Source: a candidate division NC10 bacterium CSP1-5
GTDB lineage: Bacteria > Methylomirabilota > Methylomirabilia > Methylomirabilales > CSP1-5
Length of the DNA: 64,000 bases
Direction of reading: 5' to 3'
Assembly: GCA_001443495.1 (NCBI GenBank)
Contig: LDXR01000015.1
Coordinates: 1-64,000 of the forward strand
Made by a program: the position numbers and the translations under genes
Notes under the pieces: generated by a model
Database searches by the model: none
What the model was told of the DNA's origin: nothing
The model's input: only the letters and a program-made list of their open reading frames with translations
In this document: positions 1 through 64,000 of the stretch, piece by piece
How the letters are laid out: every line of letters begins with the position of its first letter
Position numbering within the stretch: position 1 is the first letter of the stretch

Positions 1-501
1 GGGTCGCTCAATCCCGAAGACCTCCTTGAAGCGCCTCACGTACTCCGGGACTTGGCGGAGGCGTTCCTCCATCATGATGGGATCCCCGTTTCCCGCCACG
101 TTTCCGGTCGCCGCCGCGGCAGCCTGGGACTCCAGGCTCGTCACCTCGCCCGCCCAGAAGAGCTTGGCGTAGTAGGCCGAGTTCAGGACCGTCTGAGAGT
201 TCCGCCAGTGCTCGGCCCCGGGGTAGCCTCGAGAGATCGGCTGGTCGGTTCCCCATCCTAGTTTCGGGTCATGGCAGGCCGCGCAGGAGGTCGAGACATC
301 CCCCGAGAGCCGAGGGTCGAAGAAGAGGAGCTTGCCCAGTGCAACCTTGGCATCCGACATCGGATTGTCGCGGGGGACCGGAACGGGCGGCAGCATACCG
401 AGGGGTGGGAACCGCTTCGCCTGCACCGGAGCTTCGGCAGCCCGGAGCACGGTCCCCAGGAGGATCCCGAGGGCTAGCGCAAAGAATTTGAGGATACGCA
501 T
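1..501 (-). CDS. Di-haem cytochrome c peroxidase / MauG-family protein, partial (N-terminal 167 codons)
   Basis: The reading frame opens at an ATG at 501 and runs off the left edge, so only the N-terminal half is seen. It begins with a hydrophobic signal-peptide segment (MRILKFFALALGILLG) and carries the first c-type haem site CAACH near residue 79, in the setting typical of this family (GKLLFFDPRLSG before it, GYPGAEHWRNSQT after it). Family members are periplasmic di-haem enzymes that reduce H2O2 or oxidise partner proteins. It lies 11 bases downstream of a complete paralogue of the same family on the same strand, so the two probably form a tandem-duplicated pair in one transcript. The second haem site and the C-terminus lie outside the window. 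Confidence 0.85.
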   Translation of the reverse strand, partial: MRILKFFALALGILLGTVLRAAEAPVQAKRFPPLGMLPPVPVPRDNPMSDAKVALGKLLFFDPRLSGDVSTSCAACHDPKLGWGTDQPISRGYPGAEHWRNSQTVLNSAYYAKLFWAGEVTSLESQAAAAATGNVAGNGDPIMMEERLRQVPEYVRRFKEVFGIERP

Positions 502-512
502 GACTCCTCTCC

Positions 513-1601
513 TCAGTTCTGGCCGAGCTTCCGCGGCTGGTAATCGGGCCAGTCGGGCCGCTCGATCACCACCGGGTCGCCAGCGAGACTCTTCAGAAAC
601 TCCACCAGCGCGCGCTTCTCGGCCGCCGTGAGCCCGAGGGGCCTGATCAGCGGGCTCTTGTTCGGATGCTGCCCCCCGCCCCGGTCGTAGAAGGCGACGA
701 CATCCTCAAGGGTGGCGAGGGCGCCGCTATGCATGTAGGGCGCGGTGCGGCTCACCTCGCGAAGGCTCGGCGTCCGAAACTTCCCCCAGTCCGCCTTCTC
801 CTTCGTCACGCCGTAGAGCCCGGGATCCTGCCGGTAGTTCTCGGCATTCGGCGCGCCGAGCGTTCTGAAGAAGCGGCGGAACGTGATGTGACGCAGGGGA
901 TCCGCGAAGAGGTCGGGATTTTCGGGAACGCCAAGGGCGTGAAACTTCTGGTCAGAGAGGAGGGCCCCGTTGTGGCATTGGATGCAGCCGGCCTTGCCCT
1001 GGAAGAGGACGAGGCCGTTCCGTGCTTCGGTCGAGAGCGCCGCCGTGTCACCCCTGAGGTAACGGTCGATGGGCGCATTCCGCGAGGTGATCGTCTTCAA
1101 GAAGGCGGTCACGGCACTCAGGGTCCTCCCGAACGTCGGCTCACCCCCGAAGGCCGTCTTGAACATCTCGACGTACTCGGGAATCTGCTTCAGCCGCTCC
1201 GCGAAGAGCCGGCCGTCTACTTGCATGAAATGCGCCTCGGTCAGATGGTCACGGACGAGCGTGGGGAGGTCGGCGCCCGCTAATCGCCCATCCCAGTAGC
1301 TCCGCTTGTAGTAGGCCGCGTTCAGAAGCGTCTGGGCGTTCCGGAAGTATTCGCTGCCGGGATAGCCCGTGGAGAGCGGCTTACCATCGCCCCACCCCGT
1401 CGTCGGATTATGGCAGCTGTCGCACGAGATGCCACCGTCGCCGGAAAGCCGCGGTTCGAAGAACAGGTACTTCCCGAGTTCCACCTGCTCGGCCTTGGGA
1501 GCCTCGAGGGGAGGCAATGGCTGGAGGTCCTGCGCCCCTGCGGCCGAGACCGCGCCGAGGAGGATCCAGGTGGTGAAGCAACTCAGGACTAGTGGTCGCA
1601 T
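513..1601 (-). CDS. Di-haem cytochrome c peroxidase / MauG-family protein
   Basis: A 362-residue protein with an N-terminal signal peptide ending near AAGAQ. It has two c-type haem motifs, CDSCH at residues 60-64 and CIQCH at 206-210, and a late PYMHSG segment that supplies the usual Met/aromatic region of the second haem domain. Length and haem spacing match bacterial cytochrome c peroxidases and MauG-like proteins. The function is probably periplasmic peroxide reduction or oxidation of a partner protein; which of these cannot be decided from sequence. The start at 1601 has a purine-rich site (GGGGAGA) just upstream. A second family member follows 11 bases downstream. The operon lies behind the ACIII genes, separated by about 270 bases that hold a palindrome and no convincing gene. 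Confidence 0.9.
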   Translation of the reverse strand: MRPLVLSCFTTWILLGAVSAAGAQDLQPLPPLEAPKAEQVELGKYLFFEPRLSGDGGISCDSCHNPTTGWGDGKPLSTGYPGSEYFRNAQTLLNAAYYKRSYWDGRLAGADLPTLVRDHLTEAHFMQVDGRLFAERLKQIPEYVEMFKTAFGGEPTFGRTLSAVTAFLKTITSRNAPIDRYLRGDTAALSTEARNGLVLFQGKAGCIQCHNGALLSDQKFHALGVPENPDLFADPLRHITFRRFFRTLGAPNAENYRQDPGLYGVTKEKADWGKFRTPSLREVSRTAPYMHSGALATLEDVVAFYDRGGGQHPNKSPLIRPLGLTAAEKRALVEFLKSLAGDPVVIERPDWPDYQPRKLGQN

Positions 1602-1616
1602 GGATCTCTCCCCGGT

Positions 1617-1637
1617 GATCCGGTCACTGACCAGATC
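1617..1637. promoter_or_regulatory. 21-base near-perfect palindrome upstream of the peroxidase pair
   Basis: Two 10-base arms, GATCCGGTCA and TGACCAGATC, flank a single central base and pair with one mismatch. The inner GGTCA/TGACC part is perfect. The site ends 16 bases before the start codon of the downstream minus-strand peroxidase gene, next to its ribosome-binding site, where a repressor dimer would block transcription or translation. The cognate regulator is unknown. Confidence 0.45.
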
Positions 1638-1874
1638 GTAGCCCCCGTGCAGGTGGCTGACTTACCGTAGAACCGATGCCGGCTGCCGATGAAAGGTGGG
1701 CCCTGGCCCGACCGCACTTGCTGCCCCGCCCAAGATTCAGCCTTCAGCGAAACGCCCCTCGCAGACCTTCTTTTACCAAACTCCTTATGTCTTTTCAACT
1801 CCTCTTCCGAGTCCTCCGTCGATCCGTGAGAATCTCCTCGATCGAGATGACGGCCGCTAAGGCTCGTTTCTCTC

Positions 1875-3110
1875 TTACCGGGCTTCACCACGCGCCTCGC
1901 CCAAGGGGCTTAAGGCTGAAGCCGGGATCGGGAGGCGGGTGACAAAGGCCAGGTACGTCAGGACAAAGGCCGCAAGAAAGCCCGAGGTGATGAAAAGCTC
2001 GATCCAGCCCAAAGGAAGTCCCGGCTTATGCCAGAGCGAGGGGACCACAAGGAGGAAGCGTTCCAGCCACATCCCGACCACGATGAGGGAAGCGACGGCA
2101 GCAAGAGTCATGGGATGCTCCTTAATCCGCCGGCTGAGGAGGAGGAGGAAGGGGCCGAGGAAGCTCACGATGAGGACGACTAAGGCAAGGGGCGCCCACG
2201 GCATCTCCTTTGTCCTCACGATGACGTACTCCGTTTCCTCTGGCAAGTTCCCGTACCAGATCACTGCGTACTGCGACCAGAAGAAGTCACCGGCCACGAG
2301 ACAAAAGCCGAATAGGAGCTTCCCCAGGTCGTGAAACTGGGATCTCCCAATCGATCCCTCCAATCCAAGGGGTCTTCGAAGGAACACCGCAAAAAGAGCG
2401 ATCCCAGCCAATCCCACGTAGAAGCTGCTCATAAAGAAGTAGGCGCCAAAAAGGCTGCTGACGAAGTGGCGGTCAAGGGACATCACGAGATCGAAGCCGA
2501 GGAGGGAGAAGACCAGGGCATAGAAGATGATGAAGAGAGGGCTCAGGATGGCGAGGAGCCGATGGTTCCGCTCCCGCTCTGCTTCAATCCCACGCCATTC
2601 CCTGGTGAAAAGGGCCCACAGCCGTGGAACGTGCCCCCGCTGCTGGTCAACAGCCGCTCCAATCTCGGGACGGAGCGAGCAGAAGAGATACGTCAGGCCA
2701 AAGCTGTAAAGGGCAAGCAGGCCGAGCAAGTCTCGGCTAAAGAGAAACGGGAGGTTCAGCCAGGTCTGTTTCTCGGGGATGGGGTTGAGCACCCAGGGAA
2801 AGAGGATGGGAGACCCCGGGAAGAGGCAGAGGAAAAGGAGGAGAGAGACGGGCAAAAACGCTGCCATCCCCTGAGCAAGCCTTCTCACCGCCTCCCCCCA
2901 CCTGGCCCGGGTCAGATCATAGGCTGCTGCAAAGACCAGACCCCCCTGAGCCATTCCCGAAAAGAAGAGGAAGTTGACCAGGAAAGTCTGCCAGGCTCTC
3001 AACCGGTTTGGCCCTCTGGCCTCGACGAGGAACGTGACCACCCCGATGAGAAGGAGTCCCCATAGCAGTCCTCGAAGCCATTTAGGGAGCTGGATCGGTG
3101 CCCTGACCAT
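1875..3110 (-). CDS. actF: Alternative complex III subunit ActF (NrfD-like membrane protein)
   Basis: A polytopic membrane protein of 411 residues with about ten hydrophobic helices, resembling the NrfD/PsrC-like quinone-site subunits of ACIII. It is shorter than and diverged from ActC, the other NrfD-like subunit encoded in the same operon. The ATG at 3110 was chosen because GAGAGGATAAG precedes it and the longer upstream reading (to 3215) is Arg/Ser-rich and overlaps actE. It begins one base after the actE stop. As the last gene of the cluster it completes the set actA-B-C-D-E-F. In ACIII, ActF contributes to the membrane part that oxidises menaquinol/ubiquinol and couples this to cytochrome c reduction. 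Confidence 0.85.
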   Translation of the reverse strand: MVRAPIQLPKWLRGLLWGLLLIGVVTFLVEARGPNRLRAWQTFLVNFLFFSGMAQGGLVFAAAYDLTRARWGEAVRRLAQGMAAFLPVSLLLFLCLFPGSPILFPWVLNPIPEKQTWLNLPFLFSRDLLGLLALYSFGLTYLFCSLRPEIGAAVDQQRGHVPRLWALFTREWRGIEAERERNHRLLAILSPLFIIFYALVFSLLGFDLVMSLDRHFVSSLFGAYFFMSSFYVGLAGIALFAVFLRRPLGLEGSIGRSQFHDLGKLLFGFCLVAGDFFWSQYAVIWYGNLPEETEYVIVRTKEMPWAPLALVVLIVSFLGPFLLLLSRRIKEHPMTLAAVASLIVVGMWLERFLLVVPSLWHKPGLPLGWIELFITSGFLAAFVLTYLAFVTRLPIPASALSPLGEARGEAR

Positions 3111-3111
3111 C

Positions 3112-3630
3112 TTATCCTCTCTTCTGGATTTTCTGGAGGCTCCGAAGATAGTTGACGATGTCCCACCGCTCCCGGGAAGAGAGGCCCTCCGCCTGCCCGG
3201 GCATCGTGTCTCCACCTTCTCTAATCACCGTGTAGAGATATCCATCAGGCTGTTCCGCCGTAGACGTCTGGGTGAGGTCGTCCGGTGGGGTGATGAGCTT
3301 CTTGGCGATGGGACCTTTCCCCTTCGCATTGGTTCCGTGGCAGACAGCACAGTAGATGGCAAAGAGCCGCTGGCCCTGCTCAAGAGAAGCGGGGGTGGCC
3401 TCCACCGGGTTCTTCAGCTCGCTTGCCTCAAGGAGCTCTACCTTTCGCTCCCTGCCGTGAATGGGCACGGACTGGGGTGGAGGGAGGAAAGGCTGCTCTT
3501 GGGGTTTGATGGAGGGCTGATTAGCCATCTCTGTCGTCGGGGGGATGCTGAGAAAGAAGTAGGTCAGCCCGACCGTGAAAAAAAGCACGGCGGCAACCGC
3601 CCAAAAGAGTAAGGGGTCAAATCTCGTCAC
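3112..3630 (-). CDS. actE: Alternative complex III subunit ActE (mono-haem cytochrome c)
   Basis: A membrane-anchored mono-haem cytochrome c of 172 residues: one N-terminal hydrophobic helix (residues 8-28), a Pro-rich linker, then a class I cytochrome domain with CAVCH at residues 94-98 and a later TMPGQAEG segment that may supply the axial Met. The GTG at 3630 was chosen as start because GGAGGAG lies 7 bases upstream; an in-frame GTG at 3651 is the alternative. The 5' end overlaps the actD 3' end by 14 bases, which suggests translational coupling. In ACIII, ActE accepts electrons from the pentahaem subunit or delivers them to the oxidase. Confidence 0.85.
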   Translation of the reverse strand: MTRFDPLLFWAVAAVLFFTVGLTYFFLSIPPTTEMANQPSIKPQEQPFLPPPQSVPIHGRERKVELLEASELKNPVEATPASLEQGQRLFAIYCAVCHGTNAKGKGPIAKKLITPPDDLTQTSTAEQPDGYLYTVIREGGDTMPGQAEGLSSRERWDIVNYLRSLQKIQKRG

Positions 3631-4147
3631 GACGGATCTCCTCCGCGCCACAGGCCTGAAGGACCTCTTCCACCGCGCCGCTCCGGTCCGCCGGGCACCT
3701 CACCCAAAGGCCAAACCGGTCCACGGAGAAGCGGGGATCGTAGCCGGGCTGCACCCGAGGCCGCGGGAGGCGGATGTTCAGCAGCATCCCGAGGATGGTG
3801 CTCAATGAACCGAAGAGGATCGCCAACTCAAAGGCCATGATCAAAAACGGGGGGATGGAGACAATCGGCTTTCCACCGGTCATGATCCCACCAGCAATGA
3901 TGGGATAGTTGAGGGAGGTGAGGGTGGCCAGGCCAAAACCGGTGACTGCCCCCAGGAACCCACCCCCTAAGGTGAAGTACCGGACAGGGCTTTGGGGCTT
4001 CTCTAGAACCTCCTCGATCTCGTGGTGGGGGACCGGCGAGAAAGCCGTCAGGTCCCGGTAGCCGAGGTCTTTCAGGCGTCGGATTGCCTCGAGGAAGGCA
4101 TCGAAATAGATGAAGATCCCCACAACCCTGACAGTCCGTTCCTTCAT
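3617..4147 (-). CDS. actD: Alternative complex III subunit ActD (DUF3341)
   Basis: A 176-residue membrane protein with the DUF3341 architecture. A soluble N-terminal part (VVGIFIYFDAFLEAIRRLKD, then FSPVPHHEIEEVL) is followed by two transmembrane helices (about residues 60-85 and 95-120) and a C-terminal soluble tail. ActD is a structural subunit of ACIII without redox cofactors. It overlaps actC by four bases (ATGA) upstream and actE downstream, as expected for a tightly coupled operon. No truncation is seen. Confidence 0.88.
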   Translation of the reverse strand: MKERTVRVVGIFIYFDAFLEAIRRLKDLGYRDLTAFSPVPHHEIEEVLEKPQSPVRYFTLGGGFLGAVTGFGLATLTSLNYPIIAGGIMTGGKPIVSIPPFLIMAFELAILFGSLSTILGMLLNIRLPRPRVQPGYDPRFSVDRFGLWVRCPADRSGAVEEVLQACGAEEIRRDEI

Positions 4148-5466
4148 TGCAGCGCCTCTTCTTTCACGGGTGGCGGGACCAGCTCCTTCACCTCGACAAT
4201 CGAGACCACCGGAAGAAGCTTCGCGAAGACGAGAAACATGAGGAAGAAAAGGGCAGCGTCTCCGGCCAGAATGCTCACCTCAATCCACGACGGCTTGTAC
4301 GTTCGCCAGGCAAAGGGGACATAGTCGTGGGCTAACGATGCGACGATGATGACGAAGCGCTCACACCACATGCCGATGTTGATCAGGATCGAGATCGTAA
4401 AGAGCGAGAAGATGCTCCTCCGGATCTCCCTGACGGCGAACAGGAGGGGCACGATGGCGTTAAAGACCAACATGAACCAGAAAGCCAGGGCGTAATCCCC
4501 CACGGCCCGGTAGAGGAACGTCGCCTGCTCGAAGCGGTTCCCACCATACCAGGCGATGAAAAACTCCGTCAGATACGAGTACACCATGATGAGGGTGGTC
4601 AAAATCAGGAGCTTGGCGATGCTCTCGAGGTGGTCCCGGGTGATGTAGGTCTCAAGCTGGAAGATCCGCCGGAGCGGGATCAGCATCGTGAGGACCATGG
4701 CCAGGCCCGAGTGGATCGCCCCGGCGACAAAGTAGGGGGCGAAGAGGGTCGAGTGCCAGCCTGGGACGATGGAGACGGCGAAGTCCCAGGAGACGATGCT
4801 GTGGACGGAGATTACCAGAGGGGTGGCCAGGGCCGCTAAGAAGAGATAGGCACGCGAGTAATGGCGCCACTGGTGATCCGTCCCCATCCACCCCTGGGCC
4901 AGAAACCCATAGATCCTCCGGCGCCATCCGGTTGCCTGATCCCGGACAACGGCCAGGTCGGGGACGAGACCGGTGAAGAAGAAGGTCGAACTCACAATGA
5001 GATAGGTGCCGACCGCAAAGACGTCCCAAACCAGGGGGGAGCGGAAGTTGATCCAGAGGTAGCCCCGCTGGGGATAGGGGAGAAGCCAGTAGAAGAGCCA
5101 GGCCCTCCCAATGTGGATGAGGGGAAAGAGCCCAGCCACGACCAGGGCGAAGACGGTCATCGCCTCGGCGGTCCGATACACGGCGTTCCGCCACTTGACG
5201 CGGAATAAGAAGAGGATCGCGGAGATGAGCGTCCCCGAGTGGGCGATGCCGATCCAGAAGACAAAGGTGGCGATATAGACCCCCCAGCCCACAGGATTGT
5301 TGAGCCCTGTTACCCCCATCCCGGTTCGGATCTGGTAACCCCACGCAAAGATCCCCCAGGCCAGGACGAGGAGATCGAGGACAAGGATCGTGTAATAGAC
5401 CCTCCCCGGAGGGCTCATCGTTTTGAGCAAATCTCGGTTGATCTGGCTATAGCTGAGCTGGACCAT
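4144..5466 (-). CDS. actC: Alternative complex III subunit ActC (NrfD/PsrC-like quinone-site subunit)
   Basis: A 440-residue integral membrane protein with about ten helices, matching the NrfD/PsrC family. The family-typical stretches GWGVYIATFVFWIGIAHSGT, HIGRAW and GMWCERF are all visible. In ACIII this subunit binds the quinol and contacts the Fe-S domain of ActB. It starts 26 bases after the actB stop and overlaps actD by ATGA. The short spacer before it is filled by an intergenic repeat (5468-5492), which is unusual in an otherwise tightly packed operon. Confidence 0.92.
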   Translation of the reverse strand: MVQLSYSQINRDLLKTMSPPGRVYYTILVLDLLVLAWGIFAWGYQIRTGMGVTGLNNPVGWGVYIATFVFWIGIAHSGTLISAILFLFRVKWRNAVYRTAEAMTVFALVVAGLFPLIHIGRAWLFYWLLPYPQRGYLWINFRSPLVWDVFAVGTYLIVSSTFFFTGLVPDLAVVRDQATGWRRRIYGFLAQGWMGTDHQWRHYSRAYLFLAALATPLVISVHSIVSWDFAVSIVPGWHSTLFAPYFVAGAIHSGLAMVLTMLIPLRRIFQLETYITRDHLESIAKLLILTTLIMVYSYLTEFFIAWYGGNRFEQATFLYRAVGDYALAFWFMLVFNAIVPLLFAVREIRRSIFSLFTISILINIGMWCERFVIIVASLAHDYVPFAWRTYKPSWIEVSILAGDAALFFLMFLVFAKLLPVVSIVEVKELVPPPVKEEALQ

Positions 5467-5467
5467 T

Positions 5468-5491
5468 CCTTCGACTCCGCTCAGGACAGGC

Positions 5492-5492
<1 letters not shown>
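5468..5492. repeat. Short dispersed intergenic repeat (CTGAGCGGAGTCGAAGG type)
   Basis: The minus strand reads AGCCTGTCCTGAGCG followed by GAGTCGAAGG, a sequence type I recognise as a very common intergenic filler element in bacterial metagenome assemblies. Here it occupies exactly the spacer between the actB stop codon, which it touches, and the actC start. Only one copy is seen in the window, so repeat status rests on recognition and not on multiplicity here. Confidence 0.5.
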
Positions 5493-8464
<2,972 letters not shown>

Positions 8465-8486
8465 TGATTTTCCTGTCCCTCTCTTT

Positions 8487-8520
8487 CAATCCGAGATCCG
8501 AAATCGACAATCCGCAATTC
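8487..8520. repeat. Short intergenic repeat (CAATCCG / ATCCGAAATC type)
   Basis: The spacer between actA and actB is built from short related words: CAATCCGAGATCCGAAATC followed by GACAATCCGCAATTC. This resembles a second class of dispersed filler repeats common in metagenome-derived genomes. It touches the actA stop codon at 8519, as the other repeat touches the actB stop. No second copy was found in the window. Confidence 0.4.
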
Positions 8521-9037
8521 ACTTATGGCAGGTCCAGCAGTCGATGCTCGCCCTCCGCTCCATATGGCAACTGACACACCGATCCATGTTCACGACGACC
8601 ACCGCCTCGATCTGGTCCATCGTCTCGACCGGGCCGTGGCACGCCTCACAGGCGATTTCCTTCAGCACATGGCGCTTGTGGGAGAAACGGACAAAATCGG
8701 GCTGGTCGTAGACCCTCACCCATGGGATAGGCTCCTCCTTCTCCCAGTATTCCTTGAGCTTTTCTATGCCGGGTTTATCCGCTTTATCTTTATCGGCCGT
8801 GAGGCTCCGGTGGCAGCTCATGCAGCGCTGGACGGACGGGATTCCGGCGACCGCCGACCTCCGCGCATTGGCATGGCAGTACAGGCAGGGGATCTGGTTT
8901 TGGCCAGCGTGGATCTTATGGCTGAAGGCGATAGGCTGCTCCACCGCGTTCCCGCGGCCCGAGGCGGTGAGGAAGATGACCCCGACTCCGGCGGCCACGA
9001 GCAGCACCACGATCACGACAATGCGGACGCCCTTCAT
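8519..9037 (-). CDS. actA: Alternative complex III subunit ActA (pentahaem cytochrome c)
   Basis: A 172-residue protein with one N-terminal membrane anchor (residues 5-25) and exactly five CXXCH haem motifs: CLYCH 51-55, CMSCH 72-76, CEACH 130-134, CVSCH 154-158 and CWTCH 167-171. Further His residues (FSHKIH, FSHKRH) are positioned to act as sixth ligands. This pattern is diagnostic for ActA, the pentahaem subunit that takes electrons from the ActB Fe-S chain and passes them to cytochrome c. It is shorter than many ActA proteins, which often have longer N-terminal regions. The last haem motif lies one residue from the C-terminus. Confidence 0.93.
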   Translation of the reverse strand: MKGVRIVVIVVLLVAAGVGVIFLTASGRGNAVEQPIAFSHKIHAGQNQIPCLYCHANARRSAVAGIPSVQRCMSCHRSLTADKDKADKPGIEKLKEYWEKEEPIPWVRVYDQPDFVRFSHKRHVLKEIACEACHGPVETMDQIEAVVVVNMDRCVSCHMERRASIDCWTCHK

Positions 9038-9041
9038 TACC

Positions 9042-9404
9042 TTACTTTTTGGAAAAGGCCTTGATATACGCGATCACATCGTCCACGTCCTTATCCTTCA
9101 GCCTCGCTTGAAAAGAGGGCATCGGCTCCTTCCCTTCGATCACTACCTTTTTCAGATCCTCATCAGGTCGCTTGGCGAAAAACCCAGGATCCGAGTAATT
9201 GGCCGGCTTCTTCGACAACTCCTTCGCCTTGGGGCCATCTCCTTTCCCAGTCTCACCGTGGCACTTCAGGCACATCATCTTGTAGATCTTCTCCCCCTTG
9301 GCGAGATCGGCGGCCTCCCCGGGCCTGGCGAAGACGCTCCCCAACAGGCTGAGGGCAAAAAGCCCTCCCACAACGGCCCTGCTCCGCAAACTTCCCCGTA
9401 ACAT
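9042..9404 (-). CDS. Periplasmic mono-haem cytochrome c (class I)
   Basis: A 120-residue secreted cytochrome c. A signal peptide ends near PGEAAD, the haem motif CLKCH is at residues 45-49, and EPMPSF in the C-terminal third supplies the likely axial Met. The ATG at 9404 was chosen because a strong ribosome-binding site (AAAGGAGGT) lies 6 bases upstream; the longer reading from 9425 runs through that site. Four bases separate it from actA, so it is almost certainly co-transcribed and may be the soluble electron acceptor of the complex, shuttling to the haem-copper oxidases. This role is inferred from position. Confidence 0.88.
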   Translation of the reverse strand: MLRGSLRSRAVVGGLFALSLLGSVFARPGEAADLAKGEKIYKMMCLKCHGETGKGDGPKAKELSKKPANYSDPGFFAKRPDEDLKKVVIEGKEPMPSFQARLKDKDVDDVIAYIKAFSKK

Positions 9405-9426
9405 CGACAAACCTCCTTTCCGCAAC

Positions 9427-9466
9427 CAAAAGCGTTCAGTAGTCAGCCATCAGCGCTCAGCAAAAA
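9427..9466. repeat. GCTGA-type short repeat
   Basis: Read on the minus strand this stretch repeats GCTGA words (GCTGAGCGCTGATGGCTGAC, then TACTGAACGC). The same kind of array recurs at 44171-44213 and inside the 3' end of the coxII gene near 27765-27795. It lies upstream of the cytochrome c/ACIII operon. Confidence 0.4.
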
Positions 9467-9482
9467 GCGCCTACCACGCTTT
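9464..9482 (-). terminator. Weak candidate terminator between cassette 1 and the cytochrome c/ACIII operon
   Basis: On the minus strand AAAGCG and CGCTTT can pair over a 7-base loop, and the 3' arm continues into a short T run (five T in all). The stem is only six pairs, so termination would be partial. The remaining 9483-9626 stretch shows no convincing gene; a 20-odd-codon open frame there has no good start. Confidence 0.35.
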
Positions 9483-9626
9483 AAAACCGGGTGACGTCAG
9501 TTGGGCGGACCGGATCAGCTCGAAGAGGGTCGGCCCATACGAGATCACGATCAAGGCGGCGGGTCAGTCTGGCGTCCCGTCGCCTTCCATCATGTGGCTG
9601 GCAGCTTCGGGCCGAATGCTCCCCCT

Positions 9627-10382
9627 CTACCTTGGGGAGGAGTCAATGTCAAGGGACAATGAGAGTGGGCCCGCGCGACACTCGCTGGCAAAGGGGCACT
9701 CCACCGCCTCCTTGGGCCGTTCGGCGGTGCCATGGATCGTCAGAGGAGCGACACCGAGGAGGCGGCACTCCTCCCCGATAAAGGCCCGGAGCAACTTGGC
9801 CAATGCCCGGAAAGTTGAAGACACCGGCGCCCTCTCAACCCGTTCGGCAAACGGTTCAACCCATCCTCCGAGATGGTCCCTCAGGAACGCGGTCATGGCG
9901 GTGTGGGTTACCTCTTCAGCGTCGCGCATCCCCTCCCGGCGGGCGTACAGGAGCTTAAGGAGGAGGAGGCTCAGGAACTCCAGCTCGACCGCCAGATGGT
10001 CGGGAAGTTCCCGCTGAGCCGCCTCGACTGAGCTCGTCGCAGGCTCCCGGAGCTTGAACCCGAAGGCGGTATAGAAGCCCATGAGATCGGCGAGCTCGTG
10101 CCCTTTCCTTGCGGCCACAAGAGGGTCGTATTCCGTCTCGTAAGGGGAGATAACCCCTCCCGGTCCAAAGAGGCGCCAATACTCCCCCTCATCCGGGCCC
10201 TCCTGAATCTCCATCTCGACCAGGGGTGCGAGAACCTCCCGATGGCGCTCTGGAAGGCACCCGCATGCCTCTCGAAGTCGAGTGAACAACCCTGGATAAG
10301 GGATGGGGCCGGGAGGGGAGAACCCCAGGGAGAGGTACTTGAAGACCGAAGCTCGTGCAGCCCACTGCTCGATCCTCTCCAT
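9627..10382 (-). CDS. TorD/NarJ-family molybdoenzyme assembly chaperone (cassette 1)
   Basis: A 251-residue, mostly helical cytosolic protein. The family signature is visible in the middle: YETEYDPLVAARKGHELADL, then FYTAFGF and DHLAVELEFLSLL, which together are characteristic of TorD/DmsD/NarJ chaperones. These bind the signal peptide or apo-form of the catalytic subunit and hold it until the cofactor is inserted. A C-terminal CPFASEC pair may bind metal; a Cys pair also ends the cassette 2 chaperone. It follows the gamma-subunit gene with a two-base gap and is the last gene of cassette 1. Confidence 0.85.
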   Translation of the reverse strand: MERIEQWAARASVFKYLSLGFSPPGPIPYPGLFTRLREACGCLPERHREVLAPLVEMEIQEGPDEGEYWRLFGPGGVISPYETEYDPLVAARKGHELADLMGFYTAFGFKLREPATSSVEAAQRELPDHLAVELEFLSLLLLKLLYARREGMRDAEEVTHTAMTAFLRDHLGGWVEPFAERVERAPVSSTFRALAKLLRAFIGEECRLLGVAPLTIHGTAERPKEAVECPFASECRAGPLSLSLDIDSSPR

Positions 10383-10384
10383 CG

Positions 10385-11251
10385 TTAACCTCCTCCCGGA
10401 CGAAGATTCATTCGAACCCAGTCCACATACCCTTTGCGTGGACCGATCTCACCCTTTCCCCCGTCCCAGACGGCGAAGGCCACGAGCATCTCCTCACCAG
10501 GACCCCAGCTGGGATCGTTCGGGTCGCCGGTGACGAAAGGACGGGCGATGACGACCGTCCACTCCCCGTTGGCATAGACCCCTTTGCCGACCGCACTCTG
10601 GCGAGGGGTTGTCGTCACCGTTCCCGGTCCCTCGGCGATCTGCTCTTCCACCGAGACCCGCTTTTGAGGCTGGGAGCGCGGGTTGCCAAGGACCCACCCC
10701 GTCATGTACCGTTGCGCCTCGGGGTTGGTCCAAGCCGTGATGTCGTAGGGTGGCTCACCAGGGACGAATGGATACCAGTCCTCCCACGCATTGGGGTAGA
10801 GCTGAGAGATGTCCTGGAACGTCTTATCAATATCCTCCTGCCAGTCGGCCTTCCAGTGGAATTGCAGGACCGGTCTGCCCGGCTCTCCCATGGCGATGTC
10901 CGTCGATTCTTTCACCGGAACCATGACCGCTACGGCATCCCGGAATTTATCGAGATACATGACCACGTCCCTGGTGGCGTCCTTCCAGACAAGGAGGAAG
11001 GCGATCCATGTCCCGTTGTGGACGGCTTTGATTGTGAGCCCTTTGATGGAGGGGGCCAGGTGCCACGGTCTGACCTGGTCTTGCGGCTTGATGGTTGCCT
11101 GGATGGCCGGCACCCCCTCCCAGCCATTCCAGAGCGGATCCACTGGGATCATGCCCTTGATAAAGGGCGCGTCCAATTGCTGGGTCTCGCCCACCGCGGT
11201 TCCCAGCAGAAGGACAGCGATCCCGAGGGCAAGCTGAAATCTCGTCCGCAT
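10385..11251 (-). CDS. Periplasmic haem b gamma subunit of type II DMSO-reductase-family enzyme (cassette 1)
   Basis: A 288-residue secreted protein with a signal peptide (MRTRFQLALGIAVLLLG) and a beta-rich haem-b-binding domain like EbdC, DdhC, ClrC and NxrC. Typical landmarks are DPLWNGWEGVPAI, VRPWHLAPSI, SVHNG-like AVHNGTWIAFLL, KFRDAVAVMVP and a late AFAVWDGGKGEIG. Such subunits carry electrons from the beta subunit to periplasmic cytochrome c, so the enzyme faces the periplasm. The ATG at 11251 was preferred over the longer frame to 11491 because it begins with the signal peptide and has AAAGGGGG upstream; the extension overlaps the beta gene. Confidence 0.85.
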   Translation of the reverse strand: MRTRFQLALGIAVLLLGTAVGETQQLDAPFIKGMIPVDPLWNGWEGVPAIQATIKPQDQVRPWHLAPSIKGLTIKAVHNGTWIAFLLVWKDATRDVVMYLDKFRDAVAVMVPVKESTDIAMGEPGRPVLQFHWKADWQEDIDKTFQDISQLYPNAWEDWYPFVPGEPPYDITAWTNPEAQRYMTGWVLGNPRSQPQKRVSVEEQIAEGPGTVTTTPRQSAVGKGVYANGEWTVVIARPFVTGDPNDPSWGPGEEMLVAFAVWDGGKGEIGPRKGYVDWVRMNLRPGGG

Positions 11252-11305
11252 CAAAGTACCCCCTTTCCTCAATAAGCGCTCAGCCGAAACGTCACCCCCA
11301 CCGTT

Positions 11306-11328
11306 CCCTCCCCTTTCGAGGGGGAGGG
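11306..11328. other. Intercistronic hairpin between beta and gamma genes
   Basis: CCCTCCCC and GGGGAGGG form an 8-bp GC-only stem with a 7-base loop in the 88-base spacer between the beta and gamma genes of cassette 1. There is no T run, so it is more likely an mRNA-stability or processing element, or a mobile filler repeat, than a terminator. Confidence 0.4.
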
Positions 11329-11339
11329 TTGGGAGAAGG

Positions 11340-12476
11340 TTACGAAATATTGTGGCGGTAGACCTTCCGGGCGTCATCGTAGAACGGCCTGAGATAGTCA
11401 GGCTCGGTGAAGGGCACCCGGACGATCTCCCGCCCCTTCTTGTCGAAGCCCGCCGCCTCTCGGGCCTCCGGGAAGACGGTGAAGGTCTCAACGATCTCCT
11501 TGGTGTCGCCGAAGAGGTGGAGGAGGCCCAGCAGCTCCGGGTCGTCCTTCCCCTTCAGGTAGGTCTCGACGGCCTGATCGACCCCGGTCCCAAACATCTG
11601 GCGGAGGAACTCCCTTGGCACATTGACCGGGGGGATGTAATAGATGTTCCCCTCGAGGCCGACCTGGGGGTAGAGGGGGAGGGCCACTTTCTTCACGTAG
11701 ACCAGAAAGTCCATCGGGGCGTGGGGCTTGACCTCGTCAGGTTTTGAGAGAAACCCCATCAACCGGATCTTGCCGATGCAGGTGGTGACGCACCGAGGCT
11801 GCATCCCCTGCTCAACAGCCGGGTAGCAGCCGATGCACTTTTGGGAGATCCGGAGGACGGGGTTGAAGAGGACCTTCCCGTAGGGGCAGGCTTGAACGCA
11901 CTCCCGGTAGCCCCGGCAGCGGGTCTGGTCCACCAGGACGATCCCATCCTCCTCCCGCTTGTAGATGGCCTGCCGGGGGCACGAGGCGAGACACGCAGGG
12001 TAGGTGCAGTGCATGCAGATCCGTGGGAGGTAGAAGAACCACATGTCGTGGGTCGGCATGGTGAAGTAGGCACCCTTGTCGAGCGTGCCGGCCGCCTCGT
12101 CCTCCCCGGCGTTAGAGTGGGTCCAGTCGAGTTCCTCCTTCAGATAGCCGAGGACCTTCTCCCCCCGAGGGGCCGCCTCAAAGATCGTCTTCCCCACGTA
12201 CTTCTTCCCCTCCCACGGCTGAGGCCCCAGCTTCTCCAGGATCCTGACGTCCCACCCCATCGGGTAGCCGCCGTAGGGCTTGGTCTCCACGTTGTTCCAC
12301 TGCATGTACTCCTGCCCCTTCCCCACGGTCCAGGTGGTTTTGCAGGCCATGGTGCAGGTCTGGCAGCCGATACACTTGTTCAGGTCGAAGACCGCGGCGA
12401 ACTGCCGCTTCGGTCTGGCCCCCTCGTAGGGGTACTCCATCTGCCGCTCGATCTGCCAGTTATAGACGTTCGCCAT
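11340..12476 (-). CDS. Iron-sulfur beta subunit, NarH/NxrB-like (cassette 1)
   Basis: A 378-residue protein with the four cysteine groups of NarH/NxrB/DdhB subunits: CIGCQTCTMAC, CMHCTYPACLASC, CRGYRECVQAC and CIGCYPAVEQGMQPRCVTTC. The third group has Tyr where a fourth Cys would sit, the pattern that gives a [3Fe-4S] cluster (Trp in NarH). There is no signal peptide, so it would be exported together with the twin-arginine alpha subunit. It is about 50 residues shorter than the cassette 2 beta subunit; the shortening falls mainly between the first and second cluster groups. It lies three bases after the alpha gene. Confidence 0.9.
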   Translation of the reverse strand: MANVYNWQIERQMEYPYEGARPKRQFAAVFDLNKCIGCQTCTMACKTTWTVGKGQEYMQWNNVETKPYGGYPMGWDVRILEKLGPQPWEGKKYVGKTIFEAAPRGEKVLGYLKEELDWTHSNAGEDEAAGTLDKGAYFTMPTHDMWFFYLPRICMHCTYPACLASCPRQAIYKREEDGIVLVDQTRCRGYRECVQACPYGKVLFNPVLRISQKCIGCYPAVEQGMQPRCVTTCIGKIRLMGFLSKPDEVKPHAPMDFLVYVKKVALPLYPQVGLEGNIYYIPPVNVPREFLRQMFGTGVDQAVETYLKGKDDPELLGLLHLFGDTKEIVETFTVFPEAREAAGFDKKGREIVRVPFTEPDYLRPFYDDARKVYRHNIS

Positions 12477-12479
12477 CGC

Positions 12480-15400
12480 TTATCCCCTCCTGATGAAGAA
12501 GGCGCCCTTCAGGTAGCGCTTCACCGCTTTGTTCTCATAGGTCGGGCGGAAGCCGTGGGCCGCTGGGTGCCAGAGACCCTTTCCTCCGATCCCCCCCTCC
12601 TCGGCCTTCTGAATCTTCGCCATCGACTCTCTCGGTGCCCCGATCACCGTATGGACATCCGCCAGGAAGCCCTTGCCGATCAGCTGGCCGAAAACCTCCT
12701 TCCTCACCAATGAGTCGGTGGAGAGGGTCGGCCGGAGCCACGCCCGCGTCACGGACTGGTGGCTCCCATACCGGAACAAGGCCTGGTAATTCGTCGCCGG
12801 ATTCTTGGCCAAGCCGTCAGGCCTCGACTCGTGGCCTTTGACCGAGCCGTGGCTCGCCCCGTACATGTTGAACCACATCCGGACCACGCCACGTGGGGTG
12901 CCGGGGTAGTACCGGGCACGGCACATCATGCGGGAGACCTTGTACATGGCATCCCCGGGTTTCCAGCCCCGGTAGGGGCGGTCCTCGGCCCAGCCGTCCA
13001 CCCAGATGTAATCGCCGTCCTCGATTCCGAGGGCCTTCGCGTCCGCGGGGTTGATATCGGCGTACCCCTCAGCGAGGAACGGCATCCGCTTGTCCCGGCG
13101 GTAGACGTCACTGAAGGGTCCGAAGACCATGGCCAGGAAGTCCGTGTCGGTCCCCGTCGTGTGGGCACCGTGGCGGTACTTCGGGGTATGAAAGATAAAG
13201 GGGTAACCGGCCTTGACGAGCGGGCTCGGGTGCTTCTTGAGCACCTCCCAAGGCATCACCAGGGTCAAGACCTGGCGGACATCGGACTTGGCAAAATCCT
13301 GAGGCGAGATGCCGAACTGATCCGGCGGGATCGGCCGGACAGCCGGATGAGGTTTCGCCACGATGACGCTCGGCTGGTAGAAGGTCGCCTCCACCGGCTC
13401 CTTGTAGACCAAGAGGTTCTCCCCGAGGGTGATGAACTCGTCCTCCTCCCGGTAGAACTCGAGCCGCCCGGTCTTGGTGTACCAGGGCTTCGATTCGTTG
13501 GTCTGCTCCCACCCAGTCTGTCTTGGCGTCGTCCGGGTCATCATCAGGGTGGGAATCCCATCGCGGGCTCGCGTCTCCAGCTCCTCGAAGCGGTACCCTC
13601 TCGTCGCGTTGGAGCCGCTCAAGATCCGGTTGAGATACACCTCCACCCGCCCCTCGTGGACGAACCTCCAGTAGTCCAAGAAGCGCTTATCCCCGGTCAT
13701 CTTGGCAAGGACGGCGGAGATGCCCGCCGGCACCTCGACATCGGACCGGGTGTCGAAGAGCCTTGGGTGCGGCGTCCGCGGATAGACGGTGAGGAAGGGA
13801 TTCGTCACCGAGGCCGTCATGTCCGGGAATTTGAACTCGTTCCATGCATCGACCGGGAAGACGATGTCCGAGTACTCGCAGGTCATCGTCCACCACCACT
13901 CGCTGGTGGCCCAGAGCTCGATCTTCGGCAGCGTGTTGGCGATGACGTCGTAGGCCCCCTTGGCGTTTCCCAGGATCGAGTTGCTGTTGGTGACGAAGAC
14001 CGCCTTGGTGGGGGTCGGGATGTGGGTCTTTCCGGTGAACAGCTTCGTCCCCACCCTGAGAGGCCGATCACCGGCGTTATAGTAGTGGACCGACTCCCCC
14101 TTCCAGTAAAGGCGGGGGCGCGCCGGCTTGGTCAGGTCCAGCTCGATGTCGAACGGGTTTTCGCCAATGTACTGGGGGAGGCCGTTGAAGAGGGCGGCCC
14201 GGTAGTTTCCGGCGTAGCTCCCTACGTTTCCACCCTTCTGGCCGATATTGGCGGTCAGCGCCGCTACCAAGAAGATGGCGCGGTCCTTAAGGTCGGCGTT
14301 GAAGAACTGGTTGGGCCCCATCCCCACGGGGATCAGTGTCCTGGCCTTGTGCTTGGCGATCTCCCGGGCGAGGCTCACAATCGCGGCCTTCGGGGACCAC
14401 GTCATCTCCGAGACCTGATCGGGGGTAAAGTTCTCGTCCAGGTAGCGGCGCATCAGGGTAAAGAGCGGGGCAACTTTCACCTCCTTGCCGTCAGTGGTCT
14501 TGACGGTGAATTCCCCTTCGAGCGCCGGATCGAGACCCGCCCGGTCGAAGTGCTCGCCCACCTGATCGCGGGAGAGGGGCTTTGCGCCGCCGCTCTTCCG
14601 GTCCCACACCACGAGGTCCCCCCACTCTTTCCGAAGCCCCTCCGGAATGAGCTGCTTCTCCTGCAGGGCGAACGGCGGCGGGGCTTGGCCGGCCTTGAGG
14701 ACGGTGGTGAAGTTGGTGAGGTCGGCCGGCTGATAACCCGGGATCACCTCGCCGGCCCTCAGGAGCTTCAACGTGTCGAGGCGCACCAAGAGTGGCAGGT
14801 CGGTGAAGCGCTTGACGAAGGCCTCGTCGTAGCGCTTCTCGGCGATCAGGACCTGGGCCAGGCCCAAGGCGAAGGCGGGGTCGGTTCCCGGCCGGATGAT
14901 GATGACCTCGTCGGCCTTGGGGGCCGTGGCGCTGTACTCCACGGACACCACCACCACCTTGGTCCCCTTGAGACGCGCCTCGGTGAGCCAGTGGCTGTCC
15001 GGCATCTTCGTCGCGATCCAGTTCATCCCCCAGACGATGATGAGCCCAGCATGTTCCGCCGCGGACAAGTCGAAGTCCACCGTTTGCTGGCCGGTGACCA
15101 TGGGGTGACCGGGCGGCAGATCGGTGTGCCATGAGTAGTTATCCCACCCGCGGGCGCCCAGGGCCTTGTCGGGGCCAGCCTTGCGAATGTGGCTGTCCAG
15201 AAGGGCGAGGGCATTTCCGAAGCGGTAGTGGCCGTAGATCCGGGTGGCGCCCAGGAGCGGCATCCCGCCACGGACCTTCACCGTCTGGGTGCCGGCTCCC
15301 TGGGTCGCCTCCACCATGGCGGGGTCGTACCCCTGGCCGGTGAGGAGGGCCTGGCCCGCCTCGCCGCTGTAGGTCGTGGCGATGTTCACCAGCCCCTTCG

Positions 15401-15944
15401 CCGCCACCTCCAGCGCCCGATCCCATGAGACCTTCACCCACTCGTCGGTACCGCGCTGGAAGAACTCAGCCGGAGGCCGGCCATCGGCATCACGGGGAAA
15501 CCCCTGCTCCACCCATTTGAGGAATCCCCGTCTCACCATCGGGGCCTTTACTCGGCGATCGCCATAGAAACGGCGCATCATGGTGAGCCCCTTCTGGCAG
15601 CAGCGAGGCTCCCACCGGTGCGTCGCTTTGTTTCCATACAGGTCCGTAGCCTTGCCGTAGCCGTAGGTGGGCTCGATCCTGACGATCACGCCATTTCTGA
15701 CATAGGCTTCCAGGAGGCAGTTGTGGGTATCGTTGGGGGCGCAGAGAAAGACGAACTTCGAATCGTGCCGCCAGATGTCCCGGTAGACAAGCTCCCAGTC
15801 CCGGCTTGGATAGTGGGCCAAGGGGTTATCGACCTTGACCGGCTCCAGGAACTGACCGAACGCCTCTTCAACATCGTAAAGGGAGGCTGTCGTGGCTCCA
15901 ACCGTGATGAACTTGAGGAAGTCACGCCTGCTCAACTGACCCAT
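12480..15944 (-). CDS. Molybdopterin catalytic alpha subunit, type II DMSO-reductase family (NxrA/NarG-like, cassette 1)
   Basis: A 1154-residue protein with a twin-arginine signal (SRRDFLK, residues 5-11), so a periplasmic enzyme. The N-terminal cluster motif is C68-x3-D72-x3-C76 with C115 or C116 later; the middle ligand is Asp where NarG has Cys. HTDLPPGHP with D275 aligns with the Asp that ligates molybdenum in NarG, which places it in the Asp-ligated type II group (nitrate, nitrite, chlorate, selenate, DMS, ethylbenzene enzymes). The substrate cannot be told from sequence: it is clearly diverged from the cassette 2 paralogue and need not be a nitrite oxidoreductase. A strong ribosome-binding site (GAGGAGGGA) precedes the ATG. 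Confidence 0.88.
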
Positions 15945-16290
15945 CGTGTCCCTCCTCGCGACGCGGATGCGTCACGTCGTGATTGCGAGCGCGGCCTCGC
16001 TGCCATCCGCAGGGAGAACTCCGATCTGTCGGGAAGTCTGGTCGCGTGACCTGCAGGGCGGTGGCCTCCTTTTCGTGCTTAGAGCCCTGAGGGCAGCTTC
16101 GTGGAGACGGTGTTGCCGTGGGAATCGGCGTGCATGGGGAAGCAATGGGGGTGCCACTTTCCCCCCGCCGAGAGTTTCGAACCGTGATACAGGAATGCCT
16201 CAGGGCATCTTTTCGCGTGGCGTTCATCAGCTTTTTTCTCAAGAGGATCGCGCATGAGACATTGCTGTCTCATGGGACGGAGATTTCCAG
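15945..16290. other. 346-base intergenic region between the two cassettes, with an inverted repeat at 16253-16274
   Basis: No supported gene is seen. Near the 3' end of the cassette 2 gamma gene lies a perfect 9-bp inverted repeat, CATGAGACA-TTGC-TGTCTCATG (16253-16274). It lacks an adjoining T run on either strand, so it could be an operator or a rho-assisted terminator. The promoter of cassette 1 should lie in this region, upstream of the alpha gene at 15944, but I see no strong -35/-10 pair on the minus strand. Confidence 0.4.
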
Positions 16291-17916
16291 CTATCGCCCC
16301 TTCTCAATCTGCAGGCGCTGCCAGACCGAAACCGTCTTCTGTCCATCCCGATCCCCCTGGGCGCCGTCCCAGACCGCAAAGGCCACGGGGAGGGACTGGC
16401 CCGGAGTAAATTGCGTATCCCGGTCGCCCTGCGACTGCATCTCCCTCACCATGACGACCCGCCACTTCCCTCCCTTCCAGATCCCGCGCCCCTGCACGTT
16501 CTGGTCCTCTGTGGGTTGGGATGTCAGCGTGCCGAAGCCCAAAGCGTTCAGGTCCTCCACTGATGAGCGGCGATTTGGGGTCGAGAGAAGGTTGCCGGCT
16601 CCCCAGCCAGTGAGGAACGTCGAATCGTGGGAAGCCGTCGGTGCCTTCACCTGGGCGGTGACCGAGCTTCCTGGGGGGGCGGTTTGATTAAAGGGGTAAA
16701 GGTCAGCCGCCATTCCAGCGTAACGGTCCTGGAGATCCCGGTACCGTTGCAGGTCGGCTTCCCAATCCGCCTTCCAGTGCCAGATGTTGACCGGGCCGTG
16801 CTGATCCCCCATGGTGAAGGAGGGTTCCGGGTGGCCTGCGCCGTGAACCTCGGCCATCGCGACGGGGAATTGAACGGCGACGGCGTCCCGGAAGTCCTGT
16901 GACCGTAATACATCCTGATTGATGATCGAATCATCCCACTCCAGGAGAAATGCGATCTGCTTTCCGTTGTGGACGGATCTCACCCTCACCTCTTCGACCG
17001 GTTGCTTGCGGATCCAGAGCGGTTCGAGGTGGACCCGGACAAAAGGAATCTTCGACCACGCCACGGCAAAGGGGTCGAGGGGGAGACTGCCCGGCACGAA
17101 CCTCGAGACGACGGTCCCGGGCTGGCTCGGGGCCGGCTCCGTCAAGGGCGCTTTCGCCAAGGAGAGGGTGTAATAGGCGAGGGCCCACGTCTCTTCCGGC
17201 GTGAGGGAGTCACCGTACGCGGGCATCGGGGTGCCGCCGATCCCCACCTGAAGTGTCCGGTAGACATCCTGCACGGTGGAACCACGTTTCATACGCCCGG
17301 GAACCGTAAAGTCGTACGGGACGATGGAGTACCCCCATTCGTCCTTCAACGTGGCGGCGGAGGGGCCATCCCCCTTGCCGGAGAGCCCGTGGCAGTCGAA
17401 GCAACCGGCCTCTTTGTAGAACTTCTTCCCGAGGGCCAGCAGTCCGGGGCTCCGCGGTGGCGCCTTCGGGATCGCCACCGGATCTCCGGGGCTCTGTGCC
17501 TGGAATACCGGCGAAAGACTCTTGATGTAGGCCACCACCGCCCACCGGTCCTGCTCGGTGAGGGCGGCCCAGGAGGGCATCGACGTCCCGGCGATCCCAT
17601 TGGTGATGCTGTTGAACAGGTCCTGATCGGTCGGCAAGGTCATCGTCGAGTGGATCTTGAACCGGCCGCTGGTGAAGTCCCTCGGCTTCGGGTAGAGGAG
17701 ATACGCGGCAGACCCGTCCCCCCGCCCATCCGTTCCGTGACAGACGGCGCATTTCTTTTCATACAGTGCTTTGCCCTCAGCGAGGATTTCTGGGGTTGCT
17801 TGCGCCTTCTCCCCCGCGGTGGCCGATAGGATCCCGTGCATAGCGAACCCGGCCAAGGTAAAAACCAACGCCATCCCGATCCCCCTCCAGACCTTGGCTC
17901 CCCTCTTCGCGTCCAT
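16291..17916 (-). CDS. Fused di-cytochrome c / haem b gamma subunit (NxrC-like, cassette 2)
   Basis: A 541-residue secreted or anchored protein (hydrophobic segment about residues 12-30) combining three domains: cytochrome c with CAVCH at 56-60, cytochrome c with CFDCH at 171-175, then a haem-b gamma domain (about 270-541). The last domain shares the motifs of the cassette 1 gamma subunit (DPFAVAWSKIPFVRVHLEPL, SVHNGKQIAFLLEWDDS, DFRDAVAVQFP, AFAVWDGAQGD). The fusion would let electrons pass from haem b to two c haems in one polypeptide. The ATG at 17916 shares a base with the chaperone stop codon (TAATG), a strong sign of coupling; a longer start at 17946 is possible. Confidence 0.88.
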   Translation of the reverse strand: MDAKRGAKVWRGIGMALVFTLAGFAMHGILSATAGEKAQATPEILAEGKALYEKKCAVCHGTDGRGDGSAAYLLYPKPRDFTSGRFKIHSTMTLPTDQDLFNSITNGIAGTSMPSWAALTEQDRWAVVAYIKSLSPVFQAQSPGDPVAIPKAPPRSPGLLALGKKFYKEAGCFDCHGLSGKGDGPSAATLKDEWGYSIVPYDFTVPGRMKRGSTVQDVYRTLQVGIGGTPMPAYGDSLTPEETWALAYYTLSLAKAPLTEPAPSQPGTVVSRFVPGSLPLDPFAVAWSKIPFVRVHLEPLWIRKQPVEEVRVRSVHNGKQIAFLLEWDDSIINQDVLRSQDFRDAVAVQFPVAMAEVHGAGHPEPSFTMGDQHGPVNIWHWKADWEADLQRYRDLQDRYAGMAADLYPFNQTAPPGSSVTAQVKAPTASHDSTFLTGWGAGNLLSTPNRRSSVEDLNALGFGTLTSQPTEDQNVQGRGIWKGGKWRVVMVREMQSQGDRDTQFTPGQSLPVAFAVWDGAQGDRDGQKTVSVWQRLQIEKGR

Positions 17917-18683
17917 TAGTCTTCCTCCCTTGGCTCGACGGCGCACAGATCGTCCATTCCACAGGAGAAGCAGCCCCCTTCAGGCTCCTGGGGAATTGGC
18001 CTGACATCTCCCTCGTGAAACTGAGCAGGGTTCACCGCGATCCGCCGGCATTCGGCGGTGATGAACGCCTCCAGGGACGAGCCCACAGACCGATAAAAGC
18101 CGTCCGAAGCCTTCCGACTCAGGAGCTGCGCAAAGAGGGGGGCCCAGCACCCGAGGTGCTCCTCCAGAAACTTCCGCTGGGCATCACGGCAGATCGAGGC
18201 CTTCTCTTCCCCGTGGTGGGTCAATGCATAGGCCTCCTTAAGGGTTAGAAAGCTCATGAACTCCAGTTCGACGGCGATGTGGTCGAGCCGCTCCTTGGCC
18301 CGGTCCGACACCTCGACGCCGAAGGCCCGGTAGAAACCGGCAATGTCACCTAACCGCTGGGCCTGCTGAAAGACGTGGGCGCTGCCGTATTCGGTCTCGT
18401 AGGGAGGACATTCCTGCGAGATGGTATGGCCGAAAATCTGCCGATATTGCCCCTGAAGAGCGTCCAGGGACAAGTCGTGCGAGGCCATGGCCGTCAACGC
18501 CTCCTGTGCTCCGTCACCATCGAGGAGGGCCGGGAGGATCGGGCGTAGCTCAGAGATGCTTTCTTTCGTAATGCCCGAAGGGAACGCGTCATTCGGGTAG
18601 AGGAGGGCAGCCGAGAGGAGCCGATAGACGTGACTCCGCGTTATCGCTTCGTGAATCGCCTGTTCAGTTATTTTCCCCGCCAT
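17916..18683 (-). CDS. TorD/NarJ-family molybdoenzyme chaperone (cassette 2)
   Basis: A 255-residue helical protein with the family core ECPPYETEYGSAHVFQQAQR, FYRAFGVEV and DHIAVELEFMSFL. It is paralogous to the cassette 1 chaperone, sharing the same order of motifs. The C-terminus carries CFSCGMDDLC, a likely metal or cluster site. It would mature the cassette 2 alpha subunit before Tat export. It lies about 110 bases after the beta gene and is coupled by TAATG to the downstream gamma gene. Confidence 0.87.
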   Translation of the reverse strand: MAGKITEQAIHEAITRSHVYRLLSAALLYPNDAFPSGITKESISELRPILPALLDGDGAQEALTAMASHDLSLDALQGQYRQIFGHTISQECPPYETEYGSAHVFQQAQRLGDIAGFYRAFGVEVSDRAKERLDHIAVELEFMSFLTLKEAYALTHHGEEKASICRDAQRKFLEEHLGCWAPLFAQLLSRKASDGFYRSVGSSLEAFITAECRRIAVNPAQFHEGDVRPIPQEPEGGCFSCGMDDLCAVEPREED

Positions 18684-18793
18684 GCGTCAAGTCCTCCGAG
18701 GGCGTTGTCATTTCGATGTATCGACCTGCGGTCGCCTCTCCGGTCTGGCCACAGCGGACGCGGCATGAACGGGAGGATCGGTGTCTGCCTCAT

Positions 18794-20083
18794 TTAGATA
18801 GAGTTCGGATGCTTCGCGGGCCGTGTATAGACCGGTTCCTCCACCGTGAGGCGCGCAACCTCTGTACCGTTTTTGTCAAAGCCGATGACCGTATCGTTGT
18901 ACATGCTCCAGGGCTTACCGTTGATCTCTGTTTCGAAGACCTTCTTGCCTTCGACGATTTCGTAGCGGAAGATGATCTTCTGGGTCGACCGGAAGAGCTG
19001 GAGAACGGCCAGCAGCTCTCGGGACGGGGCCATGTATTTGTTGACAGCGTCGTCTGCCCCGGGACCGAACATTTGCCGCAGATATGCGCGGGGAACCCAC
19101 CGGGGCGGCATATAATAAATGTTCGGCTCGGTCCCAAACTGCGGATAGAGGGGCAGGGCGACCTTTTCCACCTTGACCAAGAAGTAGAGGGGATTTGCCC
19201 GATCACCGGCCCAGTCTCCGGTGGTCTGGTCGATCCGGGCCAGGCCCTGGAGTCGGATCTTGCCCACGCAGGCGGCCATGCAGCGCGTTTCGATGGGGAC
19301 GCCGTCGGGGGTGATGTGCGGGTCCTTCCCTTCGATGCGCGGGTAGCAGGCGACACATTTTTCGCTGACGCGCGTGGTGCCTCGGTACATCGCCTTCTTG
19401 TAGGGACACCCCTCGACGCACTTTTTGTACCCGCGGCACCGCGACTGATCGATCAGGACCACCCCGTCCTCCTGTCGCTTGTAAATCGCCTTCCTCGGGC
19501 AGGCCGCAAGACAGCCGGGATAGGTGCAGTGGTTACAGATCCGCTGGAGGTGGAAGAACCACGTCTTGTGTTCCGGGAGCGAGACCCCCTCCTTGCTGAA
19601 CCCCATGCGGTCCCCTTCGTACGGCGGCGCGGTATCCTCGAAAATGTTGGGGGCCCGCCACTCCTCGTCACCGGGGATGTACCCGAGCGCCCGGGTGTGC
19701 CCCTCCGGCCCGTATCGTTTGACGGCCGCCTCGAAGATGGTCATCCCCTCAAAGACGCCGTAGGGCCTCTGTGCTCCATCCTTCTGGGAGGGATCCCAGG
19801 CGGCCTCGCGTCCCTCGCGCTGGTGGGCCTCGTCGAGCAGTTGCAGCAGCTTCATGTCCCAAAACTGGGGGTAGCCGCCGTACGGCTTGCTTTCGACGTT
19901 GTTCCACCACATGTATTCCTGGCCCTTGGAAAACGTCCAGGTACTCTTGCAGGCCATGGTGCAGGTCTGGCAACCGATGCAACGATTGGTATTGAAGACG
20001 GCGGCGAACTGCCAGCGGGGATGCCGTTCCTCGTACGGGTAGTGCATCTTTCGGCCGAGCTGCCAGTTGTAGACCGTGGGCAT
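18794..20083 (-). CDS. nxrB: Nitrite oxidoreductase-like beta subunit (cassette 2)
   Basis: A 429-residue Fe-S protein that reads like the periplasmic-type NxrB of Nitrospira/anammox bacteria from the first residues (MPTVYNWQLGRKMHYPYE) and has the length usual for that group. Cluster groups: C35-IGC-QTC-TMAC45, CNHCTYPGCLAAC, CRGYKKCVEGC (Tyr in place of one Cys) and CVACYP...CMAAC. It relays electrons from the molybdenum subunit to the haem gamma subunit. There is no signal peptide; export by hitch-hiking on the Tat-targeted alpha subunit is expected. It follows the 91-residue small gene by 24 bases. Assignment as nitrite oxidase versus nitrate reductase is inferred from overall resemblance. 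Confidence 0.88.
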   Translation of the reverse strand: MPTVYNWQLGRKMHYPYEERHPRWQFAAVFNTNRCIGCQTCTMACKSTWTFSKGQEYMWWNNVESKPYGGYPQFWDMKLLQLLDEAHQREGREAAWDPSQKDGAQRPYGVFEGMTIFEAAVKRYGPEGHTRALGYIPGDEEWRAPNIFEDTAPPYEGDRMGFSKEGVSLPEHKTWFFHLQRICNHCTYPGCLAACPRKAIYKRQEDGVVLIDQSRCRGYKKCVEGCPYKKAMYRGTTRVSEKCVACYPRIEGKDPHITPDGVPIETRCMAACVGKIRLQGLARIDQTTGDWAGDRANPLYFLVKVEKVALPLYPQFGTEPNIYYMPPRWVPRAYLRQMFGPGADDAVNKYMAPSRELLAVLQLFRSTQKIIFRYEIVEGKKVFETEINGKPWSMYNDTVIGFDKNGTEVARLTVEEPVYTRPAKHPNSI

Positions 20084-20107
20084 CGCCTTCCTCCTTGAAA
20101 AATTGGA

Positions 20108-20383
20108 TCAAGGCTCCCGAGGGCTGTCCGTCCCTGGAACGCTCCACCGCGATCGCATTTCCTCGATCAAGGCCCTGACGTACTGCTCTCCCTTCTGCTG
20201 GTAAATGCGATGGGTGCCGGCGTAGAACGGGCTCTGGAAGAGAGAGAAGAGATGCGCGTCGTCGAGCCCCATCTTGACGAACTCTTCAACGATACACGCT
20301 GCCATCTCCTCGACATCCCCGTCGGGCAGGGCCGTACCGACTAGCTCCATCGGATCGTCATCTTCAAACGGCTTTTCCCCCAT
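20108..20383 (-). CDS. Small acidic protein between alpha and beta genes, unknown function
   Basis: A 91-residue soluble protein without Cys, signal peptide or membrane segment, acidic at the N-terminus (MGEKPFEDDDPMELVG) and helical in the middle (MAACIVEEFVKMGLDDAHLF contains its only Cys). The sentence LFQSPFYAGTHRIYQQKGE suggests a folded domain. I do not recognise the family. Its position, 23 bases after the alpha gene and 24 before the beta gene, with coding-like composition, makes it a real operon member. A role in assembly or maturation of the alpha-beta pair is a guess from context. Confidence 0.7.
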   Translation of the reverse strand: MGEKPFEDDDPMELVGTALPDGDVEEMAACIVEEFVKMGLDDAHLFSLFQSPFYAGTHRIYQQKGEQYVRALIEEMRSRWSVPGTDSPREP

Positions 20384-20406
20384 TGCCCTCTTCCTCGTGT
20401 TTGGGC

Positions 20407-23400
20407 CTAGCGTTTCTTGATCTGGACAATCTCCCCTGCCAGGTAGCGCTTCATGAAGTCGCTTTCGTTCCCGGGTGTGAACCCCGTCCGGGCGGGCTCC
20501 CAGATTCCTTTGCCGCGCATCCCTCCGTCCTCCGCTTTGGTGACCTTGACCAGCGTCTCCTTGGGGACGGTGTTGAGGGCATGGTTGTCTGCCTCCCCGC
20601 CGAAGAGAAAGCTCATGGTCGCCTTGGCCTTGTGGAAGAGGGTGTCGGTCTGATGCATCGGCATATGCCAGTTGCGGGTAAGGGATTGCTGGGAGCCGTA
20701 CCGAAGATTGGCCTGGTAGCCGGTTTCGGAGAGGGCCAGGCCGTCGGGCCGGGTCTCGTGTGCCTTGACGGTCCGCTCCGTTGCGATATAGGGGGCATGC
20801 TTCATCATCACCACCTGGTAGGGATAGGCCGGGTTGTACCTCACCCGAACCATGCAGCGGCTCACTCGGTAGAAGGGGTCGCTCGGCTTCCAGCCGATGT
20901 AGGGACGATCGGCCGGGTTAGCATCCAGGTAGACGTAGTCGCCGTCATTGATGCCGAGGTCCTTGGCCGCCTGGGGGTTCATATGCAGCTGGTGATCGCC
21001 CACGCCGGGCATCCGCTTGTCCATCCGGTACGGATCGCCGAAGTTCGAATCCCAGATCTGGTTCCAGTCACACACCGACCACTGCGAGTGGACCCGGTGA
21101 CGGGTCTTGGGAGTCAGGAAGAAGAACCGGTAGCCTTTCTCCCACAGGGGGTTCGTGGTCCGCTTCGCGTCGGCCCACGCCATCTTGATGTTCCGGACCG
21201 TCCGCTCGTCCCAATGCATCGCATCCGGCGAGATGCCGTAGTCCTCGGGACGGATATACGGGTTCGTACTCACGATGACGTTGGGAAGATACGGGGTCGC
21301 CTCCGGGCCCTCCCGCTGCACGATGAAGTTTTCGCCGTACTCGATGGCCTCGGGGATGTCGCAGTAGGCGTGGAGCCTCCCCGTGTCGGTGTAGAAGGGG
21401 TCGCTGTCGTGGACCTGCTCCCAGAAGGGGACCCTTGGATAGGTCCGGAAGAGCATCAGGCAGGCGCCGGGCTCTCCGTACTTGCCGGCCATGATCTCGT
21501 CGACCCGATAGCCCGCGGTCGTGGAGGAGGTGTCGAGGAGCTTCTGGATGTAGACCTCCGGCCTTCCTTCGAGGGCGAAGCGCCAGTACGCCGCGAACCG
21601 GTGGTCGTTGACGATCGCGCCGAGCTTCTGGGCCAACTCGGCCAGGATGGTCACATCGTCCTTGCTGTCGTAGAGGGGCTTGATGCCCCCTTTCCAAATC
21701 TGGAGGAAAGGGTTGGAACAGGAGGCGGTGATCTCGGGGGTCTGGAATTCCATCCAGGAGTTGGCCGGCAGGGCGAAGTCGGCATACTCGATGGAGGCGG
21801 TCATCTCGATGTCCACGGAGATGATCATCTCCACCCGGGGATTGACGTTCTTCAGCATTTCGTAGACATGCTTGGCGTTGTTAATCAGGTTCACGTTGTT
21901 GAAAAACATCACCTTGGTGGGCGTAGGCATGTGGGTCAGCCCGGTGAACACCTTCCGGCCGTACTTGGGCGTGTTGACGATCAGCGGCAGATCCCCGTGG
22001 TTCCAGTAGGCCGGCTCCTCGTCCTTGGTGTACCCCTTCACCTTAACCGCCTGGCCCGGGGCATTCGGATCGAGGTTGGGGTTAAAGGGATCCTCCGCGA
22101 CCCACCCCTTGAAGCCGGGCCCACTCCAGGAGGATCCCTGGAAGAGGGCCGCCTTGTAATTCCCCGCCCAGGTATGGGAGCCCGCTCCCGGGACCCCGAT
22201 GTTGCCGGTGAGCATCAAGGGGAGGTAGAAGGCCCGGTTAGACAGGGTGGCGTGGAACCAGTGGTTGATCCCCTCGCCGATATGGATGGCCACCGGCTTG
22301 ATGGTGGCGATGTCCCGGGCGAGCCGCTGGATGAGCTCCTTCGGGGAATGGGTGATCTCGTGGACCGTGTCGAGGTCGTAGTCCTTGAGATGAATTGTGT
22401 ACATGGCCCACAGGGTCATCGCCTCGACCTCGGTCCCATCTGCGAGTTTGACCTTCCCCTGCCAATCGAGGGTCGGGTCGGTTCCCTGCTGGGCGAGCCT
22501 GTCACCTACGTCTTCTCTAGTGAGGGGCTTCAGGCTTTGGCTTTTTGCATCGAAGACAACAAAGTCCCCGAGCTTCTCGTACTGCTCCTTCGTGAGACCC
22601 TGGATCGTGAAGCTGGGGCCGTTCTCGGGCAGCCGCCCGCGATATCCCGGGAAGACCTCGTGGGCCCTGAGCCGTTTGAGGGTGTCCGTCCGGACAAGGA
22701 GCGGGAAATCGGTGAAGCGCTTCACGAAGGCCGCGTCGTAGTGCCTCTCCTCCATGAGAATTTTGGTGAGGCCCAGGAAGAGGGCGGTATCGGTGTTGGG
22801 GCGGATCGGGATCCAGTAGTCGGCCTTGGCGGCCGGAGGGCTGTATTCTGGCGTGATAACCACGATCTTCGCCCCGCGCTCCATCAGCTCGTTAAAGAAA
22901 TGGGACTCGGGCATCTTGTTCTCGATCAAGTTTTTCCCGCACTGGATGTGGAGCTTCGAGAAGCGGAAGTCGTTAAGGTCGACGTCGGACCCCTGCAACC
23001 CATGGGAGTAAGGATGGCCCGGCGCCTGATCGCCGTGCCAGGTATAGTTCGACCAGGTCCGGCCGCCGAGCGCCTGATCGGGTCCCACGCCCCGGACATG
23101 GACATCCAACAGGGCCAGCGTGTTGGCAAAGCGGTACATGCCATACTTTCCGATCACGCCCAGAAGGCCCATACCGCCGCGGCACTTGAAGGTCCGCGTC
23201 CCCGCCCCGTGCGTCTCTCGGATCATCTCCTCCGGGTATCCTTGCTCGCGCAGGCGACGCACGCCCTCTTCGCCGCTATAGCGCCTGGCAATCTGGATCA
23301 TCCCCTTCGCAATGTACGAGTACGCGTCGTCCCAGGAGATTCGCATGAGTTCGTCCGTGCCCCGACTGTCGAACCTGTACTTGGTCTTGTTTGCGGGCGT

Positions 23401-23850
23401 CAGGTCGGGGAAGCCGTCGTCGGCCCACCGCTTCCAGCCTTTACGGACCAAGGGGTATTTCACCCGGTAGGGACCGTAGACCCTTCGGTGCAACGTGTAT
23501 CCCTTGAGGCATCCCCTCGGGTTCCAGTGGGGGGTTGCCTTGTTGCCGTAGAGGTCGGCGTAGCGGCTGACGTCGTAGTTCTGCTCGATCCGCATCACCA
23601 CGCCGTTTCGGACATACGCCCTCAGTCGGCAGGCATGCGTATCGTTGGGCGAGCAGACGAAGGTAAACGTGCGATCGTAGCCGTACTGATCCCGGTAGAT
23701 CCGTTCCCACCCTCGATCCGGGTACTCCGAGAGGGGATTGCCCACCTCGACGGCGGGCTGGAGCAGCCGGAGAGCCCAGGCGTCATCGGCGAGGAAGGCG
23801 GTGGCACCGGTCGCGGCCGCTTTCAGAAAAGTCCTGCGGGTGATTTCCAT
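20407..23850 (-). CDS. nxrA: Nitrite oxidoreductase-like molybdopterin alpha subunit (cassette 2)
   Basis: A 1147-residue periplasmic-type catalytic subunit with a twin-arginine signal (TRRTFLK, residues 4-10). The N-terminal cluster motif is C66-x3-D70-x3-C74 with C114 later, Asp replacing a Cys as in cassette 1. TWHGDQAPGHP places the molybdenum-ligating Asp at D274. Segments such as GKNLIENKMPESHFFNELM resemble what I recall of Nitrospira and anammox NxrA, as does the length. It would oxidise nitrite to nitrate in the periplasm, or run in reverse as a nitrate reductase; sequence alone cannot fix the direction. AAAGGGGGATG precedes the start. It is separated by 91 bases from the metalloprotease gene. 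Confidence 0.88.
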   Translation of the reverse strand: MEITRRTFLKAAATGATAFLADDAWALRLLQPAVEVGNPLSEYPDRGWERIYRDQYGYDRTFTFVCSPNDTHACRLRAYVRNGVVMRIEQNYDVSRYADLYGNKATPHWNPRGCLKGYTLHRRVYGPYRVKYPLVRKGWKRWADDGFPDLTPANKTKYRFDSRGTDELMRISWDDAYSYIAKGMIQIARRYSGEEGVRRLREQGYPEEMIRETHGAGTRTFKCRGGMGLLGVIGKYGMYRFANTLALLDVHVRGVGPDQALGGRTWSNYTWHGDQAPGHPYSHGLQGSDVDLNDFRFSKLHIQCGKNLIENKMPESHFFNELMERGAKIVVITPEYSPPAAKADYWIPIRPNTDTALFLGLTKILMEERHYDAAFVKRFTDFPLLVRTDTLKRLRAHEVFPGYRGRLPENGPSFTIQGLTKEQYEKLGDFVVFDAKSQSLKPLTREDVGDRLAQQGTDPTLDWQGKVKLADGTEVEAMTLWAMYTIHLKDYDLDTVHEITHSPKELIQRLARDIATIKPVAIHIGEGINHWFHATLSNRAFYLPLMLTGNIGVPGAGSHTWAGNYKAALFQGSSWSGPGFKGWVAEDPFNPNLDPNAPGQAVKVKGYTKDEEPAYWNHGDLPLIVNTPKYGRKVFTGLTHMPTPTKVMFFNNVNLINNAKHVYEMLKNVNPRVEMIISVDIEMTASIEYADFALPANSWMEFQTPEITASCSNPFLQIWKGGIKPLYDSKDDVTILAELAQKLGAIVNDHRFAAYWRFALEGRPEVYIQKLLDTSSTTAGYRVDEIMAGKYGEPGACLMLFRTYPRVPFWEQVHDSDPFYTDTGRLHAYCDIPEAIEYGENFIVQREGPEATPYLPNVIVSTNPYIRPEDYGISPDAMHWDERTVRNIKMAWADAKRTTNPLWEKGYRFFFLTPKTRHRVHSQWSVCDWNQIWDSNFGDPYRMDKRMPGVGDHQLHMNPQAAKDLGINDGDYVYLDANPADRPYIGWKPSDPFYRVSRCMVRVRYNPAYPYQVVMMKHAPYIATERTVKAHETRPDGLALSETGYQANLRYGSQQSLTRNWHMPMHQTDTLFHKAKATMSFLFGGEADNHALNTVPKETLVKVTKAEDGGMRGKGIWEPARTGFTPGNESDFMKRYLAGEIVQIKKR

Positions 23851-23941
23851 ACGTCATCCCCCTTTCACCGGGATCCGGTTCTTGCCATCCCGCTCGTTTC
23901 GTAATGCTCGATATAAAGCGCGGACTGGTTCGGGGACCCTT

Positions 23942-24862
23942 TCAACGCGTCCCCTGGCAGACGGTATATCCTTCCACGCATCGCTCGCACGCGCCGAGCT
24001 CCGGTTGCCATTCCGGAAAGTCACACTGGATCAGTTCCACCAGCGGGAGCGGGATCTCTCCGCTTCCCTGTCGGAAGGACCGGGAGGGGAAGCGGCAGAG
24101 CGGGCAGCGGGAGCCCGGGAGCGAACGAATGGTCCCCTCCCACGCCTCGAAGAGGGCTCGACCCGGCTCGGTCGCCATTTCCAAGAGTTGCGGGTGCGAT
24201 GGCCGGGGCATGTCCCAGGTTCGTCTAAAGGCCTTCTCCAGCAAGGGAGCGGGAACTCCCCGGTACTGGGCCTCGAACTCCGCCCGGCGTTGGGCCTCGG
24301 CGGCGACCGTCTCGCGCCCAGCCTGGATGAGGCGGCTATCGATGGTGATGTCCCACAACAGGCGGTAGCGATCTCGAACGAGCGGCTCCTCGGCTAGGTG
24401 GATCCCGGGAATCCCCTCGGTGTGCTCATAGGCGAAGGTCGGATCCAGCACATCGCTCAGGTGGGTCAGCTCGTGGCGGAGGAGTCGGGTGAGACTGAGC
24501 GGGTCAAGAAAGCGACGAGGGAGCAGGCGGAGGATCGCTGCGGTCCGCCCTGGAAACTGCAGGTCGGCCCCTTCATCCCTAGCGCCCGGGGCCCGCACGA
24601 CCCACAGGGTCTGGATGTGCTCGCGAAGCTCGGGAAACTCCGTGAAGGCCGCTTCGATCGGCGCCGCAAGATTCCACCGGCGGAACAGGCGTCGGTGGAT
24701 CTGCTGGAAAGCCTCCTCACGCGCGGCGAGGTCGAGGCGGTATGCGGCATCGGTGAGGGCGTGGTACTCGTGGGTAAAGTGCAAATCACCGGTCGCCTCG
24801 CGTTCCTGGATCAGCGCCGAGACAACCGCATCGAGGAGGACCGGCTCATACCGAATCTGCAT
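23942..24862 (-). CDS. Putative zinc metalloprotease with C-terminal zinc-ribbon, unknown family
   Basis: A 306-residue soluble protein. HELTH at residues 130-134 is a zincin-type HExxH motif placed in a helix (LTRLLRHELTHLSDVLD), followed about 40 residues later by WDITIDSRLIQ, where a third ligand could lie. The C-terminus has paired cysteines, CPLC (253-256) and CERC (292-295), plus C280 and C302, as in a zinc ribbon. I do not recognise a named family. Its start overlaps the Rrf2 regulator by 17 bases, and the nxrA-like gene follows 91 bases later, so regulator, protease and enzyme are probably one unit. Maturation or quality control of the molybdoenzyme is plausible but unproven. Confidence 0.75.
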   Translation of the reverse strand: MQIRYEPVLLDAVVSALIQEREATGDLHFTHEYHALTDAAYRLDLAAREEAFQQIHRRLFRRWNLAAPIEAAFTEFPELREHIQTLWVVRAPGARDEGADLQFPGRTAAILRLLPRRFLDPLSLTRLLRHELTHLSDVLDPTFAYEHTEGIPGIHLAEEPLVRDRYRLLWDITIDSRLIQAGRETVAAEAQRRAEFEAQYRGVPAPLLEKAFRRTWDMPRPSHPQLLEMATEPGRALFEAWEGTIRSLPGSRCPLCRFPSRSFRQGSGEIPLPLVELIQCDFPEWQPELGACERCVEGYTVCQGTR

Positions 24863-25271
24863 CCTCTCCTCCGTTCTGGGCCAGGCTGGCGAGGGTCATG
24901 GTCTCCAGGAACTCGGTGAGGTAGGGCTTGATCTCGCGCCAGCCGGCATGAAGAAGGCACGGGTTCCTGTCACCGCATCGACGCCCCCAGAAGATACAGC
25001 GTTCGGTGAGATCTGCTCCCTCGATCGCCTCCAGCACCTCCCGGAGGCGGATCTGGGAGGGGGCGCGGGCCAGGCAATACCCGCGCTGACGTCCGCGGAA
25101 AGACTGGAGCACTCCGTGCCGCGCAAGCTTCTGAAGGGTCTTGGCCAGGAAGCCGACCGGCAGATCCTTCGCCTCGGCGATCTGGTGCAGCGTCAGGACC
25201 GTCGCCGGCGGCTGCTGAGCCAAGTAAATCATGGCCTTCAGTCCGTATTCGCTCTCGCGGCTGAGATGCAT
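24846..25271 (-). CDS. Rrf2-family Fe-S transcriptional regulator
   Basis: A 141-residue Rrf2 protein. The N-terminal winged helix (MHLSRESEYGLKAMIYLAQQ, then IAEAKDLPVGFLAKTLQKL) is typical, followed by RGYCLARAPSQIRLREVLEAIEG. Three cysteines at C92, C99 and C105 plus H108 form the cluster-binding segment, as in IscR, NsrR and RirA. Such proteins sense NO, iron or Fe-S status. Located directly upstream of and overlapping the metalloprotease gene in the NXR-like operon, it is the best candidate for a regulator of cassette 2; NO or nitrite-derived stress is a natural signal. The exact subfamily cannot be settled from sequence. Confidence 0.9.
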   Translation of the reverse strand: MHLSRESEYGLKAMIYLAQQPPATVLTLHQIAEAKDLPVGFLAKTLQKLARHGVLQSFRGRQRGYCLARAPSQIRLREVLEAIEGADLTERCIFWGRRCGDRNPCLLHAGWREIKPYLTEFLETMTLASLAQNGGEDADSV

Positions 25272-25771
25272 GGGGCTCCCCTGCCATCATCAATAATGAC
25301 TGTAGCTGTCACGCCCTGAGGTGGCGAGGAGAGGACCGGATAGTCGAGGGAATGCCCTGGCTCGATCACACCACGATGAAGGAGGGAATAGTGCCGGTAG
25401 CGCGCCGGCATGTGGGATCCGACCGAGGCGATCCCCATTACGAGCAGAAGGAGCGCCACGCGGGCTTCCCAGAAGAAGGGGATCACGAGCAGGAGGGCGA
25501 GCTTGACCAGCACCATGATCCCCTTTCCCAGGAAAACCCAGTAGAAACCAACCGCATAGATCTCTAGTGCCATCAGCCCCAGGCCACTGAGGATGGTGAG
25601 GTAGAGGGACACCAACAGCCTTTCCGCTTCAACGCCAAAGGTGTGACCACCCAGTAGTATTCCAAAGGCGGCTAGGTGAACGGCGCGCAACGCGATGGAC
25701 ATCGCCCGTGATCGGGGCAGGAAGCGCATTCGCTCGGGAAGAAACCAGCGACGTCCTCCCTCAATCATCAT
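25238..25771 (-). CDS. Polytopic membrane protein, unknown
   Basis: A 177-residue frame with about four hydrophobic helices (AVHLAAFGILLGGH, LYLTILSGLGLMALEIYAVG, FLGKGIMVLVKLALLLVIPF, VALLLLVMGIASVGSH), resembling DUF4149/CopD-like small membrane proteins without a diagnostic motif. The N-terminal start is uncertain: Met codons at 25771, 25729 and 25702 are all possible. Its C-terminal end (last 11 codons) overlaps the Rrf2 start by 34 bases. Composition of the overlap suggests the tail is unstructured. It is likely the first gene of the regulator operon. Confidence 0.6.
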   Translation of the reverse strand: MMIEGGRRWFLPERMRFLPRSRAMSIALRAVHLAAFGILLGGHTFGVEAERLLVSLYLTILSGLGLMALEIYAVGFYWVFLGKGIMVLVKLALLLVIPFFWEARVALLLLVMGIASVGSHMPARYRHYSLLHRGVIEPGHSLDYPVLSSPPQGVTATVIIDDGRGAPCISAARANTD

Positions 25772-25846
25772 CTACACCTTCTACCTTAACTGATGCATCT
25801 CCGGTCTCAACAGACCTTTCGGCTCTCTTGACTCTAAAGATAAGGC

Positions 25847-25863
25847 GCGCGAGATTCTCGCGC
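25847..25863. promoter_or_regulatory. 17-base perfect palindrome upstream of the Rrf2 operon
   Basis: GCGCGAGA-T-TCTCGCGC is a perfect 8+1+8 palindrome about 75 bases upstream of the membrane-protein/Rrf2 genes, in the 240-base gap behind coxI. It could be an operator, possibly autoregulatory. A weak minus-strand promoter (TTGAGA at 25805-25810, TAAGGT at 25783-25788) lies between it and the first gene. The rest of the gap shows nothing else. Confidence 0.4.
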
Positions 25864-26011
25864 AATGACACCGGTCGGTCCGAACCATGATCTGCGTCAT
25901 GGTTCTTGAAAGTGCGGACCGCGGCCTACCGGGGTGTCTTGGGGCGCGTGTGGGTGGGAAGAGGAAGCGGCGAACGGTAGAGGTGGGTGTAGCAGGCGGG
26001 TGTCGGACCTC

Positions 26012-27748
26012 CTACCCGGCTGTCGCCGGTCGCGCTTGCACCGGGCGGTCCTGGGGGAACCAGTCCTCGGGGGCCTCCGGTGAGCTGTACTCGTAGGGGC
26101 CACGGTGGACCACCGGGATGACCTCGAAGTTGCTGTGGGGGGGCGGTGACGGGGTGGTCCACTCTAACGTATTGGCCGCCCAGGGATTCGAAGCCGCTTT
26201 TTCGCCCGCCCAGAGGCTCCAGAGGAAGTTGACGACGAAGGGGAGCTGGCCCAAGAAGAGGAGGATCGCGCCGATCGTGATGAAGATGTTGAGCGGCTGG
26301 AGCGGCTTCAGGAAGTCATACTGCAGGGGGTTCGCGATCCGCCGCATCATCCCTCCGGCGCCGAGGAAGAACATGGGAAAGAAGACGGCGTTGAAGAATA
26401 CGAAGGTCATCCAGAAATGAATCTTCCCCAGGGTCTCGTGCATCATGCGGCCGAACATTTTTGGGTACCAGTAGTAGATCGCGGCGAAACCGCCGAAGAA
26501 AATCGCGCTGAACAGTGTGTAGTGGAAGTGAGCCACGACGAAGTAGGTGTCGTGGATGTAGATGTCGGCGGGTGCCGAGCCGTTGAAGATGCCGGTCAGG
26601 CCCCCCACGATGAAGACGGTCAGGGTCCCCAGGGCAAAAAGCATCGGTGTCGGGAACCGGATCGATCCCCGCCAGAGGGTGGCGATCATGGCGAAGACGA
26701 TGATGGCGAACGGGACGGAGATGAGGATCGTGGTGATACTGAACGGCATCGCCAGCCGGGGATCCATGCCGCTCGGGAACATATGGTGGGCCCAGACGAG
26801 GAAGCTCAGGAGGCCCGCGGCGATGGTCGAGTAGACGATGGGGCGATAGCCGAAGATCGGCTTTCGGGAAAAGACGGGGAGGATCTCCAGCGAGGCGCCC
26901 ATCCCGGGCAGCATGATGACGTAGACCTCCGGGTGGCCGAAGAACCAGAAGAGGTGTTGCCACAGGAGCGGTTGGCCGCCGCCCTCCGGCAGGAAGAAGC
27001 TGGTCCCCGCCAGCCGGTCAAGCAGCAGCATCACGGCCCCTGCGATGAGGGGTCCCACGGAGAGCATGAACAGGACGGCGGCGGTGAACTGCATCCAGAT
27101 CATGAGGGGCAGTCGGAATAGGGAAAGGCCGGGCGCCCGCATGTTGATGGTGGTCGTGAGAAAGTTGATTCCACCCATGAGGAATGAGGCGAACTCGAGG
27201 GCGAGGGCGATGATCCACAGGTTCTGTCCCCACTCCACCCCCGTGTAGATCGCTTTGGCGGAAAGGGGCGGATAGGCGGTCCAACCCGAGGCCGCGGCGC
27301 CACCGGGGACGAAGAAGGAAATGAGGAGCACGAGGGAGGACAGGGCCAGAGTCCAGACAGAGAGCATGTTGAGTCGGGGGAAGGCCATGTCCCGGGCGCC
27401 GATCATGAGGGGGATGAGAAAGTTGCCGAACGCTCCCAAGAGAATGGGCATGGCGACGAAGAAGACCATGATCGTGCCATGCATCGTCACCACCATGTTG
27501 TAAAACTCGGGGGGCACGATGCCCCCGACCATGGAGGGCTCGGGTACCCAGCCGAACCCCGGCACCGCCGTGTCAGGATACGCCAGTTGCCACCGCATCA
27601 CATAGGCCAGCAGGCCCCCCACGATGGCCCAGAAGAGCCCGATGGCGAGGTACTGCTTGGCGATCGTCTTATGATCTGTGGAGAAGACATACGTGCGCCA
27701 GAGGCCCAGCGCCTCGTCATGGGCATGGGGCTTTATGGACTCGCTCAT
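26012..27748 (-). CDS. ctaD: Cytochrome c oxidase subunit I (A-type haem-copper oxidase), copy 1
   Basis: A 578-residue subunit I with 12 predicted helices. It contains the copper/haem motifs WQHLFWFFGHPEVYVIML (with the Glu of the D channel), HHMFPSGMDP and HDTYFVVAHFHYTLF, the last carrying haem ligands. This places it in the A1-type of proton-pumping oxidases, terminal acceptors for cytochrome c. It overlaps the coxII gene by ATGA. No subunit III gene follows; the next gene downstream is 240 bases away and unrelated. A complete second oxidase operon is encoded at 44-51 kb, with which subunit III might be shared. Confidence 0.95.
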   Translation of the reverse strand: MSESIKPHAHDEALGLWRTYVFSTDHKTIAKQYLAIGLFWAIVGGLLAYVMRWQLAYPDTAVPGFGWVPEPSMVGGIVPPEFYNMVVTMHGTIMVFFVAMPILLGAFGNFLIPLMIGARDMAFPRLNMLSVWTLALSSLVLLISFFVPGGAAASGWTAYPPLSAKAIYTGVEWGQNLWIIALALEFASFLMGGINFLTTTINMRAPGLSLFRLPLMIWMQFTAAVLFMLSVGPLIAGAVMLLLDRLAGTSFFLPEGGGQPLLWQHLFWFFGHPEVYVIMLPGMGASLEILPVFSRKPIFGYRPIVYSTIAAGLLSFLVWAHHMFPSGMDPRLAMPFSITTILISVPFAIIVFAMIATLWRGSIRFPTPMLFALGTLTVFIVGGLTGIFNGSAPADIYIHDTYFVVAHFHYTLFSAIFFGGFAAIYYWYPKMFGRMMHETLGKIHFWMTFVFFNAVFFPMFFLGAGGMMRRIANPLQYDFLKPLQPLNIFITIGAILLFLGQLPFVVNFLWSLWAGEKAASNPWAANTLEWTTPSPPPHSNFEVIPVVHRGPYEYSSPEAPEDWFPQDRPVQARPATAG

Positions 27749-28473
27749 GGCCTTCTATCCTCCGGCTCACCGCTGATCGCTGACAGCCGAGCGCTGCTGC
27801 TCTGCGGGGAGGGCCAGGTGCGCTTCAGCCATGCCTCGTAGTCGTCGGCGGAGTGGACGGTGAGGTGCCCCACCATGCCTGAGTGCCCGAATCCGCACAG
27901 CTCAGCGCAAGGAATTTCGTACACCCCGGGCTTGGTGGCTTCAAACCAGGCCTCGATCTCTCGGCCCGGTACGACATCCTGCTTCAGGCGCAGGTTGGGG
28001 AGAAAGAAGCTGTGGATCACATCCTTCGATTTCAGGGTCACGCGCGCGACCTTACCGACGGGGACGTGTAACTCGTTGTCCAATTGCAAATCATCCGCCG
28101 TCCCGAACTGCCCGTCCGGCCCAGGATAGAGGATCTCCCAATTGAACTGCTTGGCGGTCAATTGGACCCGGACATCAGCAGGGGGCATGTGGCCCTTGAC
28201 CGCCTCCCAGACCTCCGCCCCACGAAAGTCGATCCAGAGATCCAGTCCCAAAACGATCACCACTGGAACGAGAATCCAGGCGCTCTGGTCTAAGGTGTTT
28301 CCATGGACGTAGGTGGCCGGGCGGCCTTCGCGGCGGCGATACAGGAAGAGGAACAGGACAATGGTTCCAAGCGTAAGGAAAAACCAGGCCCCGGTGATGT
28401 AATAGATCAGATACAGAATGGAGTCGATATCTCCACCGTAAGTAGAGACATTCTCGGGAAGCCAACTCAGCAT
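27745..28473 (-). CDS. ctaC: Cytochrome c oxidase subunit II with CuA site, copy 1
   Basis: A 242-residue protein with two N-terminal helices and a periplasmic cupredoxin domain. The CuA ligands sit in CAELCGFGHSGM (Cys, Glu, Cys, His, Met) with an upstream His in KDVIHSFFLPNLRLKQD. The ATG at 28473 was chosen because GGAG lies 8 bases upstream and the protein then begins MLSWLPENVSTYGG as in copy 2; a longer frame to 28572 lacks a ribosome-binding site. There is no fused cytochrome c domain. The C-terminal tail (SSARLSAISGEP) is encoded by a GCTGA-type repeat, apparently captured into the coding sequence. Confidence 0.92.
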   Translation of the reverse strand: MLSWLPENVSTYGGDIDSILYLIYYITGAWFFLTLGTIVLFLFLYRRREGRPATYVHGNTLDQSAWILVPVVIVLGLDLWIDFRGAEVWEAVKGHMPPADVRVQLTAKQFNWEILYPGPDGQFGTADDLQLDNELHVPVGKVARVTLKSKDVIHSFFLPNLRLKQDVVPGREIEAWFEATKPGVYEIPCAELCGFGHSGMVGHLTVHSADDYEAWLKRTWPSPQSSSARLSAISGEPEDRRP

Positions 28474-28604
28474 TCGGAGATCTCCGGCGTTTTCGGGGTT
28501 CACGTGTAACAACCGGCCCGGATCAGGTCCGAGAATCCGACTGCCCCCCGCAGACAAGACCACACGTTTCATATCGTTTCAATGACGAGGGTCAGCGAGA
28601 AAGC

Positions 28605-28616
28605 TGATCCTGATCA
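28605..28616. promoter_or_regulatory. FNR/CRP-type box upstream of coxII-coxI
   Basis: TGAT-CCTG-ATCA is a perfect inverted repeat with the 4-base spacing of FNR/Dnr/CRP-family sites (core TGAT-N4-ATCA). It lies about 130 bases upstream of the coxII start, consistent with control of this oxidase by oxygen or nitrogen oxides. The remainder of 28474-28726 holds no gene. Confidence 0.5.
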
Positions 28617-28726
28617 TGTCGATGCCGGGGACGGGCTGCCCCGTATGCGGGACCGAACTGGGCCCGCGAACAGGGCAACGCCTGTAGGATCTGCGTCTGG
28701 TTTGGTGGGGTGCGGCAGATCAGGCC

Positions 28727-28884
28727 TCAGAGAAGGGCCCGGAGTCGCTCCGGGGACTTGAGGATGAGGCGCCGCCCGTGCACTTCGAGGAGCCCTTCCT
28801 GACGGAATTGACTCAGGAGCCGCACGGCCGTCTCCGGGCTGAGACCGGCCAAAGCAGCAAGCTTCCCGCCTTATCGTGCCACTG
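28727..28884 (-). pseudogene. Remnant of a Crp/Fnr-family regulator (C-terminal helix-turn-helix, frameshifted)
   Basis: On the minus strand this stretch encodes LAALAGLSPETAVRLLSQFR followed by QEGLLEVHGRRLILKSPERL and a stop at 28727. This is a textbook Crp/Fnr helix-turn-helix and wing. Just upstream the frame is broken: TIRRE is in another frame and joins to LAALAGLS if one extra G is removed. No sensor domain is present upstream, because the intact GYD gene ends at 28921. It is therefore a decayed 3' fragment of a regulator gene. Its proximity to an FNR-type box suggests it once controlled the adjacent oxidase. Confidence 0.7.
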
Positions 28885-28920
28885 GTTGAGGCGCAGCCTG
28901 ACTCTGCCTCGCCGCTCTGG

Positions 28921-29214
28921 CTATGGGATCCCCTTGAGGATTTCCGCCATCTCTTTGGCGGAATAGGCCCTCAGGGTCTCGGTCTTGACGTTCCCCAAGG
29001 TGCCCAGGGCCAACATGAGGCGGCTGATGGTGTGGTCGTCCGGGGCCTCCATGATCACCACCACGTCGTACCGCCCCATGGTCCAATGAATCTCCCTGAC
29101 CTTCACCTTGGTTTTCTGCGCGAGCGCCTGGAACGCCTCGGCCCGCCTGGTCGTCTCCTTGACCTTTCGGATCCCCTGATCGGTCCAATTGAGCAGGCTG
29201 ACATATATCGGCAT
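28921..29214 (-). CDS. GYD-domain protein
   Basis: A 97-residue cytosolic protein of the GYD family: MPIYVSLLNWTDQGIRKVKE, then WTMGRYDVVVIMEAPDDH and LGTLGNVKTETLRAYSAKE. The family has a ferredoxin-like alpha/beta fold with unknown function. The ATG at 29214 has GGAGGAGGG upstream, better than the longer frame to 29328. It lies between the Crp/Fnr remnant and the ferrochelatase gene with 159 bases upstream, so it may be its own unit. Confidence 0.85.
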   Translation of the reverse strand: MPIYVSLLNWTDQGIRKVKETTRRAEAFQALAQKTKVKVREIHWTMGRYDVVVIMEAPDDHTISRLMLALGTLGNVKTETLRAYSAKEMAEILKGIP

Positions 29215-29373
29215 CGCCCTCCTCCTTCTCTTGGCGCCTCTAATGCGCCCGGCCACTATACCTCGATCTCCAGTTCCTCGATCATCCGATGGCCCTCTGA
29301 CCCCTTCTCCCCCGGGGGACCCGTTCACGAAGATGGACGCATGCAGGGCCGGAGCTTCCCCGTCAACATGCTT

Positions 29374-30318
29374 TCAGAATCCGACGTTCTTTTCGCCGCG
29401 AGATGCGGCGGCGGTCGCCTGCAACACCTCCTCGGCCAGTCCCTCGAGAAACTCGGGATCCAAGTTCAGCGACTCGGTCCGGCGGAGCGTGAGGCCGAGC
29501 TCCCGGGCTTTGGCCTGGGCCTCCAGGTCGATATCGTAGAGGATTTCCAGGTGATCGGCCACGAAGCCGATGGGAACCACCAGCACCTGCGAACGCCCTT
29601 CCCCTTTGAGGTCCTCGAGCACATCGAGGAGATCCGGCCCCAGCCAGGGAAACGGGGTCTTCCCGGCGCTCTGGTAGGCTCGGCGCCAGTGGGAGAGGGC
29701 CAGGCGCTCGGCCAGGGCTCGGGCCGTCTCCTCGAGACGCGTGGGATAGGGATCTTGCCTGGCGAGAATCCCCTCGGGGAGGCTGTGGGCCGTAAAGAGC
29801 ACCACGGTCTGGTCGGCCCCCGGCGCGGGGAAAGCGGCCAGCTCTCGCTCAATTCTCCTCGCGAGAGCCGAGAGATAGAGAGGATTCAGGTGCCAGCTCC
29901 GGATGACGTGCGCCTTCACCTCCGGGTGCGCCTCGAGGACCTCTCGCGCGTACCGCAGGTAATCGTCGATGATCATTTTTGACTCATGGGGAGCCAGGAC
30001 CAGGGCCACCATCTCATGAACACCATCGCGGAGCATCTCCGCCACTACCTCGGCGATGAAGGGCGGGGAGTGTTTCATGGCGAGATAGACCTGGAAGCGC
30101 CCCGGCGCCCTCCGATCGAGGGCCTCCTGAAGCGCCTTGGCCTGAGACTCGGTGATCTGATAGAGCGGCGACACCCCCCCGATGGCCTGGTAGCGTTCGG
30201 TGAGCTCCTCCACCTCTTCCTCGGTTGGCTTCCGTCCCCGGCGGATATGGGTGAAGTATGCCTCCACCTCGCCCAGGCTCCTCGGCGTCCCGTAGGCCAT
30301 GAGCAGCACCCCGATCAT
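29374..30318 (-). CDS. hemH: Ferrochelatase, coproporphyrin-type (CpfC-like)
   Basis: A 314-residue ferrochelatase inserting Fe2+ into a porphyrin. Key segments: LLMAYGTPRSLGEVEAYFTHI, RRGRKPTEEEVEELTERYQA, IGGVSPL, FTAHSLPEGI with the catalytic His, and GFVADHLEILYDIDLEAQAK with the catalytic Glu. These match Gram-positive coproporphyrin ferrochelatases (Bacillus HemH/CpfC) closely, more than proteobacterial protoporphyrin enzymes. The start at 30318 was chosen for its ATGA overlap with hemE; a frame to 30345 lies inside hemE. Together with HemQ in the same cluster it points to the coproporphyrin-dependent haem pathway. Confidence 0.92.
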   Translation of the reverse strand: MIGVLLMAYGTPRSLGEVEAYFTHIRRGRKPTEEEVEELTERYQAIGGVSPLYQITESQAKALQEALDRRAPGRFQVYLAMKHSPPFIAEVVAEMLRDGVHEMVALVLAPHESKMIIDDYLRYAREVLEAHPEVKAHVIRSWHLNPLYLSALARRIERELAAFPAPGADQTVVLFTAHSLPEGILARQDPYPTRLEETARALAERLALSHWRRAYQSAGKTPFPWLGPDLLDVLEDLKGEGRSQVLVVPIGFVADHLEILYDIDLEAQAKARELGLTLRRTESLNLDPEFLEGLAEEVLQATAAASRGEKNVGF

Positions 30319-31343
30319 CCTCTGGCTCCTTGGGCGTGGACCCAATCCACCAGGCGCGCAACCCGCTCTGGCGGGGTGGCGGGAAGGATGCCATGGCCGA
30401 GGTTGAAAATGTGGCCGACGAGCATCCGCCCTTCCCCCACGATCGTCGAGGCCTTCGCCAACAGGTCCTCTTCATGGCCGAGGAGCAGGGTAGGGTCGAG
30501 GTTCCCCTGGAGGGCGTAGGTGTTGTCGAAGATTCCCTTCGCCTGAGTCAGGGAGACCCGCCAGTCCACCCCCATCACCTCCACAGGCAGGGTGACGAAC
30601 TCGGGGAAGAGGTGAGCGCTTGCCGTGCTGAAGTAGATCCGAGGCACCCCATTGCCGACCTGCTCGAGCTGCGCGTTGAGGTAGGGTTTGACCCGTTCGC
30701 GGAAGTCCTGCGGCGAAAGGACACCCACCCAGGAATCAAAGATCTGGACCATCTGGACCCCCGCCTCGATCTGCCCCTTGAGGTACAGGGCGAGATTATC
30801 GGCGAGTCGTTTCATCAGGCCCTCCCACTCCCGAGGATATGTGTGGAGAAAGGCCCGCGTCCGGGGATAGTCACGAGAGGGCTTGCCTTCGATCAGGTAG
30901 GAGGCAAAGGTGAAGGGTCCGCCGGTAAAGCCGATGAGCGGACGATCCAGCTCGCGGCGGAGGAGGCGGATGGCATGAAAGGTGAACTCCACCCCGCCGA
31001 GATCCAGGGGTGGCAGCACGGCCAGCTCCGCGGGTGTGAGGGCCTTTTGCAACACGGGGCCTCTCCCCTCGACCAGATCAAAGGACACCCCCATCCCCCA
31101 GAGGGGGACCAGGAGATCCGAGAACAGGATCGCTGCATCGAGATCGAAGCGGCGGAGCGGCTGGAGCGTGGCCTCGACCGTGAGTTCCGGTGCCCGGCAG
31201 ATCTCCTCCATCGAGTGTCTTTCTCGCAGCTGCCGGTACTCCGGGAGGTACCGGCCCGCCTGACGCATGATCCAGATGGGCGTCGTGTCTACAGGCTTTC
31301 GGCGGGCTGCGTTGAGAATCCGTTCACGCATTTTTCCCACCAC
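30315..31343 (-). CDS. hemE: Uroporphyrinogen decarboxylase
   Basis: A 342-residue HemE that converts uroporphyrinogen III to coproporphyrinogen III in the cytosol. The N-terminal signature PIWIMRQAGRYLPEYRQLRE is complete, and GFTGGPFTFASYLIEG and the C-terminal GNLDPTLLLG and VGHIFNLGHGI segments are present. Length is normal. The start may be the GTG at 31343 (GAGGG upstream) or the ATG at 31331, which gives a more usual N-terminus. The gene overlaps the ferrochelatase gene by four bases and follows the CopD-like gene by six. Confidence 0.95.
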   Translation of the reverse strand: MVGKMRERILNAARRKPVDTTPIWIMRQAGRYLPEYRQLRERHSMEEICRAPELTVEATLQPLRRFDLDAAILFSDLLVPLWGMGVSFDLVEGRGPVLQKALTPAELAVLPPLDLGGVEFTFHAIRLLRRELDRPLIGFTGGPFTFASYLIEGKPSRDYPRTRAFLHTYPREWEGLMKRLADNLALYLKGQIEAGVQMVQIFDSWVGVLSPQDFRERVKPYLNAQLEQVGNGVPRIYFSTASAHLFPEFVTLPVEVMGVDWRVSLTQAKGIFDNTYALQGNLDPTLLLGHEEDLLAKASTIVGEGRMLVGHIFNLGHGILPATPPERVARLVDWVHAQGARG

Positions 31344-31349
31344 GTCGCA

Positions 31350-31754
31350 TCACCCTCGCATCCGGACCGACAGGTACAGGATCACGATGCCCAGGATTAG
31401 ATTCGTCCGCCCGATCTGGAGCGCGGCGGTGAAGAAACCCCCCTTTCGCCGAGCGGCGGTGGGCGCAATCCAGAAGTCGTGGAGGACCTTGAGCACAAGG
31501 GCGATGCCCACGAGCGTGAGCTTCAGTGACAGGGGCCACCCACGCCAGTCCCATCCGCGTTGCACTAAATACGCCCCCGTCGTGAGCAGTAGGGCAAAGG
31601 CGATCCAGGAGAGGACCCGGAACGTTCTGCCGAGCTCGCGCATGGCGGGGGGGGTCGTCCGGAGCCGCGGGGCCACGGCGAAGAAGAGGATGTTTCCCCC
31701 GATCCACGCGACAGCCGAAAGCAAGTGCAGAAACAGCATGCTGGGATAGATCAT
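31350..31754 (-). CDS. Four-helix CopD/HemJ-like membrane protein
   Basis: A 134-residue integral membrane protein of four helices. The first helix reads MLFLHLLSAVAWIGG, with H10 in the LH..AWIGG pattern common to CopD-domain and HemJ proteins. A later helix has LKLTLVGIALVLKVLHDFW, with K78 and H92, which resembles the Lys-His helix of HemJ. CopD relatives are linked to copper uptake; HemJ is a haem-dependent (copro)porphyrinogen oxidase. Embedded between the PNPOx-like gene and hemE, a role in haem synthesis is reasonable, but the protein is short and no motif settles it. Confidence 0.7.
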   Translation of the reverse strand: MIYPSMLFLHLLSAVAWIGGNILFFAVAPRLRTTPPAMRELGRTFRVLSWIAFALLLTTGAYLVQRGWDWRGWPLSLKLTLVGIALVLKVLHDFWIAPTAARRKGGFFTAALQIGRTNLILGIVILYLSVRMRG

Positions 31755-31799
31755 GGCTCGCTCCGATAGGTTGGGGTCTCGCGTGCACGGCTGGCGGCC

Positions 31800-32291
31800 C
31801 TACGTCTCGGGATGGGGGACGAGTTCGAGGAGGACCCGATTTCCCCATCCGAAGTGTTCCTCTGAAAGGACAAAGACGCGCTCCGCCAGGAACCGAAAGC
31901 ACCGGAGATCGAGACTTTCCTGGACCACGGCCCGAATAGAGAAACGTCTCCGGGCCCGGGGGAACCGACGGAGGTAGATCCGGATGGCCCGGAGCGCCTC
32001 TGTCTCCCGCAAGAGCGCCACCGTTCCCTCCATCTGGAGACCCCGAAGGGGTCGCGTGTCGTTGGGATGGATGGCCGCAGCCACTCGGGGTCGCGCCGAC
32101 AGATTCTGCACGTGGCGGGTGGAGAGGCGGGACATAAAATAGAGGGAAACCCCCGAGGCGGTGGGTTCCCGGGCGTAAATGACGGGCGTGGCCCAGGGAC
32201 CGTCTGCTCCCCAGGTCGCGAGGGTCATGATCCGGTTCTCCTCGAGAAGGGAGAAACAGACCTCACGAAGCAGCGTGGGGTCCCGGGACAT
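31800..32291 (-). CDS. Pyridoxamine 5'-phosphate oxidase-like FMN-binding protein
   Basis: A 163-residue split-barrel flavoprotein-like protein. The N-terminal strand MTLATWGADGPWATPVIYAR and LYFMSRLSTRHVQNLSARPR followed by LQMEGTVALL are typical of the PNPOx/general-stress family (YhbP-like). Cofactor may be FMN, F420 or haem; sequence does not decide. It lies between hemQ and the CopD-like gene on the same strand, suggesting a link with haem metabolism. The second half (SLDLRCFRFLAERVFVLSEE) is typical of the family's C-terminal strand. Confidence 0.8.
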   Translation of the reverse strand: MSRDPTLLREVCFSLLEENRIMTLATWGADGPWATPVIYAREPTASGVSLYFMSRLSTRHVQNLSARPRVAAAIHPNDTRPLRGLQMEGTVALLRETEALRAIRIYLRRFPRARRRFSIRAVVQESLDLRCFRFLAERVFVLSEEHFGWGNRVLLELVPHPET

Positions 32292-32324
32292 CGCCGCGCA
32301 CGGGATCAGTGGGTATGGGGTTCT

Positions 32325-32990
32325 TCACTGGGGGTCTTCCTCGCCGAAGACCTCATGGAGCACGTCCTGGAGCGGCCCATGCCGCCCGGTGAAGATCGGG
32401 GTGTCGCGGCGGGTGTACAGTCGACCCGCCGTGCTCCGGAGGGCGGTGACCAGCTCGGAAAAGCGTTTCAGGTCATCCGTTTCGTATCCCACCACGAACT
32501 CCCAGTCAGCAATCCCGGTAGAGTAGACCAGCACCTGGTCGATCTCTGTGAAGGCGTGCCCCACCCGAGCGTGGTCCTTCATCATGGCCCGCCGGTCATC
32601 GGCAGAAAGCTGGTACCAGTCATGGGTCTTGATGAACGGGTAGACCACCAGATAGCGTTTCCGTTCTCCTGGCACCTGGACGCTGATGCCGCTCTGGCCG
32701 GTGTACTGCGAGGGGCGCACGTAGCCCCAGAGGCTCGCCGTCAGTTCCAGGTTCGTCCGGAGAAAGCGGCCGCCCACCCATTGATAGGCCTCGATCTCAT
32801 CCGTCGCCAGCCAGAATCCCAGGTCCGCCGAGGCGCGGAGCCCCACAAGGCTGTAGGGGTACAGCGCCACGACCCCTGGGAATTTCTGGGCTTCTTCCGT
32901 CGCACGCCGGACCTGCTCCCTCATCTCGGGCGTGCGCAGCCCTTGGGGAACCCGGAAATAGAGAAACCCATGCACCTGTATCTCAGTCAT
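32325..32990 (-). CDS. hemQ: Coproheme decarboxylase (HemQ/ChdC), chlorite-dismutase family
   Basis: A 221-residue protein of the chlorite dismutase superfamily. YPFIKTHDWYQLS carries Y117 and K121, the Tyr-x3-Lys pair of coproheme decarboxylases, and MMKDH follows. In the distal segment DQVLVYSTGIADWEF the position of the chlorite dismutase Arg is Gln (Q152), as in HemQ, so chlorite dismutation is unlikely. HemQ oxidatively decarboxylates coproheme to haem b, the final step of the coproporphyrin-dependent pathway. ATG at 32990 was chosen (GAGGGAGACGG upstream, family-typical N-terminus) over a frame to 33053. Confidence 0.88.
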   Translation of the reverse strand: MTEIQVHGFLYFRVPQGLRTPEMREQVRRATEEAQKFPGVVALYPYSLVGLRASADLGFWLATDEIEAYQWVGGRFLRTNLELTASLWGYVRPSQYTGQSGISVQVPGERKRYLVVYPFIKTHDWYQLSADDRRAMMKDHARVGHAFTEIDQVLVYSTGIADWEFVVGYETDDLKRFSELVTALRSTAGRLYTRRDTPIFTGRHGPLQDVLHEVFGEEDPQ

Positions 32991-33269
32991 TTTGCCGTCT
33001 CCCTCCTCAGGGGGTGACACAAACCCGCATCGTACTATATGCCCCGAGGCCATCCGGGGTCAACCGAATCTGTGGAGGGGAGGCGGTCTTGATCTTGCAT
33101 GGGGAGGAGCGATCCGGCCCGAATCATGCTATGGTATGGGGAGCGGCGACGCAAGCAGTCGGGGTGCAGACAAGGGCCTTGCGCGCGTCGTTTCAATGGG
33201 CGACAACCATACACAGGAAGCGCTGGCCGACGCCGGCCAGTGCCTCCCAGCGATGAACGGAACTGAGCA

Positions 33270-35255
33270 ATGACGCAGCGAGTGGAGATTTCATGTTGCC
33301 CGCAGCCTGAGGGTGTACTCGAGCGGCGGGTGGCGGAGCCCGGCTTTGCGCCGCGGCCTTCCCCCGAGGACGCTGGGGCGTCGCAACGGCGCCGGATGGC
33401 GGTCCTCACCGCCGTCTGCTTGCTCGCGCTGGCGGCAGGCGCACTCCTCGAGCTCGTCTCCGGGGTTCCCCGGGTCGCCCCACTCGCCTTTTTCGTCCTC
33501 GCATATCTGTCCGGTGGGTACTACAGCACCAGGAACGCCATTGCCGCCCTGCGCGAAAGGACCGTTGACGTCAACCTCCTCATGGTGACGGCAGCCGTCG
33601 GCGCCGCCACGATCGATTACTGGCAGGAGGGGGCGGTGCTGATGTTCCTCTTCTCGCTCTCGAACACGTTAGAGTCGTTTGCGATGGCCCGGACACGGCG
33701 GGCCATCACTCAACTGATGACGCTCAGTCCTGAGGACGCCCGGGTCCGCCGCAACGGTGAGGAGGTCCGCGTGCCGGTCGCGGAGCTCCGGGTGGGTGAG
33801 GTCGTGATCGTCGGGCCCACGGAGCGCATCCCGATCGACGGGGAGGTGCTGGCAGGGCGGTCGGGGGTCGATGAGTCTCCCATCACGGGCGAGTCGATTC
33901 CGGTGGGGAAGGGGCCGGGCGATGGGGTGTACGCCGGCTCCCTCAATCAGCAAGGAGTGCTCGAGATCCGGATGAGCCGTCCGGCCTCCGAAAGCACCCT
34001 CGCCCGCGTGATCCGCCTCGTGGAAGAGGCTCAGAGTCAGAAGGCCGAGGCGCAGCACCTGACCGAGTGGATCGGCCGCTACTACACGGCGGTGGTTCTG
34101 GGGGGTGCGTCCCTGTTCATCCTGATCCCGCCGCTCTTCCTCGGATGGCCCTTCGTGCTGACCTTCTATCGGGCGATGACGCTCTTGGTAGTCGCCTCGC
34201 CCTGCGCCCTCGTGATCTCTATCCCGGCGGCCGTCCTTTCCGCCATTGCCGGCGGCGCCCGCGACGGGATCCTTTTCAAGGGAGGGGTCACCCTCGAACA
34301 GGCGGCAGCGGTCCGGGTCGTGGCGCTCGACAAGACGGGGACCCTGACCGAGGGCAAGCCACGCGTGACCGATGTCCTTGCGCTGGACCAGGAGGACGGC
34401 GCTGCGGTGCTTGGTCTGGCGGCTGCCGTCGAGGTCCGCTCGGAACATCATCTGGGCAAGGCGGTGGTCGAGGCAGCGGGCGAGCGCGGGTTGCCCGTGG
34501 TTCCGGCCGAAGAGATCGAGACCTTCCCGGGGCGCGGGATCTGCGGGGTGGTGCAGGGGCGGCGCGTCTGGGTGGGGAATCAGGGGTTGATGCGCGAGAC
34601 CGGCGTGGGGTTCGACGGCGTGGTGCTATCGCGGATCCAGGCGCTCGAGTCTCAGGGGAAAACCGTCGTCGTGGTCGGCGCCGAGCGCCCGCTCGGGTTG
34701 ATCGCGGTCGCCGATACGGTCCGGCCGGCAGCCCGCCGGGTCGTGGAGGAGCTCCGGCGCCAGGGGATCACCCATCTGGTGATGCTGACCGGGGACAACG
34801 CGCGTGTCGCCAATGCGGTCGCGGCGGAGATCGGGATTTCCGAGTGGCGCGCGGGGCTCTTGCCGGAGCAGAAGGTGGCGGCGGTGCGTGAACTCGTTGC
34901 CACCCGCGGTCCGGTCGCGATGGTCGGAGACGGCGTCAATGATGCGCCGGCCCTGGCCGCGGCGACCGTCGGAGTGACCATGGGCGGGGCGGCAACCGAT
35001 GTGGCGCTCGAGACCGCGGATGTCGTCCTGATGGCTGACGATCTGACGAAGCTGCCGCGGGCCCTGGAGCTGAGCCGCCGCTGCCGGCGGGTGGTCCTGC
35101 AGAATCTCGGGTTCGCGGGGTTGGTGATCCTGGGACTGGTGACCTCGACTTTGATCGGGTGGATGACGCTCCCCGTCGGCGTCGTGGGTCACGAGGGGAG
35201 CACCCTGCTCGTCGTCTTGAACGGCCTCCGACTCTTGCGCCGTCCCACCATCTGA
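33270..35255 (+). CDS. P1B-4-type heavy-metal transporting ATPase
   Basis: A 661-residue P-type ATPase with six helices and no N-terminal metal-binding domain, although the N-terminus has a CC pair. Visible landmarks are the actuator loop (GVDESPITGESIPVGKG), SPC in the metal-site helix (SPCALVIS, about residue 310), the phosphorylation site DKTGT (about 354), MLTGDN, and GDGVNDAPAL. HEGST in the last helix together with SPC defines the P1B-4 subgroup, which exports Co2+, Fe2+ or Ni2+ and includes the iron exporter PfeT. Divergent from the haem cluster, it may protect against iron excess, but the metal is inferred. The 33054-33269 upstream stretch shows no gene. Confidence 0.9.
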   Translation: MTQRVEISCCPQPEGVLERRVAEPGFAPRPSPEDAGASQRRRMAVLTAVCLLALAAGALLELVSGVPRVAPLAFFVLAYLSGGYYSTRNAIAALRERTVDVNLLMVTAAVGAATIDYWQEGAVLMFLFSLSNTLESFAMARTRRAITQLMTLSPEDARVRRNGEEVRVPVAELRVGEVVIVGPTERIPIDGEVLAGRSGVDESPITGESIPVGKGPGDGVYAGSLNQQGVLEIRMSRPASESTLARVIRLVEEAQSQKAEAQHLTEWIGRYYTAVVLGGASLFILIPPLFLGWPFVLTFYRAMTLLVVASPCALVISIPAAVLSAIAGGARDGILFKGGVTLEQAAAVRVVALDKTGTLTEGKPRVTDVLALDQEDGAAVLGLAAAVEVRSEHHLGKAVVEAAGERGLPVVPAEEIETFPGRGICGVVQGRRVWVGNQGLMRETGVGFDGVVLSRIQALESQGKTVVVVGAERPLGLIAVADTVRPAARRVVEELRRQGITHLVMLTGDNARVANAVAAEIGISEWRAGLLPEQKVAAVRELVATRGPVAMVGDGVNDAPALAAATVGVTMGGAATDVALETADVVLMADDLTKLPRALELSRRCRRVVLQNLGFAGLVILGLVTSTLIGWMTLPVGVVGHEGSTLLVVLNGLRLLRRPTI

Positions 35256-35476
35256 GCTTCGCGGACATCTCTCAGGCTCCATCTCAGGGTGGCCTCCCTC
35301 GCAGGTGGTCCGGGGCCGCTGGTGTTCGAACACCCCATGAAACTCGCATGCAAATGGGCCTTGTGTCTCGGAGGAGAGCGGGGTATCCTACGCCTGGCGT
35401 GACCGAAGCGCTGTTCGGTGACATGCGCGGCTTGGACTTTTGGACCTACGGGAGAGGGCTTCATACGGAGACGCGG

Positions 35477-35935
35477 ATGCGCGTTGAAGACTGGATGCGG
35501 CGGAGACCGGTGACCATCTCGCCGCAGGAGACCCTCCGGACCGCCTGGCGCATCATTCGCGAGCACCGGATCCGGCACTTGCCGGTCGTGGAACAGGGTC
35601 GATTGGTCGGGATCGTCACCGACCGGGACCTCCGGCACGCGCTTCCCTCCCGGGCGGCGAGCCTCGAGGTGCACGAGATCCCGTACCTGGCCGAAAAGGT
35701 CCGCATCTGGGAGGTCATGGCCCGCGCTGTCGTGACCATCCATCGCGAGGCGCCGGTCGAAGAGGCCGCCCACCTCCTCTTGAAATACCGGATCGGGGGC
35801 CTGCCGGTCGTCAAGGGAGAAATCCTCGTCGGCATCATTACGAAGACTGATCTATTGCGGGCCCTCATCCATCGGAAGCAGGGGCAGGCCCCGCGCCAAC
35901 CCTCCCGCAAGACAGCCCGAAAAGCTCGGTCGTAG
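35477..35935 (+). CDS. Tandem CBS-domain protein
   Basis: A 152-residue protein made of two CBS domains: VTISPQETLRTAWRIIREHR to VGIVTDRDLRHALP, then VTIHREAPVEEAAHLLLKYR to VGIITKTDLLRALI. Such pairs bind adenine nucleotides and regulate partner proteins. The C-terminal tail is basic (RQPSRKTARKARS). ATG at 35477 has GGAG 6 bases upstream; a longer frame to 35159 overlaps the ATPase gene and is not protein-like. The 220 bases before it hold nothing obvious. Confidence 0.88.
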   Translation: MRVEDWMRRRPVTISPQETLRTAWRIIREHRIRHLPVVEQGRLVGIVTDRDLRHALPSRAASLEVHEIPYLAEKVRIWEVMARAVVTIHREAPVEEAAHLLLKYRIGGLPVVKGEILVGIITKTDLLRALIHRKQGQAPRQPSRKTARKARS

Positions 35936-35983
35936 CGCGCCCGCAGCGTCGGTGGAGATTGACTCTCGAAGGGATGCGCGGCC

Positions 35984-36238
35984 ATGCGCCTCGTCGGAGA
36001 AGTTCGTGATGGGCGATTCATCCGCCGGTTGACCCGCTTCTCTGGTGAGGCCCTTCTCGGTCAGAGGCGCGTGCGCGCCCACATTCCCCATTCAGGACGA
36101 CTGGGAGAACTCCTCGTTCCGGGAAGGCGCGTCCTCCTCCGCCGAGAGAGGGGAAAGAGTCGGAAGACAGCACATGATCTCGTCCATGCCCTTCCCGTTT
36201 TTCTCACACGTGAAGGCGACGTGGTCGAGAGGAAATAA
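35984..36238 (+). pseudogene. sfsA: N-terminal fragment of SfsA (sugar fermentation stimulation protein)
   Basis: An 84-codon frame that matches only the N-terminal OB-fold part of SfsA: GRFIRRLTRFSGEALL, then RVRAHIPHSGRLGELLVPGR and RKTAHDLV. Full-length SfsA is about 230-240 residues; here it stops after the first domain and the tail (HALPVFLTREGDVVERK) is unrelated. The DNA/nuclease-like C-terminal part is missing, so it is a truncated gene. Its stop codon shares a base with the nnrS-like start (TAATG), so the remnant may survive as a translational leader for that gene. Confidence 0.7.
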
Positions 36239-37650
36239 TGAGTACCCTACCAGTTATTTCCGATCCCAAAACCACGCAGGCCGAGTTTCAGATCGGCTAC
36301 ATCTGGGTGGCCCTCGCCACCGCAGTATTTGCCGGATTTGCCATCGGCGCCCATCTGGCGTTTATCATTGGATTCGATTTTTCCCTCGGGAGGGGGTTTG
36401 CCGGCCTGGTCCAGACGCATGGGCACGTACAACTCGTCGGCTGGGCCGGTCTCTTCATGATTGGGATCAGCCTTCACATTATTCCGCGGCTGGCGAGCGT
36501 CCCGATAGCCAACCCCCGATGGATCCCACGGATCCTGTGGCTCATGGCGGGGGGCCTCTTGCTTCGCAGTCTTGCCCATCCGACCCTCGCGTATCGCGGC
36601 GAGAGCGCCTTTGGATACTGGGCCGTGGTGGGTTCGGGTCTCTTGGAGTGGGGCGGCGTAGGAATCTACGTGACCCTGCTTCTCCGGACCCTGCGAGGCG
36701 TCAGAGATGCCAAGAGGCAACCGGCGCTCTTGTCAGTTCGGCCCTTTTTCGCCACCATGTTGGCCGGCTGGATGCTCTATGCGTCGATCAACCTTCTGCT
36801 GCTCTTCGACATGGCTTGGCGCGGGGACGTGGTGATGGACCCGGCCTGGAATCAATTCGACATTGAGATCTTTATCGGTCTCGTGTTGCTTCCCGTGGCC
36901 TTCGCTTTTTCGTCCCGCATGCTTCCCTTATATCTCGCACTCCGTGCTCCGGACTGGCCGGTCCGCGGGACGGCATACGCCTATGTCGTCTCCCTGGCTG
37001 TCCAGGTGATCCCATCGATCCCCCTCGTTTCCGGACTGGATCCCGAGGTCGCCCGCATCGTATCCAGTCTAGGATCGCTCCTCAAAGGAGGGGTCATCCT
37101 CTGGTTTGTGTGGCAGCTGGACATCCTGACACGGTGCTGGGATGCGTGGACGGTGAAACGGGAGGTTGCGCCGCTCCCCGACAAGCGGCCCGCGCGGTGG
37201 GGCCTGCCGGATTATGGAGAATTCGGCCGGTTTGAACGATTGGTGTATGCGGCGTACACCTGGCTCGTCCTTGCCGCACTTTTCGAGATGCTCGTCGGAG
37301 GGGCCAGCCTGTTGGGGAACCCGCTGCCGATCGCCACGGACGCCATCCGGCACATGGTCCTCCTGGGCTTCATCACCCACCTGATCTTCGGCGTGTCGGT
37401 CCGTGTGATCCCAGGCTTGCTCAAGAAGCGATGTGTGGCCAGTGTCCGATTAGTGGATGCAACCTTTTGGCTGGGGAGTACAGCGGCGGCCTGCCGCGTA
37501 CTGCCTTTGCTTGCCCCGTCGAGTCTCATCGACGCGGTTCCCGGAAGCGCCCTCATTGCGCAAGCCGCCTTCGGCTTTTCGGGGATGATCGGGTTGGTGG
37601 CCGTCACGTGCCTGGCCATGAACTTGTGGAAGACGGCGGTGGCGGAATGA
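36238..37650 (+). CDS. NnrS-like / haem-copper-oxidase-like membrane protein
   Basis: A 470-residue protein with about 12 helices. HGHVQLVGWAGLFMIGISLH near residue 62 and IRHMVLLGFITHLIFGVSVR followed by VIPGLL near residue 385 match the His-containing helices of NnrS and related cbb3-subunit-like proteins. NnrS is a haem/copper membrane protein linked to nitric oxide stress and denitrification. GAGGAAATA precedes the ATG at 36238, and the stop of the sfsA remnant overlaps it. Its presence beside NXR-like genes suits a nitrogen-oxide lifestyle. It could also be an uncharacterised subunit I relative; no catalytic Tyr or Glu motif is evident. Confidence 0.7.
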   Translation: MSTLPVISDPKTTQAEFQIGYIWVALATAVFAGFAIGAHLAFIIGFDFSLGRGFAGLVQTHGHVQLVGWAGLFMIGISLHIIPRLASVPIANPRWIPRILWLMAGGLLLRSLAHPTLAYRGESAFGYWAVVGSGLLEWGGVGIYVTLLLRTLRGVRDAKRQPALLSVRPFFATMLAGWMLYASINLLLLFDMAWRGDVVMDPAWNQFDIEIFIGLVLLPVAFAFSSRMLPLYLALRAPDWPVRGTAYAYVVSLAVQVIPSIPLVSGLDPEVARIVSSLGSLLKGGVILWFVWQLDILTRCWDAWTVKREVAPLPDKRPARWGLPDYGEFGRFERLVYAAYTWLVLAALFEMLVGGASLLGNPLPIATDAIRHMVLLGFITHLIFGVSVRVIPGLLKKRCVASVRLVDATFWLGSTAAACRVLPLLAPSSLIDAVPGSALIAQAAFGFSGMIGLVAVTCLAMNLWKTAVAE

Positions 37651-37770
37651 GGGGTACGGTGGCAGATCCCCGAACGGCGCGGGGACAGGCCGCCGGAGCT
37701 CATTCGCCTCAGGCGGGGCCGACGACTGAGGCCCAGCACGCCGCACGGGGTGACGGGGGCGCTTTTGCTC

Positions 37771-37799
37771 TTGACATTGCCGGTGCTTCTCGTTAGAAA
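37771..37799 (+). promoter_or_regulatory. Sigma-70-type promoter for the bc-complex operon
   Basis: TTGACA (37771-37776), a 17-base spacer and TAGAAA (37794-37799) form a good promoter about 115 bases before the Rieske gene. The -35 is perfect and the -10 matches 4 of 6. Confidence 0.6.
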
Positions 37800-37859
37800 A
37801 AGAGACCGAGAAGTTGGCCCGTCGATCCAGGCCTCGACGACATCACGGATGAGATGCGT

Positions 37860-37884
37860 CCCCGCCCAGGAGGAGCGGGCGGGG
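37860..37884 (+). other. GC-rich hairpin in the leader of the bc-complex operon
   Basis: CCCCGCCC and GGGCGGGG can form an 8-bp stem with a 9-base loop containing AGGAGGA. It lies downstream of the promoter and about 30 bases before the Rieske start, where it could stabilise or attenuate the transcript. Confidence 0.4.
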
Positions 37885-37915
37885 CGTTCGTCTGAGCAGG
37901 GGATTTAGGAAAGCA

Positions 37916-38476
37916 GTGGCGAGGGACACCGGAGTCGACATCGGGAAGCTCGGCGCGGAGGCCGAGGAGGAAGGCGAGGCGACGATTTGGTCGCGGCGGG
38001 ATTTCCTCTCCCTGACGGCGTGGGGCGGGGTGCTCGCCTTTCTTGCCACCGTCTCGGTTGCCTTCCTGCGCTTCATGTTCCCGCGGGTCCTGTTCGAGCC
38101 GGACCCCCGGTTCAACGCCGGGCAGCCGGATACCTACCAGTCGGGGACGGTGGATGACCGGTTCAAGCAGTCTCACCGCACCTGGGTCGTCCGGTACGAG
38201 GACGGGAGCTTCTTCGCGATGCTGGCCATCTGCACTCACCTCGGGTGCACGCCGAACTGGATCCCGGCCGACCGCAAATACAAGTGCCCGTGCCACGGCA
38301 GCGGCTACTATATGAGCGGGTTTAATTACGAAGGACCAGCCCCGCGCCCCATGGACCGCGTGAAGCTCACGCTCAGCCCGGAAGGGGACCTGTTGGTCGA
38401 CAGATCGATCCTGTACAGCATGAGGCCGGGTGAGGACCCGGACGAACAATACCCGGAGAGTCTCCTCAGGGTGTAG
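37916..38476 (+). CDS. Rieske iron-sulfur protein of a bc-type complex
   Basis: A 186-residue Rieske protein. A twin-arginine motif (SRRDFLSL, residues 26-33) precedes a membrane helix (35-55), so the Fe-S head is exported folded. The [2Fe-2S] ligands are in C106-T-H108-LGC and C124-PC-H127-GSG, with C111 and C126 forming the usual disulfide. It starts with GTG, preceded by TTAGGAAAG. It takes electrons from quinol at the complex's Qo site and passes them to the cytochrome c subunit, here probably the octahaem protein encoded four genes on. Confidence 0.93.
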   Translation: MARDTGVDIGKLGAEAEEEGEATIWSRRDFLSLTAWGGVLAFLATVSVAFLRFMFPRVLFEPDPRFNAGQPDTYQSGTVDDRFKQSHRTWVVRYEDGSFFAMLAICTHLGCTPNWIPADRKYKCPCHGSGYYMSGFNYEGPAPRPMDRVKLTLSPEGDLLVDRSILYSMRPGEDPDEQYPESLLRV

Positions 38477-38497
38477 GGGATCCACGAGGGAGAGGGC

Positions 38498-39271
38498 ATG
38501 ATCAAGCGGCTGAAGGATCTGAAAAAAACGATCCTCGAATCTCAGGTCTGGCGCTCGATGTTCCGCCATGATTACGCCGACACCCCGCGGAACCGGACGC
38601 TCCAGATCATGTCGAACGTCTGGATGCATCTCCATCCGCCCAAGGTCCGGCGCCATGCCATCCGCATCCGGTTTACCTGGTGCATGGGGGGGATCACCTT
38701 TCTCCTCTTCCTCGTCCTGACGGTGACGGGGGTGGTCCTGATGTTCTATTACCGGCCGGTGGCGGAGTACGCGTATGCCGATATGAAGTATCTCCAGTTT
38801 GACGTGCCCTTCGGGATGCTTGTCCGCAACATGCACCGGTGGGCAGCCCACGGCATGGTCATCACCGTGTGGCTCCACATGTTTCGGGTCTTCATGACCG
38901 GCTCCTACAAGTCGCCGCGTGAGTTCAACTGGGTCATCGGGGTCATCCTCCTGACCCTCACCCTGCTCCTCTCCTTTACCGGCTATCTGCTCCCGTGGGA
39001 CCAGCTCTCCATCTGGGCGGTCACCGTGGGAACCAACATGGCCAGAGCGACGCCGCTCCTCGGTCACGAGGGTCCCTTCGCCCAGGTCGCCGGCGTGACG
39101 CCACGGTACGATGCCCGCGCCTTTCTCCTGGGCGGGACGATCGTGGGCCCCCCGACTTTGCTCCGGTTTTACGTGTTGCATTGTATCTTTTTGCCCATCC
39201 TGGCCAGCCTGTTGATGATCGTGCACTTCTGGCGCATTCGGAAGGACGGAGGAATCTCGGGTCCGCTCTAA
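38498..39271 (+). CDS. petB: Cytochrome b N-terminal half (b6-like)
   Basis: A 257-residue membrane protein with four helices and bis-His haem sites. Helix B reads [20 protein letters not shown], whose first and last His are spaced 14 apart as in cytochrome b6. Helix D reads [20 protein letters not shown] followed by [24 protein letters not shown] is the usual Qo-side stretch. It is the quinol-oxidising core subunit of a split cytochrome bc complex, co-transcribed with the Rieske gene 21 bases upstream. A Cys in the ligand-bearing helices (LHC) is unusual but not functionally assigned. Confidence 0.93.
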
Positions 39272-39314
39272 GGCACGCGAGGCATCGCACCCGTTTCCCA
39301 GTGGAGGGTGAAGG

Positions 39315-40130
39315 ATGGCCGAGGCACCAGGCCGGGCGGCGGTAGCCGAAAAGGCGAAGGCAGCGCCGAAGCCCAAGATCAAGCCGATCGAAGACAGGGT
39401 CCATTGCTGGCCCTACCTCGTCCGGTCGGAGTATGTCTGCTCCATCATCATCACAGCCCTGCTGATGGTCTGGTCGATCGGCATCGACGCCCCCATGGAG
39501 GAGCCGGCCAATCCGACCAACACGCCGAACCCGTCGAAGGCCCCCTGGTACTTCCTGGGTCTCCAGGAGATGCTCGTCTACTTCGACCCGTGGATGGCCG
39601 GCGTGGTCCTTCCCAGCCTGATCATCGTGGGGCTGATGGTGATCCCGTTCATCGATATCAATCCGAGAGGGAACGGCTATTACACCTTCCAGGAGCGGAA
39701 GTTTGCGGTGACCATGTTTCTCTTCGGATTCCTGATCCTCTGGGTCAGCCTCATCGTCACCGGGGTCTTTCTCCGGGGTCCCGGATGGAACCTCTTCTGG
39801 CCCTGGGAGGTGTGGGATCCGCACAAGGTCGTCGCCTTGACGAATGTCGATCTGCCGTACTGGGGACCGTTCAAGGTTCTGGGGAATCCCAAGATCTTCG
39901 ATGTGGAGCTTTTGGGACTGACCCTGGTCACCCTCTACCTGATCGTACTGCCGGTGGCCTTCTGGTTCTGGAAGAGCAAGACGAGTCCGATCCTGCAGGA
40001 ACTGGGCCCCCTGCGATACGGGATCGTCGCGTTCCTGTTTCTCACGATGATGGGGCTCCCCATTAAGATGGTCTTGCGCATCGCCTTCAACATTAAATAT
40101 CTCTGGGTCACCCCCTGGTTTAATGTCTGA
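39315..40130 (+). CDS. petD: Cytochrome b C-terminal half (subunit IV-like)
   Basis: A 271-residue membrane protein, the complement of the b6-like subunit. An Ala/Lys/Pro-rich N-terminus precedes the membrane part. KAPWYFLGLQEMLVYF contains the PEWY-equivalent (here APWYF, lacking the Glu), followed by VLPSLIIVGLMVIPFIDINP. With six or so hydrophobic segments it is longer than subunit IV of chloroplasts and resembles the extended versions of Nitrospirae, anammox and NC10-type complexes. Ends 36 bases before the octahaem gene. Loss of the Glu in the PEWY motif is noted from sequence; its effect is unknown. Confidence 0.88.
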   Translation: MAEAPGRAAVAEKAKAAPKPKIKPIEDRVHCWPYLVRSEYVCSIIITALLMVWSIGIDAPMEEPANPTNTPNPSKAPWYFLGLQEMLVYFDPWMAGVVLPSLIIVGLMVIPFIDINPRGNGYYTFQERKFAVTMFLFGFLILWVSLIVTGVFLRGPGWNLFWPWEVWDPHKVVALTNVDLPYWGPFKVLGNPKIFDVELLGLTLVTLYLIVLPVAFWFWKSKTSPILQELGPLRYGIVAFLFLTMMGLPIKMVLRIAFNIKYLWVTPWFNV

Positions 40131-40165
40131 CCGCGCTGGTCCGTAGCGACTTCACGCGAGGAGCA

Positions 40166-42892
40166 ATGCACCCGATGCCGCGGCGGCAGTTTGTGCCCGA
40201 CGAAAAGCGCTCGCTCCGGGGCATCTTCTTCATCTCCAGCATGGTCTTGGTCGGGACGACCGTCTGGGCCCTGTGGGACGAGTCGGTCTCGCGGCGGCCC
40301 TGGATCCGATACCAGACCGCGTTCAAGCAACTGGAATACCAGACGGTCCAGCGGGAGCTGGAGGAGGCCCGCGCGCGGCTGGATCAGCCCGAGGTACAGA
40401 CGAGGCTCGAGAAGCTACGCGAGGAGCTCAGGTGGGCCGAGGAGGCCCGACGGGGACCGGACTATCAGGCCGCCGTCAAGGAGGTCGAGGGACGGAAGGC
40501 GGCGTACGACGCCATCAATCAGGAGCTGCGATTTACCCGGAGCGAGCTGGACGAGGCTTACTACTGGAGTGACAAGGCGAAGCACGAGGGGCGGGATTAT
40601 ACCGCCGAACTCGCCGAGGTGAATCGGCTGAAAGAGTTGGAGCGCAAGCTCGAGCCTGAGGCGGAGGACGCGAAGCAGCAGCTCGAGGCGGCCAAGGAAC
40701 GGGTGAAGAAGCTCGACCGGGCCGTGCAAGAGGTGCGGGACAAGATCAAGGGATTCACCGCGGAGGCCCTCCGCCTGGAACAGCGCCTGGAGGCCATCCG
40801 GACGCGTCCGCTGGAAGTGAAACAGGTGGTGCTGGACGGGCTGGATAAGAATGAATTTGACGTCTTCGTCCTCCGGGTGGACCGGTGCGAGACCTGTCAT
40901 CTCGGGATCGACCGGCCGGGATTCGAGAACGCCCCGCCACCCTTTCGGACCCACCCAAATCGCGAGGCCATCCTGGGGAAACACCCGGTAAGCCGGTTCG
41001 GCTGTACGGTCTGCCATGAGGGGCAGGGGACGGCCCTCGATTTCGAATGGAGGGTTGAGGGTCGGATCCCTGATACCCCCCATGGCCTCGGCAGGGAGTA
41101 CGGTGGCAGTCCCAACATCCTCTGGGATTTCCCGCTGCTCCGGGGTGAGATGGTCGAGTCGTCGTGCCGGAAATGCCACCTGGACCGGACCGAGTTCGCC
41201 GCCGCGATCAAGATAGGCGAGGGCCAGGGGGCCAAGGTGGAATGGATCGACCTGGCCCCCACCTTGACCAAGGGACTCGGCATGTTCGAGATCCTGGGCT
41301 GTTATGGGTGTCATCCGGTCGAGGGGTACAAGGAGGCAGCCAAGGTGGGCCCGGAGCTCACCCGGATTGTCAACAAGGTTGAACCCGGATGGCTCATCCA
41401 GTGGATCCAGAATCCCCAGTCCTATCTCCCCCATACCCGGATGCCCAACTTCGGCCTGTCCAAAGAGCAGGCCACCGCCATCGCCGCGTATCTCCTGGCA
41501 AGGTCAGAGCCGGATCCGCCTGTGGCGGGTCGCTATAACCCTGGCGCCTCGCCAGAGAGAGGGAAGCAGATCTTTGAGCGGGTTGGTTGCCTCGGTTGTC
41601 ATGCGATGCGGGCGGTCTATGAGGAGAAGGAGCCCCGGAGCCTGTTCAAGATGGTCGGCCGGGACCACGCCCCGGATCTCAGCAACGTGGCCACGAAGAT
41701 CAAGGATCCCCAGTGGCTCTTCCGCTGGCTGAAAAACCCCAAGGCCATCCGGCCGCAGACCCCCATGCCGAACCTGCGCCTGACCGATGAAGAGGCGAGC
41801 GCGCTGACGGCCTTTCTCATGATGCGGGGAGAGCGCCAGGCGAGGCCGCAGACCCTCGTGGAAGAGCTCAAGAGGAAGGAACGGATCGAGGAGGGGCGTG
41901 GGCTGATCGGGCTCAGGGGCTGCTTCGGGTGTCACGAGATTCGGGGCTTTGAGACCGCCCAGCGGATCGCACCCGATCTCAGCGATTTCGGGCACAAGCG
42001 GCTGCTCCAGCTCTCCTTTGGCGACGCCGTCCAGGTCCACCATACCTGGGAGGACTGGACCTTTTGGAAGCTCAAGAATCCCCAGATCTACGCCACCGAT
42101 CGGGAGCAGCTCCGCATGCCCAACTTCGGATTCTCCGATGACGAGGTCAAGACGCTCCGGGTGCTCGCGAAGAGTTTTGCCGCTACCGAGGTTTCCAGGC
42201 GGTATCGTGAAGAGACGACCGCGGAGCGGATCGCCGTCGGCAAGGGGCAACGCCTGGTGCGGAGCTACAACTGCGTGGGGTGCCATGTCATCGAGGGAAA
42301 GGGGGGAGATATCCGTGTCCGGTACGACGGGCGATTGAATGAAGCGCCGCCTCCCCTCGTCTTAATCGAGGGAACCTTGAGCGAGGGGGAAAAGGTCCAG
42401 GCCAGGTGGCTCTTCGAGTTTCTCCACCGGCCGACGCCCATCCGGCCCTGGTTGCAGATTCGGATGCCGACGTTCGGTCTCAGCGACAGGGAGGTGGCGG
42501 GGCTCGCGAGCTATTTCGTCGCCCGGGCGGGACGCAAGGTCCCCTTCGAGTTCGTCCCTCCGGTGGATGAGCTCAGGCGAGAGATGGTGGAAGCGGGGAG
42601 GCGGCTCGCGTCGAAGGAGTACTTCTCCTGCGGGAGCTGTCACGTGGAGGGGGACAAGAAGCCGGAGGGGCCTCCGGAGGGGTGGGCACCAGATTTTTCG
42701 CTGGCGCGCCGACGTCTCCGGTCCGAGTGGGTCGTTACCTGGCTCAAGGACCCGCAAAAGGTGCAACCCGGGACCCAGATGCCGAGCTTCTTCCTCGATG
42801 AGACTTCCGGGCCGGACGAGATCCTGGGGGGAGATGAACAGAAGCAGATTTTGGCCTTGCGGGAGTATCTGTTAAGCCTCGGACGGCAGTAA
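40166..42892 (+). CDS. Membrane-anchored octahaem cytochrome c with coiled-coil
   Basis: A 908-residue protein. One N-terminal helix (about residues 16-35) is followed by a long charged coiled-coil (about 45-215, many Glu/Arg/Lys heptads) and then eight CXXCH sites: CETCH (about 241), CTVCH, CRKCH, CYGCH, CLGCH, CFGCH, CVGCH and CGSCH. Several haems sit in repeated class I cytochrome modules, each with a Met-containing P-x-M-P-N/T-F-G/R segment (RMPNFG, PMPNLR, RMPNFG, RMPTFG, QMPSF). It replaces the cytochrome c1/f subunit in this bc operon and could bridge complex and oxidases across the periplasm. The coiled coil may trimerise or space the haem domain from the membrane. Confidence 0.88.
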   Translation: MHPMPRRQFVPDEKRSLRGIFFISSMVLVGTTVWALWDESVSRRPWIRYQTAFKQLEYQTVQRELEEARARLDQPEVQTRLEKLREELRWAEEARRGPDYQAAVKEVEGRKAAYDAINQELRFTRSELDEAYYWSDKAKHEGRDYTAELAEVNRLKELERKLEPEAEDAKQQLEAAKERVKKLDRAVQEVRDKIKGFTAEALRLEQRLEAIRTRPLEVKQVVLDGLDKNEFDVFVLRVDRCETCHLGIDRPGFENAPPPFRTHPNREAILGKHPVSRFGCTVCHEGQGTALDFEWRVEGRIPDTPHGLGREYGGSPNILWDFPLLRGEMVESSCRKCHLDRTEFAAAIKIGEGQGAKVEWIDLAPTLTKGLGMFEILGCYGCHPVEGYKEAAKVGPELTRIVNKVEPGWLIQWIQNPQSYLPHTRMPNFGLSKEQATAIAAYLLARSEPDPPVAGRYNPGASPERGKQIFERVGCLGCHAMRAVYEEKEPRSLFKMVGRDHAPDLSNVATKIKDPQWLFRWLKNPKAIRPQTPMPNLRLTDEEASALTAFLMMRGERQARPQTLVEELKRKERIEEGRGLIGLRGCFGCHEIRGFETAQRIAPDLSDFGHKRLLQLSFGDAVQVHHTWEDWTFWKLKNPQIYATDREQLRMPNFGFSDDEVKTLRVLAKSFAATEVSRRYREETTAERIAVGKGQRLVRSYNCVGCHVIEGKGGDIRVRYDGRLNEAPPPLVLIEGTLSEGEKVQARWLFEFLHRPTPIRPWLQIRMPTFGLSDREVAGLASYFVARAGRKVPFEFVPPVDELRREMVEAGRRLASKEYFSCGSCHVEGDKKPEGPPEGWAPDFSLARRRLRSEWVVTWLKDPQKVQPGTQMPSFFLDETSGPDEILGGDEQKQILALREYLLSLGRQ

Positions 42893-42914
42893 CCCGAAAA
42901 GGAGTGGAGGTGCG

Positions 42915-43616
42915 ATGCGAAAGAATGTGACGATCGTGGTGCTCGTGGGGTTTGGTCTCGGGCTGTGGGCTCTGGCGAGCGGTCCCGCCGACAGTGCTGC
43001 TGGCGGGGCGATTACCGGCGTGGTGAAGTTTGCCGGCGATCCGCCCGCCGTGAAGGAGATTCCGCCCACCAAGGACAAGCAGGTCTGCGGCAAGGGGCCT
43101 ATCTTCGATGAGAGCCTCGTCGTGGACAAGGCGAGCAAGGGGATCCAGTGGGCCGTGGTCTCGGTCGAAGGGGCCAAGGGGAAGGGGGAAAGCAAAGGGG
43201 CGACCTTTGATCAGCAGGGCTGCACGTTTCGCCCCCACGTCCTCGTCACGCCCCCCGGCAAGGTCACGGTCCTGAACAGTGACGGCATCCTGCACAACTT
43301 CCACAGCCACGGGAAGAAGAACCCGGCTCTCAACCAGGCCCAGCCCGGCTTTCGGAAGAAGATGGAGGTGGAATTCAAACAGGCCGAGATCTTCAAGGTC
43401 ACCTGCGACGCCCATCCGTGGATGACCGGGTGGATCGTGGTGTCGGAGAATCCATACGTGGCCGTGACCGACCAGAAGGGCGGCTTCAAGATTGAGAATG
43501 TGCCACCGGGGACGTACAGCCTCGAGATCTGGCACGAGACCCTCGGGCCGACGAAGCAACAAGTGACGGTCAAGGCCGGCGAGACGGTCACGGTCGCCCT
43601 CGAGTTGAAGAAGTAG
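42915..43616 (+). CDS. Periplasmic cupredoxin-like protein with carboxypeptidase-regulatory domain
   Basis: A 233-residue secreted protein. A signal peptide ends near PADSAAGG. The central part is cupredoxin-like: LHNFHSHG, then FKVTCDAHPWMTGWIVV supplies the His-Cys-His-Met pattern of a type 1 copper site. The C-terminal 70 residues (TDQKGGFKIENVPPGTYSLE and on) form a carboxypeptidase-regulatory-like beta domain. GGAGGTG precedes the ATG at 42915. Directly after the octahaem gene, it is a candidate soluble electron carrier between the bc complex and the oxidase. The CXXXH spacing is that of a copper protein and not of a haem site. Confidence 0.82.
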   Translation: MRKNVTIVVLVGFGLGLWALASGPADSAAGGAITGVVKFAGDPPAVKEIPPTKDKQVCGKGPIFDESLVVDKASKGIQWAVVSVEGAKGKGESKGATFDQQGCTFRPHVLVTPPGKVTVLNSDGILHNFHSHGKKNPALNQAQPGFRKKMEVEFKQAEIFKVTCDAHPWMTGWIVVSENPYVAVTDQKGGFKIENVPPGTYSLEIWHETLGPTKQQVTVKAGETVTVALELKK

Positions 43617-43662
43617 CACCCAGGGCTGCGACCCGGGCCGCCGTCGCCGCGAGGGGGCAGGC

Positions 43663-44148
43663 CTGAATCTGCTGATCCTCTGGATCCACGTCCTTGCTGT
43701 CATCGCGTGGGTGGGGGGCATGGTATTTCTCCTGACGGTCCTTGCCCCCGTCTTCCACGGCACGCTCCCCGCTCGGGAAGAGATCCAGATCGCGTACGCC
43801 GCGGGCAGGCGCTATCAGTTCGTGGTAGCGCGGGCGATGGAGCTTTTGCTCGTCACGGGCGCCCTGGCCATCTTTATCCGTGGGGGGAAAGGGGCCGGCC
43901 TCTCGCAGGGCTTTTGGAAGATCCTGGGGGTCAAGGTGCTCGGATTTCTGCTGATGGCGGGCCTCCAGACCTGGCAGCGGATCTCGATGAATCGCCAGCT
44001 TGCCCCCCTGCTGATTGCTGGAGGCGGCGGAATTCTCGGCGAGCAGCAGTGGCGTGCCATCCAATCCCGGATGACGCGGGTGACACGATGGAACCTGGGC
44101 ATCGCGGTGGCGATGGTTCTCTTGGGTCTCATGTTGCGAGGACGCTAG
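43663..44148 (+). CDS. CopD-like membrane protein (start uncertain, possibly CTG)
   Basis: A four-helix membrane protein related to the one at 31350. Coding similarity begins upstream of the first ATG/GTG: LNLLILWIHVLAVIAWVGGM is a clear CopD-type first helix, yet the earliest standard start (GTG 43711) falls inside it. The best start is a CTG at 43663 with GAGGGGG just upstream. Further helices contain VARAMELLLVTGALAIF and WKILGVKVLGFLLMAGLQTW, the latter with the Lys seen in this family. It ends the bc-complex operon, 46 bases after the cupredoxin gene. Confidence 0.65.
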   Translation: MNLLILWIHVLAVIAWVGGMVFLLTVLAPVFHGTLPAREEIQIAYAAGRRYQFVVARAMELLLVTGALAIFIRGGKGAGLSQGFWKILGVKVLGFLLMAGLQTWQRISMNRQLAPLLIAGGGGILGEQQWRAIQSRMTRVTRWNLGIAVAMVLLGLMLRGR

Positions 44149-44170
44149 GGAGCTCGGGGCCAGCAGCCTT

Positions 44171-44213
44171 CTAGCCGCTGGTTGCTGATAGCTGACAGCC
44201 GGTTGCTGACTGC
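44171..44213. repeat. GCTGA-type short repeat
   Basis: The stretch is built from variants of GGTTGCTGATAGCTGACAGC repeated in tandem (CCGCTGGTTGCTGA, TAGCTGACAGCC, GGTTGCTGACTGC). It is the clearest copy of a repeat family also seen at 9427-9466 and in the coxII 3' end near 27765-27795. It sits just upstream of the oxidase promoter. Confidence 0.5.
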
Positions 44214-44223
44214 TTAGAAAAGC

Positions 44224-44253
44224 TTGACAATTCCAGTCATTCACCAGTAAGAT
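44224..44253 (+). promoter_or_regulatory. Sigma-70-type promoter for the caa3-type oxidase operon
   Basis: TTGACA (44224-44229), 18-base spacer, TAAGAT (44248-44253). It lies about 100 bases before the coxII start, in the only sizeable gap upstream of the operon. Confidence 0.55.
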
Positions 44254-44357
44254 TCCGCCCGGTTTCTCGGACCGTTGAGATTCGTCCAGATTGCTCGTCG
44301 GATCACGTCCCTGCCAGGACCCAGACAGAGGATCGCGCGCACGACGGAGAGAGCCCC

Positions 44358-45026
44358 ATGTGGGATATGTTAAGCTGGCTGCCGGAGAATGTCTCCACAT
44401 ACGGCGGCGAGATCGACTCCCTCTTTTACATCATCTATTATATTACCGGCGTGGCCTTCCTCCTCGTGGCGTTCGCCATGATCGCCTTTGTCATCATGTT
44501 CCGGCATCGGGAGGGTCGCCGCGCCACGTACCTGCACGGCAATACCGTAATTGAGATCACCTGGACCATTGTCACCGCCGTGATCTTTGTCGTGCTCGCC
44601 TTTATGAGCCAGCCCCTCTGGGGAAGGATCAAGCAAGAGGTCCCACCGACGGATCTGCAGGTCCGCATCACCGCCAAGCAGTTCAACTGGGAGATCGTCT
44701 ATCCCGGGCCGGACGGGAAGTTCGACACGGCGGACGATCTGCAAGTCGACAACGAGCTGCACGTCCCGGTCAATCGGGCTGTGCATGTCTTCCTGGCCTC
44801 GAAGGATGTCATTCACAGCTTTTTCCTTCCGCAGCTTCGACTGAAACAGGATGCCGTTCCCGGCCGCGTGATCCAGGCCTGGTTCCAGGCGACCAAGACC
44901 GGCAGGTATGAGATCCCCTGTGCCGAGCTGTGCGGGTTCGGGCACTCCGGGATGCTCGGCTACCTGACCGTGTACTCCCCCGAAGAGTACAGCAAGTGGG
45001 TCAAGGAGCAATGGCCTTCCCGGTGA
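44358..45026 (+). CDS. ctaC: Cytochrome c oxidase subunit II with CuA site, copy 2
   Basis: A 222-residue subunit II: two N-terminal helices, then a cupredoxin domain with CuA ligands in CAELCGFGHSGM and KDVIHSFFLPQLRLKQD. It is highly similar to copy 1 across its whole length, including DLQVDNELHVPV, so the two oxidases are paralogues. It receives electrons from cytochrome c or the cupredoxin encoded upstream. There is no fused cytochrome c. It is the first gene of the full oxidase operon. Confidence 0.95.
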   Translation: MWDMLSWLPENVSTYGGEIDSLFYIIYYITGVAFLLVAFAMIAFVIMFRHREGRRATYLHGNTVIEITWTIVTAVIFVVLAFMSQPLWGRIKQEVPPTDLQVRITAKQFNWEIVYPGPDGKFDTADDLQVDNELHVPVNRAVHVFLASKDVIHSFFLPQLRLKQDAVPGRVIQAWFQATKTGRYEIPCAELCGFGHSGMLGYLTVYSPEEYSKWVKEQWPSR

Positions 45027-45105
45027 CCTAGGGCGGGGAGGGATACTCGAGGGGAAGGATTGCGCAGACGCGGGTTGATCGAGGCGATTCTCACAGGAGT
45101 GGTGG

Positions 45106-46863
45106 ATGATGAGTGAATCTGCGGGGGTCCACGCCGTGCATGGGGCACACGTCCATCATGAAGAGCTGGGCTTTGTGCGCACGTACGTCTTTGCGACAGA
45201 TCATAAGATGATCGGCAGGCAGTTCCTCTTCCTCGGCCTCTTCATGTTGGTGATCGGCGGCCTGTTGGCGATGTTGATGCGCTGGCAGCTCGGCTGGCCA
45301 GAGACGCCGGTGCCCGGAATGGGTTGGGTGCCGGAACCGTACATGTTCGAGGGGATCGTCCCGCCGCAGACCTACAACATGCTCTTCACCATGCACGCCA
45401 CGATCATGATCTTCTTCGCGGTCATGCCCATCATGATCGGCTGTTTCGGCAATTTCCTCATCCCGCTCATGATCGGCGCCCGGGACATGGCCTTTCCCGT
45501 CCTAAACATGCTCTCCTTCTGGAGCGGCGCGGTGGGGGGGGTGGTGATGCTGGCGGGGTTCTTCGTCCCCGGGGGACACGCGGCCAGCGGCTGGACCGCG
45601 TACGCGCCGCTCAGCGCCAGTGCGATCTACACCGGGGTGGACTGGGGCCAGAACCTCTGGAATATCAGCCTCATTATCGTTGGTGCCTCTTCGCTCATGG
45701 GGTCGATCAACTACATCACGACCATCATCAATATGCGGGCCCCGGGCATGACCTGGTTCCGGCTCCCGCTCGTGATCTGGTCCCTCTTCGTCACCGCGAT
45801 CCTCCTCTTGCTGGCCCTGCCGGTGCTGACCGCGGCGCTGGCCATGCTCCTGGCCGATCGGATGCTCGGGACCCACTTTTTCCTCCCTGCCGGTGGGGGT
45901 GAGCCCCTGCTGTGGCAGCACCTGTTCTGGTACTTCGGGCATCCGGAGGTCTACGTCCTGGTCCTTCCCGCCATGGGGGTCACCTCGGATGTCCTCTCCA
46001 CCTTCTCGCGCAAGCCGATTTTCGGCTACCGCGCCATGGCCATGTCCATGATTTCCATCGGCTTCCTCAGTTGGATCGTGTGGGGTCATCACATGTTTCT
46101 CAGCGGGATGAATCCGGCGTTGGGAACCGCCTTCATGATGTCGACGATGGTGATCGCGGTCCCCTCAGCCATCAAGACCTTTAACTGGCTCGGCACGCTG
46201 TGGGGAGGCTCGATTCGGTTGACCACGCCAATGCTGAATGGTCTCGCGTTTGTGTCCATCTTCGTGATCGGAGGGCTGAGTGGCGTCTTCATGGCGTCGA
46301 CCCCGGTGGACATTTTCATCCACGACACGTACTTCATCGTGGCCCATTTCCACTACGTCGTCGCGGGCATCGTCTTTGGCCTGTTCGCGGCCGTCTACTA
46401 TTGGTTTCCCAAGATGTTTGGCCGGATGATGAACGAGACGCTCGGGAAGATCCACTTTGTCCTCACCTTCATCTTCTTTAACGCCACCTTCTTTCCGATG
46501 CACTTCCTTGGCGTGGCCGGACACATGCGGCGGATCTGGAATCCCCTCCAGTACGAGTTTCTCCAGCCGCTTCAGGGGATGAATCAATTCATCAGTGTGA
46601 GTGCGTTCCTCCTCGGCCTCTCGCAGATCCTGTTCCTCGTCAACTTCTTCTGGAGCCTGTTTGCTGGGAAGAAGGCGGAGGTGAATCCCTGGCATGCCAA
46701 TACCTTGGAATGGGCGGCTCCCTCTCCGCCGCCACACGGCAACTGGGGGGAACATCTCCCGGTCGTGCACCACGGCCCGTACGAGTACAGTGTACCGGGC
46801 GTGGAGGAAGACTATCTGCCGCAGACGACGCCGCATGCCCTCCCCGTAACGGCGGGGCATTGA
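45106..46863 (+). CDS. ctaD: Cytochrome c oxidase subunit I (A-type), copy 2
   Basis: A 585-residue subunit I of 12 helices. WQHLFWYFGHPEVYVLVL (with the D-channel Glu), HHMFLSGMNP and HDTYFIVAHFHYVVAG carry the copper and haem ligands. Compared with copy 1 the differences are spread throughout, suggesting an old duplication. The start may be 45106 or 45109 (ATGATG). It catalyses O2 reduction with proton pumping and is the catalytic core of the downstream gene set. Confidence 0.95.
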   Translation: MMSESAGVHAVHGAHVHHEELGFVRTYVFATDHKMIGRQFLFLGLFMLVIGGLLAMLMRWQLGWPETPVPGMGWVPEPYMFEGIVPPQTYNMLFTMHATIMIFFAVMPIMIGCFGNFLIPLMIGARDMAFPVLNMLSFWSGAVGGVVMLAGFFVPGGHAASGWTAYAPLSASAIYTGVDWGQNLWNISLIIVGASSLMGSINYITTIINMRAPGMTWFRLPLVIWSLFVTAILLLLALPVLTAALAMLLADRMLGTHFFLPAGGGEPLLWQHLFWYFGHPEVYVLVLPAMGVTSDVLSTFSRKPIFGYRAMAMSMISIGFLSWIVWGHHMFLSGMNPALGTAFMMSTMVIAVPSAIKTFNWLGTLWGGSIRLTTPMLNGLAFVSIFVIGGLSGVFMASTPVDIFIHDTYFIVAHFHYVVAGIVFGLFAAVYYWFPKMFGRMMNETLGKIHFVLTFIFFNATFFPMHFLGVAGHMRRIWNPLQYEFLQPLQGMNQFISVSAFLLGLSQILFLVNFFWSLFAGKKAEVNPWHANTLEWAAPSPPPHGNWGEHLPVVHHGPYEYSVPGVEEDYLPQTTPHALPVTAGH

Positions 46864-46874
46864 GGACTGCCCGA

Positions 46875-48698
46875 ATGGCGCAAGACCCTCGGGTCGCATC
46901 CGATCACAACAGATGGATCCATCGGTTCTCCCTGCTCACTGCGGGGGCGACTTTTGTCCTGGTCGTTGCCGGCGGCCTGGTCACCAGCACGGGCTCAGGC
47001 CTTGCGGTCCCCGATTGGCCGACGACGTTCGGGCACAACATGTTTCTGTATCCCTGGTCGAAAATGGTCGGCGGGATCTTGATCGAGCACGGACATCGGC
47101 TGATTGGCGCAGGCGTCGGCCTCCTGACGCTGGCTGTGGCCGTGTGGCTGTGGATCGCGGATCCGCGAGGATGGCTTCGCTGGCTGGGGGTCATCGCCCT
47201 CGGTGCGGTGATCGTGCAAGGGATCCTCGGGGGTCTTCGGGTCGTCCTGGTTGAACGAACACTAGCCGTTGTCCACGCGGCCCTGGCCCAGGCCTTTTTT
47301 GCCCTGACGGTCAGCGTGGCGTTCTTTACCTCCGACGAGGGGAGGGAAGGACCACCCCAGGCGCCTGTCACCGATGCCGTGGTCTTACGCCGCCTCGCCC
47401 TCCTCACGATGGGCTGTATCTATCTCCAGTCAATGATCGGCGCCGTGCTGCGGCACACGGGCGGAGGACTTGGCGCGCACCTGATCTTTGCTCTGGTGGT
47501 GGCCACCGTGATCGTGTATCTCACCGGCCGCATCCTGAGAAATCACCGGGACCTGCCGAGACTGGTCCTTCCCGGTGCGCTCCTTGGCGGGCTGTTGATC
47601 GTGCAACTTCTCCTGGGTCTCGGGTCTATCTGGAGCAGGTTCGTCACGCCGGCGGCGGCCGTGCCCGCCCGTTTCATGGTGACGCTCACAACGTTGCACG
47701 TGGCCGCCGGGGCGTTGATGCTGGCCACGTGCCTCGTCCTGACCCTTCGCGTCTATCGGCTGTTGCCCTCCCGGGTGCCTGCGGTCGGTCGTGCACGCCG
47801 CGCCCATCCGATAGGGAGGTCGGGGCAGGCACACGCCCGAGGCCGCCTCTCCGACTTTCTGGCACTGACCAGGCCCCGGGTGGTGGTCATGGTCCTGGTC
47901 ACGACCCTCGTCGGGTTCTACCTGGGCTCGGTGGGGGCGCCGGACTATCTCCGGCTGGTCTCTACGCTGATTGGCCTGGGACTCGCGGCGGGTGGAACGC
48001 TGGCGTTGAACCAATACCTCGAGCAGGACGTCGACGCGCGGATGGAGCGCACGCGACGTCGGCCATTACCGGATGGGAGGCTGGAGCCCAGGGAGGCGCT
48101 CCTCTTCGGTGCGGTGATCACCGGCGGCGGGCTCCTCTTCCTCGCCCTCGTTGTGAACCTCCTGAGTGCGGGCGTGACGGCGGTCAGTGTGGGGAGCTAT
48201 CTCTTTCTCTATACGCCCCTGAAGCGCAAGACCTCGCTCTGCAGCATCGTGGGGGCCGTCCCTGGCGCGCTGCCGCCGGTCATTGGGTGGGCAGCAGCCC
48301 GAGGCGGGCTGGGGGCTGAGGCCTGGGTCCTCTTTGCCATTCTGTTCCTCTGGCAGATTCCTCATTCCCTCGCCATTGCCCGGCTCTATCGGGACGACTA
48401 CGCGCGGGCCGGCATCCGGCTCCTCCCGGTCATCGAGCCGGACGGCGGGAGTACGGGGCGCCAGATTGTCAGCAACTGCCTGGCCCTGCTTGCCGTGGGC
48501 TCGCTGCCGACACTCATCGGGTTGGCGGGATCGGTCTATTTCGTCGGCGCCTTCGTCCTCGGGGTCGGGTTCCTCGGGTGTGGCATCGGGCTCGCCATTT
48601 CCCGCTCGGAGACGGCTGCGCGCCGCCTCCTCCTCGCCTCCCTGGTGTATCTGCCGGCGCAGCTCGGGCTCATGGCACTGGATAAGGTGCCGTTCTAG
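46875..48698 (+). CDS. ctaA-ctaB: Fused haem A synthase / haem O synthase (CtaA-CtaB)
   Basis: A 607-residue protein with about 16 helices. The N-terminal half is CtaA (haem O to haem A oxidation): VTSTGSGLAVPDWPTTFGHN, EHGHRLIGAGVG and VHAALAQAFFA carry the haem-binding His residues. The C-terminal half is CtaB, a UbiA-type farnesyltransferase (haem b to haem O): LTRPRVVVMVLVTTLVGFYL and the substrate motif NQYLEQDVDARMERTRRRPL. A basic linker of about 30 residues joins them. ATG at 46875 follows the ctaD stop by 11 bases with GAGG upstream; an upstream frame to 46710 lies within ctaD. Confidence 0.93.
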   Translation: MAQDPRVASDHNRWIHRFSLLTAGATFVLVVAGGLVTSTGSGLAVPDWPTTFGHNMFLYPWSKMVGGILIEHGHRLIGAGVGLLTLAVAVWLWIADPRGWLRWLGVIALGAVIVQGILGGLRVVLVERTLAVVHAALAQAFFALTVSVAFFTSDEGREGPPQAPVTDAVVLRRLALLTMGCIYLQSMIGAVLRHTGGGLGAHLIFALVVATVIVYLTGRILRNHRDLPRLVLPGALLGGLLIVQLLLGLGSIWSRFVTPAAAVPARFMVTLTTLHVAAGALMLATCLVLTLRVYRLLPSRVPAVGRARRAHPIGRSGQAHARGRLSDFLALTRPRVVVMVLVTTLVGFYLGSVGAPDYLRLVSTLIGLGLAAGGTLALNQYLEQDVDARMERTRRRPLPDGRLEPREALLFGAVITGGGLLFLALVVNLLSAGVTAVSVGSYLFLYTPLKRKTSLCSIVGAVPGALPPVIGWAAARGGLGAEAWVLFAILFLWQIPHSLAIARLYRDDYARAGIRLLPVIEPDGGSTGRQIVSNCLALLAVGSLPTLIGLAGSVYFVGAFVLGVGFLGCGIGLAISRSETAARRLLLASLVYLPAQLGLMALDKVPF

Positions 48699-48715
48699 GT
48701 GGGCGATGGTATTGG

Positions 48716-49465
48716 TTGACTATTGAAGAGAGTTGGAAGGGGCATTCGCCGAGGAGATGCATAAGGGTCGTGCGATATCACGAGGAGTCGAGACCCCGGT
48801 CATCGATAAGAGTGCAGAGGATCTGGCTCCGGAACGTCTCCGGTTCGACGGGGGCCCGCCCCCGGAATTCCCCCGAGATCCATTCGGCCGCGGGGAAGGG
48901 TGGCCGCGGCCAGCCGGCGGTCAGCAATGCCCGCCTGGGCATGCTGATCTTCCTGGGGGCCGAGGCGATGTTCTTCGCCGGGCTGATCGGTGCGTTTCTG
49001 GTGTTCCGCTTCGGGAGTGCGACGTGGCCCCCTCCCGGCCAGCCCTATCTGCCGGTGGGCGTGACGGGGGTCAACACCATCATCCTGTTGTTCAGCGCAT
49101 ACACGATGGGCCGGGCACTCCGTGCCATCCGCCGCGGGGACCGCCAGGGGCTCGTTCGAGGCCTTCTGGTCACGGCGCTCCTCGGGACGATCTTCCTGGG
49201 GGTGCAGGGATATGAATGGATTCGGCTGGTCCACTTTGGGTTCACCTTGTCGAGCGGCACGTATGGCGCGACGTTTTATACTCTCATCGGGGTCCACGGG
49301 CTCCACGTGTTCGGCGCCGTGCTCTGGCTGTTGGTCGTCCTGGCGGGGGCCAGGGCACATCGGTTCTCGGCGACACGACATGCGGCCCTGACTCTCTGCG
49401 GGATGTACTGGTACTTCGTGGTGGCCCTGTGGCCGTTGCTGTTCACCTTGGTCTACTTGAGCTGA
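48716..49465 (+). CDS. ctaE: Cytochrome c oxidase subunit III (probable frameshift near its N-terminus)
   Basis: The C-terminal 180 residues are a normal subunit III: VSNARLGMLIFLGAEAMFFA, then GVQGYEWIRL and YTLIGVHGLHVFGAVLWLLV, with a final MYWYFVVALWPLLF. The N-terminal 70 residues in this frame are Arg/Ser-rich and not protein-like, while a second frame from 48733 or 48757 (MHKGRAISRGVETPVIDKSA, then PPPEFPRDPFGRGEGWPRP) looks natural and joins the body if one base near 48915-48925 is removed. Thus either a sequencing error or a real frameshift is present. Confidence 0.8.
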   Translation: MTIEESWKGHSPRRCIRVVRYHEESRPRSSIRVQRIWLRNVSGSTGARPRNSPEIHSAAGKGGRGQPAVSNARLGMLIFLGAEAMFFAGLIGAFLVFRFGSATWPPPGQPYLPVGVTGVNTIILLFSAYTMGRALRAIRRGDRQGLVRGLLVTALLGTIFLGVQGYEWIRLVHFGFTLSSGTYGATFYTLIGVHGLHVFGAVLWLLVVLAGARAHRFSATRHAALTLCGMYWYFVVALWPLLFTLVYLS

Positions 49466-49482
49466 GCCCAGAGGAGGATGGT

Positions 49483-49770
49483 GTGGGGGACGGCGTGCGC
49501 ATGATGCGTCGGTGTCGGGCCCTCGGAATGGGGATGGCAGCGCTGCTGCTGATCCCGGCGGCGGGGCACGCGTGTTCCGTCTGTGGGGGTGCGGCGATGG
49601 GCACCGATGCAGGGACGGGCTTCAACACGAGCCTCTTTTTTCTCATCGCGATGCCGTATGTCGTTGTCGGTGCCATCGCCGGCTGGCTGCTCTACAGGTA
49701 CTGGCGCGCCTCCGGGCAGCGGAGGAAGGCGCCCGCCCAGCATGTGACATCGCTTCACCACGTCGAGTGA
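49483..49770 (+). CDS. Small secreted membrane-anchored protein of the oxidase operon
   Basis: A 95-residue protein with a signal peptide (ALGMGMAALLLIPAAGHA), then CSVCGGAAMGTDAGTGFNTS and one C-terminal helix (LFFLIAMPYVVVGAIAGWLL). The CSVC pair directly after the cleavage site may bind copper or form a disulfide. GTG at 49483 has GAGGAGG 5 bases upstream; ATG at 49501 is the alternative. Found between two subunit III genes, it is probably an oxidase accessory or assembly factor. I do not recognise a named family. Confidence 0.7.
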   Translation: MGDGVRMMRRCRALGMGMAALLLIPAAGHACSVCGGAAMGTDAGTGFNTSLFFLIAMPYVVVGAIAGWLLYRYWRASGQRRKAPAQHVTSLHHVE

Positions 49771-49836
49771 CCATCGGGCTGAATGGGGGTCGGGAGATAA
49801 CCTGACCTCGGCAGAACAGGGGAGAAAGGAGCGGGG

Positions 49837-50421
49837 ATGGAACACGCTGCAGGGGTCGAGGAGTTTCCCAGATTTGAGACATCGAAGATGGGCGTGTGGA
49901 TCTTCCTGTTCTCGGAGGTCCTCCTCTTCGGTGGGTTGTTCGCCACGTATGCCGTTTTCCGCAGCCTCTTCGTCCAGGATTTTGCGCGGGATCACCGGGA
50001 ACTGGACGTCACCTTGGGGGCGATCAACACCGTGGTCCTGCTCTGCAGCAGCTTGTCCGTAGCGTTGGGCGTGGCCTCCATCCAGCGCGGCAAGACACGT
50101 CCGTTGAAACTGTGTCTCGGGATCACGATTCTCCTCGGGCTCGTCTTTCTCGTCATTAAGTATTTCGAGTATAGCGGAAAGTTCGCTCATGGCATCTATC
50201 CGTGGACGAGCAGTTTCTTTTCGATTTACTTTCTCATGACGGGGATTCACGGGGCCCATGTGCTGGGTGGGTTGGTCGCCCTAAGTCTCGTGCTGTATTG
50301 GACCTTTCAGGGACGCTTTTCCGCGACGAACTATGTCCGCGTTGAGGGAACGGCGCTGTACTGGCACCTGGTCGACATCGTCTGGATCTATCTCTTTCCC
50401 TTGCTCTATCTGGTCGCATAG
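49837..50421 (+). CDS. ctaE: Second cytochrome c oxidase subunit III-like protein
   Basis: A 194-residue five-helix protein of the subunit III family: MGVWIFLFSEVLLFGGLFAT, KYFEYSGKFAHGIYPW, FLMTGIHGAHVLGGLVALSL and ALYWHLVDIVWIYLFPLLYL. Shorter than bovine-type subunit III (seven helices), as in many bacterial caa3 operons. It is the more typical of the two subunit III genes here, so the protein at 48716 may be a second, diverged one. Placed 67 bases after the small membrane-protein gene. Confidence 0.92.
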   Translation: MEHAAGVEEFPRFETSKMGVWIFLFSEVLLFGGLFATYAVFRSLFVQDFARDHRELDVTLGAINTVVLLCSSLSVALGVASIQRGKTRPLKLCLGITILLGLVFLVIKYFEYSGKFAHGIYPWTSSFFSIYFLMTGIHGAHVLGGLVALSLVLYWTFQGRFSATNYVRVEGTALYWHLVDIVWIYLFPLLYLVA

Positions 50422-50459
50422 GTGAGACCTGACAGGAAGAATGGAAAGGAGGATATCGC

Positions 50460-50759
50460 GTGGGTACTCCGGGTTCCGGCCACTCCGTGCAGCCCTACTG
50501 GATCTATAACGCGGTCTGGATCGCGCTTCTCGTATTCACCGTTGTGACCGTCGTAGCGGCGCAGATCAACCTCGGGGGGTGGAACGTCCCGCTCGCGCTG
50601 GCCATTGCGTCGACCAAGGCGGTCCTGGTCGGCCTGTTTTTCATGCACCTCCGCTTTGAGGGAAGGTGGGTCTGGGGTTTCGCCGTCTTCTCCATCTTCC
50701 TCCTACTTCCCGTGATCGCCGTCACCGTGATGGACGCGCTACACGGGCTCGTCCGGTGA
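50460..50759 (+). CDS. ctaF: Cytochrome c oxidase subunit IV-type protein (CtaF-like)
   Basis: A 99-residue membrane protein of three helices (YNAVWIALLVFTVVTVVAAQ, VPLALAIASTKAVLVGLFFM, WGFAVFSIFLLLPVIAVTVM). The pattern ...STKAVLVGLFFMHLRFE is typical of prokaryotic COX4/CtaF subunits. GTG start at 50460 preceded by AAAGGAGGATAT. It follows subunit III by 38 bases. It has a structural role in the oxidase. Confidence 0.9.
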   Translation: MGTPGSGHSVQPYWIYNAVWIALLVFTVVTVVAAQINLGGWNVPLALAIASTKAVLVGLFFMHLRFEGRWVWGFAVFSIFLLLPVIAVTVMDALHGLVR

Positions 50760-50861
50760 AAGGCAGGCCGGCCCTTGGGGTTCCTCCCCGACGGGTAGCG
50801 CCTTCCCAGCGGCGCCTTTCCAGAAGCTCCTTATGCACCTCGTCGTTCTGTCTCGGAAAGA

Positions 50862-51443
50862 GTGATCGTGGTCCTGCGGTCTGATGACCGGTTCTTCCGT
50901 GGTGAGGCGAGCAGGAGAGACCGCTGGCTTCTCTCCGCCATTGGCCTGGTCTCCCTTCTCGTCGTGCTGGGCATAGGGTTCATCCTGTTAGGCCGCCAGC
51001 CGGCGGTGAAGGGTGAATATCGTGCGTCGGCCCTGCCCGCGGTCAACGCCTTCCTCAATGGGACGAGCGCCGTCCTTCTGGCGGTGGGCTATCTCTTCAT
51101 CCGACGAAAAAGAGTCACCGCTCACAAGTGTTGCATGGGAACCGCGTTCGGCGTTTCCTGCCTCTTTCTGGTGTCGTATCTGGTCCATCACTATCAGGTG
51201 GGCTCGGTACCCTTTTCCGGGCAGGGGTGGATTCGCTCGGTGTATCTTGTCTTTCTCATCTCCCACATTACCCTTGCCGCCTTCATCGTGCCCTTAGCCC
51301 TGGCCACCATCTACCGCGCGCTCGGCGAACAGTTCGATCGGCACAAGAGAATTGCCCGGTGGACCCTTCCGATCTGGCTCTACGTCTCGGTGACTGGCGT
51401 GATTGTCTACATCATGCTCTACCAGCTCTACCCGCCGCGGTAG
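50862..51443 (+). CDS. DUF420 membrane protein (CtaM-like oxidase biogenesis factor)
   Basis: A 193-residue five-helix membrane protein with the DUF420 pattern: LPAVNAFLNGTSAVLLAVGY, HKCCMGTAFGVSCLFLVSYL followed by VHH, and LAAFIVPLALATIYRALGE. Conserved His residues (AHK, VHHYQ, SHIT, RHKRIARWT) suggest metal binding. Relatives (YozB/CtaM) are required for assembly of haem-copper oxidases. Its position after the oxidase genes supports that. A 102-base gap separates it from ctaF. Confidence 0.85.
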   Translation: MIVVLRSDDRFFRGEASRRDRWLLSAIGLVSLLVVLGIGFILLGRQPAVKGEYRASALPAVNAFLNGTSAVLLAVGYLFIRRKRVTAHKCCMGTAFGVSCLFLVSYLVHHYQVGSVPFSGQGWIRSVYLVFLISHITLAAFIVPLALATIYRALGEQFDRHKRIARWTLPIWLYVSVTGVIVYIMLYQLYPPR

Positions 51444-51541
51444 ATCGAGCCAGCCCCTGAGTAAGGCCGGTCCCATCCGGCGACATGCGGGACCGCCATG
51501 TGGGCATCGCGGAGGAGGGTGCGGGTGAGCAGGGGGAAGGC

Positions 51542-51961
51542 ATGCCGTCGGATTCCGTCTATGCTAGAATGATAGCGGGAAGACCGGTGGAATTAGGCAG
51601 GATTCGACATCTCCGATCCGTTCTAGGCAGGGGCCTCAGCTTGAGATGCCCGAGGTGCGGTGCTGCCCCGCTGTTCCGGGGTCTCTTCTCGATGTACCAG
51701 GACTGCCTCTCGTGTGATCTTCGATTTGAACGAGAGCAGGGGTATTTTGTCGGGGCGATCTATATCAATTATGCGGTGACCGCCGTCATCGCCATCGCCG
51801 GGTATTTCGGGCTCGATCATTTCATCGGACTCTCCCTCGCCCCGCAGCTCATCCTGTGGGGTTCCTTCGCCGTCTGGTTTCCGCTTGTCTTCTTCCGCTA
51901 TTCGAGGAGCCTATGGCTGAGCCTCGACTATATCTTCAACCCCGAGGGTCCGGGGGTGTGA
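51542..51961 (+). CDS. DUF983 membrane protein
   Basis: A 139-residue protein with a zinc-ribbon-like CPRCG...CLSC pair, FEREQGYFVGAIYINYAVTA and two helices, which define DUF983. Members are often found beside cytochrome oxidase genes but have no assigned function. ATG at 51542 has GGGGAAGG upstream; a frame to 51485 is less well placed. The 3' end overlaps the ABC ATPase start (GTGA). Confidence 0.85.
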   Translation: MPSDSVYARMIAGRPVELGRIRHLRSVLGRGLSLRCPRCGAAPLFRGLFSMYQDCLSCDLRFEREQGYFVGAIYINYAVTAVIAIAGYFGLDHFIGLSLAPQLILWGSFAVWFPLVFFRYSRSLWLSLDYIFNPEGPGV

Positions 51962-52935
51962 GCGGCGCAGCGGACCGCGAGGGTGAGCGACGCGGATCGG
52001 CAATGGGCACTCCAGCGGTGGACGTGGAGGACCTTCGCTACGCGTACCGAGATCGGGAGGCGCTCGCCGGCGTGACGTTCGCCATCCCACCCGGAGAGAT
52101 TTTCGGCTTCCTCGGCCCAAACGGCAGTGGCAAGACGACCCTGTTCAAGATTCTTTCTACGCTCATGCCTCCGACCGGCGGGCGCGCGCGCGTCTTCGGC
52201 CATGATCTCGCGCACGAGCCCGAGGCGGTACGGCCGCGCTTGGGGATCGTGTTTCAGGTCCCGAGCCTCGATCCGAAGCTCACGGTCATGGAAAACCTCC
52301 TCCACCACGGACATTGTTATGGCTTGCAGGGGCAGGCCCTCCGGAGCCGAGCGCGGTCAAGCCTCGAGCGGCTCGGGGTAGAGGATCGTGCCCGTGATCT
52401 GGTGGAGACGCTGTCGGGGGGGCTCCGGCGGCGAACCGAGCTGGCCAAGGTCTTGGTGCACCGGCCAGACCTCTTGGTTTTGGACGAACCCAGCACGGGT
52501 CTGGATCCAGGCGCCCGGCAGGATTTCAACGCCACCCTGCGCCGGTTACGCCAGGAGGAGAACGTCACCATTCTGCTCACGACCCATCTCATCGAGGAGG
52601 CGGAGCGGTGTGACCGGGTGGGTGTGCTGCACGGGGGGAGGCTGGTGGCGCTGGGAGAGCCGGATGCGTTGAAGGGGACCGTCGGCGGTGACGTGGTGGT
52701 GATCGATGCCCACAACCCCGTGGAGCTGCAGGGGAAGATCCGCGAGCGGTTCGGGTGTCAGCCGGTCTTGGTTGACGGCGCCCTGCGCCTGGAACGCCCC
52801 GGGGGGCATGAGTTCGTCCGGGAGGTCGTCGACGCCTTTCCCGGCGCGGTGAAATCCGCGGCCTTTGGGAGGCCGACACTGGAAGACGTCTTTATCCGCC
52901 TGACCGGCCGGCGCCTGTGGAGCGGTGAAGCGTAG
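51958..52935 (+). CDS. ABC transporter ATP-binding protein (DrrA/ABC-2 export type)
   Basis: A 325-residue ABC ATPase. Walker A GPNGSGKTT, Q-loop FQVPSLDPKLTVMEN, signature LSGGLRRRTELAK, Walker B LLVLDEPSTGLDP and switch His TTHLIEEAERCD are all present. A C-terminal extension of about 80 residues follows, as in DrrA/NatA-type exporters. The GTG at 51958 shares GTGA with the DUF983 stop, favouring this start; ATG 52003 is the alternative. It forms an exporter with the adjacent permease. The substrate is unknown; location next to oxidase genes hints at copper- or haem-related export, without proof. Confidence 0.9.
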   Translation: MSGAADREGERRGSAMGTPAVDVEDLRYAYRDREALAGVTFAIPPGEIFGFLGPNGSGKTTLFKILSTLMPPTGGRARVFGHDLAHEPEAVRPRLGIVFQVPSLDPKLTVMENLLHHGHCYGLQGQALRSRARSSLERLGVEDRARDLVETLSGGLRRRTELAKVLVHRPDLLVLDEPSTGLDPGARQDFNATLRRLRQEENVTILLTTHLIEEAERCDRVGVLHGGRLVALGEPDALKGTVGGDVVVIDAHNPVELQGKIRERFGCQPVLVDGALRLERPGGHEFVREVVDAFPGAVKSAAFGRPTLEDVFIRLTGRRLWSGEA

Positions 52936-53725
52936 CGGATCACATACGCAATTCCTTCTCCCCATGGTGACACTCTGGTGGAGGGAGATGGTCCGTTTTT
53001 GCCGCCAGCGGAGTCGCCTGGTGGGGGCGTTCGGGCAACCCCTGCTCTTCTGGGTCCTGCTCGGCGGAGGGTTCAGTGCTTCATTTCGTCCCCCGGGAGC
53101 TCCGGAAGGGACTGGCTATGCCGAGTACTTCTACCCCGGCATTGTTGCCCTGGTCCTGTTGTTCACGGCCATCTTCGCCACGATCTCCATCGTGGAGGAC
53201 CGCCGGGAGGGATTCTTGCAGGCGATCCTTGTGGCCCCCGTGGGGCGCGGGAGCATCGTGCTCGGTCAGGCACTGGGGGGGGCCACCTTGGCGCTGCTCC
53301 AGGGGGTCCTCTTGCTCCTCCTCGCGCCGGCCGCCGGCATCTCGCTCACGGTGGTCTCAGCCCTCGCGGCCGCAGGAGTGATGTTTCTCGTGGCCTTCGG
53401 TCTCACGAGCCTGGGGCTGGTGATCGCGTGGCGGATCGATTCGACCCAAGGATTCCACGCGATCATGAACCTGATCCTGATCCCCATCTGGCTCCTGTCC
53501 GGCGCCTTCTTTCCCGCCTCGGGTGTTCCGGTGTGGTTGCAGTGGGCCATGAGGCTGAACCCATTGACATACGGCGTGGCGGCCTTGCGGCGGTGCCTGT
53601 ACTTGGAGAACCCCGCTCTCGCCGGGGACGTGGCCCCACTCCTCCCCTCGCTTCTCCTGACGCTGCTGTTCGGCGTTGTGGCTTTTGGGGCGGCGGCGGC
53701 CAGTGCCCGCCGGAGCGCGACCTGA
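52925..53725 (+). CDS. ABC-2 type permease
   Basis: A 266-residue permease with six helices and the ABC-2 signature: WWREMVRFCRQRSRLVGAFG, EYFYPGIVALVLLFTAIFAT, VEDRREGFLQAILVAPVGRG and LNPLTYGVAALRRCLY. It overlaps the ATPase gene by 11 bases. A 32-codon in-frame continuation after its stop (53726-53821) reads LESILVWLLALVGVTMIGQG, a single-helix peptide with no standard start, which may be a tiny membrane protein. Confidence 0.9.
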   Translation: MKRSGSHTQFLLPMVTLWWREMVRFCRQRSRLVGAFGQPLLFWVLLGGGFSASFRPPGAPEGTGYAEYFYPGIVALVLLFTAIFATISIVEDRREGFLQAILVAPVGRGSIVLGQALGGATLALLQGVLLLLLAPAAGISLTVVSALAAAGVMFLVAFGLTSLGLVIAWRIDSTQGFHAIMNLILIPIWLLSGAFFPASGVPVWLQWAMRLNPLTYGVAALRRCLYLENPALAGDVAPLLPSLLLTLLFGVVAFGAAAASARRSAT

Positions 53726-53834
53726 TGCCTAACCAAGCTGTCGGCGCACCGGCTCGAATCCATTCTCGTCTGGCTGCTGGCGCTGGTCGGGGTCACCATG
53801 ATCGGGCAGGGGATCGTCTGACCTGAGGGGAGCA

Positions 53835-54326
53835 CTACACGGCAAGGCGGTAGTCGCGCATCAGCTCTCTGAGCCGCTTGGCATTGATAAGCTCAAGGGG
53901 AGGCCCCTCGACCACCTTGGAGATCTCCTCGGCGAAGAAGCCGGTGGTGATGAAGATGCCTTTCGCGGCCTGCTCGCCCTTGACCTGGTCCCGGAGAAGG
54001 TTCACGCGGGCTGCGGCGACGAAGCCGTCCTCGGGATGGGTGCAGTGGACGACGAAATCACCCCCGGTAATCGGCTGGGGATTGACGGCTGCGATCTCCA
54101 GCTCCCGCGGCCTGTTCCGGACATAGGAGCTGACCACGAGGCCCATCTCCTCAACCAGGGTGAGGCAGAGTCGCTCAAAGTCTTCCATGGTCAGATGCGC
54201 AAAGCCGGACGCCGCCTCCGGGCGGCGCCCCTCTCGTTCGACCGCCGGCCTGCTGGGTTTGGCAAAGACCAGGACCCCAATCAAGACGAAGCCCATGGCC
54301 AGAGAGAGCAGGACGAGCAGAAACAT
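53835..54326 (-). CDS. Membrane-anchored Mrr-like (restriction endonuclease fold) protein
   Basis: A 163-residue protein: one N-terminal helix (MFLLVLLSLAMGFVLIGVLV), then a domain resembling the Mrr/PD-(D/E)xK fold (MTMEDFERLCLTLVEEMGL-like segment, GGDFVVHCTHP, KGIFITTGFFAEEI, LELINAKRLRELM). In an active nuclease the core would read D-x(n)-E/Q-x-K; here the strand GGDFVVHC has no QxK, so it may be catalytically inactive. It faces the small protein gene on its 5' side by seven bases. Such membrane-anchored forms are of unknown function. Confidence 0.7.
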   Translation of the reverse strand: MFLLVLLSLAMGFVLIGVLVFAKPSRPAVEREGRRPEAASGFAHLTMEDFERLCLTLVEEMGLVVSSYVRNRPRELEIAAVNPQPITGGDFVVHCTHPEDGFVAAARVNLLRDQVKGEQAAKGIFITTGFFAEEISKVVEGPPLELINAKRLRELMRDYRLAV

Positions 54327-54333
54327 CGTGGGC

Positions 54334-54501
54334 CTACTTGATCATATCCTCGTAGATCTCGTCCTCGCGCCCCTCTTCAATGAGCCGATCATTTTTGAAG
54401 GCCTGCTTGAGAGCGACGTAGAGGCAGATCGCCGCCGAGATCAACAAGATCGTGATGGGAATGTTATCGGGCCGGCTGAGGGTGAAGATGAACTGCTCCA
54501 T
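54334..54501 (-). CDS. Small single-helix membrane protein
   Basis: A 55-residue protein with one helix (PDNIPITILLISAAICLYVA) and a charged C-terminus (KNDRLIEEGREDEIYEDMIK). ATG at 54501 has GGAGG 9 bases upstream; a longer frame to 54606 crosses the divergent promoter. I do not recognise a named family; similar small proteins accompany respiratory complexes, which is only a suggestion. It precedes the Mrr-like gene. Confidence 0.65.
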   Translation of the reverse strand: MEQFIFTLSRPDNIPITILLISAAICLYVALKQAFKNDRLIEEGREDEIYEDMIK

Positions 54502-54599
54502 GGCTCGGTCCCTCCGGGTGTGGTGGAAGGATTCTAGCCGGATCCCCCCGGTATTGCAAGGTCGTTCTCCCCTCCGCCGAGCCCGCACCGCCCGCCGGT

Positions 54600-54628
54600 T
54601 TGACACCCTGCTGGCCCTCCGCTATAGT
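54600..54628 (+). promoter_or_regulatory. Strong sigma-70-type promoter upstream of the small membrane protein and TPR genes
   Basis: TTGACA (54600-54605), exactly 17 bases, TATAGT (54623-54628). Perfect -35 and 5 of 6 at -10: the best promoter in the window. It drives the plus-strand genes from 54653 and lies in the divergent region with the 55-residue gene. Confidence 0.8.
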
Positions 54629-54652
54629 GGGAAAGTTTTTCGCGTCGGGGGG

Positions 54653-54826
54653 ATGTCCATGTTTTATTTGGGCCGAGGACTGCAGGTCATAGGCATGGCG
54701 AATCTGGTGGTGGCCTTCTTCGTCGGGATCACTGAGGAGCACGGCATGGGGCCCGAGATGGTTCTCCTGGGGATCGGCGCGGTCGTGTTCATGCTGGGCT
54801 GGATGCTTGAGCGGAAAGCAGGATGA
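54653..54826 (+). CDS. Small two-helix membrane protein
   Basis: A 57-residue protein with two helices (GLQVIGMANLVVAFFVGITE and MVLLGIGAVVFMLGWMLE). Start at 54653 or the in-frame ATG at 54659, which has GGGGGG at the usual distance. It lies 25 bases after the promoter's -10 and ends with an ATGA overlap to the TPR gene. No family recognised. Confidence 0.7.
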   Translation: MSMFYLGRGLQVIGMANLVVAFFVGITEEHGMGPEMVLLGIGAVVFMLGWMLERKAG

Positions 54827-55875
54827 GGCACCTTCTGCTGCCATGGATCACCGGAGTCTTGGTGGGGTCTCTTTCGCTGGCGCACGCCTCGCCCGGGGCG
54901 GAAGAGAAGGCGACGCAGAACTACCAGCGGGCGGAAGCGCTTCGCCTGGCGGGAAGGCTCGAGGCGGCCATCAGCGGGTACCGTGAGACGCTCCAGGGCT
55001 TCCCGGAGCATCCGGCTGCCTTCGATCGCCTTCGGGAGATCTACAATAGGATCCACGCTTTCGCGCTGACCCGTGAGCTCCTTGAGACCGCCGTCGCCCG
55101 ACAGGAGGACGACTTCATTGCGTGGAACCTCTTGGGGGTTCTCTACGGGCGGGACCGACGATGGGATGAAGCGCTTCAAGCGTTTGCGCGGAGCCTGAAC
55201 GCCGAGCCGCGAGCGGCCGATGCCCTGGTCAACCGCGGCTGGGTCCTGCTGGAGCTGCGCCGTTATGAGGACGCCATGACTGCCTTCGAGGCGGCGCTCC
55301 AGCTCCAACCCCGGATGGCCCGGGCGCACGCCGGGCTCGGGAGCGCCATGGTCGAGGCGCGGGGGGACTACCGCGAGGGGATGAGTCGTTATCTCACCGC
55401 CGTCAAGCTGGACCCCGAGAATCCCGCCCTGCTAAACGACCTGGGTTGGCTTTCCTACAAGATGAATCGTTATCCGGAGGCCGTTGCGGCTCTCGAAAAG
55501 GCGGCCGCTTTGGATCCAAAGGACCCGATGATCGAGACCAACCTAGGGCTTGCGTACCAGAAGGCGGGTAGAGGAGAGGAGGCGATCGCGCATTTCGAAC
55601 GCGCGCTCGCCATCAATCCGGAATACACGCTGGCGCTGTACGGATTGGGGAAGGCACATGAATCCCGAGGTCAGTACCCCGAGGCCCTCCAGGCCTACCG
55701 CCGGGCGTGGCGGCAGAGTGGCAACGATCTCTATCTGCTCCTCTGGCTTCAGGCCTATATGGCGAGCCACGGGCAGGTGATGATCCTCTTCCTCTCCGTC
55801 TTTGTCGTCGCCCTCGCGGTGATCGTCGTGCGCACCTTTCGAGGGCGAAGGACCCCCGCCACCCAGAAGGGATAG
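54823..55875 (+). CDS. Secreted/anchored tetratricopeptide-repeat protein
   Basis: A 350-residue protein with a signal peptide (MRHLLLPWITGVLVGSLSLA), about seven TPR units (for example AWNLLGVLYGRDRRWDEALQ, ALVNRGWVLLELRRYEDAMT, ALLNDLGWLSYKMNRYPEAV, IETNLGLAYQKAGRGEEAIA) and a C-terminal helix (MILFLSVFVVALAVIVVRTF). TPR arrays mediate protein-protein contacts, here in the periplasm. It overlaps the small membrane protein gene by ATGA. It converges with the ferredoxin-fusion gene, with no gap. A role in assembly of a respiratory complex is a guess. Confidence 0.88.
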   Translation: MRHLLLPWITGVLVGSLSLAHASPGAEEKATQNYQRAEALRLAGRLEAAISGYRETLQGFPEHPAAFDRLREIYNRIHAFALTRELLETAVARQEDDFIAWNLLGVLYGRDRRWDEALQAFARSLNAEPRAADALVNRGWVLLELRRYEDAMTAFEAALQLQPRMARAHAGLGSAMVEARGDYREGMSRYLTAVKLDPENPALLNDLGWLSYKMNRYPEAVAALEKAAALDPKDPMIETNLGLAYQKAGRGEEAIAHFERALAINPEYTLALYGLGKAHESRGQYPEALQAYRRAWRQSGNDLYLLLWLQAYMASHGQVMILFLSVFVVALAVIVVRTFRGRRTPATQKG

Positions 55876-57309
55876 CTACCGCTTCTTCGCCGCCAGGGCC
55901 TGCAGCATGCGCTCGGCCTCGCGGATACGCGGCGACTCGATCTCCCACCGGTCCGTCCAAGAGAAGCGGCGCGGCCTCAGCGAGGCGGCACCAAACTCCT
56001 TGGGGCGGAGGGATTCGAGGTGGCGGACCTCGGCCCAGGAGCGGGCCAGCTTCACGATGGCCAATGCGCCGAAGAGGGCGAACGTTCCCGCCAAGAGGTT
56101 AAACCCGAGGAAGGGCATGAAGCCCTCAGGGGTGAAGGGTGCGTTGAGGAGGTCGTGCAGCGTCGGGGTGCCAACGGGCGAGACGCCATACCTCAAGGCG
56201 TACAGGAGTCCGCCGGCTGCGCAGACCCCCGCAATCCCAAAGGCGGCCACCGCCCCTGGGATCTGGGCACGGGTCCGGCCCCGCTGCCGTCCGATCTCCA
56301 TCTGGAGTCGAATCCTGCCGACCCGATCGACAATGGCGTTCGCCAGCTCCATCTTCTGGCGGAGCGCCACATTTTTCTTCTCGAGGTCTTGAAGGGTATA
56401 GTCCCGCTTTCCAACGGCCTTCGCGATATCATCGAACAGAGTGGTTGCGGTCTGCTCGGCCAGGGTCAGTTCCTCCGTGTCTGCTGCCCGCGTCCCACTT
56501 TCAAAGTCGATGAGGCTGTAGAGGACCTCTTGGGACCGTTTGAAGGAGGGGTCGGGAGCGACACGCTGTGGCTCTGCCTCCTGACGCTGGCCCGCCGCGG
56601 GCGCCGCCGCCTTGGCCTCTGCTGGCTTGGCGGCAGGAGTGGCTTGGGGCTTTACTGCCGGGGCGGACGGTGCCCCAGTACCCGTCCGCCCGTCAGCTTT
56701 TCCCAGGAGTATCCTGATCGCCGCGGCTGCGGCTTCGGCGGCGCGAGCCGCCGCTTCGGCCGCCGCCGCCGCCGCCTCGGCCATTTGCGCAAACGCGTCG
56801 GCTGAGACGGTGCCTGCCCGAGGGGGCGCAGCCGCTGCTGGGGCCGCGGGCGCTGCTGAGGGCGCCGCCGCCTTGGGTGCCTCCGCTTTGGGCGGTGGGG
56901 CCGGTGCCGCTGCCTTTGGCGGGGCTCCCGCCTCAGCCTTGGGTGCGGGCGGGGCGGGGCCGCCGAAACCCGCCGGGGGCGGTGGCAATGTGATGGTCTT
57001 GCCATCCACGGTAAAGGTATGGGCGAAATTATCCTGCTCTCCCTGCATCGCTTTGGTCAAGGCGTGCGGGGCATTTGTGTAATCGAACTTGTAGTTCTTC
57101 GGGGTATACGATTTCCACTGCTCGGGGACGCTGTCTTCGGGGAAGATCGCGGTGACCGGGCAGACCGGCTCGCAGGCCGCGCAGTCGATGCACTCTTCGG
57201 GGTGGATGTAGAGTTGGTCGGTCCCCTCGTAAAAACATTCGACGGGACAGACCTCGACGCAGGCCCGGTCCTTGGTGCCGATACACGGCTCACAGACGAT
57301 ATAAGTCAT
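55876..57309 (-). CDS. Ferredoxin domain fused to a long Ala/Pro linker, coiled coil and membrane anchor
   Basis: A 477-residue protein of unusual build. Residues 1-60 are a 7Fe/8Fe ferredoxin (FdxA type): C6, C9, C17, C21, C25 and [11 protein letters not shown] (C40-C50). Then follow about 40 residues of ferredoxin tail, an Ala/Pro/Lys-rich low-complexity linker (about 105-250), an Ala-rich helical stretch within it, a coiled coil (about 280-340) and two helices ([20 protein letters not shown] and [20 protein letters not shown]). The topology would tether a cytosolic ferredoxin to the membrane by a flexible arm. No known family covers the whole protein. The ATG at 57309 is preceded by GGGAGGGGAGGAA. 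It converges with the TPR gene. Confidence 0.8.
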
Positions 57310-57566
57310 ATTCCTCCCCTCCCTTATCTTAAATTCAATTCTGACCGGGTCTGAGGATGATAGTAGTGCATGAAGGCTTTGTCGAGTGCGTTGGTATTCT
57401 ATTGGCTTCCCATGATCGAGGCAAGAAAAATTATATGCCCTTTTGCATTATTTTTCAATGAATTGCGATGTCTTTATGTGATCTGCCTGAGCTTCGATTC
57501 GGGGAGGGCTCGACACAGAGATGAAGAGGGGATGGGAAAAAATCTGCCCGCTTATTCATTTTTTCC

Positions 57567-57596
57567 TTGACAAACCACAACATGTTGTAGCATATT
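57567..57596 (+). promoter_or_regulatory. Promoter with embedded 12-base palindrome upstream of the ribonucleotide reductase
   Basis: TTGACA (57567-57572), 18-base spacer, CATATT (57591-57596). Inside the spacer lies the perfect palindrome ACAACATGTTGT (57577-57588), extended to a 16-base near-palindrome. A repressor bound there would occlude RNA polymerase; NrdR-like control is a possibility, since half of the positions agree with the NrdR box. The surrounding 57310-57717 region is AT-richer than its neighbours and holds no gene. Confidence 0.6.
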
Positions 57597-57617
57597 GAGT
57601 GCGTCTCCACTAAATCT

Positions 57618-57638
57618 TGTGGAAAAAGCTGTGGATAA
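57618..57638 (+). promoter_or_regulatory. Two DnaA-box-like sites in the leader of the ribonucleotide reductase gene
   Basis: TGTGGAAAA (57618-57626) and TGTGGATAA (57630-57638) are, on the opposite strand, TTTTCCACA and TTATCCACA. The second is a perfect DnaA box and the first fits the looser consensus. They are spaced 12 bases apart, and a third, weaker TGTGGAG word follows at 57641. DnaA control of ribonucleotide reductase is known in Escherichia coli (nrdAB), so coupling of dNTP supply to replication is a reasonable reading. There is no other sign of a replication origin. Confidence 0.55.
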
Positions 57639-57717
57639 GTTGTGGAGTCCGTGGGGAGAGGCTGCGGAACACAGAGATTCTCATTGCAGATATTCTCACC
57701 GTGAGAGGAGGCTGGGG

Positions 57718-60063
57718 ATGACGGAAAGCTCGCGGCAAGTGGCCAGCGAGAAGGGACGAGGAGCGGTGTTTCTGCAGCGGTTCCCCAACCCGCCTGCCAG
57801 GAAAGGGGACTGGTCCGAGTCCGCCCTTCGGGTCATACGGGAGCGGTACCTGGCCCGGCAAGGAGACAAGGTCCTGGAGACCCCTGAGGGGATGTGCTGG
57901 CGGGTCGCGGTCGAGATCGCGTCCGCAGAAGAGAAATGGGGGAAATCGGCTGAGGAGATGTGCGAGATCGCCGGTCGGTTTTACGATCTCATGGTTGATG
58001 GCGTCTTCCTCCCCAACTCTCCAACGCTGATGAACGCCGGGAAGCAGAATGGCCTCCAATACTCGGCGTGCTACGTCCTCCCGGTAGGGGACAGCATGGA
58101 GGAGATCTTCGAGGCAGTGAAGGCGGCCGCCATTATCCACAAGTCAGGAGGGGGGACGGGCTTCGCCTTTTCTCGGCTGCGGGCGAAAGACGCCGTCGTC
58201 CGCTCGACGGGGGGCAAGGCCTCCGGCCCGGTGAGTTTCCTGCGGGTCTTTAACGGGGCCACCGAGGCGGTGAAGCAGGGAGGGACCCGGCGGGGGGCCA
58301 ATATGGGGATCCTGCGTGTGGATCACCCCGATGTCCTCGAGTTCATCGAGTCAAAGCTCGACGGGGGGATCACCAATTTCAACATCTCTGTGGCGATCAC
58401 CGAGAAGTTCATGGAGGCACTCAGGCGGGACGCGGAGTACGAGCTGATGACCCCTGAGACGAAGAAGGTGGTGGGGAGGCTCAAGGCGCGGGAGGTCTTC
58501 GACCGCATCGTGAAGGCCGCGTGGCGCACCGGGGATCCCGGCCTCTTCTTCATCGATCGGTGTAACGCCGGCCGCGCGAATCCCACCCCGACTCTTGCCG
58601 AGGTCGAGGCCACGAACCCCTGTGGAGAGCAGCCCCTGTATCCCAATGAGGCCTGCAATTTGGGCTCGATCAATGTGGCGAAGTTCTTCAAGGCGGCCGC
58701 GGGCAACGGGAAAATGCATCTCGATTGGGATGGCCTCGAGCGGGTGGTCCGGTTGAGCGTCCGGTTTCTGGATGACGTTATCGAGGCCAACCCCTATCCC
58801 CTGCCGGAGATCGATGCGTCGGTGAAGACCAATCGGCGCATCGGCCTCGGGGTGATGGGCTGGGCAGACCTCCTGTTCGAGCTGGGTGTCCCCTACGACA
58901 GCGACGAGGCCTTGAGTCTGGCTGGCGAGGCCATGCGGTTCATCGAAGAGAAAGGGCATGACGAGTCGGCTTGCCTTGCCGAGGAGCGGGGCCACTTTCC
59001 CAGCTGGCCCCGGAGCATCTACCGGGACGAGCGGCCACTGCGGAACTCGACCGTGACCACCATTGCCCCCACCGGCACCATCTCCATCATCGCCAACTGC
59101 TCCTCCGGGATCGAGCCGGTTTTTGCCCTGGCCTTCAGCCACATCGTGGGCGATCGGCACCTAACCTTTGTGAACCCCATCTTCGAGCGGGTGGCCAAGG
59201 CCGGGGGCTTTTATAGCGAGGAGCTGATGAAGGCGGTGGCCGAGCGCGGCACGGTCCGAGGCCTGACGGGAATCCCCGACGAGGTCCAGCGGGTCTTCGT
59301 CACCGCCCACGAAGTCGGGACCGACTGGCACGTCCGGATGCAGGCGGCCTTTCAGCAGTACACCGATAACGGCGTCTCGAAGACGATTAACCTGCCTCAT
59401 TCGGCCACCGAGGAGGATGTAGCCAGGGCGTATCTCTTGGCCTATGAACTCGGGTGCATCGGGATCACCGTCTTCCGGGATGGGTGCAAGGGGAATCAGG
59501 TGCTGCACGTGGGCACGAAGAAGAAGGACGAGGCCACGGCTACGAAGGCCGTCGAGGTCGGGACCGGCATGCAGCCGAGACCCGATGCCCTCGCCGGGAA
59601 GACCTATCGGATGCAGACCCCGGTCGGGACGGCCTTTATCACGGTCAATGATAACGGCAAGGGCGGCAGAGAGCCGTTCGAGGTGTTCGTGAGCGTCGGA
59701 AAGGCCGGCAGCGAGACCATGGCCCATGCCGAGGCGCTCGGGCGCCTGATCTCGCTGATCCTTCGACTCCCGCTCCCCGAAGGGGTGTCCGCCCGGGATC
59801 GGGTGGCCGAAATCATCGGACAGCTGAGTGGGATTGGCGGGGGGAGGCCGCTGGGGTTTGGGCGAAAGCGGGTCCTATCACTTCCGGATGCCCTGGCCCA
59901 AGCGTTGGCGAAACACATCGGACTGACGGAGGTGACGGAGCAGAAGCGGACGGACGGGGCGCTGACGAAGGTCGGCGATCTGTGCCCGGACTGCCAACAG
60001 GCGACCCTGGTCAATGAGGAAGGGTGTCGGAAATGTCACTCCTGCGGCTTCAGCGAATGCTAA
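57718..60063 (+). CDS. nrdJ: Adenosylcobalamin-dependent ribonucleotide reductase (class II)
   Basis: A 781-residue enzyme reducing ribonucleotides to deoxyribonucleotides with B12. PNSPTLMNAG, SGGGTGFAFSRLR and TNPCGEQPLYPNEACNLGSI (active-site Cys, Glu and substrate loop, about residue 300) are present, as is TIAPTGTISIIANCSSGIEP. A TSCPD domain (EPFEVFVSVGKAGSE and on) and a C-terminal zinc ribbon (CPDCQ...CRKCHSCGFSEC) complete the protein, the latter probably carrying the redox Cys. The ATG at 57718 has GAGAGGAGG upstream; the frame extends to 57595 without protein-like sequence. There is no R2 subunit gene, as expected for class II. Confidence 0.95.
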   Translation: MTESSRQVASEKGRGAVFLQRFPNPPARKGDWSESALRVIRERYLARQGDKVLETPEGMCWRVAVEIASAEEKWGKSAEEMCEIAGRFYDLMVDGVFLPNSPTLMNAGKQNGLQYSACYVLPVGDSMEEIFEAVKAAAIIHKSGGGTGFAFSRLRAKDAVVRSTGGKASGPVSFLRVFNGATEAVKQGGTRRGANMGILRVDHPDVLEFIESKLDGGITNFNISVAITEKFMEALRRDAEYELMTPETKKVVGRLKAREVFDRIVKAAWRTGDPGLFFIDRCNAGRANPTPTLAEVEATNPCGEQPLYPNEACNLGSINVAKFFKAAAGNGKMHLDWDGLERVVRLSVRFLDDVIEANPYPLPEIDASVKTNRRIGLGVMGWADLLFELGVPYDSDEALSLAGEAMRFIEEKGHDESACLAEERGHFPSWPRSIYRDERPLRNSTVTTIAPTGTISIIANCSSGIEPVFALAFSHIVGDRHLTFVNPIFERVAKAGGFYSEELMKAVAERGTVRGLTGIPDEVQRVFVTAHEVGTDWHVRMQAAFQQYTDNGVSKTINLPHSATEEDVARAYLLAYELGCIGITVFRDGCKGNQVLHVGTKKKDEATATKAVEVGTGMQPRPDALAGKTYRMQTPVGTAFITVNDNGKGGREPFEVFVSVGKAGSETMAHAEALGRLISLILRLPLPEGVSARDRVAEIIGQLSGIGGGRPLGFGRKRVLSLPDALAQALAKHIGLTEVTEQKRTDGALTKVGDLCPDCQQATLVNEEGCRKCHSCGFSEC

Positions 60064-60077
60064 CACGAGGGGGGCGC

Positions 60078-60383
60078 ATGGGCGAGGAGCATCTGCTGAC
60101 GACGACTGCAGAAGCCTTTCTGACAGAGCAGCTCGAGGGGCGGAGGCGGGCCGAGCGGCTTGAAGGGGTCTTGCGACGGGTCCTCCATCGGATGGTCCCG
60201 GCAGGAGTGGACCTTCTCGTTCTCGACGTGGGCAAGGGAGAATGTCTGGTGGCGCTCCGGCACGCGCACAACCTGATTCAGATCCGGTTCTGGCAGGGGC
60301 TGGTGGACGAGATTCTGACCGATCCGGATGCCGCCATCCAGCACGTCCTCGAGCGGATCCTCGTGGGAGCGTTGGAGCCGTGA
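60078..60383 (+). CDS. Small protein of unknown function after nrdJ
   Basis: A 101-residue soluble protein (MGEEHLLTTTAEAFLTEQLE, then VDLLVLDVGKGECLVALRHA and LVDEILTDPDAAIQHVLERI) with helical-strand-helical pattern and no Cys motif. ATG at 60078 has GAGGGGGG upstream. It starts 14 bases after the nrdJ stop, so is co-transcribed. No family recognised; not a known Nrd accessory protein. Confidence 0.6.
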   Translation: MGEEHLLTTTAEAFLTEQLEGRRRAERLEGVLRRVLHRMVPAGVDLLVLDVGKGECLVALRHAHNLIQIRFWQGLVDEILTDPDAAIQHVLERILVGALEP

Positions 60384-60416
60384 TCGCCGGGAAGGAAGAG
60401 GGGGTGAGAGCCGGCT

Positions 60417-60608
60417 GTGGATGAAGGCTGGAGCGATGTCGAGATCCGGGCCCTGAGGGAGCGGATTGCCATGGAGCGTCGCCGGGCAGACCTCAAGGCC
60501 ATGGCCCAGCGGAAGCAGCCGCGTCCCTTGGTCCCGAGGCGGGCGTTGCCGAAGGAGGTGCGTCGCCCGGCAGGCGCGATGCCGAGAAGAAGGCGCCTGG
60601 CCAGCTAG
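60417..60608 (+). CDS. Small Arg-rich protein, doubtful
   Basis: A 63-codon frame from GTG, very basic (MERRRADLKAMAQRKQPRPL, many Arg). It could be a small nucleic-acid-binding protein or a chance frame. It follows the 101-residue gene by 33 bases. Codon composition is in keeping with the surroundings, but there is no motif and no clear ribosome-binding site. Confidence 0.35.
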   Translation: MDEGWSDVEIRALRERIAMERRRADLKAMAQRKQPRPLVPRRALPKEVRRPAGAMPRRRRLAS

Positions 60609-60727
60609 GACCGTTTCAACTGTTCGTGCCCGCATCCTTGCGGTACCGTTGCAGGAAGATAGGCTGGCCACATTCGGCTCAGCACGTTGGAACGGCATTG
60701 GAGGAGGTGAATCTTCGTAGGCTGCGG

Positions 60728-60749
60728 AGAGGCGGAAGCCTCTTTTTTT
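60728..60749 (+). terminator. Rho-independent terminator after the nrdJ gene group
   Basis: AGAGGC-GGAA-GCCTCT forms a 6-bp stem with a GNRA-like loop, followed by six more T. It ends the nrdJ transcript. The stretch 60609-60727 before it has no confident gene. Confidence 0.75.
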
Positions 60750-60878
60750 GTTGTCTTTCAGCCCGGGTTTTGCTTTATTGGGCCCAGGCTGTCTCAGCCC
60801 GGTCGGGTGAGATTGGCATGATCCTTGTAACTTCCGCTACCAGGAGGGGGCGGCGTTTTTTCGAGGGGAGCCGACTTC

Positions 60879-61358
60879 GTGGACCGATCGTTCCCGGAGA
60901 TCCACGGACTGAGGGCAATCCGCATCTGGCACGGGATACCGCAGGCGTTCCTCGTCATCCTTCTGGGCGTGCTGGCGCCCCACATTGCGGTAGGAGTGGA
61001 GCAACCCGGCCGCGAGGCGGTTCCGACCGCGGTGGTCCGGGCCTATCTCCAGGCCCTCTTGGATGGGGATTATAACGAGGCGTATGGCCATCTCTCCTCC
61101 AAGTGGCATAACGGAAGATCCCGAAAAGATTGGGTGGAACAGCTCAGACGCCAGGACATCAGGCCCCGGTCCGAGGTTCTCTTCTTGCGCGTCAATCCCG
61201 CCATCGTCCGCGGCGAGGAGGCGACGGTGGTGATCAGCTTTCACCTGAAGACCCCGGAGGGCAAGAAGGTGAGCCGGCAGACCTACGACCTGGTCCGGGA
61301 GCAGGGGCGCTGGCGGATCGACGAGTTCAAGGTCTTCGACGCCCCCCTCGAGAAGTAG
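60879..61358 (+). CDS. Secreted NTF2/DUF4864-like protein
   Basis: A 159-residue protein with a signal or anchor helix (PQAFLVILLGVLAPHIAVGV) and an NTF2-like domain: VRAYLQALLDGDYNEAYGHL, SEVLFLRVNPAIVRGEEATV and REQGRWRIDEFKV. Such domains are common in periplasmic proteins of unknown function. The start is GTG at 60879 with GGGG upstream, but uncertain. It stands alone between two terminators and dcd. Confidence 0.7.
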   Translation: MDRSFPEIHGLRAIRIWHGIPQAFLVILLGVLAPHIAVGVEQPGREAVPTAVVRAYLQALLDGDYNEAYGHLSSKWHNGRSRKDWVEQLRRQDIRPRSEVLFLRVNPAIVRGEEATVVISFHLKTPEGKKVSRQTYDLVREQGRWRIDEFKVFDAPLEK

Positions 61359-61478
61359 CTTCCGCGCCCCCCTCGACCCGGCCATCGTCTCCTGCTCGGG
61401 CAGCCTGTCCTCGCTATAGGGCCAGGCAGGGCAGTCTTCCTGCTGAAAAGTACCACGACTCGAGGAAAGGGAGGGGGT

Positions 61479-62033
61479 ATGGGGATCAAGGCAGACGCGT
61501 GGATCCGGAGGATGGCACTCACGCACAAGATGATTGACCCCTTCGTCGACTCCCAGGTCCGGGACGGGGTGATCTCCTACGGCCTCTCGTCGTACGGCTA
61601 CGACATCCGGGTCGCGGATCAATTCAAGATCTTCACCAACATCAACACGAGCATCGTGGATCCGAAGAACTTCAACCCGCAATCGTTCGTCGACTTTCAG
61701 GGAGCGATCTGCATCATCCCCCCCAACTCCTTCGCCTTGGCCCGGACCGTTGAATACTTCCGGATTCCCAGAAACGTCCTGACCATCTGTGTGGGGAAGT
61801 CCACCTATGCGCGGTGCGGCATCATCGTAAACGTGACCCCCTTTGAGCCCGAGTGGGAAGGGCATGCCACTCTTGAGATATCTAACACGACACCCCTGCC
61901 CGCCCGGATCTATGCAGGAGAGGGGATCGCCCAGGTGATCTTCTTTGAGGCCGATCAGGTCTGCGAGCGTTCCTACGCGGACAAGCAGGGCAAGTACCAA
62001 GGCCAGCAGGAGATCACGCTGCCCCGCATCTAG
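61479..62033 (+). CDS. dcd: dCTP deaminase
   Basis: A 184-residue Dcd that deaminates dCTP to dUTP on the way to dTTP. Family hallmarks: [13 protein letters not shown] at the N-terminus, [40 protein letters not shown] (catalytic Ser/Arg/Glu region) and [29 protein letters not shown] precedes the ATG. The length is usual. Nearby nrdJ gives a dNTP-supply theme. Confidence 0.96.
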
Positions 62034-62036
62034 GCC

Positions 62037-62065
62037 TTGACAAGGTCGGTCCAAGCTGTGATAAA
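62037..62065 (+). promoter_or_regulatory. Promoter of the tRNA-Val gene
   Basis: TTGACA (62037-62042), 17-base spacer, GATAAA (62060-62065); predicted start about 10-12 bases before the mature tRNA. Perfect -35, 4 of 6 at -10. Confidence 0.6.
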
Positions 62066-62083
62066 GAATTGCTCACAGGGCCT

Positions 62084-62159
62084 GGGCGGTTAGCTCAGCC
62101 GGGAGAGCGCTGTCTTCACACGGCAGAGGCCACTGGTTCGATCCCAGTACCGCCCACCA
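62084..62159 (+). tRNA. tRNA-Val (anticodon CAC), CCA encoded
   Basis: A 76-base cloverleaf. Acceptor GGGCGGT pairs with ACCGCCC, the D stem is GCTC/GAGC, the anticodon stem CTGTC/GGCAG encloses TTCACAC with anticodon CAC (codon GTG), and the T arm ACTGG/CCAGT has TTCGATC. Discriminator A and CCA are encoded. The pairing in the acceptor stem is perfect. Confidence 0.95.
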
Positions 62160-62161
62160 GA

Positions 62162-62197
62162 AAATGAAAGGCCCGGGGCCTCCCGGGCCTTTCATTT
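62162..62197. terminator. Strong hairpin terminator after tRNA-Val
   Basis: A perfect 16-bp stem (AAATGAAAGGCCCGGG and its complement) with a 4-base loop and T-rich 3' flank. It lies three bases beyond the CCA end. It is symmetric enough to work in both directions. Confidence 0.8.
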
Positions 62198-62343
62198 GAC
62201 ACCCACCGCATCCCGTGGTACAAAATAATCGATAGTCCCAAGGGATTGCCCGACACGTAGGCAAGACCTAGGGGTCGGCGGCGGTCACTTGGGGCATATT
62301 CTTTGCGGGTCCATTCGGTCTGCGGGGGTGCAGGAGCTGTGAG

Positions 62344-63024
62344 ATGAGCGGGCGGTTACAGGCGAGCCGGACCTCGCTCCGCCGGTATTTTGTCACCGGC
62401 CTGGTCATTGTCCTGCCGACCTTACTCACGCTCTACATCGTCTGGATTCTCTTCGGCCTGATAGGGGGGCTGGTCTCTCCGTTCCTCGGGGTCATCCTCC
62501 GCGACGTCGTGGCCACGGATTTGGCGGCACCGCTGACCACCCTGTTAAGCGTCCTCGTCACCGCCACCCTGATCTGCCTCGTGGGAGTGACCGGGACCCT
62601 CTTCAGCCAGCGGATCTTCCAATGGGCCGAGACCCTCTTCGCGCGCATCCCCGTGGTCCGGGGAATTTACACGTCTGTCCGGCAACTCATCGACCTGTTC
62701 GCGGTGAAGGATGCCTCGTTCAAAAAGGTGGCCCTAGTGGAGTTTCCCCGCGAGGGGATCTACAGCCTCTGCTTCATTACCAGCCGCCGGCGGTTTGATA
62801 TTCCGGGTCGACCCGGTCGCGCCGTCTCTGTCTTGATCCCCACCGCACCGGTCCCCACCGCCGGGTTCTTCCTGCTGGTGCCCGAGGAGGAGATCATCCC
62901 CGTCGACATCTCCGTGGATGAGGCAATGAAGATGATCATCTCGGGTGGCACTATTACGCCCCCCGATCGAAAGCCTCTCGCCGAGACCGCTCAGGACCTC
63001 ACCCGGGAAAAGATCAGCCGCTGA
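62344..63024 (+). CDS. DUF502 membrane protein
   Basis: A 226-residue protein with two helices near the N-terminus (YFVTGLVIVLPTLLTLYIVW and LTTLLSVLVTATLICLVGVT), then IPVVRGIYTSVRQLIDLF and VLIPTAPVPTAGFFLLVPEE, the DUF502 signature. Its function is unknown; it is widespread in bacteria and plants (LIKE COV). The 3' end overlaps the convergent YchF-like gene by 11 bases. The 62198-62343 stretch before it holds nothing evident. Confidence 0.9.
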   Translation: MSGRLQASRTSLRRYFVTGLVIVLPTLLTLYIVWILFGLIGGLVSPFLGVILRDVVATDLAAPLTTLLSVLVTATLICLVGVTGTLFSQRIFQWAETLFARIPVVRGIYTSVRQLIDLFAVKDASFKKVALVEFPREGIYSLCFITSRRRFDIPGRPGRAVSVLIPTAPVPTAGFFLLVPEEEIIPVDISVDEAMKMIISGGTITPPDRKPLAETAQDLTREKISR

Positions 63025-64000
63025 ACCGCACCGTCAGGATATCGCCGTCCCGGACGCAGTACTCCTTTCCTTCCAGCCGTACGCGCCCCTGCTTGCGCGC
63101 CACCGCCATGGATCCGGCCCCCTCGAGGTCCTCGAGGGCGATAACCTCGGCCTTGATGAAACCTCGCGCCATGTCGGTGTGGATGGTGGCAGCCGCCTCC
63201 AGCGCGGTCGCCCCCCGAGGGATTACCCAGGCCCGCAGCTCCTCCCCGACCACGGTGAAGAAGGTGATCAAATCCATAAGGTCGAGGCAGTGGCGGAGGA
63301 CCGAGGGGGATTCAAGGGTCTCGAGCCCGAGCGCTCGCGAAAACTCCTGCTGCTCTTCGCCTGGGAGTTGACTCAGTTCCCACTCGGTCTTGGCCGCGAG
63401 GCGGCACCAGCCGGTCCGAGGCGCGGTCGCCTTTTCCTGCAGGCGCGCCCAGACCGGGTCCGCGCTCCCAAGCCTTTCTTCCCCGATGTTGAGAAGCAGG
63501 AGGAGCGGTTTGAGCGTCAGGAGCGCGTACCCCCGCAGGCTCTTCGCCTCAGCCGCGGTGAGGGCCATGTGGCGGAGGCCGTGCTCCTTCATCAGCATCC
63601 CCCGGCAGCGTTCGAGGAGGGGCTGCTCCTGATGCCCTTCGCCCTTTTGGCCCTTGCGAACGTCGTCGGCGATCCGGTCGATCCGTTTCTCGACGACGGC
63701 GAGATCGGCCAGTAGGAGTAAGGTGTCGAGGAGGGCAAGATCGCGTACGGGGTCGAGAGATTCCTCCTCATGAGGCACCCGCGCATCCTCGAAGTGCCGG
63801 ATCACGTGCAGGATCACATCGACCTGCCGCAGCTCTGCCAGCAAAGACCCCTCGGCATCGCCACCCTTCCCCGCTCGGCCGAGGGAGGGAAAGTCCAGCA
63901 CCTCGAGGGTGACGAGAGTGATCTTCTTGGGGCGGAAGAGGTTTACGAGGCGGTCCAGGCGAGGCTCGAGGACCTTCGCGATCCCGACCGTCGGGGCCGG
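63014..64000 (-). CDS. ychF: YchF/OLA1-like GTPase, partial (runs off the right edge)
   Basis: The visible 328 residues carry the YchF C-terminal half: RLDRLVNLFRPKKITLVTLE, HVIRHFEDARVPH, ALLTLKPLLLLLNIGEE in place of the usual KP-NV-E base-recognition stretch, and a full TGS domain (WVIPRGATALEAAATIHTDM to KEYCVRDGDILTVRF). The switch II segment is LDFPSLGRAGKGGDAEG, where typical YchF has D-x-A/P-G-L, so this Gly is lost, and the protein looks like a divergent paralogue. The P-loop lies outside the window. The frame overlaps the convergent DUF502 gene by 11 bases. Confidence 0.82.
   Translation of the reverse strand, partial: PAPTVGIAKVLEPRLDRLVNLFRPKKITLVTLEVLDFPSLGRAGKGGDAEGSLLAELRQVDVILHVIRHFEDARVPHEEESLDPVRDLALLDTLLLLADLAVVEKRIDRIADDVRKGQKGEGHQEQPLLERCRGMLMKEHGLRHMALTAAEAKSLRGYALLTLKPLLLLLNIGEERLGSADPVWARLQEKATAPRTGWCRLAAKTEWELSQLPGEEQQEFSRALGLETLESPSVLRHCLDLMDLITFFTVVGEELRAWVIPRGATALEAAATIHTDMARGFIKAEVIALEDLEGAGSMAVARKQGRVRLEGKEYCVRDGDILTVRFSG

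Follow-up and report, generated by a model that had tools for sequence, protein, structure and literature searches.

What does a bacterium gain from two related molybdoenzymes encoded head to tail beside an ACIII operon? The question is raised by the window studied here, a stretch of 64,000 nucleotides of contig LDXR01000015.1 from the NC10 bacterium CSP1-5. A reading of the sequence alone had proposed that two complete cassettes of Asp-ligated type II enzymes lie there next to ACIII, serving either two related oxyanions or a forward and a reverse reaction. The arrangement is not a new one: Versantvoort et al. 2018 (PMC6094997) described two nar operons of CSP1-5 (XU15_C0015 genes 10-13 and 14-18) with the gene order and the Nar-like/Nxr-like split seen in the window, as well as two oxidases on the same contig. 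In that work gene 13, the alpha subunit of our cassette 1 (alpha1), grouped with NarG, and gene 18, the alpha subunit of cassette 2 (alpha2), with NxrA of Nitrospina, Nitrospira and anammox bacteria. Both operons having been published for this genome, the present find is a rediscovery; what we add to PMC6094997 is a firmer and different placement of cassette 1, together with comparative support for opposite directions of the two enzymes.

The two cassettes follow each other head to tail, all their genes being on the minus strand (Table 1), and each has a full set of alpha, beta, gamma and chaperone genes, ordered alpha-beta-chaperone-gamma in cassette 2 and alpha-beta-gamma-chaperone in cassette 1. 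The neighbouring ACIII is complete as well, a single operon comprising the pentahaem ActA, ActB, the NrfD-like ActC and ActF, ActD and a monohaem ActE. Further along the window come another oxidase, a cytochrome b of the b6 type and a cytochrome that has eight c-haem motifs. Judged by their strong full-length family matches, the ORFs of the locus are genuine members of their families and not chance ORFs. The gene coordinates of the sequence-only reading agree with these matches, as does its account of two complete cassettes next to ACIII, with the exception of a long gamma1 ORF beginning at 11491. This ORF overlaps beta1 and is regarded as an over-call; the start at 11251, which yields 288 residues with a signal-peptide-like beginning, is the most likely one.

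Table 1. Features of the nitrite/nitrate locus of CSP1-5 (positions in the window)
Feature	Position	Strand	Evidence and remarks
ACIII operon ActA-ActF	1875..9037	-	ActD PF11821 2.4e-40; QrcB/QrcC-type ActB; NrfD domains in ActC and ActF; five CXXCH in ActA
Monohaem cytochrome c, between cassette 1 and ACIII	9042..9425	-	PF13442 3.3e-15; one CXXCH
Cassette 1 TorD-like chaperone	9627..10382	-	PF02613 3.6e-14
Cassette 1 gamma, 288 aa, EB_dh haem-b domain, no c-haem	10385..11251	-	105 bits to 7b04_C, ligand Met and Lys aligned
Cassette 1 beta, FeS subunit, 378 aa	11340..12476	-	PF13247; TIGR03478 2.7e-80
Cassette 1 alpha (periplasmic NAR/NXR-like), 1154 aa, twin-arginine motif, Mo ligand Asp275	12480..15944	-	969 bits to 7b04_B; sister clade to NXR 100/100
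Cassette 2 gamma (NxrC-like), two c-haem sites and EB_dh haem-b domain	16291..17946	-	Start probably 17916; 146 bits to 7b04_C
Cassette 2 TorD-like chaperone	17916..18683	-	PF02613 2e-23; TIGR03482 1.3e-32, below the TIGR03482 cut-off
Cassette 2 beta (NxrB), FeS subunit, 429 aa	18794..20083	-	630 bits to 7b04_A
Cassette 2 alpha (NxrA), 1147 aa, twin-arginine motif, Mo ligand Asp274	20407..23850	-	1960 bits full length to 7b04_B; NXR clade 100/100; ligands
306-aa protein, HExxH motif and CxxC pairs	23942..24862	-	No Pfam or NCBIfam match; conserved NXR neighbour
aa3-type oxidase COX1 and COX2, upstream of cassette 2	26012..28572	-	PF00115 7e-146; PF00116 1.7e-17

Cassette 2 poses little difficulty. 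By its sequence it is a periplasmic nitrite oxidoreductase (NXR) of the anammox/Nitrospira/Nitrospina type, as had been supposed. In our tree alpha2 falls into one clade with the NxrA of Kuenenia and with Nitrospira-type NxrA, drawn from across the phylum, with support of 100/100. The alpha and beta subunits match Kuenenia NXR (7B04, PMC8387239) over their full length, and gamma2 matches it in its haem-b part, where alignment pairs both haem-b ligands, Met and Lys, of 7b04_C. The residues named for the Kuenenia enzyme, namely Asp275 at the molybdenum, Asn70 at the substrate and the FS0 ligands C67/D71/C75/C115 (PMC8387239), are all kept in alpha2 when aligned at positions 67, 70, 71, 75, 115 and 275, including the 3Cys/1Asp set of FS0. 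The protein begins with the twin-arginine motif TRRTFLK, from which its export is predicted. CSP1-5 differs from the Kuenenia system in being aerobic by gene content and in having two c-haems fused into gamma2. The EB_dh haem-b domain is common to gamma1 and gamma2 and the N-terminal part with two c-haem sites belongs to gamma2 only, which bears out the earlier remark that the domain make-ups differ. This two-haem part (long-ORF residues 52-265) is similar to chain 6h5l_B, the structure of a diheme cytochrome of the Kuenenia type (185 bits).

What, then, is cassette 1? Its gene content and head-to-tail position are those one would expect of a recent duplicate of cassette 2, and this origin is nevertheless refuted: the two alpha subunits, described from the outset as similar in length and clearly diverged, share 45% identity over their full length, belong to separate clades (100/100) and have their nearest relatives in other lineages, at 85% for alpha1 (L042) and 75% for alpha2 (L025). 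In the tree the clade of cassette 1 is sister to NXR with support of 100/100, and E. coli NarG, haloarchaeal pNarG and a chlorate-reductase-type protein lie outside both; the tree was built without SerA, PcrA, DdhA, EbdA, Nitrotoga and Hydrogenobacter sequences, and the relation of cassette 1 to the last two is taken from published work. The analysed set holds 98 proteins of the cassette-1 clade, 50-85% identical to alpha1, from taxa that include Rokubacteria, Acidobacteria, Planctomycetota, Chloroflexi, Omnitrophota, Bipolaricaulota, Thioploca, Parabeggiatoa and a haloarchaeal plasmid; the protein of Parabeggiatoa 4572_84 and that of locus L062 are both placed inside it. Starting from two short patterns, 420 loci of this clade were confirmed, spread over many phyla.

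The molybdenum Asp, which confirms the Asp-ligated type II assignment for both enzymes, is kept throughout the cassette-1 clade, as are the substrate Asn and the 3Cys/1Asp ligation of FS0. The residues beside the molybdenum ligand differ, T-D-L in the cassette-1 clade and G-D-Q in NXR, the Leu being found also in NarG, pNarG and the Clr-type protein, and 19 positions in all are fixed differently between the two clades. The outcome that would have spoken against two distinct enzymes, a single clade with identical active-site residues, is not what we find.

Our placement departs from that of PMC6094997, whose tree put cassette 1 with the NarG subunits of denitrifiers, whereas we find a periplasmic-type enzyme sister to NXR. 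Against a canonical cytoplasmic-type NarGHI, alpha1 shows about 26% identity to E. coli NarG, over half its length, and has Cys and Asp in FS0 where NarG has His and Cys. It also carries the twin-arginine motif SRRDFLK at its start, is accompanied by an EB_dh-type gamma subunit in place of NarI, and belongs to a group with NXR that excludes both E. coli NarG and haloarchaeal pNarG (100/100). We consider the identification with denitrifier NarGHI very improbable. By these comparisons cassette 1 represents a separate clade, sister to NXR, and both a recent duplication and a canonical NarG are rejected.

The same position, sister to NXR, has been reported for the nitrate reductases (NAR) of Beggiatoa, Hydrogenobaculum and Hydrogenobacter and for the NXR of Nitrotoga (PMC8387239, PMC6050957), which share with cassette 1 twin-arginine export, a soluble haem-b gamma subunit and an operon of alpha, beta, gamma and chaperone genes. 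In organisms known to reduce nitrate, proteins of this sister clade have been described as nitrate reductases, the Hydrogenobacter enzyme having been functionally characterised (PMC6050957).

Could cassette 1 act on a different oxyanion or substrate, such as chlorate, selenate, arsenic or sulfur species, which would give the organism two different substrates? The sequence does not reveal the substrate, and His534 of NXR, a column that holds His in NarG too, is replaced by Asn in cassette 1. Against this stand the conservation of the substrate Asn and the molybdenum Asp across the whole cassette-1 clade and the scores of alpha1, which gives 199 bits with perchlorate reductase and 157 with ethylbenzene dehydrogenase compared with 969 for NXR (with both alphas as queries, 199-222 for PcrA, 152-157 for EbdA and 969-1960 for NXR). 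No chlorite dismutase was present among the Pfam-annotated genes of the window. We regard a different substrate as improbable.

The two cassettes might also be imagined as partners in one complex. This idea was rejected, since no NXR turned up in the majority of genomes that carry the cassette-1 type, and NXR occurs in many Methylomirabilota that lack cassette 1. Among 50 genomes picked for a cassette-1-type alpha, only three (G112, G099, G122) had a full NXR-type alpha too, which indicates that the cassette-1 type is an independent enzyme.

The neighbourhoods of the two types suggest in which direction each might work. A cytochrome b and multihaem cytochrome c module lies directly upstream on the same strand in 21 of the 55 cassette-1-type loci with at least 4 kb of upstream sequence and in 0 of 19 NXR loci (Fisher p = 8e-4), while an aa3-type COX1 flanks three of 20 NXR loci and none of 65 of the cassette-1 type (p = 0.01), both p values overstating the case because of the kinship among the loci and the use of the window's own proteins as probes. 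A homologue of the 306-aa gene was found at 9/17 NXR loci with enough flank and 0/38 cassette-1-type loci. This protein, with its HExxH motif and conserved CPLC/CxxC pairs, adjoins NXR cassettes in several phyla, was not found beside Nitrospira NXR, and is possibly a maturation protein. Taken on sequence, gene context suggests opposite directions for cassettes 1 and 2; of the two options left by the sequence-only reading, it favours the forward/reverse pair over two oxyanions. Nitrate reduction is our best guess for cassette 1, on account of this context and of the reported function of the Hydrogenobacter NAR (PMC6050957).

A competing view would make both cassettes NXRs of different affinity or condition, cassette 1 being Nitrotoga-like and a reversed ACIII providing the quinol that the Calvin cycle needs. 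The nitrite oxidiser Nitrotoga also possesses ACIII; its NXR belongs to the sister clade, and it depends on a single, presumably bidirectional ACIII (PMC6050957). The known molybdenum-, FS0- and substrate-binding residues are common to both alphas, and RuBisCO is present in the CSP1-5 genome. The resemblance to Nitrotoga fails in the motif, which is Q-M there (PMC6050957) and Q-T in almost all cassette-1-type alphas, with Q-M in no protein of our set, a class-wide draw of Gammaproteobacteria included. The companions of the cassette-1 clade, moreover, are bc/multihaem genes and not oxidases. We hold two NXRs to be unlikely, if still the most serious rival to an opposed pair.

Relatives of the locus show that the two types recur together. 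In a Planctomycetota MAG (G122, contig 92) they share a strand and are separated by about 12 kb, and in a Chloroflexi MAG (L067/L157) an NXR beta and chaperone precede a cassette-1-type alpha, so that the two types are closely linked in at least three phyla, with differing internal layouts. Other Methylomirabilota with both types have them on different contigs, which may hide linkage. Comparable cases are known from Planctomycetota MAGs with Nxr-type and Nar-type genes, the latter upstream of an ACIII-like cluster, and from Nitrocaldera with its two Nar/Nxr types (PMC10732223). These share with CSP1-5 the occurrence of two enzyme types in one genome and, for the Planctomycetota, the ACIII-like linkage; their Nar type, however, is the canonical NarGHI/Nitrobacter-side cluster, whereas both CSP1-5 enzymes are on the periplasmic NXR side.

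The closest relatives of cassette 1 (L041, L042 and L045, 84-85%) come from MAGs labelled Nitrospirae, Rokubacteria and Acidobacteria, and a cassette-1-type alpha was found in none of the six other genomes of the window's genus; near relatives in other phyla and this absence together make horizontal transfer likely. In cassette 2, over positions 16291-24862, the same-genus locus L202 (G009) is closest in beta (82%), gamma (73%) and the 306-aa gene (73%), and its alpha is only 64% identical to alpha2, another family's alpha being closer at 75%. These identities suggest an exchange of the catalytic subunit within an otherwise orthologous NXR operon.

Several loci deserve mention in their own right. 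Three from Gammaproteobacteria, the class of the Thioploca MAG (L183, L184 and L185; G522, G850 and G628), encode NXR-clade alphas 57-62% identical to alpha2. A MAG labelled Nitrospira japonica (L053, DYJL01000008.1) carries a cassette-1-type enzyme; within its family the NXR query found matches in only three of 37 genomes, none of them a true NXR, and the label looks wrong. Plasmid 2 of Natronococcus occultus SP4 (L186, 8001-11183) has a cassette-1-type alpha of 50% identity in a region with no listed gene, with the adjoining beta and chaperone genes listed. In the Parabeggiatoa MAG (L100, 4780-8900) the alpha and beta genes are not adjacent and lie about 4 kb apart.

How might the pieces fit together in CSP1-5? 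On balance, and with moderate confidence, we favour a periplasmic nitrite/nitrate cluster in which cassette 2 would act as an NXR towards aa3 and cassette 1 as a nitrate reductase fed through ACIII. Electrons from nitrite oxidation would most likely flow towards the neighbouring aa3 oxidase along the haem b and the fused pair of c-haems in gamma2; cassette 1 would most likely be a periplasmic nitrate reductase receiving electrons from quinol by way of ACIII, the small cytochrome c and haem b of gamma1. Family, cofactor ligands, twin-arginine motifs, separate clades and gene linkage are read from the sequence, and the scheme adds to them a probable substrate, direction and electron partners. 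Assigning each enzyme a fixed direction could prove mistaken, since NXRs catalyse both directions in vitro (PMC8387239). It also counts against the scheme that the bc-type module does not adjoin cassette 1 in the window: ACIII and the small cytochrome c do, and the b-type/multihaem module of CSP1-5 is about 24 kb away on the opposite strand. Only one other clear case of ACIII beside a member of the cassette-1 clade was found (L045).

The genome of CSP1-5 was reported to have no recognised nitrite reductases and to interconvert only nitrate and nitrite (PMC6094997). In our searches of the genome no NirK match rose above the cut-off, and matches to the NirS domain family were all short, covering about 100 positions, which, with the RuBisCO, agrees with that account. 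One might go further and see in CSP1-5 a non-denitrifying Calvin-cycle methylotroph whose two opposed periplasmic enzymes form a nitrite/nitrate redox switch, NXR being paired with aa3 and the sister-clade reductase with ACIII, which would replace the cytochrome b/multihaem module used elsewhere. We offer this more specific picture tentatively, at somewhat less than even confidence.

Given the lack of recognised nitrite reductases (PMC6094997), nitrate production or consumption by bacteria of the CSP1-5 type would depend on this pair of enzymes. In surveys, members of the sister clade can pass for NXR or for NAR. The markers of the clade, T-D-L against G-D-Q and an upstream cytochrome b/multihaem module against a neighbouring aa3 oxidase or 306-aa gene, offer a simple way to separate the two types, along with a testable prediction of the direction in which each would run.

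Follow-up and report, generated by a model that had tools for sequence, protein, structure and literature searches.

A predicted zincin-like, zinc-ribbon protein encoded in the operons of one type of nitrite oxidoreductase is a candidate maturation factor

The 64,000-nucleotide stretch of contig LDXR01000015.1 from the candidate division NC10 bacterium CSP1-5 that was analysed here (the window) encodes a 306-residue protein of the kustd1701 family, which is specific to one type of nitrite oxidoreductase (NXR). This protein is probably a dedicated maturation factor, involved in assembly or proofreading, of the Kuenenia/Nitrospina-type NXR and would act together with the TorD-like chaperone of the same operon; we give this reading a probability of about 0.6. 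NXR is the source of nearly all biological nitrate and carries Mo-bisMGD and five Fe-S clusters, plus a heme subunit. In the literature, we found no account of the assembly of its cofactors and heme subunit.

The family gene belongs to the first of two NXR-like operons of the window (Table 1). It shares 17 bp with the gene of an Rrf2-family regulator, and a gap of 91 bp separates it from nxrA, the next gene downstream, which is followed by orf91, nxrB, torD and nxrC. The original prediction, made from the sequence alone, described a protein combining HExxH with two CxxC pairs, its gene overlapping that of an Rrf2 regulator with cysteines C92/C99/C105 and lying directly upstream of an nxrA-like gene. 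All these elements were found: HELTH occupies residues 130-134, C253/C256 and C292/C295 form the pairs (the protein has cysteines at 253, 256, 280, 292, 295 and 302) and the three cysteines of the regulator were located. Homologues of the 177-residue membrane protein encoded upstream lie close to the family gene in three other loci (L036, L039 and L078). The product of orf91 has no match in Pfam; this gene is present in most clusters and was not detected in those of Brocadiaceae or of the Nitrospinota-like phylum described below.

Table 1. Coordinates of the genes of the window and of related genes in other loci (locus given before the colon)
Feature	Position	Strand	Description
Hydrophobic membrane protein	25238-25771	minus	177 aa; overlaps start of Rrf2 gene
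Rrf2-family regulator gene	24846-25271	minus	141 aa, ATG start; C92/C99/C105 + H108, E8
kustd1701-family gene	23942-24862	minus	306 aa, ATG start; NXR-linked zincin-like/zinc-ribbon protein
nxrA	20407-23850	minus	Tat signal RRTFLK; Kuenenia-type NXR alpha subunit
orf91	20108-20383	minus	91 aa, conserved, between nxrA and nxrB
nxrB	18794-20083	minus	Iron-sulfur subunit, DMSO reductase type II beta
TorD/NarJ-like chaperone	17916-18683	minus	PF02613 above cut-off; top match TIGR03482 under cut-off
nxrC-like protein	16291-17946	minus	Cytochrome c domains + ethylbenzene-dehydrogenase heme b domain
nxrA2	12480-15944	minus	47% identical to first nxrA
nxrB2	11340-12476	minus	Second NXR-like operon
Heme-b subunit	10385-11491	minus	Second NXR-like operon
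Stand-alone zincin-like cores	L226:6592-7242, L227:8164-8889, L248:5059-5751		Ribbon absent, HExxH intact
Scalindua-like ribbon protein	L219:4141-4770, L220:8050-8661, L242:11113-11721		~200 aa

We considered an NXR as being of the Kuenenia/Nitrospina type when its NxrA shares about 60% identity or more with Kuenenia NXR-A and has the FS0 ligands, which in Kuenenia are C67/D71/C75/C115 (PMC8387239). The NxrA encoded by the window matches Kuenenia NXR-A (PDB 7b04) over its full length (1960 bits), its first 584 residues being 68.7% identical, and the segment CSPNDTHAC, which holds three of the four FS0 ligands, is conserved. Judged by its sequence, it is thus a Kuenenia/Nitrospina-type NXR. The second, paralogous operon of the window (10385-15944, minus strand) means that two NXR types are encoded by one genome. 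Members of the paralogous nxrA group are 42-47% identical to the first nxrA and 38-43% to that of Kuenenia, and the Nitrotoga/Hydrogenobaculum NXR group is about 40% identical to Kuenenia (PMC8387239). By identity, this paralogue, including nxrA2 of the window, is therefore nearest to the Nitrotoga/Hydrogenobaculum type.

The kustd1701 family was defined by full-length homology, covering N-terminal helices, a core with the HExxH position, a helix with WxxxxDxR and a CPxC/CxxC ribbon; the window protein shows this homology and sits in an NXR operon. The family is absent from Pfam and NCBIfam: no model of either collection is significant for the window protein, and no Pfam model is for any of 17 homologues. 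A search of contigs returned a single close relative, from a 'Candidatus Methylomirabilis sp.' MAG. In genome collections, 28 of 95 Methylomirabilota genomes have homologues (three of them as ribbon-only matches), as do 51 of 77 from a Nitrospinota-like phylum, 63 of 392 Planctomycetota genomes (a count that includes stand-alone-core and ribbon-only matches) and genomes of further phyla. The Planctomycetota label relies on the many PF07596 proteins of the genome at the centre of the group (G229) and on a Kuenenia match inside the group. We infer that the second phylum is Nitrospinota, since two single-contig genomes have two nxrA copies each and another (G335) has an extra nxrB adjoining the family gene, in agreement with the two NxrA copies of Nitrospinota strains and the extra NxrB of Ca. 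N. vancouverensis (PMC8026999).

Linkage to NXR was assessed for 75 family genes in their genomic context. For 68 of them, an NXR structural gene or torD is found on the same strand at a distance of no more than 1.5 kb, in Methylomirabilota, anammox and other Planctomycetota, the Nitrospinota-like phylum and further phyla; four of the seven unlinked genes are at contig ends. The commonest nearest neighbours are torD immediately upstream (38 genes) and nxrA immediately downstream (19). The original prediction expected homologues to be tied to molybdoenzymes, and this holds for the full-length, ribbon-bearing family: the only zincin-domain relatives found away from NXR operons are shorter and lack the ribbon. 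Co-occurrence is also strong. In a sample of 290 genomes tallied by hand, 32 have both the family and NXR, three the family only, seven NXR only and 248 neither (Fisher 2e-32, a value that overstates independence since the genomes are related); in five of the seven NXR-only genomes, the contig is cut inside or beside the operon. Likewise, among 294 Planctomycetota genomes and with NXR counted at 62% identity or more, these numbers are 38, two, three and 251, respectively. The family is hence a conserved companion of NXR in anammox bacteria, probably in marine nitrite oxidisers, and in others.

This association concerns one NXR type. The Nitrotoga/Hydrogenobaculum-like paralogue operons examined, the second operon of the window among them, yielded no family gene, and nearly all genomes having only the paralogue are devoid of a full family gene, the exceptions being G074 and G089, whose family genes are near contig ends. 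In two genomes (G244 and G142), the surroundings of a complete NXR operon contain no family gene, and 10 Planctomycetota genomes whose NxrA is intermediate (57-60% identity) lack it as well, showing that NXR can be made without the family protein. The Nitrospinota-like NxrA, at 60% identity, does have the family gene, so that the border is not set by identity alone. Loss is also seen in a genome of the same genus in which NXR was not detected (G002): an Rrf2 ORF (L081:8372-8998) continues in frame into a match to residues ~140-169 of the family protein. This ORF marks where an NXR operon used to be, the rest of the family gene and the operon having gone from that place.

Within the protein, E131, H134, D137, W170, D175, R177 and the four ribbon cysteines are invariant in 17 homologues, and H130 nearly so. 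Moreover, homologues with as little as 21-22% identity are still located in an NXR operon; the motif features are therefore not due to chance. The AlphaFold2 model is confident (pLDDT 88.6, 93.9 for the core alone) and begins with helices, which three strands separate from the HExxH helix (121-139); another long helix (156-180), bearing W170, D175 and R177, comes next, and further helices lead to the ribbon. This order of strands and helices resembles that of minigluzincins. The zincin fold envisaged by the original prediction is thus suggested by the position of the HELTH helix after three strands, and no significant match was found in the PDB: zincins (selecase, snapalysin and ADAM-8) are among the top matches of the fold search, with a best E of 0.17 (1.3 after trimming), and profile searches of the PDB gave matches at chance level, including selecase MJ1213 (E 1.1). 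We describe the core as zincin-like. From conservation, D175 or D137 is proposed as third metal ligand, the former being favoured in our preferred reading, and the C-terminal ribbon putatively binds zinc.

An active metalloprotease that trims a peptide of NxrA or NxrB, or degrades cofactor-less NxrA before export, is the alternative that fares best, and we consider it unlikely. It would agree with the position of HExxH in the model, with the sub-threshold metallopeptidase signals in sequence (M76, M91 and WLM) and fold, and with a motif that is intact in 52 of the 75 members, including every anammox (Brocadiaceae) gene fetched and the stand-alone relatives. However, the motif is common and not universal in the family, being broken in 23 of the 75; the conservation of HELTH among homologues, which the original prediction set as a check, thus holds in part. 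Its first histidine is replaced, mostly by arginine, in at least 18 members, belonging to several Rokubacteria-like genomes, one Nitrospinota-like genome and other phyla, nearly all within NXR operons. In G123 and G270, both histidines and D175 are lost. Across these losses, D137, W170, R177 and the ribbon cysteines are kept. In a phylogeny with 39 rows, the best tree requires four changes, at least three of them forced by well-supported branches, and at least three losses took place within NXR operons. Other sites are maintained: E131 in 73, D137 in 74, W170 in 75 and R177 in 71 of the 75 members, and the ribbon cysteines in at least 67 of the 68 members that have a ribbon. Proteolysis therefore cannot be the function common to all members, whereas binding can. 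Furthermore, the NxrA of the window and that of Kuenenia align end to end (1147 vs 1148 aa), leaving no obvious cleavable extension. Of the protease or metal-insertion factor initially proposed, an obligate protease is thus unlikely after three to four independent losses, and the tie to the NXR operon stands.

The protein was compared with several known families, of which the SprT-like zincins with a ribbon, FdhE and WLM were rejected on profile scans. Peptidase M76 (Atp23) reached at best E 8e-4, in three of 34 members, and stays below the curated cut-off of PF09768: the window protein has no match and the Kuenenia member scores 12.3 bits against a cut-off of 25.2. The WLM profile matched one of 34 members (E 0.12), and scans of single members and alignments gave no SprT match among the families listed. 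Selecase and the minigluzincins (MJ1213) provide the best trimmed fold match, over a stretch of some 75 residues that includes the HExxH helix, as well as a weak profile match; the match is not significant (E 0.66-1.3) and selecase is a much smaller protein. FdhE is a dedicated accessory protein of a Tat-exported, Mo-bisPGD-containing periplasmic formate dehydrogenase, with an operon-linked gene and CxxC pairs (PMC10609526). It thereby resembles the window protein in enzyme-dedicated role, gene linkage and metal-binding CxxC pairs, but it has four CX2C motifs instead of two pairs, and no profile match was obtained with single members or alignments. FdhE is not known to have HExxH. Atp23 is a zincin that processes a subunit and separately assists the assembly of a large complex (PMC8877559). 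The family shares with it the faint M76 signal and the HExxHxxD-like motif; unlike the family, Atp23 is mitochondrial, and it is not known to have a zinc ribbon. By these tests, the window protein is a member of neither; FdhE would be its nearest analogue by role and Atp23 by logic, i.e. separable processing and assembly. The TorD/NarJ/NxrD chaperones are encoded in the same operons and have the same proposed substrate; their sequence is unrelated to that of the family protein, and both occur side by side here.

Both halves of the protein also have relatives elsewhere. Stand-alone cores lie, in one Planctomycetota family, downstream of mfd and of a gene for a SurA/PrsA-like peptidyl-prolyl isomerase. 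For those of f265, assignment to a molybdoenzyme operon, with neighbours of ~1100 and ~350 aa, was discarded, these neighbours being Mfd and the isomerase. Small proteins of ~65 aa (L080, L146, L147 and L148) have the ribbon (CPLC...HPxW..xDGxCxxCxxxY) by itself, and in L145 it is fused to DUF1003, which makes it a mobile module; the L148 copy matches nothing in Pfam. All these proteins share the ribbon and not the core and were left out of the family. In Scalindua-like genomes, an extra protein that has this ribbon and starts with a signal-like stretch is encoded between nxrB and torD.

The Rrf2 protein is a genuine member of its family, with matches to PF02082 (E=1.1e-31) and TIGR00738 and three conserved cysteines. 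Its scores are under every NCBIfam equivalog cut-off (IscR 68.8 vs 207.6 bits, NsrR 45.7 vs 182, RirA 47.4 vs 193), and C92/C99/C105 with H108 (and E8) would fit sensing of NO, Fe or Fe-S alike. A regulatory role of the family protein, whose ribbon would sense metal, NO or redox jointly with Rrf2 to control the operon, is improbable: despite the gene overlap in the window and the adjacency in several Methylomirabilota loci, where C92/C99/C105/H108 are conserved, most loci, those of Kuenenia and the Nitrospinota-like phylum included, have no adjacent Rrf2 gene, no DNA-binding domain was recognised in the family protein and its large conserved core is not a known sensor. Since Rrf2 adjoins the family gene in a minority of the loci searched, mainly in Methylomirabilota, we regard the pairing as local wiring. 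Hence, of the maturation and control module originally predicted, maturation fits NXR operons of at least three phyla and the regulatory half is weak, even though a real Rrf2 gene overlaps here.

Data on Kuenenia bear directly on the maturation role. In one genome (G452), NxrA is identical to Kuenenia NXR-A (7b04) over 584 residues and the gene order is nxrC-nxrB-torD-family gene-nxrA. As just two genes separate nxrA and nxrB, the family gene corresponds by order to kustd1701 and the TorD-like chaperone to kustd1702. The former and the window protein share 32% identity over the full length and have the same motifs. Withholding nitrite lowers kustd1701, annotated as 'unknown protein', 5.5-fold along with the nxr cluster, and kustd1701 is missing from the detected proteins while NXR-A/B/C are detected (PMC6423088). 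Purified Kuenenia NXR consists of A, B and C, and its tubules add NXR-T only (PMC8387239). A scarce accessory factor would agree with these findings. That the protein is instead, in some lineages, a structural or peripheral part of mature NXR, as strict linkage to nxrABC might suggest, is very improbable given these data and the lack of an apparent signal peptide in the family protein, whereas NxrA has a Tat signal. A conserved 'putative zinc finger' protein was reported in 2013 in the NXR clusters of Nitrospina, Nitrospira and Kuenenia (PMC3578206). As kustd1701 has the ribbon, this is probably the same family, its Nitrospira member being known here from that paper alone. These papers do not state the zincin-like core, the repeated decay of its motif, the restriction to one NXR type or the occurrence in NC10.

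A maturation factor best accounts for a protein that has no apparent signal peptide, is encoded near a TorD-like chaperone, is co-regulated with NXR and absent from the purified enzyme, and accompanies one NXR type. It would be co-expressed from the operon with NxrA, NxrB and the chaperone and, as the missing signal suggests, would remain in the cytoplasm. The groove of its zincin-like domain is predicted to bind immature NxrA or the apo-NxrAB dimer, and the structural ribbon would hold its shape or dock it. It could then aid cofactor loading, a role in Fe-S/Mo insertion being proposed by analogy, and/or retain the Tat-bearing complex until complete. The ancestral HExxH site may bind metal and may cleave polypeptides that are misfolded or still precursors; catalytic histidines are gone from several lineages, where the binding role alone would remain, one of two functions as in Atp23.

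Tentatively, a zincin may have been recruited as obligatory assembly factor of one NXR type and repeatedly turned into a pseudo-enzyme, the operon crossing phyla with a two-chaperone kit (TorD-like and zincin/ribbon proteins) where the Nitrotoga type needs one. Anammox bacteria (kustd1701) and the Nitrospinota-like phylum possess a second operon-encoded candidate NXR assembly factor beside the TorD-like chaperone. The family gene is also a marker that tells the Kuenenia/Nitrospina-type NXR from the Nitrotoga type, and its product may be a missing component for the expression of NXR in other hosts.
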